64,000 nt of DNA from Dillenia suffruticosa (lineage: Eukaryota > Streptophyta > Magnoliopsida > Dilleniales > Dilleniaceae): contig JAVTVX010000015.1 of NCBI GenBank assembly GCA_033439265.1, positions 23,613,947 through 23,677,946 on the forward strand. Reading direction: 5' to 3'. Both the position numbers and the translations under genes were made by a program. This document shows positions 1 to 64,000 of this stretch, one piece after another. The notes beneath the pieces were generated by a model that saw only the letters and a list, made by a program, of their open reading frames with translations, was not told the origin of the DNA and did not search any database. Position 1 is the first letter of the stretch; each line of letters begins with the position of its first letter.

Positions 1-147
1 TTAATTTTGTTAATAAGTCTACAATTATTCATTAGCATTGGTACCAAAAGTTTACTGCTCTAAAAAAGGTCCTGCCATTTGCAATTTTAGGGAGGTGATG
101 TGAACACTTGTTAAGAGGGTAATACATACACTATTCTGTTTTATCTC

Positions 148-192
<45 letters not shown>

Positions 193-1781
193 ATACTTTC
201 CAAACACTTGTCCTCAATTCCCTGTTTTGAGTTGAGAATGAGCTTTATGAATCATGATTGTGGCAAAATTGGTTGCATGATTGAGATTTTTATTATAGCA
301 TTATAAATTATTCCCACTTTGGATTTCATGATTAGGACTCGGTGATGTTTGACGTGTTGACGCACTTTCCAGTGTTCTCCGCCTTCTGCTCTTCCCTTGT
401 TTTATGTTTACGTTATGCAACATCACCCATGAACGACCCCCGCCCACACCCCCCCCCCCCTCCAGCAAATCAAATTACAAAGTTAACTGTGAAAATTTTA
501 AATAGAATTAACTTATAATTGTGAAAGTTGATTAGCTTGGAACACTAGTCAAATTAAAATAAAAAAATACCAAGGATGCAAAGAGCAGGGAGTTGTGGTA
601 AACGTGTTATCCACTAGGACCATAAGCCACTACAAATCAGATGGTACTTGTGGCTACAATAGCATCAGGGATCTTTTCCCACAATGAGTAGAATCTGCTA
701 AACACTTGTAAACACCACATTTTATGCTATTAATCTATTAGAAAAGATGTATTAGTAATAGCAGCCAGTGAGATGAAGAACAATGGAAATGGGTGTGGAG
801 GACAGTGACAAGAACAGCCATAACCTAAAAAGAGTGATGTTGTGGCTGGGATTGGTTGAATAAAAAGGGGAAATCGTATTTTTTTATTGTGAAAATATTT
901 TTTTTTTCGTTTTCACCTATAAATATTTGAATTTTATCTGATTAATCTAATTCGAGTACTGTAGAGTTCATATAAAGAATTAGTTATCCCAAATTTCATT
1001 CCTCTGTTTTCATGACTTAAACCTGAGGGTAAAAATATGATACTTTGTTGGTCTTTTCCCTAATAAAATAAGGGAACATCTGTTGTCATGCCTTTAAAAT
1101 AGTTTGTTCCACTCTGTGAACGGTTCAACCTCATTTGTTCCTTCAAATTTCACCAGTCATGGAAGTCCCTTATGATACTCGATGTAAACAAGGCAACAAA
1201 TAAAGCAGTGTCCCAGGATAAGTGGCCAATTTACCTGTTTGGGACTTCTCTAAGGGAAGGTGGATCCCTCCATTACTATCAAATTTCAAGGCTCATTCTT
1301 CTTTGTCATGAATGGTGAGCAAAGATGACCATTTCCCTCATCTGTCCTAACTTTTTTGTCATGAATTGGTTTTTTTTTTCTTGGCTTGAAATATCCAGGG
1401 CAAGTGTTTGCCGTTCCAATGTTTATCATCCTTTAAGGGGTGTAGGAAAGAAATACAAAAGAAAGGATGAGTCAAGTGACAAAAATAGGTAGCCAGCAAA
1501 GAGGGATGTGGAGAACTTCCATCAACCACTTGACCATCTTCAAACTACTATCACTTACTAAATCTAGAAAAGCTCCCACAGCAGCATCATAAAACTTTTT
1601 TAAGACAGTATGCATAATATACAAATCAAGTTAAGTTTTGCAGAATATCAGAAACCAGCAATGGGTATTAGTTTCCAGGCAGGAACACATGAGACACATT
1701 TGCCAAATAATTTTTGAACTTAACTCGGTAAACAAAATTAACAAATACATATTTTAAAAAAAGAAAAAAAAATGATGATCC
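1..1781. other. Downstream flank, no gene seen
   Basis: This is AT-rich non-coding DNA downstream of the acyltransferase gene. I see no reading frame with recognisable protein similarity on either strand. It contains a long AG microsatellite (listed separately), a C-rich run near 447-461 and short T runs. Part of the right end is probably the 3' untranslated region of the acyltransferase transcript. Confidence 0.6.
149..188. repeat. (AG)20 microsatellite
   Basis: Twenty uninterrupted AG dinucleotides, probably length-polymorphic. It lies about 1.8 kb downstream of the acyltransferase stop codon and has no visible function. Confidence 0.97.
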
Positions 1782-1787
1782 TTTATT
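1782..1787 (-). terminator. Candidate poly(A) signal of the acyltransferase gene
   Basis: Plus-strand TTTATT reads AATAAA on the minus strand, about 165 bp beyond the stop codon at 1951. Plant poly(A) signals are loose and this hexamer is common in AT-rich DNA, so it is only a candidate. Confidence 0.35.
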
Positions 1788-1950
1788 CTCTTTGGAACTT
1801 AACAATAATGTAGCATAAATAAGAATGTATAAGCAAGAGGGTTACAAATTTCTCACCCACATGTTACAACATATCGTGGCAACAATGATAGTTTATAGGA
1901 GACCAAACTCACTGCACAACATGGAGAGAAATGGGAAAAACTTTACCAGT

Positions 1951-2445
1951 TTATATGTCTCCTTTTATCTTTCTTCTCTTCCTTTCAGTCCAAAGACGTG
2001 GACAGTATCTTGAAACAAAAGTAGGGCAACTGAAAAATTTAACAAGATTTTGGCAGTCCCCTTCTTTAACCTCATCATTGGCCTGTGAAGACAATTCACT
2101 CAGGTAAGTCTTGCCCTCATAAATGTAAGAAAGCTGTTGCCATAAAAGCACGGAAAGCCCAATTTCTACAGAAATGCTTGCAATGAACAGATAAAGAAGA
2201 ATCAGCCCCCTCGCAGACTGAAGCATGGCAGAGTTCAGTAAAGAAATAGTGATTTCTTTCAGAATGCCTAAAGGCAAACTAGTTTTGAAATTATTCAGTC
2301 GACCAAAAGACACATGGTTCGAAGGTGGCCATAAATGGATTCCAGCAAATGCAGTCATTATCATGACATAAACCATGCTTACAACAGCTGCAATAAGGAA
2401 GGCAACGAAGGACAGATGATTCGCAGCTCCCACACAGTTCCCAAT
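1951..2445 (-). CDS. PAT11: Acyltransferase coding exon 3 (C-terminal)
   Basis: It begins after the acceptor GATGCAG with [10 protein letters not shown], the conserved continuation of DHHC domains. It encodes two hydrophobic segments and a soluble tail rich in Lys and Arg (TERKRRK), then stops at 1951. A Met just upstream of the splice site is an accident of intron sequence, not the start. Confidence 0.9.
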   Translation of the reverse strand: MGNCVGAANHLSFVAFLIAAVVSMVYVMIMTAFAGIHLWPPSNHVSFGRLNNFKTSLPLGILKEITISLLNSAMLQSARGLILLYLFIASISVEIGLSVLLWQQLSYIYEGKTYLSELSSQANDEVKEGDCQNLVKFFSCPTFVSRYCPRLWTERKRRKIKGDI

Positions 2446-5400
2446 CTGCATCCAGGATGAGGGATGTAATTCAAGTATTGTTTGAGTTTATAGGTCATTG
2501 TATTCAAAGCCACAATCTTAAAGTTAGCATCTGTGAAAATAAAATAGTTATTATTCTGCATCTATAAAGATCTCAAGTTATCTGTCAGAATGTTTCTTAG
2601 TCTTACGAAACAGGCAAAATTTATTCACGTCGCTGTTCTTTGCAATTTATACTTATCTTGAAGCATGTCACACACAATAAGCCAAAGTGGAATAAGAACA
2701 TTTCTTTTCCATTTCTGTCACAGGTTTCTAATCAATTACCATGTTACCATGCTTCTCTGCTAGGAGGGAAGCAAAAATAGATGCTGGTTTCAAACACACC
2801 TTTTCCCAGGTCAAAACATTTAATGACCCATTTATGCATATATATATATATATGAAAAAGGAGGTTCTTAGCATTTATCCATACATGGGGGCTTGTTCCA
2901 AGCCTTTTAAATTATCCAAGACAAATTCTTCAGTAGAGCACTAAATTAATTCCTCTTTCATTGGTAAGCTAATCTTATTGTATATGTTGATAATAGAGTG
3001 TTAAACAGGGAATGATCCAGAAGAAATGTCCAAGTTGAAAGGAATTCAATCTTAAAGACTAGGGAAAACTGAGATTTTTTTTGGGGATTGAGGTAGCCTT
3101 TTCGAATAAAGATATACAACCTCCATTCCACTTCAAGTATGTTTTTAAAAATAGTTTTTTGTTTCACTATAAGTGTCATTTTAGAAAATCATTAACTTTT
3201 TTTTCAACTTTATCCTTATCTCTTGTTATTTGCACTTTAAACCATAGTCATTAAAACCGACCCACACATTGACTCGTGTTTCTTGAAATTTATGGTTCAA
3301 CCGGTTGAACCGTTTGGTCACTAGTTCAACCACTAATTTTTTTATTATTTTAAAATATAAAAATATATATAATTATATATTTTAAGTATAAAATATTAAT
3401 CACAATATTTATAAAAGATAATAACCATGTAATAAAAATTAAGAATTCATAAATTCACATTTTCATTGTCTCAAAATAGCAAATAAAATGAAAAAGTAAA
3501 TAATACATAAACAACAAATATGAAACAGAATTACCTAACTTTAAAATTACCCATAGAATGGGAGTGGACTTGGAGTGAGGTCACGAGTGGAGATCAGGTA
3601 TCAGAGCGAGAAGCCTAGAAGAGTAGATTTTTCCTATTTCCAATTTTACCCCTAAATTAAAATTTAAAATTTAAAATTTAAAGTCGGGATGAACTAGTTT
3701 TTTATTTTAAAAACAAAACCAATTTTGTAAAAACTTGCAAGTCACATGGGTCAAGTGTCAACCCACTATTGACCCATGGTGTACCGGTTCACTATATAAA
3801 TAGTTCAATTTATGAACCAACCCGTGAAATGAATAGGTTGAGTGTCGACCCGGTCCAACCTGCGGGTCAGTCCTGGTTTAATAGTAATTAAGTCACTTGA
3901 AGTGAAAATTAAGTCATTTAATAGAAATTTTGTCTAAAATTGTGGTTGTACAATCATTTTTTAAATTCTTATGCAATAACCTTAAAAGACACTTGAAGTG
4001 GAACACAGAAAGTATTTGTTTAAGACAAAAGATGCCCTCAATTTGTTGGAAAAGACAGGTATGTTGTGATGTAAACCTGCAAATTCCCCTGTCAAAGTCA
4101 ATCACTACCAACAATGTGGTGAAGGAGAGCAGTTGATAAAGGAAATACTAGAGATATGCCGGTAAGGCAATTTACTTAGAACACTGGTCTGTAATGGGAG
4201 AAGCATGGGAAATACCAGAGACTCGTGGGTTAATTGATTTACTTAGAACACACTGGTCTGGTATTGTTAGCCAATTTAAGCATGACATTGGCTGCCCATT
4301 AGGATGCACTCTATTGGCTCATTAGATACTTGAAATAATGTCCAGAAAGGGGGTTACCCTTCTCTAACCATGGCAACATGAAGATTGAGGCATGTGGCTA
4401 GCATGTTCACAAAAGGTCTTCGTAGTAGCATTTTTCGTTACATTGTTAACAAGATGGGCATGATATACATACATGCACCAACTTGAGGGAGAGTTTTTGA
4501 CCTTTAATTGTGATTGCATTTGGATATTTATATGATTTTGCTATAAGTATCCAGCTTGGGAGCACAGAAACAATCAATAATTTTCTCCACAATCCTTTTA
4601 TGATATTCCTCTATCCTATTGACTCTACTTTACAACTTTAATCTTTAGGGCAAACAGGAAATAATTCACTTGTGATACAACCATTTTAAAAATAGGACCT
4701 AAGATTCAGAAAGAGGCAAAAAATTTTCTTCCTGTTTTAGCTTTCCGAACTAAACCCTCTCCACCAACTATTAACAATCAAAAAGCATAACACTTCTCCT
4801 TTTACTCCAAATCTAATCTCAAATTTGATTTAAAGCATTAATAAATCACATAAAAAAAATTTGAATACCCTTTCCTTAGGTGTTCACGATAAGTTGAAAT
4901 TCAAGAAAAAAAGAAAAAAAGAAAAAAAATTGTAATCCTAATTAATTTAGAGTAAAATTCATAAATTAGGTCATGTTTAAGATATTGTTTTCAATGAATT
5001 TCACCTGTTTTAATCATTAAAGTCTAATGGAGGGGTTACAATGCTAGTAGCAAACTTAAAACACAGAAGTTAAGGGGCCACTTTTCAATTGATCAAAGTC
5101 TAAAGGGTGATTTTGCATATTAAGTAGAAAGTTATATAAAATATATGGGGGAAAGGTCACTTTCTCCCTACTATCCCCCATATGGTTCAAAACTTGTCAA
5201 AGTGCTTGTCCCTAGGTTATCTATGCTATCAGTTTACAGCATCCAGCCGCTTTAGGGTGTTAAGTGTTACAAAATAATAAAATGTTGGAAGGGAATAATT
5301 TAGGATAGAGCAATTCATGATGTAAATATAGGAAATTTATGTGAACATATTCTGTCAAACATAGGGTTGCCTAAATATTATATGTCAATATTCTATCAAA

Positions 5401-8400
5401 TATGTTGACATATCATATAATTGAGATAATATTTAGATTTAAGAGAATATTTAGATTTGGTTGACTTTAGAATCATTCCTTTTATGTACATGCCCCAACT
5501 CGTATAAATACCTTTTTTGTTCAATATATTACATACACAAGAAAATATAGAGAATTTTCTCTCACATTCTCTCTCTTTATCATCTCCACATGGTATCATT
5601 GTCCTGTGAGAGGGAAAAAAAAAAAAAAAAGACAACACCTTAGCCGTTTAACCTATACCCAGCCTCCTCGTCCAACCTAGTGACAAATACTTTTTCATTG
5701 ATCAGCAGCCACAACTTCACCATGCCTGAAATCCAAACAGACTCCACAAACACTGGATCATCGGGTACTTCTAATGCTTCTCTTGCATAAACAGGCAATG
5801 ATTTAAATGCTTTAATGTGTTATTCTATTTCACAATCAACTCCTTGGATAATAGATTCAGGAGCACCTCACCATATAACTAATTTTTCCAATTTATTTCA
5901 TACATGTGATCCTTATTCTGGACAAGAAAAAATTTGTATAGCACATGGATCTTATACTTCTATAGCAAGCAAAGGTCTGGCAAAATTATCAAAAACCTTT
6001 TCTCTTAAAATCAGTCCATATACCACAATTTGTCTGTAATCGTTTATCTGTTTATCCAAAGATTTTAATTGCTGTGTTACTTTCTTTTACTCTCATTGTG
6101 TTTTCCAAGACCAGAATTTGGGGAGAAAGATTAGTAGTGCTACGATGATAGATAGTATCTACTACTTTGAAGATGAACATTCCAAGAATAAATTACCTCA
6201 AGAGTTAATTAGTATCAGTTCTACCTCTTTTAAGGAAAAATTAATGCTTTGGCACTATAGGTTAGCATATCCTAGTTTTTCTTATCTTAAGAGATTGTTT
6301 CCCACTTTATTTGGTGGAATTGATTGTTCCAATTTCATTGTGAACATTGTATTTTATCAAAAGGTCATAAAAATATATATTATTCAAAACCATATTAGTC
6401 CTCTGGGCCATTTTACCTAATTCATAGTGACATTTGAGGGCTTTTAAGAATTCAAACTCTTCTGGAAAAAAGATAGTTTGTGACTTTTATCAATGATCAT
6501 ACTCGATTATGTTGGGTCTCTTTAATGAAAGATAAATTTGAAGTTCAGACTCTATTCAAAACCTTTTATGTAATGGTTGAAACACAATCTCATGCAAAAA
6601 TTGGAATCTTGAACATTGACAATGGCACCGAATACTTTAATAATTCCCTTGATAGCTTTTTTAGAGACAAAGGTATTCAACATCAATCTACTTGTGTTGA
6701 CACACTACAACAAAATTGTATTGTTGAAAGAAAAAATAGACATGTACTAGAAGTTGCCCTTGGCTTAATGTTTTCTATGCATATTCCTAAATATCTCTAG
6801 GGTGAAACTATTTTAACTGCAACATAGTTAATTAACAAGACACCTACTAGTGTTTCAAATTATATCACAACCCTTGAATGTTTTAAACATTGTTTTTACA
6901 AACATCAGGAAAGGAACTTGTTCTTGTACCAATCATCCCATTGCAAAGTATTTGTCATATGATAGGCTCTCTTACAAACACAAGGCATTTACATAAAAAA
7001 TCTATAAATTGTTTATCCCAAGAAGCATTCAGGAAGCACTTAATGATCCCAAGGGGAATTTGCAGTTATGGAGGTAATTGATACGCTAAAAAAGAATGGG
7101 ACTTGGGAGATTGTGAAATTACCAAGAGATCAAAAAACGTGGGATGTAAATGGGTGTTTACTGTAAAATCCAATGCAGATGGACGTGTAAAAAGATATAA
7201 AGTGAGATTTGTTGCTAAGGGGTTTACACAAACTTATGGTTTGATTACCAAGAAACTTTGGCTCCAGTAGCAAAAATCAACTCCATTCACGTGTTACTAT
7301 CTCTTGCAGCCAAATCTAATTGGCCTCTACAGCAACTAGATGAGAAGAATGGTTTTTTGAATGGTGACTTAGAAGAAGTATTCATGTGACCCCATCCGGG
7401 TTTTGAAAGTACGATTGGCCAAAATAAAGTGTTGAAGTTCAAGAAGTCTCTACATGGTCTTAAACAGTCTCCTAGAGCCTGATTTGAACGTTTTGGGAAA
7501 GAAGTAAAAGGCTATGGATATCATCAAAGTCAAGCTAATCATACAATATTTTATGAATGCTCTAATGAAGGCAAGATTGCAATTTTATTTGTATATGTTG
7601 ATGATATGATTTTGACAGGTGATGATCTTGATGAATTATCAAAGCTAAAGAAAAGATTAACTAAAGAATTTGAAATTAAAGACCGAGGAGAGTTGAAGTA
7701 CTCTCTAGGCATGGAGTTTGCAAGATCATGAGAAGGTATATTCGCAAAATAAAAAAAAAATATGCTCTTGATTTACTCAATGAAATAGGTTTTTTTGGGA
7801 TGTTAAGCAACTAATACTCCAATTGAAGCTAATTTGAAGCTAAAACCAGCTACCGCTACAAACGTGATTGAAAGGGAAAAATTTCAGCGTCTAGTAGGTA
7901 GACTCATTTATTTGTCACACACTTGTCCTGATATTGCGTTTGTTGTGAGTGTTGTAAGTCAATTTATACACGCTCTAGGCAAAGAACACTTTGATGTTGT
8001 ATATAAAATACTGAGATATCTTAAGAGGACGCCGGGCAAAGGGCTGATGTTTAGAAAGAATGGTAATGTTCAGAGAGAAGCTTACATCGATGCTGATTGG
8101 GTACGAAATAGTACTGACCGGCGATCAACATCAAGTTATTGCACTTTTGTTGGTGGAAATTTAGTCTCTTGGAGAGGGAAAAAGCAAAGTGTTGTAGCAT
8201 GGAGCAATGCTGAAGCCGAACTTAGATCTCTTGCACATAGTTGTGAGATGATATGAATTAAGAGATTACTAGAAGATTTGCGGACCTTAACTTTACTTCC
8301 TATGAAAGTCAATTGTGATAATAAAGCTGCAATTTCGATTGCTTATAATCCAGTTCTTCATGACAGGACTAAGCATATCAAAGTGGACAAACATTTTATC

Positions 8401-10901
8401 AAAGAAAAACTTGAGGATGGGTTAATATGTGTTCCTTGCATACCTACCAATCAACAGGATGCTAACATTCTTACCAAAGGGTTGCCTAAAAATCAGTTTG
8501 ATTCTCTTGTAAGCAAGCTGGCCATGGAAGACATTTACAAACCAGCATGAGGGAAGCGGGGGAAAGGGAACAATTTAGGATAGAGTAATTCATCGTGTAA
8601 ATATAGGAAGTTTATGTTGACATATTTCGTCAAATATAGGGTTGCCTAAATATTATGTCAATATTCTATCAAATATGTTGACATACCATATAACTGGGAG
8701 AATATTTAGATTTAGTTGACTTTAGGATCTTTCCTTTTATGTACATGCCCCAAGTCGTAGAAATACCTTCTTTATTCAGTATATTACATGCACAATAAAA
8801 CATAGAAAATTTTCTCTCACATTATCTCTTTTTATTATCTCCACATAAAATAAAAACAATTAAAACAAAAACAAGTTTGTAATAAGCTTTACTGTTATCA
8901 TTTTATTAATCTTTTAAAATATAATGTTTTTTATTTTATTTCTTAACTTTTGTTACATTTAAGCCCTTGAAATGATGGAACCAGAGATCGCAAAAGGACA
9001 AGATTGGCCGGCTTGAAATGGCAATGGGACAAGCTTGGCTGGCTTGACTTTTTTATGATCCCACCCTATTAACAAAAAATTCAGCCCATCCTTGCATCAA
9101 ACCCCAGTAGGAGACAGGATTTCTTCCCATCTCCGCCACCACAAAGGCTTGAGAGGGATTAGGCAACCAATTATCAACTTACTATACAAAATCATAGAAA
9201 GAAATAAAAGGAATTGAACAATAGAATCTGAACAAGAGATAACAAAAGGACAAGCTTGGCCAGCTTGACATGGCAATGGGACAGGCTTGGCCAGCTTGTT
9301 TCTATTTTGTCTTATTCTATTTGTCATAATTTTAAAAATGAAAATTTTTGGTAAATAATATAGAATTTTCCAATTAAAATTCAAAATTTCCATAGACAAG
9401 ATTAAATTATCATTTATTTATAATTTTTAGCATTCAAAATTATACACAATGATACTTTCCTAAACAAGGCCAAAGAGTGAGAAAGCGGAGATAAATGAGT
9501 GTTAATATACATGGAGAAAGGGGGGGAGTAAATATATATATATATACATATATACATTGTTGGGAAATATATCACTATTAAGTCATAGGTTATTACTATA
9601 TATGACCATGTATTACCATAAATTACCCTTGATATATTGGGACTATATATTTCTATAAATTGTTTGCTTTGTGCTTCTTTACCCTTTTTTGTTTTTTTTG
9701 CTTCTCTTCTCTAAGAGGATGCTTTGTCCTTTGAAAAGTCTCCTGAAGATATCCAAAAGGGAGCCACTCCAGGTTAGTTTTTGACAATAAAGACATAGGT
9801 AGATAAACTACGACGTCTAACCTAAAGAAATGTTCTATTTCAATTTTTACATGCATCATGACACAAAATAATTTAAGCAAGCATATCACGACTTTCTAGT
9901 ATTTCATTGATTCTGAAAGAAAAACTTACAAAAGGGCAGTGGTGATCCATGTCCAATATGCACATTCCACATGAGCGGCAGTGATGCGCTCGAGGTGACT
10001 TGGGCTTTGAACAATATTGACAGAAAGTGTAATTCTCAAGGTCATCTTTCCCAACCAGTGGGTAGCTACCCCATAATATGCTTGGTGGTGCTCCAGCACA
10101 TCGAAATGCTGCAAGGCTTAACAATGAAATAGTAGCTACAGAAAGCATTGCAGTTATAGTAGAGTGGAGAATCCCACAAAGATGACTGATAGAGAAAACG
10201 ACTGGGTAAACTGCCCAGACCCCACCACCTGCATGGATGAAAAACAGTAAGCTTTGCCAAGAATCACATAAAATAGTTGGGAAGCAAATTTATTTATATG
10301 CAAAAAAAATAAAAAATCTTGGTGATTAAAAACTGAATTGTAAGACTCAAGATTTTACGTTGAAAATTGTGTTCAACCTTCCAGTCCCATTATCCAGTTT
10401 TTCTCCTTTGGAGACCAAAATCAATGTCACCACTTAAGACCAAGAAGCTAATTTGATCACCATCTCTCAACAGGATTACCACTGACAACCTTTCAAGAGT
10501 TTGGAGATGTTGTAAGGTGCCTTTTTTTTCTTTTCCTATTCCTTCCGCATCTTTTATTCCCTATATAAAATGATGCCATTGCTTTTGTTTCATAGTTTAT
10601 CATCCCCAGTACATTGCATACTGTACAAAAGCACATGGCATTGACAACAGACTGTTCTAATTAAGATTATCATGACAGAGAGAAGTAGAATGGGCATACA
10701 TATTACGAAGAGCATAAATAGAAAAAGGCAAGAAATAAGACACCGATCTCGCAAACGCCTCCAAAAAAACCACTTCTTTTCAGGTTTCCATGTGCTTTGC
10801 TTTGTAATTGCACCACACCAGCCACACTTGAAAATGGGGGAGTAAGATGGTAGAAGAAGCCGCAATCCACAACCCCAGCATGTTGCTTCATGATCCTCCA
10901 T
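1951..10901 (-). CDS. PAT11: DHHC-type protein S-acyltransferase, PAT11-like (three coding exons)
   Basis: It is predicted to transfer palmitate from palmitoyl-CoA to cysteines of membrane proteins by way of an acyl-cysteine on its DHHC motif, in the endomembrane system. Coding exons are 10700-10901, 9930-10228 and 1951-2445, joined by GT-AG introns in consistent phase, giving about 331 residues, the usual size for this subfamily. Visible features: N-terminal CxxC pairs at C8/C11 and C26/C29 (CWGCG, FKCGWCG); a hydrophobic segment at about 50-66; two more at about 70-110; the cysteine-rich domain from FCQYC to DHHC (residues 162-165); then IGNCVG and two further hydrophobic segments. The N-terminal cysteine pairs and the C-terminal [11 protein letters not shown] stretch recall Arabidopsis PAT11, from memory only. 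The canonical TTxE motif is not evident. Intron 2 is 7.5 kb and holds several transposons, but the joined frame is intact. Confidence 0.9.
2446..3240. other. Right-hand part of acyltransferase intron 2, no element recognised
   Basis: AT-rich intron sequence with a short TA dinucleotide run near 2838-2852. I see no coding similarity or terminal repeats. Confidence 0.5.
3241..3890. mobile_element. hAT-like MITE (non-autonomous DNA transposon) in intron 2
   Basis: The left end (CATAGTCATTAAAACCGACCC) and the right end, read as reverse complement (TTACTATTAAACCAGGACTGACCC), are imperfect terminal inverted repeats about 640 bp apart. The interior is rich in GGTTCAACC and GGGTCAA motifs and has a perfect 18-bp palindrome at 3294-3311. 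There is no transposase. Short elements of this type, with AACCGGTT-rich ends, are common in plant introns and are usually assigned to hAT. I could not fix an 8-bp target duplication, so the superfamily is inferred. Confidence 0.55.
4285..4620 (+). mobile_element. Copia retrotransposon 3'-end relic (RNase H tail, polypurine tract, LTR start)
   Basis: Plus-strand reading at 4285-4400 gives copia RNase H-like words ([22 protein letters not shown]). A deletion joins this to [11 protein letters not shown]...[16 protein letters not shown] at 4403-4486, the typical end of copia polyproteins. A purine run (GAGGGAGAG) follows, then presumed LTR sequence of uncertain length. No matching 5' part is nearby. 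It is not the same copy as the element at 5283-8845, whose 3' end is complete. Confidence 0.65.
5283..5590 (+). repeat. 5' LTR of the intron-2 copia element
   Basis: It starts TGTTGG, ends CTCCACA, and contains a TATA-like TATAAATA near 5505. It matches the 3' LTR over nearly its whole length, with scattered substitutions and an extra ATATTTAGATTT duplication absent from the 3' copy. Confidence 0.9.
5591..5598 (+). promoter_or_regulatory. Degenerate primer-binding site (initiator tRNA-Met type)
   Basis: TGGTATCA abuts the 5' LTR, matching the first eight bases of the common plant copia site TGGTATCAGAGCC. The following bases have diverged. Confidence 0.7.
5720..8550 (+). pseudogene. Copia gag-pol polyprotein remnant
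   Basis: In order: a protease with [12 protein letters not shown] (about 5844); a gag-pre-integrase motif ([12 protein letters not shown], about 6245); an integrase core (about 6475-6860, [10 protein letters not shown] and DNGTEYF); reverse transcriptase (about 7080-7760, with YVDDM at 7593-7607); RNase H (about 7830-8550, with DADW and AEAE), ending [15 protein letters not shown] before a stop. In-frame stops replace expected codons at several sites and at least three frame changes are needed, so no full polyprotein can be made. Confidence 0.9.
8558..8845 (+). repeat. 3' LTR of the intron-2 copia element
   Basis: It follows a purine tract (GAGGGAAGCGGGGG) and ends CTCCACA exactly before the second TAAAA. 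Its first few bases no longer read TGTT, so the left edge is uncertain by several bases. Confidence 0.85.
8981..9300. repeat. Duplicated GGACAAGCTTGGCCAGCTTG block
   Basis: Two copies (8981-9048 and 9231-9299) of a ~68-bp block, each itself a near-dimer of a unit reading about GGACAAGCTTGGCCAGCTTG, lie 180 bp apart in acyltransferase intron 2. The unit is close to palindromic around GGCC. No known element is recognised. Confidence 0.7.
9532..9555. repeat. TA-rich microsatellite
   Basis: A (TA)n tract with one interruption in acyltransferase intron 2, followed by AT-rich intron up to the splice donor at 9929 with nothing further recognised. Confidence 0.8.
9930..10228 (-). CDS. PAT11: Acyltransferase coding exon 2 (DHHC exon)
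   Basis: It encodes the second membrane hairpin and the cysteine-rich DHHC domain, ending ...MDHHCPF directly before the donor GTAAGT. It is 299 bases, phase 1 in and phase 0 out. The active-site cysteine (C165) lies three codons from the exon edge, so the DHHC core is split from IGNCVG by the large intron. Confidence 0.9.
10700..10901 (-). CDS. PAT11: Acyltransferase coding exon 1
   Basis: It begins with ATG at 10899-10901 and encodes residues 1-67 plus one base. The donor is T|GTATGC and the acceptor of the next exon is CATGCAG|GT. Joining them restores a Cys codon and reads [14 protein letters not shown] without a break. Translation past this donor gives non-conserved sequence and a stop, which supports the splice. 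Confidence 0.88.
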
Positions 10902-10918
10902 TATGGATGATACAGCAT
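10901..10918 (-). CDS. Five-codon upstream ORF overlapping the main start codon
   Basis: Minus-strand ATG-CTG-TAT-CAT-CCA-TAA. The last base of its stop is the first base of the acyltransferase ATG (TAATG). If the predicted leader splice is right, the uORF lies a few bases inside the exon and would be in the mature leader. Such overlaps can allow termination-reinitiation, but neither translation nor function is shown here. Confidence 0.4.
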
Positions 10919-11308
10919 GCTCTTCCTGAAATTGACAAGTAAATTAGTAGCCAGCACCGCAATCAACATATAACAGATTTTTTTTTTTTTTGGGGGGCAG
11001 GAGGGGCATAAAATGATAACAGTTAAAACTTTAACGGAAATTGCATCCTAAGAGCAAAAAAAATAACACTAATGATAAACAAGTGATAATTTCGTTATTT
11101 TTATTTTCAAAGGAAGAAGTATACACAATCATTTATTATTATCCCCATAAGTTTTAATTAGCAATTAACATCCATGACTGTTTGGGTGATATTTATGAGG
11201 TCAATGCCTTAAATCCAAATTAATTGCTATGGAGCAACTGTCAAAAAGAAAATGCATGCCTTACAACCTTAAGACAAATCAATAAGGAAAAAAGACATCA
11301 CTCATGTT

Positions 11309-11331
11309 AAAAAAAAAAAAAAAAAAAAAAA
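11309..11331. repeat. Poly(A) run in the leader intron
   Basis: An uninterrupted A run followed by AGAGAGAAAG. It may be the tail of an old retroposon, but no body is recognised upstream. Confidence 0.6.
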
Positions 11332-11649
11332 GAGAGAAAGAAATCAATGGGGAAAAGAGTAATATTGTGGTGCAAATATACATGAGTTCAAGTGCACTTA
11401 TTGGAGTCATAAATACAGTTCAGTACACCCAACCACAAATTGGTCAAATTAACAAAGCCACTAAGCAAGCGAAAGTTTTTTTTTTGGGGGGGGATTGAAA
11501 AAGAAGAATAATTAGATGTATGAAAGAATGTACAACAACTCTTAAGGATGAAAAAACATCAGCATTAAAAAGGAACAAAGCAAAACAGAACAAAAAGACT
11601 ACGCAGGCATTAGTTTCCAGCTCTGTTAGGAAGAACAAATCTCTTAGCT

Positions 11650-12115
11650 ACCATGCAGAAGACTGCTCCATTAAAGATGGTTTTCTTTGCTTGGGAAGCA
11701 GGTTGGGCAAGAACCCTGACCCAAGACAATTGGCAAAGGAGAGGTGTGACTTTGGTCATCAGATGTGTCTTATGTGAAAGAGAGCCAGAATCAGTGGATC
11801 ACTTACTCCTTCATTGTCTGCAGACATGAGTGGTGTGAGAGAAGGTGTTTATGTTGCTTCATTTATGTGGGGTGACCTCTAAGTCCATGCAAAGTGAGTT
11901 GTGGGCTTGGAGAGGTTTGAAGGAGAGTCTGTAGGTTGCTTGATCCATCATAAATATACATATATTATAGTTTGCTCCCTCTATTGATATTTTGGTTATG
12001 GTTTGCTCCCTCTAGCCATTTTTTGGTTTGTTTGCAGGAACACAATAGGGAAACTTTTGAGGGAGTTGAGAACTTGGATTTTTTAGTGAATAGTTTATGG
12101 AACACTGTGGTTTTG
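11650..12115 (+). mobile_element. L1-type LINE fragment (zf-RVT zinc-binding domain)
   Basis: Plus-strand translation gives KMVFFAWEAGWARTLTQDNW then a C-x2-C...H-x3-H-C pattern (RCVLCEREPESVDHLLLHC), the reverse-transcriptase-associated zinc-binding domain at the C end of plant L1 ORF2. Further on, near 12030, NRETFEGVENLDFLVNSLW matches the usual end of these proteins after a stop and an indel. It lies in the acyltransferase leader intron, antisense to that gene. Only about 450 bp remain, a 5'-truncated dead copy. Confidence 0.75.
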
Positions 12116-12959
12116 GTTCTCTGCTAAGTCCTTTCAGATTGATTTTCTTTATGTGTAGCTTTAGCCCAATGCACCTCTTTGGTGGAGGTTGTTAAAATGG
12201 AGATTCTATGTTGACTCGTAGGGAGGGTTTTGAAAATCAAATCACAGAATTGTAAGATTTTACCTCCAAAGATAAAGTATAGATCAAAATTTAAAATATA
12301 TACAAATGAGGATAACAAACATCAAAAGAAAAAGAAAAAGAATAGTTCATCAGTTGATTCATTGGACTTTTAACATAAACAAGCCTACCATTTTATTTTT
12401 GGACTTGTTGGGGGCTAAATGATGCCTCAACCTATGAACAGAACCTTATTTTGTAGTGGGAATCTCTATATCATGCATCCAACCTAATAGACTTGCTGGG
12501 GGTAAATGAAGCAGAGGGTTGACTTATTCACAAAAAAATCCACAATCAGCATACCCCAAGTTTAGATCATAAATTCAAATTCAGCAACACATCGAAACTG
12601 AAAAGAGAGAGTGAGAGAGAGTCCCTAAGTCAGTAAGTAGGGGGTTTTAATCAAGAACAATCCAAACCCTAAAAACAGATGTGGGGTTTTGATCAATCAA
12701 GCATCCAAGTCTCAGAAGTTGTTGGAAACCGTAGAATACAAGATGAGGAAGAAAGAAAAACTTACAAGAAGAGAAACCCCTCTTCTCTTGACCCTCCCCC
12801 TTCATTCCGCCTATCCTTTTCTCTCAATCCAACAGCACCAACTCCTATTCACTTTCCGTCTTTGGGAGGGAATTCGAAGCCCTCACATCCGGGTGGGCCT
12901 GGGCCTAACTTGGTGCGGGCTGCTCTAACAAGCCCAAAATACAAAGTACATTTTGGAGC

Positions 12960-12960
12960 G

Positions 12961-13009
<49 letters not shown>

Positions 13010-13090
13010 GTTATTCCTTTCCTCGTTTATTAGAAAGTGGGATGATTGTGATGCGAGTGTAATTCAACATTTTCGAAGAGAAAGAATCAA
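12960..13090. promoter_or_regulatory. Presumed bidirectional promoter
   Basis: The two host genes are transcribed away from this interval. The facing leader exon of the acyltransferase is predicted to begin near 12960, leaving little more than 100 bp between transcripts. The interval is mainly the CT repeat and a short T/A-rich leader; no clear TATA box is seen on either strand. Placement follows from gene layout, not mapped starts. Confidence 0.45.
12963..13002. repeat. (CT)20 microsatellite in the shared promoter
   Basis: Twenty uninterrupted CT units 88 bp upstream of the thioredoxin-gene ATG and near the presumed start of the opposite gene. CT-rich tracts are common in plant core promoters and 5' leaders. 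Confidence 0.95.
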
Positions 13091-13316
13091 ATGGGGAAAA
13101 TGAAGGAGTTTGTGTCTGCGATTGCAGTTTGTCTTGTGATTCTGCTGTCACTGTCAGGGCTAGGCTTAGGGTTAGGGTTGGGGCTATCGAGTGCAGCAGC
13201 AAATAGTGAGTCTTCTGATGAACTGAAGACATGGCAATGGCAGATGCTTACCAAGTTAAATTTTTCTTCAGAGATTCGTCTTCACCGCCGTATCCTTCTC
13301 ATCCTCACTCTTCCCT
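13091..13316 (+). CDS. Thioredoxin/DUF179 gene exon 1 (signal peptide)
   Basis: It starts at the first ATG (GAATCAAATGGGG) and encodes the signal peptide and the start of the first thioredoxin-like module. The donor is CCCT|GTAAGA, phase 1. The [10 protein letters not shown] stretch is encoded by TTAGGG-like hexamers. Confidence 0.85.
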
Positions 13317-16300
13317 GTAAGAATCTTTACATTCATCCCTCACCCACACACAAATCAGTGGCTGCTTTTCTTTTACATCAAAAGTGATTTCTTTTGTTGC
13401 CTCTGAAAAGAAATTGTGATTGACCACAAAGCCTTCACTGTTAGACTAGAGAATTGATGAAACTAGAGAATTGATGAATTCCCACGTTGCTTTCTGGCTT
13501 GTTTAAAGGGTAGTAGGAGTTTGCCCTTGTCAAAGATACTAGTGAAGATAGTAGCACTCCTGTGGTAATCAATAACAGCTCATCAAATTGTTTCTGCATC
13601 CCCAAAAGGCACAAACTAGCTACTGATCCAATAGGGGTAGCCTCGGACTATCATGTCTTCACTCTTAAGCCTAAATTCTCTATGCCATATAGATCATTGG
13701 CCTTCAGGTGGCTTGTATAAAGGCAAAGTCAAACTGCTTATTTTCCCCCTTTTTTGTTTTGAAACTATGATGCACAAAAGAAACTGAAAGATTACACATG
13801 TTAAACCATACAATGCAATCATAGGCAATACACCACAAAGCTTGGAGTTTTAACAGAAGTGTATCCATGCAAGATGGACTGGGAGACCTCACCAAATTTC
13901 GAAAGTTGAAATTTAGAAATTTGGACATTTTGTACAAGTCCCTATTCAACAAATTCAAAACTAGCTTCATTCCAATCATGATCAGGTACTTAAACAACCA
14001 GAACCACTCAGTAATCTTGGCAACGATGACTATTCATTAGGCTAACAATTGTGAGTCCAATACTTAACAATTAGTCCTCAAACCAAACACCAAACAACTT
14101 CAAACAAAACACAAGTGCACTAGGCTACACAAATATTAAACATAGTGCCCCCAAACTTGGTATCCAAAATGTTTGTTCAAGATTACTTGTTGCTACTTGT
14201 AGTGCTCATCAACTTGTTTTTGACATATAGGGAGTGGTGAGTCTCGTACCCTCATGAAAGAATTAGCTCATCATGTTTCTCAAAAGGGATCAAGATACAG
14301 ATCCTTGAAGCTGATGTTCATATACAAAAACAAAGAGAAGATGTTAGCAGATGCCCTTGGTGCCACAGATGGTATAACAATTGTATACTACCAAGATTCT
14401 TTGTCATACAAGTACCGAGGACGACTCCGAGCACAAAATATATTGGCTTCCATTTCAGCTATTTCATCAGTTTCACCCAAGGATCTTCCTCTTAGAAGGC
14501 TTAACTCACCAGAGGACGTGAAACTATTCCTTGAATCAGCGGACAAAGTTGTTCTACTCTTGGAATTTTGTGGTTGGGCTCCTACAATGCTGGCCAAATT
14601 GGAAGAAGATGCAACTGCATATGGTTTTAATATACAAGCTAGTGCAAAAGGTAGTAAGTTACACTGGGAGTAATCCTTTGTTTTGCACCTTAGATATTAA
14701 TATTTACTTTTTCTTTTGTCCTGAGGTACATTGGAATTCCATTGGTTTATATATGCTGTTAAATGACAGACGTTAATGGTAATGCATCTAGTTGTCATCT
14801 GTTACTATTTCTGTAATTGATCTATATGTTACTCATGACATGCAATGTAGATACATACGAGGACCCAAGAACCTGCAGTTCCTATGACTTGCATCTAAGT
14901 TGATGGGGAGGTCTCTACCTTGAGAATTAGAGTAGGTTTCATAAGGAGCATTACATGGACAAGTGAGCTGGAGACAGTAGGTTGACCAAATAGTCTCAAT
15001 GTAAATATTCTGTGTCTGGAGAGGAAGTTCAATGTAAAAAGGCTATGGGTCTCCCATTTTGTAAGAGGACCGCTCCTACTCCCTTCCCTGAAGCATCACA
15101 CTCAATTGTGAATAATTGAGTGAAATCCGGCATTGCCAATACCGAGGCATGAGTCATCGCGGATTGTAATGCTTTAAAAGCTTGGTTAGCTTCCATGGAC
15201 CACACAAACTTAAGCTGTCATTCTTTCCTTAGTAAATCCGTGAGAGGCTTAGCTATCTTCCCATAGTCACGAATAAACTGTCTATAGTAGCCGGTTAAAC
15301 CCAAGAATCCACAAATTTCTTTTGTGGAGTGGGGAATTGACCACTTTAGAATGCAAGCTATGTTTCTCGAATCCACTTTTACTCCATCCGAAGAGATTAC
15401 ATGGTCCAAATATTCATTGTCCCGCTTGCCAAATTAACACTTCTTCTTGTTGGCCACCAAAGAATTCGCGGCTAAGGTTCGTAGGGCGGCCTCCAAGTGT
15501 CTCAAATGTTCCTCCCAAGTGTGACTATAGACAAGAATATCATCGAAAAAGACCAAGATGAACTTCCGGAGGTAGGGTCGGAACACATCATTCATGGTTG
15601 CTTGAAAGGTGGCAGGAGCATTCATAAGCCCAAAGGGCATCACAATAAACTCATAATGGCCCGAATATGTCCGAAAGGTTGTCTTAGGGATGTTGGATTC
15701 AGTGACTCGAATTTGATGGTATTCGGATCGCAAGTCTAGTTTGGGGAAGTATCGGGCACCATGTAGTTTGTCAAGTAGCTCATAAACCACGGAATTGGAT
15801 ATTTGTCCGGTACAGTGGTCTTGTTCAGTTCCCTATAGTCTACATAAAAGCGCCAACTACCATCCTTCTTGCGGACCAGAAGCACTGGACTAGAGAAGGG
15901 GCTGGAGCTTGGTCGAATGATCCCTGCAGTTAGCATATCCACCACCAGCCTCTCAATCTCATTTTGCTGCTCATAGCTGTAGCGGTAGGGTCTGATACTA
16001 ACAGGACCACATTCTGGTTGGAAGGGAATTTGGTGATCTGTTGTGCGGCAAGGCAGAAGCTGAGTGTCTTCCATGAATACCACAGCAAAATTTGAGAGAA
16101 GGGACTGTAGAGGTTCTTGCCGGTCACAGGACAGTGACTTATCCGTGGAGTTCTGCTCACTGTCTTCTATGTTGGCCTCCCATAACCATACACCAAACTC
16201 CACTTCAGTAAGTTTTTTTAAAGCAACTAAGGAAGAAGAGGTTCGGATCAGAGCTGGGTCACCAACCAAGCACACATTCTGACCTTGCCACAAGAACTTC

Positions 16301-19300
16301 ATCGACATTGTCTGCCAGTTCACTCTTACTTCAACTAAGGTCCCCAACCATGATACTCCCAAAATGACATCAACACCTCCTAGGGGAAACAAGAAACAGT
16401 CGATTGCAATTGTGATACTCCCTATTTCTATCTGAACAGTGGAGCATACCCCTAAGGAAGCTAACCTTCTCCCATCACCAAGCCATACCCAAAAAGGGTA
16501 TGTGGTGTTCACCCTTTAACCCATTTGTTTAGCCGTAGATTCAGCGATAAAGTTATGACTGGCTCCACTATCTACCATGATTAGTAATTGTTCCTTCCCA
16601 ATGGACCCCATAAGTTTCATGGTTTTAGGATGAGAAATACCTTCTACGGAGAACATGGGAAGCTCCATCGTGGCTAGCGAAATGTCCGATTGTTGCACCA
16701 ATTCCTTTGCAGTGGCGCCTTCGCTCGAAGCTTCCTCAGTCGAAAGACCCTCATCCTCGCCTATAATGATCGTCCACAAACTCTTGTCGGGGCAATTATG
16801 GAGAGGATGGTATGGTTGTCGGCACTTGAAACGCAACCTTTGGAGTGGAGGTCCATAATTTCCTGATGGGTCAATTGACGGAAGCCGTGGTTGGGAGTTG
16901 CATGTTGTTGCAGAGGAGGGAGGAGTGAAGATGATCGTTGAGTTTGAAGAGTGTTTGGGTTTAGGGCCGTGTTAAAAGAGAAATGGTTCTGGGTTGTGGT
17001 TTTCTAGTGGAAGTGGGTGTCGGATCCTCCAGGGGTTGGGTTGGACCCGCTTCACTTTCGTGACCCGGCTGAGAAGTGGGCCCCATCGTCCTTACCCGGT
17101 AGTAGCCCCGTTATAAAGTAGCCATTCTCTCTTTCGATTTCCCGAGCAATCTTCATTGTCTGGAAGAGCGAGAGAGCTTCGTTGGAGCGAATTCAAACTC
17201 GTATCTCGTCCTTGAGACCATTAAGGAAGAGACCCAAAAGGATCGAAGAGTTCAGCCCCTTGATGAGTGCAGCCCTAGCGACGAATTCATCGATGTAAGC
17301 ATCGACCGTCCCCGATTGTTTTGTTGATGCCAGTGCTTCAAAAGGGTTCGCTGATAGGCCTCCCCCGAACTGATCAAAGAGTTCGGTTGTGAGATCGCAC
17401 CAAGAAATCGAGGGTTTCTACGCCAACATCCATTATACCCAATGAAGTGCAAAGCTATCCATGGAGAGCATGGCGACAGTGACTTTCAAATCATCCACAA
17501 CGTGATTAATGGCGAAAAATTGCTCTGCTCGTGCGACCCAAGCCGCGGGATCATGGCCATCGAAGCAAGGGTGATCCAGTTGTCGCAGCACGAAAGGTAC
17601 GTCTTCTTGAGATGGGTATCTGGGATGTGGGTGACTGTGGTTGTGGTGACTAAAACGGGAATGGACCCGATCTTGAGAGAAGGGCTTCCCAGAACGCCAT
17701 GGAGTGTGGAGGCAGAGGAACCAGCCTCCTCTCGACCATCATTTTTTTGTCGTAGCAGTGCTGTCACCAAATCTTTCAAAGAGTCAAGTTTGTCCACCTA
17801 ATGCGATGGATATTCATCTCCTCGACTATTGTCGAGACACTCTTCCCCAGATCCACAAGGTTTTTTTCAATGGATTCGAGTTTGGCGTCCATTCTGGTGT
17901 TGGTCATGGGGGAAGGGAAGAGGTTGTTTTGGGAAAATCACTAAGAGGGAGGGGTGGGGAAGAGAAGGGTAGGTCAGACCAAATTGTTAAGAAGACCGAC
18001 AAAGAAAGGCTAGATAATTGGAAGTTCAGTAGCTTCCTTCCATTGATAATATGAAGATAGAATTATAGCCAAAGAAAAGAAGAAAGAAACACTCAGTCTG
18101 CTACGGAGTAGCAAGACTGCCCGAGACTCATAAACTGAAATAATTCATCTCTACCTTCCTCTTTTCATTCTCTTCTATTTATAGCCTAATTTTACCTCTC
18201 ATATTCTCTCATAACTGCTCAAGAATCTCAACAACAAACTGTTATGCTCCAATACCATGCCTTCTGCACTGATATACCTTCAGTCCTTTAGGTTCCGCCA
18301 CCTCATCTGCTTGTTCAGCAGCTACCTCATCTGCCAAGTGTTCCTTTGATGCCACTTCATTACCCGGCCGGACATCTTCAGATTCTCTCATAACACAAGC
18401 ACCCCTTTAACATTTTGATTTCTCTCTCCTCCAATAATCATTTTTAATTAAATTTGACCTCTGGACTCAATTCCATATCTGATCTTTAAATTTGCTTACA
18501 AATTAATTGGGATTTCACAACTCATACTGGCCCAGAATTTTCATGAATGAAGCTCTGTTAGAAATTTTTGATAGAAAATATTTATGCAGGTGTAATGCAT
18601 AAGAACCTCCAATTGGCCTTGTTATCGTCTGTACTTGTCCTTCCTAATAAATTTGTTTTACTGCAAGATAAGTTATCCTTCCTTGGAAGGATTAAATTTG
18701 GATGTCCAATAGAAAAAAAATATTCTTTGCACTGACAGCATAAGAAGCTCAGTTCTAGTTGGCTTATGCTTTCTTCCTGAATTCCTAAACCTAATCCTCA
18801 TTATTATGTTATCTAGTAAGTTATCTGAACTTTGTTCCAGCAATATCATGTACCAAAATGTGTCCATAATTTGCCTATTATCATGGACATTTTTTACTCC
18901 TCACATATGGCCTTGTAACCCAAGAAACAGCTCGTTTAGAAAATTGGCTTATGCTTTGTTCCTGAATTCCAAACCTAATCCTTAATATTATTTTTTTTTG
19001 GTGATATAATCCTTAATATTATGTTATTTAGTAAATTGTATGAAACTTTGTTCCAGCAACAGCACATGAATCTTATACTTTGTTGCTGAATTTCTAAACC
19101 TAATCCTTATTTTTATGTTATTTAGAAAATTATGTGAACTTTGTTCCAGTGACATCTTGTAACAAATTTTGTCCCTAATTTGCTTATTATCGCCGACATT
19201 CCTTCTTCATATATGGCCTTGTAACTTAAGAAATGGGTGGTATAGTAAATTGTCTCCTCAGTGTCAACACTACTTTTTGTTCCTATTTGAGACCAGTTAC

Positions 19301-22300
19301 TCTTGTTTATATATACCAGGAAGTTGAGATGAGGCCAACCTTTATGTTGATTCCTGGGGGTTGTTATATAATGGGGCACATGGTGTTGCATGCTAGTATT
19401 ATTACAGAGTAATTCTTATAAGTGCCTTCTTTTGCAGGAGGTTTCTTCAGGCAAGAATCTACTCAAGAGACTAATCAAACAATTAAGTCCAGGACCAACA
19501 AAATTGAGAAGGTGGCTGGTACTTTCCTAACACATTGAAATGTGGTTAATTGGAAGTGGGGACCACCTCTTATAGATTCTAATTGCATTTTTCTTTCATT
19601 CCTTCCATATAGCGGATGACACAGAATGAGAGGCTACAGTGTGGGGTTGAACATGGGTTTGGTGGAGTCCCTTGGCTTAAGGAATTTAGCGCACCAAATG
19701 AGAGTGCTGTTCTTGAGGACCACCATGGGGCGCCGGATTCTGGGCTTTCCTGTAGTGATCAACAGTTTCTGCATTTTGAGTCTTTCTTCTCCAAGTTCAT
19801 TGCAGATGCAAGAGAGTACTACCTTCCTCTCGAAAGGCAAAGATTTGCTCTTGTGTCCGATAGATCTTTGCTACCCTCTCTGGGTGTTGAAAGTTCTAGT
19901 TCATGGTCAATAATGCTTTACTTTGCTGGATGTCCTATCTGTTCAAAGGTGTTCGAAGAACCTGAAGACATGAGAAGGCTTCTGCAGCTGCATAGTCCAC
20001 TAATTACAGAGGTATACTTTTTCTTCGGACAGCACTTTATGTTTCTCTGAGCTAGGTCCTTGTTTGAGATATATGTTGTTTGGCATCATATATTAGATTT
20101 TTTGCAAAATTTTAGCACCGCTGTAGTCAGACAGAGGGTTGGTGCTGGTATATTGGTGTGCCAATATAAAGTTGGCTAATGACTTGTGTATACATCCAAG
20201 ATATGCTACACATGGGATTCGTGCCCTCTCCTTTCGGTGGGAGTGGGGGCATGGTTGACTGATTACTAATACACATATACAAAACCTCCATTTATCTTGC
20301 ACCAGGCAAAATATTAAATTTGTGAATCGCATGGTATTTGAATTCAGATGATCCTTAACTATGCCTATGCTAATCTTATAATGAGCATGAATTTATATTA
20401 ATTTGCTGAACCGTAACAAATGCATCATGGTGTCATCCATATTTGGGTTGTAATATCACCTTCAAAGTAGATAAAAAAAAGTGTATGAGATGGTGCTGGA
20501 ACAATGAGAAAGGGTCAAGCGAATGAGACCAGAACACTGATTTAGCTCCCTCTCTGTTTCTCTGCCTTGGTTTGCTTTATTTGTTGTTCTGTTTTGTTTT
20601 TTAGTTCTTGAGAGAAAACTTATCCTCTTTTGATGTCTTATACATTCTTCAAATTTGAATGTAATCTTGGTTGAGATCAAAAGAATCTCCAAAAAAGGGG
20701 CAGGGGGAGTGTGAATAGACAACATAGAGAGGGAGAGAGGAACTGAATGAACAGAGAGAATAGAATGGGTAGAGTGGGAATAGAGACTGAGATAGGCCTT
20801 AATGAAGAAATGGTTCAATTCTTTTTTCCCCTCCATTCTTTTCCCTTAGGGTTTCTCAACTCTTTCAAACAAGGTCATCAGAAATGCATGAACTTCTTTT
20901 GTCTCAATTTCATTTATTTTATTTTTGCCTCTCCTAGCTCTTATTCTAAGGATTTTCTTTTTCATTTCTTGATAGCTTTGCTTTAAATTCTTTGTAGCTT
21001 GTAGGTGACGTAAATGGATTGGACCAGGCTATACCTGCAGATAGGCCGTCTGTAGTTCTCTTTGTAGATAGATCCTCTGAATCAGCAAAAATTAGAAGGA
21101 GGAGTGAGGAAGCTCTTCAGGCTTTTCAAGAATTAGCTTTGCACACTCAGATAGCTGGACAAAAGAACAGAAGCCAAGAGATATTCTCTGTTCACGATTA
21201 TGGAATTCCGGAGAGTAAATCTGGTCATGCCAGGACTGTAGTCCAGAAAATACCTCGTAAAGATAAGGTATCGATTATGATAATCAATGAGGATGGACCT
21301 GTTGCATTAGATAATATGGCTGCAGATTTAAAAGGTAGCTCCTTGAAAGAGGTTTTGGCACATTTGCTTGAACAGAAAAATGAAGCCAAATTAAGCTTGC
21401 TTGCTAAGGAGGCAGGGTTCCAACTTCTATCTCAGGATTTTGATGTAGCCAATACCTTAGCATCATGGCCAGAAGTTCCATCAAATAAAGTTTCAATGGA
21501 TCTGCCCGTGGAAGGCACTATTGGAAGTACTGATGATTTTGACAAGGTTGAGTTACTTGAAACCGGAAAGCTATTGACTGTAAAGCAGAAGAAAAATTTT
21601 GATTCTGATGATGCCAAATATGCTTCAGATGACAGGACGATAATCACTACCTCTACATCAAGCACACAATCAATGTCCATGGAACATGATAAGTCTCATA
21701 AGGATGACAAAATTGATGTGCTTGAAGATGTGAATGTGGAAGAAAATGTTTCTGTGGTGGCAGACAATCTGGACGACCAACAACATCATTTCCCTGTTTT
21801 TCAGGGTTCCTTTTACTTTTCTGACGGTGGCTATCTGCTACTAAAAGCTCTCTCTGCTAGTTCAAAGATTCCAAATATGATAATAATTGACCCCACTTCG
21901 CAACGACAGTATGTGTTTCCAGAAAAGATGGTTCTCAACTATTCTTCTCAAGCTGATTTTCTTTATGGCTTTGTTAATGGAAGTATTCCTCCGTATCAGC
22001 GATCTGTATCTGTAGTTCAAAGCCCAAGAGAACCTGTGCACCCTCCATTTGTGAATTTAGATTTTCATGAGGCTGATGGCATTCCTCGTGTCTCAAGTAG
22101 TACCTTTTCTGAGTTGGTCCTCGGCTATAATGATACTGACTATGATGCTCAGAAGGTTGGTCATCATTGGCAGAAAGACATACTGGTCCTCTTCACCACT
22201 AATTGGTGTGGATTTTGCCAGAGAATGGAACTGGTAGTACGTGAAGTGTTCCGGGCCTTCAAAGGCTATGCAAACTTATTACGGAGAGGATCTAGGGAAC

Positions 22301-25300
22301 AGGAAACATTTTCTGGCAGTGGTAAGTTAACATTTCTTGGTGGATTTCTATTCTCTATTTTGACTTTTGGACCCTATCATGCATGTATTTTCTTTTTGTT
22401 ATTGGATGGTTAGTTTTCTTCCATTGGTGTTTAGCAGGACTTTTATAGAGTCATTTACTTCCACAATGAACTTAGTATTGTGCTAATACAGTTGAATTAA
22501 ACCATTATCATGGTTAACATTTCATCCTTATTCTCGTTATCCATCTCTAGTATTACCCCTGTCAGATGGCCAAGCTTATCTGCACCTTTCACTGATTTTG
22601 ATCTAGAGCCTGTCCAGAAAATTTGAATTTAGGCAAGAAGTTTTGTTGATTTTGATTATTTTTTGAAGAAGGGTAATATTGTAGACATTTGATTTGGGCC
22701 TGTTGTTGATAAAATGGGGCAATCATTGGATATAGTTTGTGTTTGTCTGTGTGTGGTGGGTTCTTAGTTTGTTTCTGAAGATTGCTTTGAGGAGCCATTG
22801 TCGATAAGGGGGGAAAAAGTGTTTGAGGCAACTGTGCCAATCCAAGATCCCTTTGTGCTCTGACTCACCAAATGAGTTACAATGATTTACATCCCGCAAT
22901 TAAATTCTTGTTACTCCCATCTTTAAAGCATTTGCAGTGGGACAATTGAAGATCCACTAACACCACCAAGACAAACTTCCCGTGGGAGAAATTTGCTCAG
23001 ATGATTCTGGTTGTAGTTTTTTTTTTTGGGGGGGGGGGGAGAAACAGAGACTTTGACAGTAAAAATAATGTTGATTATTAAAGTTTTTTCTTCAATTTCT
23101 GAAAATGAATTGATGTCTAGATAGCTGCAGGAGAATTGGAGCATATGCCATGCACATGGCATTTCAATTAAGATTCTTAATGGGGAGAGGAAATTTACTG
23201 TAGGGAGTACTTTGTTGACTTTCCAAGGGTGCTGTGGTTTTGTGTTGAATGGGCCAAACCACACAGAGGTTTATGTCATGTACTATTCTTCTTCTTTGTC
23301 ATTATTTCTTTAACTTATGTTTTCTTGGTCATGCATGTATTAGTTTCCTTTTTCTATCTTGACAAACTTAAATTTCTATGATCTTTTTTTTTTTAATTTA
23401 ATTTTATTCTGGGGGAGGGGGAGGAAGAAGAAGAAAAGATTTCGATTCAATGTTGAAAATGGAAAAAGAATTATAAAGGATGATAAGACATCCTCCTAGA
23501 AAGAAATAAATGTGTACAAAACTAAATGAAAGATAGAGCATTCAACTCAAGCAAGACTCCCTGTCCCCGTGCTTCTTAAAGCATCAGGAGTCAGAAGACC
23601 AAAATGTTACCAAGAAAATACTTTAATACATGTATAAGATGTCCACATACTTTCTAAAAATTTTTATTTAACCGTGTGGGCCTAGTTAGGTTGATATTTG
23701 ATATTCTTGAATCATGCAATGATTCTCCTCGATCCTAGCTAATTTTTGTTTGTTTGTTGTAAAAAGTCTCTTTCTTTCTAGCATATTTTCTAAATTACTT
23801 TTGTATGATTTCCATGAGAAACTTCTTTCTATCAAATATAGTATGATAAGGAAAAATCAGTAGACGATGCTGGCCCCTTTTGGTGCAAAAGACCTGCAAG
23901 GAAATTGTTGGTGTACAACAGTGACATCTTAAGAGCCTCCTATTGGATGAGTCCTTGAATTTTTATTTCCTTATTATTGCTTTTCATTTTGTCCAGGTTC
24001 GGCGAGAGATGTTATCTTAAAGTTTCCAGAGATATACTTGATGGACTGTACATTGAATGACTGCAGTTTGATCCTGAATCTAATTGGTCAGGTGCGTATT
24101 TATAAAGTCCACTGCATCTACCATTGTGTAACACTGTGTTTATAAAGATTTATTACTTGTCCCTCCTTGCATGTGTATTACTTATTCTATTTTTTTTTTT
24201 TTTGCCGTTACTTCTTGGAATTGTATAATATCTCATACTAGAATATTGTGGCATTGTTATGAACCCACAGCATCTCAAGACTATGGCATGATCGTAGATG
24301 TCGATGTTGGAAATTATAGTAAAGTCTTTCCTCATTATAGTTTTCTGTAATAAGTAGCAGAGTCTTTAGACTTGTCAAGTATTTCTTTTTGTGTTGCTTT
24401 CCATATTAGTCTAGCTACAGTTTTGGGATATGATCTTTTATTTAGCGAGAATAAAGAAAGATCATAGATGAGAAAATGAGGCGAAGATTTGAGTCCCTCT
24501 AAATCTCACAGATTGTAAGGTTTTCTCTGTGTCTTAGGTACCGAAGCCTTATTATATTAATCAATATAGACCACAAGGGTAGAAGATCCCTAAATGAGAA
24601 AAAGCCAAACACTCCCTGTTTTGATTATGAAGTAATCGCCCTATAACTTGATCCCAAAACACGGACCATAAAAGACTTGTAAAATTCTGGCCAACTTGCA
24701 ACCATCCAACAAAAGTTTGAATCATATTTGAAGATGTGCCGGGAAGAAAGGGCAAATGATGTAGTTGATTGTGAGCATGATTAGAAAGCCCATGAAGCCA
24801 AACAACAAGAGACAACTGCCAGAACAGAGGAATTATCTCGCGACCTTGCAGCTTTAAAACTGGGTGGTAGCAAAGCCCATTAGTGTTAATCGAAGCTATC
24901 AAAATTGCCAAGTTAGTAGAGATATAGGGTCTGGTTATACTGATACAGGGGCTTGTGTTCAAAGGTACTCCAAGCTTGACTTACCTTAGTTCAATGGGAA
25001 AGATGATCCATGAGGGTGAACATTTCTTCCGTCCTCAATTCACTCCAGAGGAAGATAAGGTTGGGCTGGCTTCTTTTCACTCAAAGGGGGATGCCTTTTG
25101 TGGTCTTTTAAGTTAGAGCATGACAGTTCTAGCATGACATGGGGAACTTTTTGAACTTTTGCGAGAAGGGTCCATTGATGATTATCAACAGTGATTTAAA
25201 CAATTATCTGATCGTGCTAGCGCACTCACCTTGGAACAAGAAGTTGGAATACTCATAAACCATCCCCAAGACTACATTGAGTGGAAGTAGAGTTATATCG

Positions 25301-28300
25301 GTCAACTGATTTGACAAGTCCAAATAAGTCTTGCTCAACTTCATGAGATAAGAGTGTGGCATCAATCTACCAATCCACCCTTCGAAAGAAATGGTAACAA
25401 CTCTTCAATCCAAAACTGTTTATCAAACAATCATCTAGAACTGAAATGGAGGAGCAATGGGCAAGGGGCTTTGGTTTGATTGTAAAACATTTTGTTTGGT
25501 TAGAAATTACGGATGAGATGAAGCTGAGTGGATCAAAGGAGCGATGAGTTGATAATTCTGATGAGCAAAAGAATTTTCCATTTATGCCCCAGGTGCAAGG
25601 ATACATCAAAGGAGAATCCCCATGCCAGGTTGAACTTCACATGTTGTCGGAAGATGTGGGCAACATGCACATTGCTCTCTATCTTTTGTATGTGAGGGCA
25701 ACATGTTGTCAAGGTTAGAACTGACGTTACAGACTATAACATCTCAAAGATTATTGCATGGTTATAAAGATTCACATTTATTCAATGGGGGCAATTATAG
25801 TTTGCTCTTTCCTTATTATAGGTTGCCATAATAAGTAATAGGACTCTTGAGACTTTGCTTGTTAAGACTTTCCTTTGTTATTATTTTTCATATTAGTTTA
25901 GTTTTTGAGATTTTACCTTTTATTTGTAGCAAGAACAAAGGAATTATTATGTCTACCTTTTATACTTAAAGGAAGATTATTGTTGGAAAAAGTAAGTAGA
26001 ATTCTCTCAAGGTTTGACTCCCTAAAGACTCAAAGATCATGAAGTTCTCTAATGAGATTTAGAGAATGCAAGGTTCTCTCTAGCGGACCCTTGTCATATT
26101 AATTAATATAGATCAAAGGAGGAGAAAATTTCTAAATCAAAACAGGCCAACCAATCCTCATTTTGATTACCAAGTTAATCACCTTATAGCCTTATAATTT
26201 GACCTGAGACTTATGACGTTGACACACATTCAGTTAAATATTTTCCTTTAAAATAAATTTTGTATGATCTTTTAAATCACTCTCTAAACCGTAATTGCAC
26301 TTAACTACCCTAAAAAAAATTTAAATAATATTCCATATCTCCCATAGGTGAACGATGTTAGCTTTCGAGCAAATTCACAAAATTCTCAACCAACATGCTT
26401 TTGGATTTTGATTTCTTGATAATTTTTCATCAAATTCAACCCTAACTTTATTTTTTTTGTTATGATTCCACATCTCATGTCCGAATCTGCTCTCAAGACA
26501 TTATTCATTGGAATTGTGCAATCCACACCTGGCAAAAATCCTCATGAATGAGCCTTGTTAACAAATTTGGAGACCAGAAATGGTATCGCTATGAAAAATC
26601 AAGTTTAAGGATCAAGTTTGGTTTAAAATTATTGCTGAAGCAGGGAAAAATCAAAATCCAAAGTGTACTTGCCCAAATTTTGATGAATATTTCATTGGAA
26701 AGCCAACATGGTTTACTTGTGAGGGACATTGAACATAGTTTTGAAAGTTTGAGCGTAATTAAGTGCTATAAAATTGAGGGATGATTTGAAAATACATGTA
26801 AAGTTCAAAGGGATATTTGTGGATTTGGCCTTCAGAATTTGATTTTATGCTTCTATTTGCATTTTGGTTTATCATGATATTGTAGTCTACACTTCTGGTT
26901 ACTTTAGCGATGATCCTCATAAATATCAAGCAAACGCCTCAGGAGTGGACTAGGGCCACACCATTCGTCATGCCAAAAGGAGTTTCTTTTCCCATTCCCC
27001 ATCTTAAACTCCAGTGTGCCCCTATAAGTTTCCCACCCTCTCCTTATCTCCTTCCAAACAGCTACTTCATAAGGCCTGACGGTTTCATTAGACATCTAAA
27101 CCCTAAAAGAAGTCTCATATTTTGCCATAATAACCTTTTTGTACAGCAAGCTTTCTCATCTAAGATCCAAAAAAAATCAACCGAGGATCTCATGTCAAGC
27201 CCCCTTTCAAGTTTATTTCATTATGAATTCAATATTATCTAATCGTTCATTAAAGAACAAACTATGAAGGGCTAATATCATTATAGTTTATGACTATCTT
27301 AAGATCTATTTCTGCATTCTAATTTAATATTTGATATTTGAAATATTTTATTAAAAAAATCAATACCTCATATTAGGTTTGACATATCAAAACTTTTGAA
27401 TTTATGCATGAAGCACATATGCACCAAAACTAGTTTCAAAAAGAAGAAGAATAATATCCTGTGTTTTATCATTCTGTCTAGGAGGAATATTGATGAGGAT
27501 GTTTTAGAGTTTATGGAGTAATCATCCGTATCCACTGAATTCAAGAGTTCTATCGAAGTATAAGACATCAAAAATAGTTCTTCTGTCACAGTCTCATTTG
27601 TGCGTTGTACCTCAATGTAATCGGATAATGTAAATGACTATTGGAGGGCTTTAAAAAGGAAAGTATTTTATGGTCATAATTTTCTTTTCTGTTGGTATTC
27701 TCAAAACATGCAGAGAGAACTTTACCCAGCTCTGATGTTATTCCCTGCGGAGAGGAAAAATGCCGTTTTGTATGAAGGACATATGGCCGTAAATGCTATA
27801 TTCAAGTTTATAGCTGAGCATGGAAGCACTTCACATTATCTAAATGGAAATAAAGGTACTTCCCTGGCAAAATCTCCATAATCTTTTACATTGTTTGGGT
27901 CCCCTTCTTGTACATGCCTCTCCCATTGTCAGGTCATCTTGCAGTCTGAAGCATTTAGCTGGGTAGTGGGCAAAAATATATCTATGTACTTTATAGCTCC
28001 ATTGTGCATTACCAAAATTTAAAGGGTCTTTTCTGTCCATTATAGTTTCTTACATTACAAGCTTTGGATTTGATTCTGCAATCGGTTTGTTACCCATATG
28101 ACTCTCTTGGTGTTCTTAAACTGCTTGCTGCTCATGCCTATGAACTGGTTGCATGAGATTCTGATATTGGGAAATTCCTGTTCACAGTCACCATGATATC
28201 TTGTTTTCTTTTGCTTTTCTCAATGTGCTCTCACTTCTTCTGGTCATCAATTGCAAGATCTAACTTTTATGTGGCGGAGAGTAGTTACTTTATATATTAG

Positions 28301-31300
28301 GAAATGTAATTTTTTAGGTTTAGGAGATTATTTGATGGAGCTTGTTTCTAGCTAAAGAAACTGATGTTATTGAACTTGTATGAGGACTGATGAAGAAAAT
28401 TTTGGGGACTTGATAGACAGAAATTTGTATCTGCTTCCAACTAATGAAAGCAAATGGTCAAAAAAATAAAAATAAAAAATAAAACTAGTAAATTGGCCAA
28501 GGATAACAAATCTAATGGGAAGGAATATTCAAATTTAGGACCGTTAGAAAATATGAAGCTATGCAAGTACCTTTCAAATTTACCGAAGGGTATGGAGTGA
28601 GAAAGTCTTTAGAAATTGCTGGCTTTTCATAACATGAGGGTGCATGTCAATAAAGTTTATATGTTGTGAATGATTCCTACATATTTTGGGGGTTCTGTGG
28701 TCATATGCCTTGGGATGTGATAGATAATTGTGCTAAGGGATGGGGGGGAAGATGAAATCTTGCAAGTTACTCATGAGTCTATCCCTCTGGCCTATAATTT
28801 TTTGGTTGATCAGGATGACAGTTCCTACATCTCCACAGGGCCCTCTAGGCTGCTGTGTACTTCTTGTTTAGGCTAGCTGAAGGGAAAGGATTGGTCACAT
28901 ATTTGTAGGTTCCTGAAAGTAATTTAAAATCTCATACTCTGATGATTTGTTGCTCTCTTGAGCTATTTTTATTTTTTATTGGAAAAGGATCGTATTGCTC
29001 TCAAGTGGAAATTATATAGAGTGAATTGCAGATATAAAGGAAGGAATAACAAAGTAAAAAGTTCCTAGCTGTGAATGGCTTGAACATAAGAGTTGGTGCC
29101 AAAGAACAGAATGGGAGAGTTCTCTATTTTGTGTACTTATTTGAAGAAAATTATGGTTAAACTTGATTGGAGCAATAATTAGCTTGTTTCATATCAGAAA
29201 AATTAGATGATATAAATATTGCATCATTTAGGATGTTTGAGTATTGATTTGTGGGACTGATTTAAAGCAGAAGGTTTGGACATGGGTATAATTTTATTTT
29301 CCCTTTCCTCAATAAACGAGGAGATATTAGACTTCCGAATCCTGCAATACATAATGGGATGTTAAAAAGGAAAGAAATAATAAGAAGCCTCTAGCTTATC
29401 GATTGACTTAAGAACCATATGAAGAGTTTACAACTACTATGTAGTGGGCTTGGAGAAAAAAATATGTGTGAGCTAGCTACATGAAAAATTATGTTCTTTC
29501 CTTTGGGATCCATGGCATTAGAGAAGGAGCAATGAAGATTTTGTTGGATTCATTAACTTCTTTGCCACCAGATTAATGCAGATGGTAAACATATTTCATA
29601 TACTGAATAAGTTTGATTTGCTGATGTTCCCTAATAGATAACAAGGGCAAGTAACATTCATTAACGAGTGAAATAGAATTTAGGCAACTATAAAATCCTT
29701 CCCTATGGTTTGCCCATTTGGCAACTACAACCCCTCCCCCCCCCCAAAAAAAAGAAAAAAATTATAAAACTACCAAGGAGTCCCTTGTGGTTTGCTCTTT
29801 TATCAAATTACTCCCTCTCCATCAGTTGCCCTGTTAAATATGCACATGCTGCAGACACTATGCTATTTCCCCTTCATTTGTTATCACCCCTATACCCCTA
29901 ACTCATTTTCTGTCTGACAAATTTTCTTTAATTTTTCAACTTACTTCAAAACTCTTGGTCCTAATCCATAGTCAATCACCAAGTCGACGCTATTGTGGAT
30001 TAATCAGTAGGAGAATCTAAATAAAGGACGATTAACTCAAGTGAAAATAAATTTTAATGAGTTAAGTGAGAGAGGGAGCATTTTGCTAATTAAATAAATT
30101 ACAAGGGGCTTTGTAAACAGAAAAATCACAAGGGGTACGTTGCATTCTGCTTTAGAATTTAACAATGAGCGAATCAGGGAAACATTTTCAAAATTTGTTA
30201 CATGGGCCTAATTCGAAAATACAAGTACTCTTTATGTAAATAATTTGTATTTTGCATTCAGGGCTTATGGGTAAGAAATTTAAAGGGTGAATACATGGAA
30301 TAAGTTGCCTAAGATTGTGTGGAAGGAGAGAAGAGAAATCGACAAAAGATCCATAAGAACATATTAGAGGAATAATGTACCATAGCCAACAAATAATTTC
30401 CTTCCAACTTATGTAAAGATTTTCCCATCATGAAAGAGAATAAGAAAAAGACTTACTTTTGCGAGTGATGTTCTTAGATAATCACTTTATTGTAGTTCAA
30501 GCTTTGTGCCAATAGCTGGAGCATTGGGGCATTTTCCTTTTAACTGTATGCCTCTTTTATATTTGTTCCTGCACAACTTGACATTAGAGTGCAGCACATC
30601 TGTTCAAAATAGTTATTTGAGTGCAAAATTTGTGCTTACTGAATTATTTGATTGGTGGCAGTTGGCAGCAACTTTAAGGAGTATCCCTTTTCCAGCACAT
30701 CACCTCCTGAATAATTTATCTGATGATTGCAATATCTATTCCTGAAATCATGTAATCAGCCTTCTTGTTTCTCCTGTTTTGGTAGGATTACTGTGGAATG
30801 AGGCAGAAAGCGGAGGCAAGGACACTGACCTATCTGTAGATGCATCACCAATGTCAGTTCAGGAGAAAACTTGGATTGCAGAAGACAATCACCATGAAAT
30901 CATTAGAAAGAGGAGGATCCCAAACGGAGCTGTTAGCTACCATCATACTAGATCTCAAACATCACATGGCTTGCATGAATCAGTGCCTCATGTGGTTGCT
31001 GGATCCATTCTACTTGCTACTGACAAACTTCTCAATGCACACCCTTTTGATAAATCCAGAATCCTAATAGTCAAGGCAGAAAACAATACAAGATTTGAAG
31101 GTCTAATTATCAATAAGCACATGAGTTGGGACACTCTTAATGAACTGGAAGGGCTGGAAATCCTCAGGGAGGCCCCGTTGTCCTTTGGGGGTCCAGTCAT
31201 AAGACATCAAATGCCTCTTGTGTCTTTAAGTCGGAGGTTTATACAAGATCAGTACCCAGAAGTTGTACCTGGTGTTTATTTTCTTGACCAAACCGCTACA

Positions 31301-31465
31301 ATTCATGAAATTGAAGAACTAAAATCAAGAAACCAATCTGTATCTAGCTTGTGGTTTTTTTTGGGGTACTCGGTTTGGGGTTGGGAGCAATTGTTTGATG
31401 AGATTGCTGAAGGTGCCTGGAACTTAATGAATGATAGTTCAGGATCAGCACTGGATTGGCCATGA
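13091..31465 (+). CDS. Secreted/ER thioredoxin-fold protein with C-terminal AlgH/YqgE (DUF179) domain, eight exons
   Basis: Exons 13091-13316, 14231-14653, 19438-19511, 19613-20011, 20998-22321, 23997-24091, 27714-27855 and 30786-31465 join in frame to about 1120 residues. An N-terminal signal peptide (hydrophobic [11 protein letters not shown] then an LG repeat) predicts entry to the secretory pathway. The first thioredoxin-like module carries PWSGES where WCxxC would be, so its site is cysteine-less; exon 4 has FAGCPIC; exons 5-7 form a complete thioredoxin domain with WCGFC at about 777-781 and a YPALMLFP stretch holding the likely cis-proline. Residues about 964-1095 form a DUF179/UPF0301 domain ([30 protein letters not shown]). 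This architecture matches a conserved plant family (Arabidopsis At3g19780 is the relative I recall). Its function is unknown; a redox or protein-folding role is inferred. Introns 2 and 6 carry retrotransposons, yet the frame is intact. Confidence 0.9.
13317..14230. other. Thioredoxin-gene intron 1, no element recognised
   Basis: 914 bp of AT-rich intron between donor GTAAGA and acceptor ATATAG. No coding or repeat features are seen. Confidence 0.6.
14231..14653 (+). CDS. Thioredoxin/DUF179 gene exon 2
   Basis: The acceptor ATATAG|GG restores a Trp codon, giving [14 protein letters not shown], the degenerate active-site region. Two in-phase donors are possible: GGTA|GTAAGT (edge 14653, chosen for its better consensus) and AAAG|GTAGTA (edge 14650). 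They differ by one codon. Confidence 0.85.
14654..15034. other. Start of intron 2, no element recognised
   Basis: Intron sequence between exon 2 and the truncated edge of the gypsy element. No protein similarity is recognised on either strand. Confidence 0.5.
15060..16836 (-). pseudogene. Gypsy pol remnant (zinc knuckle, protease, reverse transcriptase)
   Basis: It opens with a knuckle-like [11 protein letters not shown] (first Cys lost from the ORF start), then protease [11 protein letters not shown] (about 16550-16580), a linker, and reverse transcriptase from about 16020 to 15434 with [13 protein letters not shown] and [10 protein letters not shown] frame change near 15740-15790 and stops near 15410-15430 and 16512 break it. 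It continues to the thumb ([13 protein letters not shown]) and ends in the first part of RNase H. Confidence 0.85.
16860..17907 (-). pseudogene. Gypsy gag remnant
   Basis: It starts at an ATG complementary to 17905-17907 ([17 protein letters not shown], a chromovirus-like coiled-coil start), then breaks into at least three frames down to a Gly/Pro-rich stretch near 16900. It would encode the particle protein but is not translatable as one frame. Confidence 0.65.
17985..18412 (-). repeat. 5' LTR of the intron-2 gypsy element
   Basis: On the minus strand it begins TGTTAA and ends TTAACA, perfect 6-bp terminal inverted repeats of TG...CA type. A TATA box (TATAAATAG) lies at 18175-18183. The primer-binding site beyond 17985 (TTTGGTCTGACC) does not match the usual initiator-Met site and I could not assign its tRNA. 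Confidence 0.8.
18757..19250 (+). repeat. Intronic tandem repeat, three diverged copies
   Basis: A unit of up to ~185 bp, containing CCTGAATTCCTAAACCTAAT and TGAACTTTGTTCCAG, occurs at about 18762-18940, 18947-19066 (partial) and 19068-19250. It lies in intron 2, 200-700 bp before exon 3. No protein or known transposon is recognised. Confidence 0.7.
18976..19022. mobile_element. Micro-insertion of oligo(T)+GGTGATA with a 16-bp target duplication
   Basis: TAATCCTTAATATTAT occurs at 18976-18991 and again at 19007-19022, flanking only 15 bp (T8 GGTGATA). A perfect 16-bp duplication around an oligo(T)-ended insert fits target-primed reverse transcription that aborted almost at once. Confidence 0.6.
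19438..19511 (+). CDS. Thioredoxin/DUF179 gene exon 3
   Basis: A 74-base exon between TTTGCAG and AAG|GTGGCT, encoding [14 protein letters not shown]...NKIEK, phase 1 in and phase 0 out. It is a short polar linker. The exon is inferred from splice sites and phase. Confidence 0.75.
19613..20011 (+). CDS. Thioredoxin/DUF179 gene exon 4
   Basis: 133 codons from acceptor ATATAG|CGGATG to donor GAG|GTATAC. It contains [17 protein letters not shown], a CxxC-bearing segment that resembles a thioredoxin active site without the Trp. Confidence 0.85.
20012..20997. other. Intron 4, no element recognised
   Basis: AT-rich intron of 986 bp ending in T-rich sequence before TTTGTAG. Short reading frames here have no recognisable similarity. 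Confidence 0.55.
20998..22321 (+). CDS. Thioredoxin/DUF179 gene exon 5 (WCGFC thioredoxin site)
   Basis: The acceptor is TTTGTAG|CTTGTAGG; an alternative AG seven bases on would put TAA in frame, so the first was chosen. It encodes a second thioredoxin-like fold ([12 protein letters not shown]), a long polar linker, and the start of the canonical domain with [16 protein letters not shown]. The donor is AGTG|GTAAGT, phase 1. Confidence 0.9.
22322..23996. other. Intron 5, only homopolymer tracts
   Basis: The intron contains an oligo(T)-oligo(G) junction at about 23019-23040 and a purine-rich tract near 23410-23440. No recognisable transposon or RNA gene. Confidence 0.55.
23997..24091 (+). CDS. 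Thioredoxin/DUF179 gene exon 6
   Basis: A 95-base exon (acceptor TGTCCAG|GT, donor CAG|GTGCGT) encoding [20 protein letters not shown], the strand following the active-site helix of the third thioredoxin domain. Confidence 0.85.
24255..24663 (+). repeat. Left LTR of the intron-6 gypsy relic
   Basis: It starts about TGTTATGAAC and ends near ATAACTTGATCCC. It aligns along its length with the right copy but with many substitutions and indels, so the insertion is old. Confidence 0.55.
24950..25340 (+). pseudogene. Gypsy gag-domain fragment
   Basis: Broken plus-strand frames contain recognisable Retrotrans_gag words ([28 protein letters not shown]-like LEHDSS; DDYQQ-like [13 protein letters not shown]). 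Many stops and frameshifts. Confidence 0.6.
25722..26214 (+). repeat. Right LTR of the intron-6 gypsy relic
   Basis: Partner of the left LTR. It has an extra ~30-40 bp segment around 25950-26000 (GTCTACCTTTTATACTTAAAG). Confidence 0.55.
26225..26840. mobile_element. Foldback / MULE-like non-autonomous element
   Basis: About 240 bp at the left (26225-26460) matches the reverse complement of the right (26620-26840) with many mismatches: shared strings include AAATAT..CCTTT, TTTTAAATCA, GCACTTAA, ATGTTAGCTTTC and TTTGGATTTTGATTT. Long imperfect terminal inverted repeats with no coding capacity fit a Mutator-like foldback element. Its outer left edge touches the right LTR of the gypsy relic. No target duplication found. 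Confidence 0.5.
26904..27095 (-). mobile_element. L1-type LINE scrap in intron 6
   Basis: Minus-strand translation contains [11 protein letters not shown] and [19 protein letters not shown], matching the stretch between reverse transcriptase and the zinc-binding domain of plant L1 ORF2. Only ~190 bp is recognisable. Confidence 0.65.
27714..27855 (+). CDS. Thioredoxin/DUF179 gene exon 7
   Basis: It encodes [22 protein letters not shown]...[18 protein letters not shown] holds the likely cis-proline, and the rest is the last strand and helix of the thioredoxin fold. Acceptor CATGCAG, donor AAAG|GTACTT, phase 1. Confidence 0.88.
27856..29679. other. Left part of intron 7, little recognised
   Basis: AT-rich intron. 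One possible micro-insertion is seen near 28949-28996: TTGCTCTC flanks a T-rich segment ending GGAAAAGGATCG. Otherwise no features. Confidence 0.5.
29680..30170. mobile_element. MITE/MULE-like repeat in intron 7
   Basis: The left end (CCTTCCCTATGGTTTGCCCATTTGGCAACTA) and right end, reverse complemented (TACCCCTTGTGATTTTTCTG...ACAAAGCCCCTTGT), share the CCCCTTGTGGTTTG-type repeat typical of some plant Mutator-like elements, and the motif recurs inside (GTCCCTTGTGGTTTGCTC). The match is partial and no target duplication was found. Confidence 0.35.
30786..31465 (+). CDS. Thioredoxin/DUF179 gene exon 8 (DUF179 domain)
   Basis: The terminal exon (acceptor TTGGTAG) encodes a polar linker then the AlgH/YqgE domain: [83 protein letters not shown]. 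It ends ...SALDWP-stop. The domain is complete compared with bacterial YqgE. It has no obvious catalytic motif. Confidence 0.92.
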
Positions 31466-32429
31466 GGAAGACTTGTCTTTTCATTGATAGATGTCTTAAC
31501 CTTACAAAAGCAGCACACTAGAGGAGCTGGCAAACTTTGAAGAGCATGAGCGATTAAGAGGTCGGCTAGGACATGTGCATGAAAGTTGAATGATTCAATT
31601 TTCAACACAAAATGAGCTTGAGGTTTCGTTGGTTCCATTGTTGAGGTTGTTATGAGATTTTGCTAGTTGTATCCCTTCATTCAGATACCATCAACGGTAT
31701 GGAATTTGAATTTGATGAGATAGGCTTTCTTCCCTAAATCTTCTCTGCAAGCTGTGGATGACAGTCCTTTTTCTTTTTGCTAAGCTGTTTTGACCAAACT
31801 ATGTATGTAATGACTAGAGAGGATGGACAATACAGAAGGGAGGTTCCCCAGGAACCTAAGCTGCTCCCTAAATGAAGTTGAAAATAGATGGATGACATAT
31901 CCTCTTGTTCTGGCTTTTGAGAAAACTATCCTTCGAAATTGGAATTGGATGATGAGTTTGTATTGGGGTTAATCCATCAGCTTTCTCTGAAGTGCAGCCA
32001 ATCTGGTAATTCATTTTCCAGGGTTTGCCGAAATTGAGCTAAAATAGTCTTACTTCCAATTTTCCTTATAGATTTTGTCCTTGCATTTTTGTTTCTAGCT
32101 ACATTAATTTTTTTTTTTCTCTTCATTTCTGTCATGTTTATTTTTTGTAACATATCTTACTAATTAGGGGTGGCTGCAATGTTTCTTTTTTTTTTTTGGT
32201 CCCCTGGCTGCAATGTTTCTGCAATGCTTCGTTCCTTTCCATTCCGTTCCTTTTTATTCCTTATTGCCTCTGCAATTTCTTTTAGATGCCCAAAGGACAT
32301 TGAACTTCATGTATATTTATTAAAAACCCTAATTGAAAGTTGATGCTTTGAGGTTTAAATCTCTCCCACAATTATTTAGTACGTTTTTCAAGCTGCTTTG
32401 TGTGGTTTTCGTTGTTGTTGGGCTTTGCA
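31466..32429. other. 3' untranslated region and flank of the thioredoxin/DUF179 gene
   Basis: No further coding sequence. Contains T-rich tracts and a micro-insertion at 32171-32220 (listed separately). The right end meets the L1 element's tail. Confidence 0.6.
32171..32220. mobile_element. Micro-insertion of oligo(T)+GGTCCCC with a 16-bp target duplication
   Basis: TGGCTGCAATGTTTCT at 32171-32186 is repeated exactly at 32205-32220, flanking 18 bp (T11 GGTCCCC). Same form as the insertion at 18976-19022. Confidence 0.6.
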
Positions 32430-32569
32430 TTTTTTTTCTTTTTCTTTTTTTTCCTTTTTTTTTTTTTTTTGGTACTGGGATGAGAAAAAAAACGAAACAA
32501 AACAAAAGGGACGGCAAAACAAAACAAGAGTAGACTATCTCCTACGGGTGTTATCGCCCCTTAATCTGA

Positions 32570-35500
32570 TAGTGCCCATGCAGTCCTCCGAGAGAAGCCT
32601 TCGCAGCAGAAGAGGAGGATCACTCAGTTCTGTCAGACCTTCGTCGTTCAACTGTCCTAAGTGTGCAAGATGATCAGAGCAGACATAGGCTTCTCTCAAA
32701 ATATGCTTGACGGCCCTCACTCACATTCAAGTAAGCCAGAAGCTCCAAGCACTCCTGGAGAATAAGATAGCGGGGATGATCAGGGACTTGCTGGTTGGTG
32801 AGGAGGTTGACCAAAATTGCAGAGTCGACTTCCACCTCGAGCTGGGAGATGCCCCTCCTTTTAGCTAAGTGAAGGCCTTCCCTGAGGTCCCAAAGCTCTG
32901 CTATGAGGACTTTAGACCTCCCAATGCTGACTCTGAAACCAGCAACCCAAGTTCCATCACTGCTTCTGATTAAACCTCCGGCTCTAGCTTTCCCGAAGGG
33001 TGAAACACTGCTCCATCAGTGTTTAACTTGAAGAAATTTGCTTGAGGGAATTCCCATATAATCTTCCTCATGTCAGGCCTCCTTTCCACAGGAGAGATAT
33101 TCCGGGAAAGAGAGGCATCACACGACATGTTAATAGCATGAAAGGCCAGGAGTTGAGGAGGCTTGCTGGTATTCTGGAAAACTACCATACATTTGTCTTT
33201 CCACAGAGACCAGGCCGTGTGAATGAAGAGAGCTCATGGGGATTTGTTCCGAGGAATCCTTCTGGTTGGCACCTGAGTGGAGCCACTTGTCAAGGCCATT
33301 ATCCCAGAAGTCCACATTTGTACTCAAATTGGGAAACACAATCTCCCAAGTTTGCTTAGCCTTGCTGCAATCTCTCAGAGCGCATGAAGGATTGTCTCAT
33401 CTTATTGCAAAGGGGGCAAGTGGGTACATCACTGAACTTACGCTTAAATCTTTCAGCGTTTGTCATAAGCCTTTCATGCCGGGCCAGCCATAGAAAGACC
33501 TTGATTCTTTCTGAACAATGAGACTTCCATATCCAATTCCAATCCTGGCCTTCTTGGTTAGACTGCTGGGAATTTTGGTCTGCTAATAAGAGCTTGTAAG
33601 TAAAGGCGAAAGAGAAAGAACCGTGAGTTGTTCCTTTTCAGATCACAGTGTCGTTAGTTCCTGGCCTCCTAGGTACCAAAATACTCTTGATTTCTTCCAC
33701 CTCATTAGGGAGGAGAAGGTTCAGAGCTGTTTCATTCCAAGAACCATCTGCATAGAGGAACTGCTCAACTTTCTGCATCCATGTTAACCAGATGGGCCCT
33801 ATCTTGGACGTATTCCGTTAGCGGATTGGATCCTACCCAAAGATCTTTCCAATAGCTTATATCCTTGCCATCACCTTGCCTCTACCTAATTCCCTTCTTA
33901 ATGCACTCTTTGGTTTTCAGGATCTCTCTCCAAAGGCTAGATCCACTCCCTTTCCTACGGTACTCCAAGAATTCCTCTCCTTTCAAGTACTTATTCTTCA
34001 TAACCTCGCACCATAGGGCACTGTCACCTTTCAAGATCTTCCAACCCAATTTAGCTAACATGGCGATGTTGTTCTCTCACATTTTTCTCAATCCTAGCCC
34101 TCCATGTTGCTTGTTCCTGCACACTTGATCCCAGTACATGAGGTGGGTTTTCTTAACCATATCAACATTTCCCCACAAGAAAACCCTGTTCATCTTATCC
34201 AGCTTGTTACAGAGATCTCTCGAGAACCAGGCAGCTTGCATGGTACACACCGCGATTGAGGAGGTGACCGACTGAATGAGAGTTTCCTACCAGCCATACT
34301 CAAAAGGTTAGCTTTCCAAGTGCTGAGCTTCCTGCGCACTTTCTCAACTAGCTGTTGATAGAATAGCTTCCCGACTCTTTGGTGAACCATAGGAACCCCA
34401 AGATAGGTTCCTAGGCTATTAATCAGAGGAAATTTGCTAGCAGAGGAGAGGGAGCTCTTAAGAGTCCACGGCGATTTTTGGGGAAACCTAAAGCCTCAAC
34501 TAAGAAGGGTTGACATGCAAGCCACTCTCAGCAGCAAACTCCCTAAGGCAACTCATGACTGCACTGAGGTTTAGGTGCTCTGCTTCAGCCAAAAAGATTA
34601 TATCACCTACAAAGAAGAGATGCAATAGCTTAGGTCCTTGCTTGGAAACTTTCATAGGATTCCAAACCCCTTTTCTCACCTTCTCTTGGACCATGTAGGC
34701 TAGCCTCTCCATGACAAGGATAAAGAGATAAGGGGAGAGAGGATCTCCCTGGCGAAGACCTTTCCCTATCTTGATTGTTGATAGCAACTCACCATTCCAC
34801 ATTAAAGAGATCTCACCGTTAGAGATGGCAAACATGATCAATCGCATCAAGGAGCACTCTGCTAAAGTAACTCCAACCAACAGTGTCAAAAGCCTTGTGA
34901 AGGTCCACTTTGAGCACCATGCTAAACTTTTTGCCTTTTGAATTACAGATAGAGTGAATGGCTTCTTGCAACACAGCGATGTTATCCACAGTGCTCCTTC
35001 CGGGAAGAAAACTATTTTGGTGAGGCCTTATGATCTTTTGAAGGTGGGGTCTAAGCCTATTGACAAGGATCTTGGACAGAATCATATAGGAGGTGTTGAG
35101 GAGGCTTATAGGCCTAAAATCTCCCATGGTCTTTGGCCTGGTTTGCTTGGGGATGAGGACCATAAAAGCCTTAGCGTATTCGGGGTGAAAGTATCCATCT
35201 TTTAGGGCATCATTGATAAAGTTGCAGATGGAATCCTTTACTGTGTGCCAATGCCTTTGGAAGAAAATCGGCTGCAGTCCATCTGGCCCGGGAGCCTTGA
35301 GACCTTTCATGGAAAACACAGCAGCTTTGATCTCAGATTCCTCTGCCTTTTTTATCAGATCTTCATGGTCTTCCTCCCTAATTTGAAGAATCCAACTATT
35401 GAACCTAGTACTGGGAGTGACGACCTGATTACTGGAGAACAAATTTGAATAGAATCCTATGGCATGCTCTTTAAGCTTGTCTTGATCAAAGCACCACTCA

Positions 35501-36630
35501 CCTTCTATCTTTAAGGCTGCAATTATGTTGGTCTGCCTACGGATTTTGGTGGAGGCATGGAAGAACTTAGTATTTTTATCCCCATTTTTCAGCCATTGAA
35601 GACTGGATTTCTAGAGCCAGAAGGTCTCTTCTTACTCAAGGCATTGGAATAATCTGCCTACAGACTCTTCTCTAGTCCTTGCAGAAAAGATGAACTCGTA
35701 TAATGTCTAGAGCTTTGGATACCATGGAGCCTATTTTCAATTTCTCATTTCCTTCTGAAAATGTTTCCAAAGACCAAACTGTTCCAGGCTTTCAACTCCT
35801 CAACGGGACCACTTATCATCTGGATGAGAGGGCCATCATTCTCAAACCAAGCTTTAACAAAAACATCAGAGAAATTAGGATGCTCTAGCCAAGCCACCTC
35901 ACACCTGAAGGCTTTGTTTTTATTCCTAGAAGGATGGGTCATGCGGGTGTTAAGCATGACTGGACAATGGTCACCGTGAACATGGGGCAAATTTATCACC
36001 TTCATCTCAGGAAATTTCAATCTAGCCTGGAGGTTGCTGAGAACTCTATCCAGCTTTTGTTGAAAAGTGATTCTATCTTGCTGCAATCTGACCCAGGTGA
36101 ACCTCGCTCCCGTTGCATCCAGCTCCATCAGGTTACATTTGTCCCAGGCCTCTCTGAACCGCTGGCTCCCATGTCCTCCTCAGCTTGCTGGTGGTGTCCT
36201 CAGTTCCTCCAATATCATTGAAGTCCCCCATCACAAACCAGGGACTGCTCATGTCTTTAGTTAAATGAAACAACTCCTCCCAGAACTTGATCTAAGCCTG
36301 CTAGAAGGGTTGGACATACACGTAAGTAATAGACCATTTAGAAAGGCCATCCTCCACTTGAACATGCACCCACTGCTCAGTATAGTTTAAGACAATGAGC
36401 TTCACAGTAGTGGAATTCCAATTGAGCCAAAGACCGCCTCTGTAGCTAGGGCCACAAAATCTGTCCATGCCACACTTAATAAGGAAATTTGGGGTGAGGT
36501 TCTTCTCAGCAAGAGTTTCTACCGGGCAAAAGATTTTGGGTTTATGATATCTGACCATCTCCCGGCAGGCTCTGTGAAACTTTCCATTGCCAATCCCTCG
36601 GTAGTACCAAACAATGGATTTAAGAGACAT
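32570..36630 (-). pseudogene. L1 ORF2 (endonuclease, reverse transcriptase, zinc-binding, RNase H), broken
   Basis: The endonuclease starts MSLKSIVWYYRGIGNGKF, where the usual WNCRG has become WYYRG, losing the catalytic-site Asn. Reverse transcriptase has KAPGPDGL, KTMGDFRPISLLN, KVDLHKAFD and GLRQGDPLSPYLFILVMERL, but the FADD motif reads FVGD. The zinc-binding domain lies near 33490-33330 (CPLCNKM) and RNase H near 33060-32650 (FFKLNTDGAVFHPSGK). Several stops and frame changes divide these. RNase H marks it as one of the plant L1 subfamilies that acquired this domain. Confidence 0.82.
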
Positions 36631-36784
36631 TTAAAGAAAATAGGAGAGTGGGGAAGGAGGATTAAGAGAGCTCTACTTCCATACCTTCTTCATTTGAAGC
36701 CATTACGCTTTCTATCCGTGTTGCTCTCTCCGCAGTCCATTGAAGATGTATTAGTATGGGTGCTTGCCTTACTTCTGCTCCAGA

Positions 36785-38372
36785 TCACCAAAGCCGTTGT
36801 GTTTGAACACTGGGCTTTAGTTCCTTCCATTGTGCCTGGATCAAAATCTTCTCTTGGATCTTGATACTGTCTAAGTCTTGCCATTTGGGCTTCAAGTGGC
36901 CCAGCCCCGAGCTACTGGACCCATCTCTGCCATCAGGATTGGTAGAGGCCTGGTTTCTAGGCTTATGGTGGTCAATGGGCTGCACATTTGTGTAATTCAT
37001 AGAGCTTGGGCCTTTTATGTGAACAACCTGTTTATTTTGGTCCACCCAATCTATTCTAAATAAGTCTTTATCTCTTTCATCCTTAAATAACTCACCTTCC
37101 ACACGATCTGGTTCTAGGTGTACAGCAGTGACGGCCTGGGATGGGGAGCTTTGCATAGGTTTGGAGGCTTTTCTCTGATGCTCTTTTCTTTTCCTATCAT
37201 CAATTCTACTTTTTGCTTTCGTTTGACTTTGCTCCGCCTCGTTCCTTTTCTCTCTGTTCTGTCTCGGCTGATCAAGACTGTCATCCTCTAGCTCCAGAGC
37301 TTCAGACCCGGCTTCCAAAGTGTCGTTAACTTTCATCAAGCTCGAAAACTTGTTTTGGTGAGCCCCTTCTTTCGTTTCCTTATTTCTAAAATTACCCGAT
37401 TTGGAAGATCTTTGTCTCTTCTGGACGATCATCCATGGGCCTAGACCTTCCTCCTTCTCTGTGCTTTCTGGTGGTTGGTAGTTCTCACTGATATGCCCTG
37501 ATTGGTTGGTTTCTGTAGTTGGGTTTGGGGGAGATTGTGGTACGGACTTACACTGATCAATATTATGTCCTACTTTTCCACACTCGAAATAGATTGTGTG
37601 GAGGCCTTTATACTCGACCCTTTGAGATCTTCTAATTTTGACACTCGGCACCAAAGCCTTCTCCAGACGTGAGCGGAAACCAACCAGCAGTGTAAGCGGT
37701 GTAAGTCCGTACCACAATCTTATCTGATTTCAAACAAGACCTCCTCGTTGAAGAACTCAATTGGCAAACGGTGGAGCCTTACCCACACAGCAGTTGACTT
37801 TATCTTATCTGATTCAGGGGAGAACCAGGGTTTCCATTTCCTAAGTGTTAAATAGTGGTCGTGGATTAGCCATGGCCCCTCTGTCAGGACGTAGAGGTAA
37901 TCTTGTTTGGAGGAGAATTTTGCTAGGAAGTAGCCCTCACCTGGGTCTTGGAGATTAAGGACTCTCTCTAACTTCCACATATTCATGACTTTGGTGAGCA
38001 TCAACTGGTATCCAATCTGCTTTCCTAGCAATTTTATGATTAGTAAGTGTTTCCATGGCCTCCATAGTGATCTGAGTTCTTCATCTGTTACATTGATCAT
38101 GGGGATTCCTTTCATGTGTTCTGGCTCTTCTTCGCCCATTTTATCATCTTCTATATCGTCCAGTTCAGAATCCAATCCTCTGTCATGGTCCATTCCTCCA
38201 TCCTTCGGACATTCAGCACCCAATAGCATTTCCTTGAACGATAGCTTTGGTCTACGGCATTCTGGATTTCGCTATCATTTGCTTTCACTTTCTTGTTACT
38301 TCTGTGTAGATGGTCTTCTTCTTCCAAAGTCAGGAGCCTGTTTGTGTCTTCATCCAACAGCATTTCTTCCAT
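36785..38372 (-). pseudogene. L1 ORF1 (DUF4283 and zinc knuckle), frameshifted
   Basis: ORF1 would be an RNA-binding nucleoprotein. It starts MEEMLLDEDTNRLLTLEEED, shifts frame near 38230, continues with a DUF4283-like stretch (GYFLAKFSSKQDYLYVLTEGPW...WVRLHRLPIEFFNEE), breaks again near 37720, then VEYKGLHTIYFECGKVGHNIDQC with a zinc knuckle that has lost its first cysteine (YFECGKVGHNIDQC). A long Lys/Arg/Glu-rich tail follows, ending at 36785. Confidence 0.75.
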
Positions 38373-38484
38373 GGTCTCTCCTGCTTATTTCCTCTTGTTC
38401 TCCTATCATCAATTTCGCCTAGCTGAAGTCTTGACTTTTTTCTTTTTCTTTTAATCACCATTATCTGAAACCATGCTTTAGTAT

Positions 38485-39221
38485 TTGGGTTTTGCCTTTT
38501 ATTTATCTTTGTTTTTTCTTTTATTTTTTTTACATAATCATTGGTATTCAAATATCTGACTAATTCAATTCAAACAGTCATAAGTTCAAATTATGAGATT
38601 GGTTTTTCTTTTAGATTATGATGTATTTCTGGGGTTATTTATTTATTTATTTTCCTTTCTTCCTCTTAGTGAAGTTTTCTTGTATATTTTTTCAATTAAC
38701 CAAAATTCGACAAATATTCCTATAGATTTTGAAAATTATATTTCGTATGACTCTCCTAATCTAACTCTATTTATTTTCTAGGCTCGTACATGACACTTCC
38801 CATTTTTTGTAAGTTCACCATAGTTGTCATCAACACAACCATCTACAAATTACTTTAGGTTTGTAGGTATTAAGTTTTATTTCTATAACTGATTTGAAAT
38901 TAATAGTTTTTCATTTTTTAATTACTTTTTCTGTATTCAATTTATCTAAATTTTAGATTAAATTTTTATAATTTTTGAAATGTCAACTTCTGCAATTCAA
39001 TTTAATTTCAAAAATCCAGCAAATCATCTCAATTTTGATTTATGAAACTTAAAAAACTTAAACAAATCTTCCTAAAGCTGATTTATGCAATTTCAAAAGA
39101 TTGATTTTTACATTTTAATTTCAAAAATTGATTTCTGCTCTTTTTTTTTTTTTTTTTTGAAGTTAAAATCATTATAATCCTCTTAAATTTTGAATGTACT
39201 TATAAATAATACAATGATAAC
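38485..39221. other. AT-rich spacer, no element recognised
   Basis: AT-rich intergenic sequence between the L1 element and the RTE block, with T runs near 39140-39160. Confidence 0.5.
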
Positions 39222-40641
39222 CTAAATTTTAATTCTAAATTTTAGCGTCGACCGTCTGCTAGATAAATATAGGTGAGAAAAAAAAATAAAAATTAAAACA
39301 TAAAAACATAAAACTAAAGTGTAAAAACAAAAATAGAGAATAAACACTAAAAAGTAATAATAAAACAAAATAATGAAAACAAAAAAGAGAAATAAAAACA
39401 AATTATCCATAAAAACGTAAAATAATAAAAGAGATGATTTAATTGTTTTATATTTTCTTATGCTACTCATCTTTATTTAAAATCATCTCATGAATTAAAT
39501 CTTTTACATCCATATCTTTATAGATAATTTGTATCCAAATTTTCAACGATCTATCCTGATATTTTATTAAATTTTCTACATTTAGAGTCTTACTCCTCCT
39601 AACCGGTGTGTTTTTGATTTTTTTATTGCACATATCCAAACAACATTAAATGATACTATTGCATTTTTTCACAATTAAATACACTCATAATTTAGTATAT
39701 GTCTATTTATTTCTATTCCTATCTTTTTTAGTTTTTCGATACATCAATCTGAATATTCTTATTTCTACTACAGTTATTTTATACTTTTGTTGTTATTTAA
39801 TAGTCCAACACTCGATATTATACAATAATGTAAATATTGTTGTGCTTATATAAAACTTCCGGTTCAGTTGCAATAGTATCATGTGATTACAAAAAACTCT
39901 AGAAACACTTCTCCATTTCATCAAATTCGTTTGGATCCTATAATTCACATCTATATTTATATTGTAATCATTTTTAATGATTGATCTAAAATATATAACA
40001 CGTCCACTTTTTAATACGTCATGTCATTCTAATTTAATCGTTTATTTATCATTATGATAACTATCACTAAACGTAAATCTCATATATTCAGTTTTTTATC
40101 AACTCAATCGAAATTTTCTAGATTTTAGTATGTCCCTCAATAACTCAATTTAGCACAATACTCTCCCTAATTTCATTAACCAAAATTATATCATCTACAA
40201 AAGGTATATACTATTGTATTTTATTTTGAATATTTTTTATAATTTCATCCGTTATTATTGCAAATAGGAAGGGATTAAACGCTAAATCTTAGTGAAACCT
40301 AATATTAATTGAAAGTTATCACTTAAACTTCATAGATTCTTACATTGGTAACGGCCCTCTCATATATATTTTTAATAGAATTAGCGTATTTCAAGAATAT
40401 CCTTTTTTCGTCATTGTTCACCACAATATATCTCTGAGTACTACATATACTTTTTTTAGGTTAATAATACTATATACAAGTTTGCGTTTACTTCATAACG
40501 TATTTCAGGGACATCTCATTCTTCGTCATTCAGTTTTTTTAAGATCTCTTTTACTTCGTAAGGACGAATTTTGCATTTAAAATCCATATTAATCTCCTTT
40601 ACAGCTATCATGATATCACGGATATCTCTTGTACCCTTAAT
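39222..40641 (-). mobile_element. Older RTE LINE, 3' half (split by a nested insertion)
   Basis: Minus-strand reverse-transcriptase C-terminal and terminal-domain sequence homologous to 41300-42290 and 40870-41290 of the nested RTE: for example a DDIILVNEIRE-like stretch. The end at 39241-39440 is A-rich and aligns with the same part of the nested copy. Its other half is 44523-46150. Confidence 0.75.
40627..40641. repeat. Left copy of the RTE target duplication
   Basis: TCTTGTACCCTTAAT, identical to 44523-44537. It belongs to the older RTE and was duplicated when the younger RTE inserted. Confidence 0.8.
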
Positions 40642-42882
40642 ATAAAACAACAACAAATTGAATCTTAATTCCAATATTTTAGTTCCGCCATTTGAGAGAT
40701 AAATTTGAAAAAGATAGAGAAAAATAAAAATAATAAAATAAAATAAAATAAAAAACAAAAAACAAAAATGAAATAAATAAAATATATATATAAAAGGGAA
40801 AAGAAGGGGAAAAAGAAAAATAAATAAATAAATCAAAAGATACATATTTAAAATATATTTGTCTAATTTATGCGGATTTTTCTATGCCATCCATCCTATA
40901 CAATACCATTTTCTTTTCTAAACTCTTAATTTTCATATTTTTACAAATAATTTGCATCCTAATTTTCAACGGTTTATCTCTACGTGTTACTAAATCTCTT
41001 ATAGTTAAATTTTCGATTCTCCTAACCGATACATTTTTTTATCTTCTTTGCACATGCCCGAACCACGTTAGACAACACTCTCGCATCCTATTTGTTATTG
41101 AATTAACTTTTAATTTGTTACGAATATCTTTATTTCTAACCTTATCTTTTTTAGTTTTTCCACACATTTACATAAACATCCAATGCAATAACATTTTGCG
41201 ATCGCACAGAACTCTGATACTCTTCTCTATTTCATCCAACCCGCTTGAATCCTATGGTTCAAATTTCTATCTATATTGTCATCATTTTGAATGATAAAAT
41301 CTAGATATTTAAATCGTTCACTTTTGAGTATGTTTTACCCATCTAATCTAATCGTTTTTTCATTATTCCGATAACTGTCATTAACCTACATCTCATATAT
41401 TCGGTTTTCGATTTATTCAGTTTAAATCCTCTGGATTCCAATGTAAGTTTTCATAATTCTAATTTAACACTAATACTTTTCTTAATTTTATCAACTAACA
41501 CTATATCATTTGTGAAAAGTATACACCATGGTTTTATTTTGGATATTTTTTGTAATTTTGTTTATCACTATTGTAAAAAAGAGATGAGCTAATGCCAAAC
41601 CTTAATGGAGTCTAATATTAATGGGAAAACTATCGCTCAAACCCCCGCAAGTTTTTACACTGATTACTGCTTTCTCATACATCTCTCTAATGAGATTTAT
41701 ATATCTCAATGATATCTCTTTCTTTATCAGCGCCCACCACAATAAGTCTTTAGGAATCCTATCATATATTTTTTCTAGATTAATGAATACTATATGTAGG
41801 TCTCTCTTCTATATTTTATATGTTCCATCAAATGTTTTAATAAGAAAATTGTTTTCGTGGTAGATTTTCCTAACATAAATCTAAATTGATTTTGAGATAC
41901 AGTTATATCTAATCTCAATATCTGTTCTATTACCCTCTTTCATAATTTCATGGTATGACACAAATTTAATTTCTTTATAGTTGAAACAATCATGTATGTC
42001 TCATTTATTCTTATATAACGGTACAATTATACTTTTTCTTCATATTTGAGATATTCTCTTAATTTGTCAAATTTTATTTGAAAATATCCGTTAACACATT
42101 TATACCAAATTCACACAAATATTTCCACATTTCTATAGGGATGTTATCAGGTCCTATACTATTATTATTTTTCATTCTCTTTAAACCCTCTTTCACTTCA
42201 TGAGGGCAAATCTTACGTTTAAAGTCTTTATTAATCTATTTTGCAACTATCTCGATATTTTCTATATCTGTTGTACTCTTAACATTAAAGAAATCGTCAA
42301 AATAATCACGCCAACATTTTCTTATGTTTTCACATTTACAAGTGTATTATCAGTTCCACTCTTAATGCACGTAATACCATTTACATTTTTACCTTTTATT
42401 TCCCTAAGCTTGACAATTATGTAGATCTTTCTCTCCATCTTTAGTCTTTAATCTCTTGTAAAGCTCAGTATACACCTTGTTTTTTGACTCTTGGTTAATT
42501 TTTTCACATTTTTTTTTGTATTTTTATATTTGTCATATGTATCACTACTACTATTACCTTTAAGGTTCCTATAGCACTCTCGTTTAGTATGGATAGTAGT
42601 TTGAATTTTTTTGTTCTACAATCATGATTATTTGTCTATTGGAACCTAACCCTTAGAGACACCAAGAACCTCCTTATCTATACTCATAATACTGGTAGAT
42701 ATTTTTTTTCACATTGTTTCTGAATTATCATTAGTAGACTAATTTGCCACTTGAATTAATTTATCTCTAAAAGTTATCACATTTTATCCTTTTAGATTCC
42801 ACCATTTAAATATTGGCTCTACAAATGGACAGAATTTCTTTTGTTTTTTAGATACACGTATATCTAAAACTAGAAGTCTATG

Positions 42883-43500
42883 CTAAGTTGTCATACTCTC
42901 TTCCGGTATAACCTTACAATGCTTACAGGTCAATCTATTATCTCTTCTAATGAGAAAGAAGTTTATTTGACTAGCATTAGACTCATTTCTATATATAACT
43001 AAATGCTTTTCTCTCTTCTTAAAAGTGGTGTTTAAAACTACTAAATCGAATGCTGTGACAAATTCTAAAATGGTTTCACCGACCTCATTCCTACTACCAA
43101 ATCCAAAGTTTTCATGTACGGTTTCAAATCTTTCGTTCCTCTCTCCTATATGTCCATTGAAGTCTTCTCCAATAAATAGCTTCTCTTTATAAGGTATGAT
43201 TTGTATAAATTCATTCAAATCCTCCCAAAATTGTTTTTTTACTAATTGTATCTATACGTATTTGGGGCGCATACACACTAACTATATTAATTACGTTTTC
43301 CCCATCAACTAACCTAACAAGCATAATTCTATCTCTTTTTCTTCTTATCCGTATAAAACCATCTAATAAATCCTTATACACAATTATTCCTATCTCATTT
43401 TTACTTATATTTCTTCCTGTGTATCAAAATTTACGACCATAAGGTTCGACTACTCTAACTTTCTCCCCAACCTACTTAGTTTCTTGAAGACACATGATAT
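42883..43500 (-). pseudogene. RTE endonuclease domain
   Basis: AP-type endonuclease similarity: MCLQET, VVEPYG, IGIIVYKDLL, RDRIMLVRLVDGENVINIVSVYAPQ, then the open stretch FIGEDFNGHIGERNERFETVHENFGFGSRNEVGETILEF. Strings over 20 are broken in the genomic frame by a stop near 43220. Confidence 0.75.
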
Positions 43501-43849
43501 GTATTTTTCATCTATTTATCGTTTCTTCGATCTCCCCTAGCTTACCGGTCAAAGATCTTATATTTCAAGTGGTTAAACGAATCTTATATTCATGAACTAA
43601 CTTATTTACCCGTACCCTAAGATCCCTTATTAACTTATGCTACATTCGAGATCTTATGTAACACTTCGTTGAGGGGGAAACACCCCAAAAGTATTTATAT
43701 ATTTGTCTCTCATTTTTTCATTTGATAAAGGATTTTACGCTGACTGTCGATCTACCGCAACCCTACTCTTTTACCCGAGTTTGGGACCGACCGTGGCGGA
43801 GTTCTTGAAATAGTAAATATAAAAAAATGAATTAGGTGAAAATATAAAT

Positions 43850-44230
43850 AATAATAGTAAATGGGTACATAAATGAATAAATAGATAGGTAATAGAATGA
43901 TATATATATATATATATATCTATAATAATAAAATAATAGATTTTATATTAAAACTATACCGCTATAAGTTTGAAATATTTTAAATTTTAATAGTCTTAAA
44001 TTCATAATAATATATGTTATATTAATAATACTAATAATACTATTAGTAGTAATAATATTAGAAATAGTAATACTAATTCGAAGCTAGTGATAGTAATGAA
44101 ATAATAGTAGTAAGTCACAATAATAGCTATAATAGTAAAGATAGTTTTATTAATAGTACTAGCAATAATAATAATAATAGTATTAGTATTTGTAACAAAT
44201 ATATGATTACAAATAATAATAATAGTAACA
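43850..44230. repeat. TA- and TAA-rich low-complexity tract
   Basis: (TA)8 at about 43903-43918 and many TAATAA/AATAGT units to 44230. It forms part of the 5' region of the nested RTE. Confidence 0.75.
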
Positions 44231-44522
44231 GAAGTAAATGTTGTTACTCCACATTGAGCAGAAGGCAGTAGAGGGAGTCTCGATGGTTTCAGCTGAGGTC
44301 TGATAGTGGGGTGGGTGGGTCGGGTAGATGAGGTCAAGGGGAGGAGGCAGAGGGATAGACAGAATACTGAAGGTTGAAGGCTTCAGCACCAATGGGATTC
44401 TGGTTTCAAGCGGTGGCGGTGTAGGCGGTGGGGGGCGGGGAGGATTGCTATGTTTATAGGCAAAGAGAATGGTAAAGGTGAGGGTTCTCCTCGAGTCAGC
44501 GAAGAACTACAGAGTGTAGATA

Positions 44523-44537
44523 TCTTGTACCCTTAAT
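44523..44537. repeat. Right copy of the RTE target duplication
   Basis: TCTTGTACCCTTAAT, identical to 40627-40641. Confidence 0.8.
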
Positions 44538-46150
44538 GTTAAAGAGATTATCAAAATAATTTCGCTAACATTTTCTTATGTTGTCATTCCTTACAAGGAT
44601 ATCATTTGTCTCATTTTTAATATATCTAACACCATTTAGATTTTTTCTCTTCTTCTCTCTTAATTTGACAATTTTGTAAATTTCTTTTTTTATTTTTACT
44701 TTCTAGTTTCTTATCTAATTCATTATACACATTATTTTTTTATTCGTGAATAATTTTCTTCACCTCTTTTTTTAGTAATATTGTATATTTCAAATGTCTT
44801 GCTATCTCTCTTACTTTTAAGATTTTTATTGCACTCGCGTTTAGCACGTATAACAGTTTGGATTTTTTCATTCTACCATCATGACTCCTTGTCTATTGGA
44901 ACCCGACCCCTAAATATGTCAAGAACCTCTTTACCTATATTTTTAATATTATTAAACATTTCTATTCATATAGTTTTTAAATTACCATTAGCGGATCAGA
45001 TTATTATTTGAATTAATTTATCTTTAAAAGTCATCACTTTTTTTGTTTTAGATTTCGCTACTTAATTCTTAACTCCGCACATTGGCGATACTTCTTTTGT
45101 GTTTTAGGCAAATGTACGTTTAAAACTAAAAGTTTATGCTAAATTGTTACACTTTCTCATAATATAACCTTACAATCTCTGTAGGTCATTCTATTGCCCC
45201 TTCTAGTGAGAAAAAAATCTATTTGACTGTCATTCAACTCACTTTTATATATAATTACGTGTCACTCTCTTTTCTTGAAGAAAGTGTTTATAAGTATCAA
45301 ATCGAATACTATAGCAAACTTTAAAATGGCGCCTCCCACCTCATTTTTAATATCAAAAACAAAGTTTCCATGCTTAGCTTCAAATCTCTCATTATTTTCA
45401 CATACATGTCCATTTGATGTCTTTCGATAAATAATTTCTCTCCACTAAATATAATTTATATAAACTCATATAAATCTTTCAAGAACTACAGTTTACTAAT
45501 TGTATCTGCACATATTAGAGTTGATAAACACTAAATATGTTAATTATGTTTTCTCTACTAACCAACTTAACAAATAAAATTTTATCTTCTTTCCTTCTTG
45601 TCTCCATTATATCATCTTATAAGTCTTTATGGACAATTATTACTATCTAATTTTTAGTTCTATCTCTACCTGTGTACCAAAATTTATAGTCATAAGACTC
45701 TACTATCTAACATTCTCCCCTACCCACTTAGTTTCTTGGAAACACATAATTTTAATCTTACGTCTAGTCACTACTTCTCTTATTTCTCCTAATTTTCCAG
45801 TTAAGGATCATATATTCTAAGTAGCTAAACAAATCCTATTTTCATGGACTAATTTCTTTATCCGTATTTGTCCACATAAATGCAGGAGCCGTTACCTATT
45901 TGACACCACATCCAGGTGATAATGTGGCGCGTCGCTTGTGGATGAAGACCTAGAATCATTTGTTAACTTGTCACTACAATTGGGATCCGATATAGCTCGT
46001 CGTTGAAAAGGGAATACCCCAACAAATTTCCTATATTTGTCTCTCATTTTGGTTTTAACAAGTGATTTTACACTGACTATCAACTTACCACAATGCTCTT
46101 CTTTTACTCGGATTTGGAATCAGCCGTAGAAGAGTTTTTGAAGGTATTTA
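44523..46150 (-). mobile_element. Older RTE LINE, 5' half
   Basis: Continues the copy at 39222-40641. It aligns with 42280-43810 of the nested RTE: the endonuclease region (45160-45790) and the start region near 45890-46140 (CTCTCATTTT..., TTTTACACTGACT). It has no C-rich leader, so it was 5'-truncated at insertion or has decayed. Confidence 0.75.
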
Positions 46151-46800
46151 TAAATATTCTCATAAAATCCAATTAGAATAAAATAATTATTAAACTTTTA
46201 AAATTGCTTTCATTAACCCTTACTTTTTTTTTTACCTAAATTGCTCTAGATCGGGGATATTCAAATATAATATTGGTGTTAAGAATCAAAAATTTTTTGT
46301 GTAATGATATATTATTGTCATGTTAGATTAAAATTCTTATAAAATTATTTTATAATTATAATTAATTTAAAATTATTTTCATTAGGAAAATTAATAATTA
46401 AAATAATTCATAAATATTTTTGTAAATAAATCCAAACACAGTTCAAATAACTTTTACTCCAAATTTTAATACCTATATTAGTGATATTCTAAATTTACAC
46501 ATTATTTGGTTTAAAGAGATTCGTATTCATACGTGTGACTTACAATCTCACAAGTTAATAAAGAAAACGTAGTAATTATTGTATTGCTTTGATTGAAAAT
46601 GATAATTTGCTATTTTTGCAGTATTCAGTCAATATTCAAGTCTTTACACAGTTTCAAGAAAGAGAAAAATCACTCTATTGTGAAAAGCAAGTTTTAGGTG
46701 TGCTTTCCTCTCTTGGACCTATTGAAGAAGCTAAAAGAAAAAAAGACTATTTATGAGAGAGAGAACAAATTAAATTTGATGCTATAATTACTCAATAATC
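46151..46800. other. AT-rich sequence, possibly flank of a copia LTR
   Basis: No coding similarity. The right part probably enters the 5' LTR of the copia element that follows; its left edge could not be fixed. Confidence 0.4.
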
Positions 46801-47075
46801 CAGATGAAGACTTGAACAAAATATGAATGATATCTTAAAAAATTATGATTCTTAATTTATTGAATGATATTTTAGATGATCATGATCTCTAATCGATCAG
46901 AATATATAGTTAAACTTTTCTTTAATTTATATTAATTATAATAGTTCCTATATTTGTACTTTGACTAAATCATAACTTCAAATAGCATTACTTTTTCTAT
47001 GGATATATACTATGTAAATTCATCGATTAATGCAAGGGAAAGAAGTATTTTTTTTCCTCACCTATACTTTGTTCA

Positions 47076-47088
47076 TGGTATCAGAGCC
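47076..47088 (+). promoter_or_regulatory. Copia primer-binding site, initiator tRNA-Met type
   Basis: TGGTATCAGAGCC, an exact match to the usual plant copia site, two bases or fewer after the presumed LTR end. Confidence 0.9.
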
Positions 47089-47392
47089 GTGCCATTCCTA
47101 TCAGCATTAATACTTGGCTACAGCCTATTTTCAACACAAATCTTCTAAATTTCTCCAAACCCAATCCTAATTCACTCCAAATCTCTGAAATTCCTCACTC
47201 ACTTCACTTCACCTAACACAAACTTAATAGGGAGAATTTGAATGGTTGGTTCCAGTTTGTGGTGTTCGTGATTAGAGGGAAAGGGAAGGTAGGTTATCTT
47301 ATTGGCAAGAGTATTCCAACACATAGTAAGGATGCCACATCCAAGACATGGAAGGTTGAAAGCTCGATAGTGATGTCCTGGTTAATAAATTA

Positions 47393-50252
47393 TGTAATAC
47401 CAGAGCCTGTTGTCTCATTGTTTTGATATTTTGTATCTTATAGGGTAAACTCTAGTATTGAAAAATTTAGACCATGAACCTTGAAACAATCGAGGAATTT
47501 TGAGATTTTAATTTAAGTTTAGAACAAAATTGCATATAATATGCTTAGTGAGAAATTAAAGTGTATAATATTAAATATAAAATATAGTGTGAACTTGGAT
47601 GAATTAGGAATATAAGATTGGGTTTGCATTTGAACTAATATTAGAATCCAATCTTATGGTCCAACTTTTGAGTTAATAAATTACAAATTCTAACTAATAT
47701 TTTTGTTTATTTTTCTTATTTCTCTCTTTTGAAATGTAAGGTAGAAAAGTTAAGAGGGAGATTTAAATAAAAGCCCATAGAGCAAGAAATGAGGTGATGT
47801 GGTTTGTATGGCTCAAATAAAAGAAAGAAAAGTTGTGTGAGTGTGTAGGTGTGACCAAGAGAGAGAGAGAGAGAGAGAGAGAGCACACTTTCCCTTTTCA
47901 AAAGAACCCTAATCTCGAGTCCCACATTTCTCTCACACAAAATTACTCCAAACACTATAAAAAATATCATTTAAGTTTGAAATAAAGTATTTTCATCTAT
48001 ACACATCTTATACCTAGTCTTTAGGAAGTATAAAGAAGTGTAAAAAGCCCATAGAGCAAGCCAAAAACACCTAGGAAGTAAGGAGATAGAAGGAATAAGA
48101 GGAAAGTAGATCTTCAAGTTTAGAAAGGCAAGTACTTTGTACGTGTATATTTAATTGATGCACAGTAGTCATGTATTACATGTTTCTTAGACTATTGTGT
48201 ATTAGAATAAGGATGAAATGAAAAAGAAAAATGAAAAATCTCACTTTTTTTATATAAGAAAAAAATGACATAACTCTCTCTATACAACTACAAACTAAAT
48301 ATGGTTTTTTTCTACTGAAACAAGATTTTTAGAGTTTTAAAATGGCATATTGTAGGAAACTTTTCATTGAAAATTGAATTTTTAGTGATTTTTTAAATAA
48401 ACATACTATACGGGAAATTGTCTTGTTCCTGTTTTGTTTTAGCCAGGTTTTTTTTTTCGAGTTTTAAGCTAACTTCTTAGCAGATTTAGAATAAATTCTG
48501 AATTTTAAAGTTGTAATTCTATGTCTTACTTTAAATTGGAACTTAAATTATTTAAATCCGACATGTGTAGTAAAAGTTATAGTGATTCTTCTGTTACTAT
48601 GCATGTAGGGCTGTAAGATTAGGACTATCATATTTATGGATCTGGGTATCTTTGTGTGATTAGAATGGATTTTGGTCATAAATATAAAAGTAATAATTTT
48701 GTATCTTATTTTTAAGTAACAATTAGAATTATCGCAATCCGAGAATTATGATGCAAGAAATGGCCCTATTTCTAAGACATGCTTGTGTTGGGAATTTATT
48801 TGATTGGTTAGATTTGTTAATTTTGGAATGAAAATGAAAATTAAGGGGGAAAGTTAATTTAAGTTAAGAGAAGTAGGAGTTTAATATGTGTCTTTTGAAA
48901 ATGGAAATCATGTTTAGATAGGGATATAGTCATGTTTGCATGTTATGCATTTAGTTTCATATTTGCATTGAATTGGTGTGTAAACTTACTTGTATGTCAT
49001 GATACAAAAATTTATGTGAGAACTCATCAACCAAGGATAAAAGTGTAGATTTGAATTAGTGGGAGTGCAAACCCTCCCCAAACTATAAGTGGATAGATTG
49101 TTGTATGTGAGAGTGAGAAAATATTTCTCTTAGTTTTCTAAAATGATTTTCTTTTAACTGTAAATGTGGAATGTCTCTAGAAATATTTTAATTTGAAACA
49201 CGAAATCTATACACTTACAAATATATTTTGCGTCATGCTAAATTTTCTTATGGATATTGATGTTGAACTTATGAATTAAGAATTTTGTTGATTTTCTATG
49301 GCACATGTTATGCTTTTGTGAAATCGTGCATGCTTGGGGTATGATCACCTATGAAAATGTAATGTCTAGTCTAAACTTTTATGGTTTGATTCGTTGGGGT
49401 GGCATAGTTAGAGCTTCCATTAGACTTGAGGGGGTAGGCAGGGTAGAGAGATGCCTCCCAAGTCCCTATTGAGTTAATTTGATTGCACCACCTCAGAGAT
49501 CTTAAGATAACACCAAGCTTGGAGGTGATGTTTATGATTAATAATATCTAAAAAACCGCTTGAAGGTTCCGCCATTGAATCAGACCAAGCCTTTGGTAGA
49601 GAGATTTTGAGGCAACCCCTTGTTTTTTTTTTTAAATTGTGAACATTGAATACTTATTATGTTGGAAAATTATAACATTTGTTGAGAATACTAAGATGAC
49701 TACATAATGTTTTTGCTGAATCAAAAATGTGATTTTGAAAATATTGTTTGACACTCCCACACTTACCACTCATTTTCTTATAAACTATACCATCACACTT
49801 CACTCATTAAGTATTTTCATACCCATTCCTTCACTTTTATTCTTTTCAACGGAAGTATAGAGATAACACCACTCCACAGCCAGTTAGATCCAATCGAGAA
49901 GATAACATTCGCAGACCAACTATTGGTATTAGTCCTTTTCAGTTGTAAATTCTTTAGACATGTAGACGGACCCATTGGAGAGCATTTTAAAGTAGAACTC
50001 TCCCTGTAGTACATTTTACATGTGCTTTTTAAAATTCAAACTTATATTTTTGAAGATATATTTTGAAATATTAACTATTTATTTGCTCCTTACATGTTTT
50101 TTGGTTTAAATATTTTATGTGTTGGATTTCTTAACTCAAAAATAGTATCATCATAGCCTAGCATTATTTTGGAGTGCGTGTTGATGATTGCATGTACTTC
50201 TAGATCACGCGGCGATTGTCACATACTTGGACCTAAGGGTTGGGGCATGACA
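47393..50252 (+). mobile_element. Nested LTR-type insertion, probably a solo LTR or LARD-like element
   Basis: It begins TGTAATACC, ends GGGGCATGACA, and is flanked by AATTA (47388-47392) and AATTG (50253-50257), a 4-of-5 match. The ends fit long plant gypsy LTRs. It has no coding domain. A TATA box (TATAAAA, about 47956) and an AG run (47859-47883) lie near the left. A short repeat, AAAAGCCCATAGAGCAAG, occurs near 47771 and 48041. No second LTR inside is evident, so a solo LTR is the simplest reading. Confidence 0.65.
47859..47883. repeat. (AG)n microsatellite
   Basis: A dinucleotide run just upstream of the TATA-like box in the nested LTR. Confidence 0.85.
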
Positions 50253-52829
50253 AATTGCATGGAACCCAAAATTGGCAAAACTTGTCTGTTCTGTCAAACA
50301 GTTCATGAAATATAGGAGGCAGTTCAATGGATGTATTATGACCTTGAAAAGACATCTTAGTGTTTTGAGTTTCATTCAATTATTCGCAACACCCAACAAG
50401 AGAGCAGTCAGTCACAAAATATTTTAATGCCCACATGAATTATGGCAAGAGATGGATCTCTTTTATACAATTCCATAGAAGTGTTTTGATGATGTTATGC
50501 TTTACAACAAGATGCTGGAGAAAGACTAGATTTTTTATTTTCTTCATGGATTCAATAAAGAGTTGGATGAGGTTTGGAGGCGTATATTAGGTTCAAAACC
50601 TATTCCATCCATCTGTGAAGTCTTTGCCAAAGTTAGATGTGAAAACAGTCGCAGGAAAGTGATCATTGTCAACCATCCTGACTTACCTAATAGCTACACC
50701 CAATGATCTAAAGACAATAAGTTGTGGCCACCATATAAAGGAAACCTGCTGGGAACTTCATGGGAAACTAGCAAATTGGAAACCCAGGAATCAGCGTCGC
50801 TTATCAAACTCTGCTAATGTTGTTGAAAGTACCACAGAATACACCAAATCAGCTCCAACAACCATGTCATTTACTGCTGAGCAGATGGAAGTTTTCATGA
50901 GTCTTCTACAGAATTTAAAGTCTGCAAGAGAAAATAAGGTTATTCACTCTTCTATCGCCACTAGCACACAATGAGGTAATTTCCCATTAGTCTTGTTATC
51001 CCAACTAAATCAAACGTGGATTGTTGATACTGGTGTCTTGGACTATATAACTTGATCTTTTACAAACTTGACCAAGTATACCAAGAGTGATGGAAACATG
51101 TCTATCACTATGGCTCATGGCAAGACTTCATATGTGGCTGGTATTGATAGGTTGTATATCATGATCGGATGTTCCTAGTTTATAGTACAATATTCTTTCT
51201 ATTAGCGAGCTCAACAACATTATGAATTTCAGGAGCTGTCTTCAGGGAAGATGATTGGCAATGTCGAGAAGCGAAATGGTCTCTACTACATTGGATCTCC
51301 ACCACAGTCTCTTGCTCTTGAGAAGTATTCCTTGTATAGTGTCTCTAGTTTTGATGTTATGTTGTGGCATAAATACCTTAGTCATCCTGGTTTTGAGCAT
51401 CTTAAACATTTGTTTCCAAAACTATTCATTAATAAAGATCCTTCTTTTTTCCATTGTGAATCATGTATCTTTGCCCAAAAAAAAAAACCATGATAATCTT
51501 ATCATTCACATACTTCTCAGTCCTCTAAACCTTTTCACCTCGTAGATAGTGATATATGAGGTCTGGCTCATACCTCTAATATAAATGGAGCTAGGTGGTT
51601 TATTACATTCATTGATGATCACAATAGTACATGTTGGTTTTATCTACTAAAAGAAAAGTCTGAAGTATGATCCATTATTAAACGTTTCACAAACTTGTCA
51701 CTAATTTTTTTCGATATTTTGTTCACATATTTGGTACTGATAGTATAAGAAAGTATGTTGCACATGATCTTGAGGAGTGCCATGCTGAGCATGGTATCTT
51801 CTATCAAAACTCAGGTACATATACCCCTTTAATAGAATAGAATTGCTAAACAGAAGAACAGACACCTTTTTGAAGTGGCCTGTACCCTAATGTTTAACAA
51901 TCATGTTCCAAATTTTTTGTGGGGGGAAGCTATTTTGATAGTTGCCTATCTTATCTATTGCTTACCTTTCAAACCACTAAACTTTCAAATTCCTCTATAG
52001 TGTTTAAGGAATTTTTTCCCATATGTCCGAATCATGAATTCGCTTCCTCCTAGACTCTTTGGCTACATTGTTTATGTCCATAACATAGCTGCTTACATCA
52101 GAAAACTAGCTCCTAAAGACATTAAGTGCATATTTATAGGCTATTCTCCCACTCAAAAAGCTTTTAAGTGCTATAATCCACCATGCCAAAGGATATTTGT
52201 TACTTATGATGTCATCTTTTGTGAACCCCAATGATTCACTTCAGGGAGAGTTACCAAATACAGCAAATCATTATGATCATTCCATTTCTCTACCAATTTC
52301 AATTTCAAACCTTTATAATACCGTTCAAGCACTAATATTCTCTTTCCAACTTACACCTACTCTAGTAGCTGATCAAGAGGGAGATTCGAAACCAACAACT
52401 AAGGGTGAACTTCCTATTTCCACAAGAAGACCTCGAGCTCCTTCTCAAAGCCAATCATTAAACCTAGAGGCAAATCCATGAAGTTTTAAAAGAAAGTACT
52501 AATACAATTGGTGATTTAGATGTACTATTACACTCAGAAGAATGAGTAAGGTCTCGTACAATTAAACACTCGATTTCAAATGATCTCCTATTGCATGCTG
52601 TATCCAAACTACAGGGCATATCTCTCCAAGTTGAATGATGTGGAGATTTGTAGACATATCCATGAAGCACTAAATGACCCAAAGTGGAGAGCTGCAGTGA
52701 TGGAGGGGATAAAAGCTTTGAAAGAAAATAGAACATGGGAGTTGTCAAACTTCTAGAGGTAAAGAAAGTGGTTGGTTGCGAATGGATCTTCATATAGGAT
52801 CAAGTTTTTCTTGACCCTGGATGAATTTA

Positions 52830-54260
52830 TGTAACAGAGAGCTAAATTTCTTATTCTTTTCCTTTTCTTGTTAGAATTCATTTGCTAATGGTTCTGTGTT
52901 AGACATATCCTTTTTATTATAGCCATTTACATTCCTTAAGTTTTCTAACTCAGTTTACAATTTAATTGTTTATTCAGTCTTATTTTTTATTGTAGCATGC
53001 AAACTATTCTTCTCTTGTTTCCGGTTATCATTTTCATTCTTTAATTTTTTTTGTCTTCTACTTTTAATTTATTTCTTTCCTCTTCCATTTCAGTTAACAA
53101 TTTTTTCAATGAGAAATTCTTTTTACTTATTTTCTTAAGATCTTTAAGAGACTCCACTAAGGCTTTATGTAATTTATTTACAAACAATTCATTATCAAAA
53201 TCAGAAAAATTAAACGAATCAAAGAAGTAGGAGCTTACCTCTTCATTCTGGTCTTCCTTCGGTACTATAACACATAAATGAGCCTACTCTTGCTCAGTTT
53301 CGTCTTACTTGAGCTACTATCCTTACCACTCTAGACTACTAGTGCCTTCTTCTTTTCTCTTTTCTCAGCCTTCTTGAGCATCAGACAATCAAATTTTATA
53401 TATCCAGCCTTCTTGCCCTTCTTGCCCTTCTTGCCTTTCTCTCTGAACTCTGTTTTCCTTTCTCATCGTAAACCTTTTAAATTTTATGATTAGGAGAGCA
53501 ATATCTTCATCAGAACTATCATCGTTATTTTCACTCTCTGATTTTAAGAGCCATGGACTTCCCTTTTTCTTCCTTTCCGTCTTTGTTTGAATTCAACTTC
53601 ATTTCGTGGGAGGTCAAAGATCCCATCGGCTGGTCCATGGCGAGGGTCTCTAAGTTCTTCGACTCCTCTATAGAAGTGACCTTCACCTTCCATGATTTTG
53701 GCATATAATTGAGAACTTCGTCCACCATGTCCTCATGACTTATTCCTTTTCATAGGAGTCTAAGTTCATTTGTAATTGTGTTGAATCTTGTGATCATCTC
53801 TTTAACTGTTTTCTCGCCCCTTATTCGAATTACGTCATACTCTTGTTTCAACATTCCGATTTTATTCTTCCTAACCTGGTTTATTCCTTCATACGTAGAT
53901 CTTAATCTCTCCCATATTTCTTTGACATTAATACATGATGAGATCCTATTGTACGAATTTGAACTTAGAGCTAAATGTAGAAGATTGACAGCCTTACAGT
54001 TAGCTCTGTATGCCTTTTTTTTTCTTCTATTATCATATTCTTCATTTTAACCGGAACTCTCACTTTGTTAATCTCTTCTATTGGGAATTTAATTCCCTCT
54101 TCAGTAATTTTCCATGTAGTTTCATCATGTGCTATGATAAAGTCCCACATCCGCTGCTTCTAATAATTATAATTGTTTTTGTTGAAAAATGGAGCTATGT
54201 TGGTAGAGCAAGCTTCAAATGGGACACCATCACCAATAGTGCCATCTTGGATCTTTACTT
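52830..54260 (-). mobile_element. Copia gag relic, opposite strand
   Basis: Minus-strand frames read as a copia UBN2-type gag: PFFNKNNYNYWKQRM-like start near 54215; AIAHDETTWKITEEGIKFP; AVNLLHLALSSNSYNRISSC...EIWERLRSTYEGINQVRKNKIGMLKQEYD; VDEVLNYMPKSWKVKVTSIEE; LTSHEMKLNS; a zinc-knuckle remnant (YIKFDCLMLKKAEKREKKK); then a coiled-coil-like tail to about 52850. No pol or LTR is found. It abuts the preceding copia element's broken end. Confidence 0.78.
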
Positions 54261-54384
54261 GTTACCGACTGGTCATCAGACCTGAGCATGCAATAATCGT
54301 CATTTGGCTCGACCTACATTCAATCTCGGGCACACACTTCAAAACCCAACAAGGCTAATCTATCATCAATATAGTCTCAATGAA

Positions 54385-54545
54385 TTAATTACATGTACAA
54401 TCCCTGAACTTTGCCAATTTCACAAATTACTCCCTAAGTTAGAAATGTTATCTTGTGGTACTCAAACTTATAAAACTGTATCGTATTGGTCTTTCTATTA
54501 TTGATGGTGATAGGGTAGTCGTTAACTTATCATTGCCATGTCAGT
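54385..54545 (+). repeat. Left terminal inverted repeat of the Pack-MULE
   Basis: Pairs with 56685-56845. Shared words: CCCTGAA, TTTCACAAATTA, AGAAATGTTA, CAAACTTATAAAAC, CGTATTGGT, GTGATA. Confidence 0.75.
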
Positions 54546-54874
54546 ACCTGAAGAGATCTCATGATGCCAGGTCAGCATTTTGTTGACGTGGCAGAGCTAG
54601 GTTGGCAATTTGCTGATGTGACATTGCTACATCAGTACCAGAAGGGCTTTCTAGTATTTCCATCACCCAAAATCAGACTTTAGGGTTTTTTTTTAACATT
54701 TCTCAAAAGGAAGAACCCTTTTGTTTTCTTTATGGTCAGAAGATTAAATTCAATCTCTCTCACCGTCTCAATCTGGTCAGAAGTTTATGGTCTAAAGATT
54801 TCTCTTACACTTTCAATCTCTTTCTTGATCTCTCTCTCTTTAAAAGTTTAGGGTTTTGAAATGGAAGACTGGTT

Positions 54875-55295
54875 CTGGAATAGAAGGTCCATCTGTTCCC
54901 GCAAGATCCAAGTCGGAATCAGGTACAAAGCAGGTCTCCACCTTCCTATGGTCTCTTTTTACCGAATCATCTCGTTGTAGGTTGCATGTTGCTTTCACTT
55001 GCAATGTTTGTGGTCAGTGAACAACTTGTGCCATCAATTTGTCTTTGTATAGATATTTTCTGAAAAGTTTGCCCTTAATTGTTCATCTCTCTCTCTATTT
55101 TTTTTTTTAAATTTTGATTGATTTATTTATTATAGAGTCATGGATGCAATCCATTCCATAAGTTAGTTGATAATTTGAATCAGTTTCACGAGATGAAGTG
55201 TTATGTGAATTTACGCTTACAAGAATGGAGATGTTAACTTCAAGTATCTCGACATGGATGATGATGACAGTGATGATATTTTTCCGATCTTTTGA
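54875..55295 (+). pseudogene. Captured fragment of a Zim17/DNL-type zinc-finger protein gene
   Basis: Zim17 proteins bind zinc with two CxxC pairs and escort organellar Hsp70. Here exon 1 (about 54875-55050) ends AFTCNVCGQ then an in-frame TGA (55018) and TTCAIN where TTRAIN is expected. A T-rich intron with acceptor TATTATAG follows, and exon 2 (55136-55295) reads SHGCNPFHKLVDNLNQFHEM, KCYVN, then after a one-frame shift GDVNFKYLDMDDDDSDDIFPIF-stop, the acidic C-terminus of plant members. The first Cys of the second pair reads Ser. Stop, shift and lost Cys make it a pseudogene. Confidence 0.8.
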
Positions 55296-55850
55296 GGTTA
55301 ATAGGAGCTTGTATATTCCAATTACTTTCATCTTGATCTTTATCACATCCCTTGGGCTTTTCTTGGGTTAATTCCCTTCGATGACTATCTCCCTTCTTCC
55401 TTAATCAATCAATCTTTCTCTCTTTTCTCTTTGCCCTTGGGCTTTTCTTTTCTATTCTAGATCTCTTCTCTCTAATTTCGATCGATCTATATTAGTTATC
55501 TCTCTTTTGTGAACAGAGTGGCAGAGTAGCCCTGGTCAATCGCGATCAAGACAGATAAACAAGAGAGATTGATTAATTTATGGCATCTCTATGTTATGGT
55601 AGATCAATCATGCAAGAGAACAAATTGAAAGAAGAGATAGAGTGGACACAGTTGATCTTGATTAAGAGAGAAAAAAAATGATCAATAGATAGAGAGTAAA
55701 AAGAAGAGGAGAGATTGATAGATGAGAGAGAGTAGAGATTGGGAGAGGAGAGAGAGAGGTTGGGGTATTCTACATATTTCACATGCGGATACATTCGTCA
55801 TTTCTGGTAGAATTAATATTGTTTATCTATTCCCAAAAAATTCACCATAG

Positions 55851-56048
55851 TTGCAGGAACTTCAGAAGTTTGGATTTACGTTCACATGGTTTCATCATTC
55901 TCCCAGAAAACGTCCATGGCACTTGATTCTCACGAGTGCAATGCAATCTCCTATTTCTTTGCAAGATGGCGAACTTTCATCAAGGCCTAGACAATACCTC
56001 TTCCAGACGCCATCATCAACAAAATATAATGCTCCATTTACATTATGA
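55851..56048 (+). pseudogene. Possible second captured exon in the Pack-MULE
   Basis: After an acceptor-like TAGTTGCAG, an open stretch reads LQKFGFTFTWFHHSPRKRPWHL in one frame. It is less AT-rich than its surroundings and looks exon-like, but I do not recognise the protein in any frame or strand. Confidence 0.3.
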
Positions 56049-56684
56049 ATAATTATTTCAAAGAAGATATTTATTTATTCTTTTTAATTTGAATTTAGAT
56101 GCCAAAAAATATATATAACTGAAAATTTCAGAAAGTAAATTGGAAAGTCATTTCTTTTTATTCAAACATATTCGAAAAAATATTTTTCTGGGAAAGGTGG
56201 TTTCTGGAAAACGAAGAGAGCCTAGAGGAAACATTCAAGAAGGGATAATGGGTTTTGGTTTTGGTTGTGGTTGGGGGTTTGGGTTTTTTTTCTTTTTTTT
56301 TTTTTTTGGGACAAGGAAGGTGGGTTTTTTCCTAGGGGAGGGGTGTTGATTTTGGGTTTAGCCATAGTTTGGGTTTCCGATGAGGAGGAATGGATTCGGA
56401 GCGGCGATATTCATGCTAAGGAAAAGTAGAGAGAGAGAGAGAGTGGCATGGTGGAGTAATAAAGAAGAGAGATTATAAATTTATAGGGAAGCATGGAAAG
56501 ACCAAAATCCCAAAAAACAAACCAAACTTGCTTACATGGCAGTGCCATGTCAGTGATTAATGCCACATCATCAATTAAACAGCTTGGTACTGCCACGTTA
56601 GCAATATGTTAATATGGCAACTTGAGATGTTTCGGGTGCTCAAATGGCACTGATATATCAGCGTCCATACATCTACCTAAACTG

Positions 56685-56845
56685 TCACGTCATTCCATGT
56701 CAGTTTTTAACAACCACCATATCACTGTTAGTAATGGAAAAACCAATACGAAATGGTTTTATAAGTTTGAGAATGGTAACATTTCTAGTTATAGAGACTA
56801 ATTTGTGAAATTTGAAAAAAATTCAGGGACTGGATATATAATTAA
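56685..56845 (-). repeat. Right terminal inverted repeat of the Pack-MULE
   Basis: Partner of 54385-54545; identity looks high but with several indels. Confidence 0.75.
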
Positions 56846-56849
56846 CTAT

Positions 56850-58165
56850 AATCTAAATTTTCAATTAATTCTCTATATTCATAAATCATTATCCATAAGA
56901 GCTCTTTCAAAATGAAATAAATAAAGTTTCAATAACTTTAATACAAGTGATCAACCAAAATAAGAATGTACATATACAAAAGTAATAAAAATTCTACAAG
57001 CAATCCACAATAAAATAAAGTTCAACTTCTATTAACCTTCCCCATAGATCCATTTACAACTAAGCAAGCCAAAACGGAACTATTTCACACAAAGTATATG
57101 ACTCCTACTAAGGTAGATATCACAATCACAAAAGAGGGTCCTCTATTTGCACTTACAAGCTACAAATATGAAAATATGAGAGAAAAAGAATGGGATTACA
57201 ATCGTAATTAGTGAGTGAAAAATCTATATACATGTTGATGAGTGGGAGTGTGATTATATTCTAAATCCATTATCAACAAATTTTATTTTTATTATTTCAA
57301 AAATATTCACAAATTTACAAAGGTACTCATAAAGTATTGATAACCAATGTATTCAAATAAGAATATTTCTCTTTGCATCAAAATGGGTTGCATTTCATTC
57401 AAAACCATGGAACTACTAAAAATATATTTTCCAATCTAAAACTTTGGCCGAGTTCAAGATTTGAATCCACCAAAAGTTTTTATTCATTTGATTATCTAAA
57501 AATGTCTCATCTTTGGTGACTCATGGCTGCCTAACCCTAAACTTGGATAGGCGAACCCCCCACATCATACTATCACAATCTAGTATTCGGCTCTACTCTA
57601 CTGCTTTTACTCCAACCAATCATGAGTGAGCAATAAACTATAGAGTTGTGTGAACAATTGGTCACCTTAAAACATCTTTTTCGTTCACAATTAAATTCCA
57701 AAACCATTTCACAACCTATATTCATCTTTGTCTCAATGAACATCAATCAACCAAATAATGTAAATCATATAGTATTAATATATCAATTTCACATTTCTAA
57801 TATCACCGTTTTAAGAGAACATACTACATTCAAATTGAATTATAAAATCACTTTTTAAAAATAAATTTTCAAACACATAAAATCATTTCTCATTAAAACA
57901 AGATACAAAAATCATATTCACTGTTTGGGGAGAGTGCGCATTCCCACTAGTTCAAATTCTCAAATCTATCCTTGATTGAAGGAGTTTCGCCTAAATTTTA
58001 TATAAATCACAACAAAAAAATTAAGATTAGATATTTATTCAACGCAACATGAAATTAAACACATGATGGTGCAAATGAAAAATATATTTCTATTACTTTG
58101 GTATCTATTAATTCTACTTAACACCCATTTCCATTTCAAATTTTACAATTCCAACCAATATTATA
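56850..58165 (-). mobile_element. Diverged LTR fragment, same family as the insertion at 47393-50252
   Basis: The reverse complement aligns with about 48780-50000 of that insertion: GGGAATTTAT..GATTGGTT, CAAGGATA, GAACTAGTGGGAATGC and CTCTCCCCAAAC, ACACTCCCAC and others. Divergence is high and neither end is intact; the Pack-MULE abuts its left edge. Confidence 0.6.
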
Positions 58166-58176
58166 GATTTCCAACT

Positions 58177-58720
58177 CACTACAAAATTAAAAAATTATCT
58201 TGACGGCAACATTTATTGTTGGTAAGTTTTACTTACGTTTTTTTGAAACTATATAGACTATTGTGGTTTAAATAGTCAGAAATACTATGTATTTTTCTAC
58301 AGTTTTAAAATGGTCGTCAACAAAAGTTTTTCAACTGTGGCTAAAGATCGCATAGCGTTTGTATAAACAATATTTTATACTTACGGATATAAACACATCT
58401 GTATTTATAATACTGTATACTTACGGCTATAACTTATATCATCGCTAAATATTGGTTTTGTAGGGATGAATTGAAAGGCTTCTGTATAAGTAATACCCTA
58501 TCCTTACGGCTATAACTTGTGATCACTAAATATAGGTTTTTGTAGTCACGATTTGAAAGTCATATGTATAAACAATGTTATATCCTTACCGTTATAACTT
58601 GTGATCACTAAATATAGGCTAAATATAGGTTTTGTAGTCACAATTTGAAAGGCATTTGTATATGTATCAGCAATGCTCTATCGTTGCAATTTTGATCAAT
58701 TATTTGAACACTCTCTCTAT
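58177..58720 (+). mobile_element. CACTA-like transposon end with subterminal repeats
   Basis: CACTACAAAA at 58177-58186 is the classic terminal motif of CACTA elements. It is followed by about four diverged tandem copies of an ~80-bp unit (TTACGGCTATAACTTGTGAT, CACTAAATATAGGTTTTGTAG) at 58380-58685, as in subterminal arrays. The opposite end and transposase are not found. Confidence 0.45.
58421..58685 (+). repeat. ~80-bp tandem repeat, about three copies
   Basis: Units start near 58421, 58500 and 58575, each with CTTAC.G.TATAACTT, CTAAATAT.GGTTTTGTAG and ATTTGAAAG. Likely the subterminal repeats of the CACTA-like end. Confidence 0.75.
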
Positions 58721-58801
58721 AGCACTACTATAACTTGGGGTATAACTTGTGATGGGTAAATATATGTACTTTTCTTTAGTAAGTTGGTAACTTAGTAACT
58801 A

Positions 58802-58895
58802 GTGACGTTTTAAAGCATAAACATCTCATGCGAGTAAATAAGGAATGTGTAGTGATGTTTTAAAACATCTCATGCACAAGTAAATAAGGAATGTT
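58802..58895 (+). repeat. ~47-bp tandem duplication
   Basis: Two copies of a unit with GTGA.GTTTTAAA and ACATCTCATG...AGTAAATAAGGAATGT at 58802-58849 and 58852-58895. Confidence 0.8.
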
Positions 58896-59004
58896 TATGA
58901 TGGAGATTACTAACCAACCCCAACTGACTCTATGACTCCCCGCAGTTATTATCCACCGTCTATATAGAGTCCATCGTCTATATATATATATTATAGAGTT
59001 ATAT

Positions 59005-59480
59005 TGAGTGTGTTAATTAATTAGTATAAGGGTTGTTTTTGTGAGTGAGAGTGGATAAAGAAGTAATAAGATACAAAGGTAAAAATGTTATAAATGTGAT
59101 AAGGTATTGAGATAGTAAGTCGCAGTAAGGTATGGTAAGGTGAAAATATTATAAAGGTGATAAGATATTAACATGATAAGTTGCAGTAAGTTATGGTAAG
59201 TAAATGTGGAAAGGTTTTAAAGGTGATAAAGTATTAACATGTGGTAAGTTGCGGTAAGTTATGATAAGATATGATAAGTGTAGGATACGTAGAATATGGT
59301 AAAGGTTGGTTGGTAATGGTAAGCTTGGTAATTTTTTCCATTTTCATTATATACTTTAATTATCTCTTTTAATTTTTTATTTTATATAATTTTTTGTTTT
59401 TTTAAATTTATGAAATATATTTGTATGTCTATATAATTTATTTATATGTGGAACTTGTATACCAGTCGGGGAATAGTTGT
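59005..59480 (+). repeat. GGTAAG-rich duplicated block, copy 1
   Basis: About 430-475 bp that recurs at 59985-60420: starts GTGTTAATTAATTAGTATAA.GG, is dense in GATAAG/GGTAAG motifs, then TAGGATACGTAGAATATG and an AT-rich end with TATGTGGAAC. No coding capacity; family not recognised. Confidence 0.85.
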
Positions 59481-59636
59481 AAATTATATATATATGACAT
59501 TAGAAATGAACTAAGTAAAAATATGATACTAATTATATAAAATTAATAATAATGTATAATAATATAATATTATATTAAATATATTATATTATATTATAAT
59601 AATGTAATAAATTATTATATATATTACATTGTCATG

Positions 59637-59690
59637 TGCCTGTGCGGCATAGCCGCGAGTGCCCGTACTGCTCAACCACGAGGGCAATAA
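59637..59690. other. GC-rich islet 1 with the hairpin-family motif
   Basis: A 50-bp GC-rich patch in otherwise (TA)-rich DNA: GTGCGGCATAGCCGCGAG and TGCCCGTACTGCTCAACC...GAGGGCA, a diverged form of the hairpin motif at 63185-63211. Confidence 0.6.
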
Positions 59691-59984
59691 TATATTTATA
59701 TATATTACTATACATTACTACTATATTACTATAAGTTACTATTATATTATATTATATTTATGTAGATAATATATATAATATGTAATAGTTACTATTATGT
59801 TACTATATATTAAAGTAATATTTACTATTTATTACTATACATTACTAATATATTAACATATAATATATATGTAATATATAGTTGTATTATATTTATATAC
59901 TATTACATATATATATATAATATGTAATAGTTATTATTGTAATATATATTTGTACTATATAATATGTAATGGTAAAATTTACTG

Positions 59985-60420
59985 TGTTAATTAATTAGTA
60001 TAATGGTTGTTTTTGTAAGTGAGAATGGATAAAAAAAGTAATAAGATATAAATACGGAAAGATTATAAAGGTAATAAGGTATTGAGATGGTAAGTTGCGG
60101 TAAGGTATTGTAGAAAGGATATAAAGGTGATAAAGTATTGATATGTGGTAAGTTGCGATAAGTTATGGTAAGGTACGATAAGTGTAGGATACGTAGAATA
60201 TGATATGGAATATGGTAAGATTGATAATGGTAAGGGTTGGTTGGTAATGATAACGTTGATAATTTTTCCATTTTCATTATAAATTTTAATTATCTCTCTT
60301 AATTTTTTATTTTACATAATTTTTTGTTTTTCTAAATTTATGAAATACATTTATGTGTCTATATAATTTATATGTGGAACTAATATGGCAGCCGAGAAAT
60401 AATTGTAACTTGTAATTTGT
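59985..60420 (+). repeat. GGTAAG-rich duplicated block, copy 2
   Basis: Second copy of the 59005-59480 block, same orientation, start-to-start distance about 980 bp. It ends in short TTGTAATTTGTAA repeats. Confidence 0.85.
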
Positions 60421-60619
60421 AATTTGTAACGTTTATTAAGAAAAAAAAGTTTGTTAACAAAAAGTTTAGGTTAGAATAGAGAAAAAAAAAAGAAAAGGAA
60501 AAAAATAGAGTGAGAGTGAGATAAGGAAAAAAGGAGAAAGGTGTAGTAAGACAATAGAATGGAAAAAAAAAGGAGAGTGATATAGAAAGAAAGGAGAGAA
60601 AAAAAAAAAAGACATGGAC

Positions 60620-60765
60620 AGAGGGCAAAAATGCTGCCTTGGGAGGTAGAGTGGCACAGGCCTGCGCGGCTGTACTGCACGGGCCAGCGCGGCTGTACCG
60701 TGCAAGCAAGAACACATGCGTACGAGCTGCCCATGCCATGAAGCGCGCGCAACACACATGATGGT
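60620..60765. other. GC-rich islet 2
   Basis: About 145 bp of CpG-rich sequence between an A/G-rich tract and AT-rich DNA. It contains two tandem ~23-bp units GCGCGGCTGTAC (60665 and 60689 approx.) followed by GCACGGGCCA and CGTGCAAGCA. Short overlapping frames here look like artefacts of low stop density. Confidence 0.65.
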
Positions 60766-60919
60766 TATAAATATTGAATTATATAATTTTTCTCTTATTG
60801 TGGTTTTAAATTAACAACCACATACACAATTCTATTCCTATTCAATTCATTCATAGAAATCCAAATGCTCCAAAAATTAAAAAAAAAAGTGTATATATAT
60901 CGTAAATATTAAAAATCTA

Positions 60920-61440
60920 GGCATAAGTTGTAATAAGTTAAGTTGTAATAGGATTGAGTATGATAAGTTGTAATATGATTGTAATAGGATAAAAGATTAT
61001 AATAGGAAAGTGATAATTTGTGATAAAAAGTGATAAAAAAATTAGTAAGGATACAGTAAGGTGCTAAGTTGTGATAATTTTGAGAATAAAAAAAAGTTGT
61101 TAAGGATATAGTAAGATGACAAGTTGTGATAATTTTAACAATGATAAGAGATTGTAAGATGGTAAAGAGGTGGTAAGGAGTAAATTGTGATAATTTTGAA
61201 ATTGATAAGAGATATTGTGATAATTTTGAAAATGATAAGAAATTGTATGTTTTGAAAGAGTAGAGCGGTAGCAAGGTTGTAGTAAGGTAGTAAGTGACAA
61301 GTGTGCAGAGTGGTAAGTTGGTGGTAAGAAGTGCAAGTAAGTGTGTGGTAAGTTAGTGCTAAGCAATGGAGTGTTGTGATGTGCTGTGCAGTGCTGGTAA
61401 GTTGGTGGTAAATTTGGTATAGGTAGTAAGTAAAATAAAT
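60920..61440 (+). repeat. GATAAG/GTAAG motif-rich degenerate repeat
   Basis: Dense short words TAAGTTGTGATAATTTTGA, GGTAAG, GTAGTAAG in irregular arrangement, related in style to the blocks at 59005 and 59985 but not simply alignable. Confidence 0.65.
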
Positions 61441-61610
61441 AACTTAATTGGAATTGTACTAAGTTTACTAAAATGAGTAGTTAAGATCAGCATGGTAATT
61501 TTAATAAGATGAATCGTTAAGATGAGTAGTTGAGTATAGTGTTTTTGCTGCTTTGATCATCCTTGCTTCATCCTACTTTGATCTCGCATGCTTGCGTGGT
61601 GCTTTCATAA

Positions 61611-61800
61611 TTTAATTGTAGGATAAGAAAAAATTATTTGTATTGATATTACATTTGAACAGAGAAAATTTATATACAACACCTACTTTAATTCATCATT
61701 CCTCGCTGCTTTGATCCATCATTTGATTGTAGGATTTTTTGAGAAAAAAAATTATTTGTATTGATATTGTATTTGAGTAGAAAAAATTTATGTACAACAC
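61611..61800 (+). repeat. ~75-bp tandem duplication
   Basis: TTGTAGGAT..GA.AAAAA, ATTATTTGTATTGATATT and TTTAT.TACAACAC occur in the same order at 61611-61682 and 61722-61800. Confidence 0.85.
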
Positions 61801-62929
61801 AACTTCTTTTCTAACAAAATTATTACAATTTTCAAGAAAATAATTACAATTTGAAATTTCAAAATTTTCACAATTTTTGTTTTCCTTTGTTGTGGATTTT
61901 CCTTTCTTTTCCTAACACTCGTTCAATTTTTTTCTCCTTATTTCCTCCATCTTCGACATGATTTCAGGACGAACAATATTATGGTGAAATATTAGAAGTT
62001 TGAGAAAATATTTTTTTCTCAAAAAATTAAGATCTTGCAATGGTAAATGTTATTATGGTAAGTTCGTAAATTATTTTGTGGTAAGTGTTATCATGCGTAG
62101 CAAGTGTTACCATGGTAAGTTCGTAATTTTTTTTTTTTTTTTATATTTCAACTCATACAACTATTACATTTGACTATTTTTTATTTCCATTACTGTTTTA
62201 TTTTTTTCTAGTTTTTTGTTTTTCATGAAGAACTTTCATAAATAAATTTAAACCATTAAGTAAAAAAAATTATATATTTAATACATTTACTACGAAATCA
62301 GAAAATCATCTACAAAAATATATATTTATCTAAACAATAAACAATTACATATGATATTTAAATATCTCAAAAATAATAAAAGTTGAATGGAAAAGAAAAG
62401 GAAAAAAAAAAAAAGAAAAGTTGAATGGGAAAAATGATAAGGAAAATAAAAGAAGGTGAAACGAAAAGAAAAAAACGGTTGTCTCAAAACAGGAAAGTGA
62501 GGCATTCCCGGTGCATGGTAATTTTTAATTTGTTTGAGAAAATGCATCGGGGCATAGTAATTTTTAATTGGTGATATGTGCAATTGGCTACAATGAAAGT
62601 ATAAAAAAATTTAGAATTATTTTGACATACAAATGCACCATTTTTTAATAATATAATAATATCAATTTTACATTATTATATAATACATACGTATTACTAT
62701 ATATATTATTATATATATTATCATAAATTATATTATTGTTGAGTTTAGCATATCAATATTATTTCAAATTATAATATACTAATAATTTAAAAAATTTATA
62801 TATTTAATTACAAATATTAACCAAAATATATAATATTAATAAGTGAGAGTGAGATAGAAAAAGGAAAAAAAAAAAAAAGAGTGAGATAGAGAGGAAGGAA
62901 GAGAGGAAAAAAAAAAAGAAAAATATCAT
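61801..62929. other. AT-rich sequence, no element recognised
   Basis: Low-complexity AT-rich DNA with A-rich and T-rich runs, and a short repeat ATGGTAAGTTCGTAA at about 62055 and 62113. No coding similarity. Confidence 0.5.
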
Positions 62930-62934
62930 GTATG

Positions 62935-63040
62935 TGGGAAATTGTGGTGTAGTGGTAGATGTTGTCAAACTTCCGCCCTCATAACTTAGGTTTGAACCCA
63001 CCCGCACACAAACTCATACATTTTTGGCATAAAAAAAAGG
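62935..63040 (+). mobile_element. tRNA-derived SINE-like element
   Basis: It has an internal RNA polymerase III promoter: A box TGGTGTAGTGG (62945-62955) and B box GGTTTGAACCC (62989-62999), 33 nt apart as in tRNAs. A short 3' part ends GGCATAAAAAAAA at about 63038. The tRNA cloverleaf is not conserved, so this is a SINE or tRNA-like relic, not a tRNA gene. Left and right target duplications were not found. Confidence 0.55.
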
Positions 63041-63535
63041 GCGTGCGGGTGCCTGCACTTGATGGGGTCTGCCTGCGCGGGCGCCTGCGTGCGCACATCG
63101 TGTATGCCCGTGCAGGCATGCCCGTGCGTGCCCGCGCATGCAGGGGCATGGTTGTGGGTGTTGGCATACACGGTTCCACCATGCTGCCTGTACGGTTGAG
63201 CCGTGCAGGCATGCCTGCGTGTGCCCGGGCATGCCAGGGCATGGCTGCGTAGGCACCTGCGTGCGCGCGCATCAAGGGCATGCCTATGCGGGTGCCTGCG
63301 TATACATGCTGGGGCGCGAGTGAGCGCACCCACACATGCAGGGCCTACCTGTGTGGGTGCTTGTGTGCGCGCACTAGCATACACAGTTCCACTGTGCTAC
63401 CATGTGGTTGAGCCCTGTGGGCATCCCCGCATGGTACCGGGTACTACGCATGGCGCACATGCGGGGGCATGCCAACGCGGGAGCTAGCATGTGCAATTTC
63501 ACTGTTCTACCCACACAGTTGAGCCGTGCGCAACC
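63041..63535. repeat. GC-rich island 3: CpG/purine-pyrimidine repeat array with hairpins
   Basis: About 495 bp, strongly GC-rich with many GTGCGC/GCATGC alternations. A subunit starting GCATACACGGTTCCAC (63163), GCATACACAGTTCCAC (63381) and GCATGTGCAATTTCAC (63488) recurs at 218 and 107 bp, each followed by a GTTGAGCC segment. At 63185-63211 an 11-bp stem TGCCTGTACGG/CCGTGCAGGCA encloses the loop TTGAG. Overlapping long open frames on both strands reflect the lack of AT-rich stops. Confidence 0.7.
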
Positions 63536-64000
63536 AACCGCTTAATTTAAAATTTTAATATCATTAATTTAAATAATGTAATGATATTAAATTAATAATT
63601 TTATAATATAGTGTTATAATTTATTTTTTATTGTTAGATAATATAGTATTATAATATGAAATCACGATAATAATACATTAATTATGAATATTATATAATT
63701 TTATATAAATTCTAAAAAAACAATTAACAATATTAATATTAAAACATTAAAAATTTACCATTTTAATATTTACAATTTATCATTTTAACATTTCAATGAT
63801 AACTCCATAATAAAATCTCTAATTTTTACGTCAAGAATAATTTTTCCACCCACATCCAATTTAATCAAATTTCGTGCCAAAAACAATTTATCAGATCTAA
63901 TCCAATTTAATCAAATTTCTCTTTTTCATTCCAATTTTTCAGTTTAGCTCCAATTTAATCAAATTTTTTCACACTAAAAAGCCTAAAAACTGCTCCGTAT
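63536..64000. other. AT-rich right edge, nothing recognised
   Basis: Abrupt return to AT-rich DNA with ATTAATA-type runs and TTTAATCAAATTT repeats near 63850-63965. No coding similarity. Confidence 0.5.

Follow-up and report, generated by a model that had tools for sequence, protein, structure and literature searches.

Pack-MULEs were reportedly described by Jiang et al. in 2004. The available extracts of PMC3310237, PMC8903248 and PMC4858842 deal with Pack-MULEs of rice, Arabidopsis, maize and tomato; rice alone is credited with more than 3000 of them, and in most Oryza species ∼5-10% of the MULE-derived putative genes come from at least two parental genes (PMC4858842). Compared with the elements in these extracts, the one described here belongs to another host lineage (Dillenia), its copies are strongly decayed, and its captured pieces are an exon-intron-exon stretch of a Zim17/DNL zinc-finger gene and antisense DNA from a carboxypeptidase intron. 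PM-ZIBP, a tomato Pack-MULE family with a piece of a zinc-ion-binding gene and tandem terminal inverted repeats (TIRs), was likewise amplified with a zinc-protein piece (extract of PMC3310237); its tandem TIRs seem to be paralleled in the copy of the present element on contig C21, where positions 8053-8684 of locus L009 seemingly hold two right TIRs in tandem, whereas the copy in our window has single TIRs. As for the captured gene, plant Tim15/Zim17 genes are known from Arabidopsis as Tim15-1/ZR1, Tim15-2/ZR3 and Tim15-3/ZR2 (extract of PMC9695410); the two parental genes in Dillenia, on C17 and C20, match zf-DNL, whereas the piece in the element starts partway into the gene and its frame is not open. 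Among the literature matches listed for Pack-MULEs and Mutator-like elements no paper named Dillenia, which is no proof of absence, and among those listed for the Dillenia turbinata genome none named that species.

The window, i.e. the whole stretch of 64,000 nucleotides of Dillenia suffruticosa DNA that was analyzed, had been read in an earlier note as holding a probable Pack-MULE of the Mutator superfamily. Our analysis bears out this reading, including the superfamily, by means of a 10-bp target-site duplication, the TIRs, a MuDR-like family end, the captured pieces and sibling elements: judged from its sequence, 54382-56848 is a chimeric Pack-MULE. This non-autonomous Mutator-like element is 2467 bp long, its ends being set from sibling elements and empty sites. 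Its interior derives largely from pieces of host genes and contains neither a transposase nor an open reading frame of at least 110 aa; none of the 43 stop-to-stop ORFs of at least 110 aa in the 64-kb window overlaps it. Elsewhere in the window, exon-like ORFs at 20998-22413 and 30746-31465, with a thioredoxin-like match that stays below its cut-off and an AlgH-like (DUF179) match that exceeds it, perhaps form one long gene, and ORFs that look retroelement-like by eye lie near them at 15434-16971.

A target-site duplication of 9-11 bp, with up to two mismatches accepted, is a mark of MULEs (extract of PMC3310237). The earlier note had found none, and in this respect it is superseded. The element is flanked by TAGTCTCAAT on the left (54372..54381) and TAATCTAAAT on the right (56849..56858), i.e. 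by a 10-bp duplication in which two of the ten bases differ, each copy being one base away from the consensus TAATCTCAAT. Among nearby 10-mer pairs a match of 8/10 arises in 109 of 109,443, i.e. a chance of ∼1e-3 for the pair alone. The duplication is proved by empty sites, which we found by searching the genome for the flanking repeat (best 40 of 1362 candidates scored) and fetching ten of the 18 listed places whose match to the left flank stops at window 54381. In all ten the flanks are joined around a single 10-bp target with the consensus TAATCTCAAT, five of the targets having exactly this sequence and the other five being off by one or two bases. This result shows that the element entered as a single 2467-bp unit and that its TIRs belong together and do not come from two unrelated elements, the very objection that the earlier note had raised against itself. 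Sibling elements have 10-bp duplications in the same register, with matches of 10/10 in L025 and 9/10 in both L021 and L029. A 9-bp register (AATTAATTA/AATTAACTA) was also considered and gave way to the 10-bp register, since L025 sets the latter and the empty sites prove it. The insertion locus is a repeat of ∼1.45 kb (window 54260-58183, element excluded) with more than 30 places listed, possibly an LTR; the C21 copy has a T-rich flank at its target site.

The TIRs seen in the earlier note are real, although their outer ends now lie at 54382 and 56848. Aligned from 54385-54525 to the reverse complement of 56707-56845 they are 76% identical over 144 columns (blastn E 9e-23), with an alignment score of 119, whereas 1000 first-order Markov randomizations reached 31 at most. 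The left TIR occupies 54382..54525 (plus strand), and the right TIR (56707-56848) together with its subterminal part occupies 56561..56848 (minus strand); a second, subterminal inverted pair (54528-54625 and 56559-56655) is 72% alike. MULE TIRs are typically 100-500 bp long, and at least 80% identity was required for the TIR library in that work (extract of PMC3310237); the TIRs here are long in this sense, at ∼140 bp, with 76% identity. In the left TIR the family end, read by eye, is GAGATAATTACATGTCC and the window copy has GAATTAATTACATG. Within the family end (by eye GAGATAATTACATG), GAGATAATT equals the first nine bases of the MuDR TIR primer GAGATAATTGCC (extract of PMC2563033), and such a MuDR-like terminal sequence is a supporting feature of MULEs; the element's own ends, GAATTAATT and TAGTTAATT, have drifted from it. 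The TIR has matches at many places in the genome (best 40 of 130 candidates scored). Inside the left TIR lies a subterminal region (54526..54860, plus strand), parts of which are common to the siblings L020, L022, L023, L024, L027 and L028 in the blast map.

The earlier note had claimed a captured Zim17/DNL gene piece, and all the features on which it relied are present, i.e. FTCNVCGQ, a T-rich intron, FHKLVDNLNQFHEMKCYV and IFPIF-stop, spread over three different frames. What did not stand is the extent of the zinc-finger exon, which does not end at CGQ but runs on to 55052 with a CGA>TGA change, a 22-bp deletion and a CAG>TAG change. In alignment with the C17 (L011) and C20 (L012) genes, the piece at 54861-55343 (plus strand) begins midway through exon 2, includes intron 2 and exon 3 and ends within the 3'UTR: the second part of the zinc-finger exon is at 54861..55052, the intron at 55053..55135, the last exon, with a frame-shifting 5-bp deletion, at 55136..55295, and the start of the 3'UTR at 55296..55343, where the C17 match stops at 55343 and the C20 match at 55341. 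The exon numbers follow a three-exon reading of the gene, whose first part may hold one more intron. The acceptor AG of the intron is kept, and the donor GT has become AT in the window copy only, of the three copies aligned. A two-codon deletion beside the donor, suggested by protein alignments, was dropped, as the genomic alignment shows these codons to be present and mutated.

A first protein search gave no candidate, and the short exon pieces had no match in Pfam or PDB. When the query was joined from the three frames, plant DNL-type zinc finger proteins were matched with a best E of 8.5e-33 (53/53 candidates, E up to 10), and 97% of the query aligned to the best of these proteins with 60-61% identity; the same query had no match in PDB or NCBIfam and matched zf-DNL at E 0.1, below its cut-off. 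The intron junction recurs in relatives, since the predicted proteins P0027, P0031, P0033 and others run into the intron at this junction and P0047, P0048, P0051, P0052 and P0053 run out of it. With three frames, a stop and the 22-bp and 5-bp deletions, the piece is not a functional Zim17/DNL gene; nor does it have the removed introns of a retroposed pseudogene, because the intron is kept at its parental place. The retention of the intron, with the same junction as in the C17 and C20 genes, supports capture at the DNA level, as the earlier note had argued.

Two host loci match 54861-55343, on C17 (81%) and on C20 (79%), both from 54861 onward, and both are Zim17 genes with open frames and the same exon-intron junctions as the element. 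The alignment to the host's own Zim17-type genes that the earlier note had proposed as a check therefore supplies the parental genes whose absence would have counted against it. In the C17 gene both exon ORFs match zf-DNL, one of them with a score above the cut-off and the other with a lower one; the match of the C20 gene exceeds the cut-off. The named proteins closest to these genes are two DNL-type zinc finger proteins from Dillenia turbinata, and the one nearest to C17 has four mismatches over the last two exons. The C20 gene (L012 2981-3499, minus strand) is open, and several otherwise conserved residues are changed in it, e.g. INRHAY for INPHAY; these departures suggest that constraint on it may have been relaxed.

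The window element captured at least one other piece besides that of Zim17. From 55361 to ∼56240 the interior is antisense DNA (minus strand) of the last intron of a serine carboxypeptidase (Peptidase_S10) gene, a placement made from Pfam matches in the flanking exons and from reading the ORFs; the nearest source is on C35 (L014), and a paralogue on C13 (L013) matches the same interval less well. The next segment, the 3' subterminal segment 3 (56242..56560, plus strand), was considered as a third captured gene. This was rejected, since segment 3 adjoins the right TIR in elements with other interiors (L015-L018 and L031) and is therefore treated as family sequence, although it may be an older capture.

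Other copies with the same TIRs and different interiors, which the earlier note had suggested looking for, were found in L025, L021, L029 and the L015-type elements. L025, L021 and L029 have only end regions in common with the window element, whereas the L015 interior is found together with segment 3, whole or in part, at four places, on C24, C10, C19 and C31 (∼C24:6750058-6752203 for L015 itself, C10:12652275, C19:4671646 and C31:19139609). A piece of this interior is 90% identical to a place on C5 (C5:4646163) and 88% identical to one on C2 (C2:1429243); these source places have open frames of 229 and 272 codons respectively, with the VQ family above the cut-off. One TIR family thus has differing captured interiors, which by the earlier note's own test makes it a Pack-MULE family. 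The L015-type interior also carries a piece similar to C10:12803753, and L029 1621-1821 gives a weak match to TAXi_N (E 5e-4), which does not reach the Pfam cut-off. ORFs tried from the sibling interiors of L021 (one), L025 (two) and L031 (two) gave no Pfam match.

Besides the window element, full-interior copies of the chimera are present on C21 (L009) and C12 (L010), both with the same order of pieces, and a partial copy is present on C26 (L019). The C21 copy has a 3.9-kb insert in its 3' part, inside segment 3; in the C12 copy the right TIR gives a weak match (50 bits) with the outer end absent. About 2 kb from the C12 copy lies a second, truncated element (L010 6741-7337), which has the left TIR in common with it and, of the Zim17 piece, the first 53 bp. 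The 22-bp deletion, which in the C17 gene is flanked by a CCG repeat, and the 5-bp deletion, which is flanked by TT, both shift the frame, and both are common to all three full-interior copies found, so that the Zim17 piece was non-coding before these copies parted. The earlier description of a captured Zim17 gene thus holds for the piece, but its frame was broken before the full copies diverged and it is not the sole capture. Over 422 columns with parental agreement, of 454 compared, the three copies share 5 substitutions and have 25 (window), 28 (C21) and 16 (C12) private ones, the partial C26 copy being left out of these counts and of the trees. The shared deletions, together with few shared and many private substitutions, suggest that the copies parted soon after capture.

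The Zim17 pieces of the copies differ from one another by 13-15%, yet remain recognizable. In an unrooted Zim17 tree the C17 and C20 genes group together (99% support), apart from the copies, of which that on C12 is nearest to them (78). The tree of segment 2, the carboxypeptidase piece, has supports of 45 and 50 and leaves the order of branching unresolved; by K2P distance each copy is somewhat nearer to C35 (0.127, 0.128 and 0.163) than to C13 (0.165, 0.173 and 0.185). As the genes and the copies decay at different rates and the tree has no outgroup, we give no date for the capture.

Most of the changes in the window copy are of one kind: at positions where the parental genes agree, 31 of its 46 differences are C>T or G>A, compared with 26/46 in the C21 copy and 13/34 in the C12 copy (L010), whose Zim17 piece is less decayed in this way. 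With the parental state standing in for the ancestor, and with related copies that are not independent, 31 of 181 G/C sites in the window copy have changed as against 3 of 261 A/T sites in the other direction (p 3e-10), and the changes fall on 21/67 CG+CHG sites as against 10/114 CHH sites (p 2e-4). The corresponding counts are 20/65 and 6/109 in C21 and 10/67 and 3/112 in C12; in the short C26 piece they are 5/25 and 4/44, a difference that is not significant. The CG/CHG bias suggests past methylation of the element.

Could the locus instead be a processed pseudogene, or a gene copy in decay, that happens to be bracketed by two unrelated inverted repeats? The broken Zim17 frame, and the fact that no target duplication was noticed when the sequence was first read, would fit such an origin, but it is refuted by the retained intron and by the empty sites, in which ends and interior are seen to have arrived as one 2467-bp insertion, and the same chimera is found on two other contigs; we give it next to no probability. 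Equally negligible is the view that the captured Zim17 piece has been kept by selection as a coding exon. The 60-61% identity that the joined pieces still show to proteins could be taken as a sign of constraint, but the two frame-shifting deletions are common to the three full-interior copies, the window copy has an additional stop and has lost its donor site, and no long ORF overlaps the element. It is very improbable that we are dealing with a Pack-TYPE element of another superfamily (CACTA, hAT, Mariner or PIF) or with a Helitron, given the 10-bp duplication, TIRs of ∼140 bp and a MuDR-like family end. Helitrons are not known to make a target duplication. That Pack-TYPE elements are found in all the main TIR superfamilies would speak for this alternative, but the duplications given are 5 nt long in CACTA and 8 nt long in hAT elements, with TA in most Mariner and TTA/TAA in many PIF elements (extract of PMC8903248).

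We consider the Pack-MULE account as a whole, i.e. double capture at the DNA level, frame break, copying, probable methylation and decay, to be almost certainly correct. In this history an ancestral element of the TIR family took up the Zim17 exon-intron-exon stretch and the carboxypeptidase intron piece as DNA, as the source loci, the retained intron and the junctions show, and two small deletions, which the three full-interior copies share, broke the Zim17 frame during or shortly after the capture. The chimera then moved as a unit to several contigs, as is shown by the copies, the 10-bp duplication and the empty sites, presumably through a MULE transposase acting in trans, and landed, at the window site, in a copy of the genomic repeat. 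MULE transposase domains are abundant in the genome (best 150 of 737 candidates scored), and none was tied to the TIR family when the places of these 150 were compared by eye with those of the best 40 of 130 TIR candidates. Thereafter the element was probably methylated and decayed by C-to-T changes, the CG/CHG bias of which is observed. Any role that it still has would be that of a source of small RNAs; otherwise it would be a neutral relic.

The broken frame means that Zim17 protein can no longer come from the element, and any present function would have to be sought at the RNA level. The window copy has exact runs of 39, 27 and 22 nt in common with the C17 gene and of 31 nt with the C20 gene, so that the parents could be targets of small RNAs, and small-RNA effects on parental genes have been reported in maize (extract of PMC13317346). 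That the element is not inert, in that small RNAs from its TIR transcripts affect the parental Zim17 genes, would agree with these runs and with the past methylation suggested by the CG/CHG decay; both parental genes are still open, however, and diverge from the window piece by 13-15%, and we think it unlikely. More doubtful still is the specific proposal that 21-24-nt RNAs are still made from the Zim17 piece in copies of the family and that they adjust, in trans, both parental genes for organelle-import chaperones.

As a Pack-MULE the element is well proved and belongs to a familiar class; the case is clear but ordinary. Its value is that a Pack-MULE family in Dillenia is documented with its source genes, shared capture scars, siblings and empty sites in one genome, and that the captured gene is that of an organelle-import co-chaperone. 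As the copies remain recognizable despite their 13-15% divergence, they are useful for timing the capture relative to gene duplication. If trans-acting RNAs were produced after all, the chimera would connect the expression of Zim17 with that of the carboxypeptidase by way of a single transposon family.
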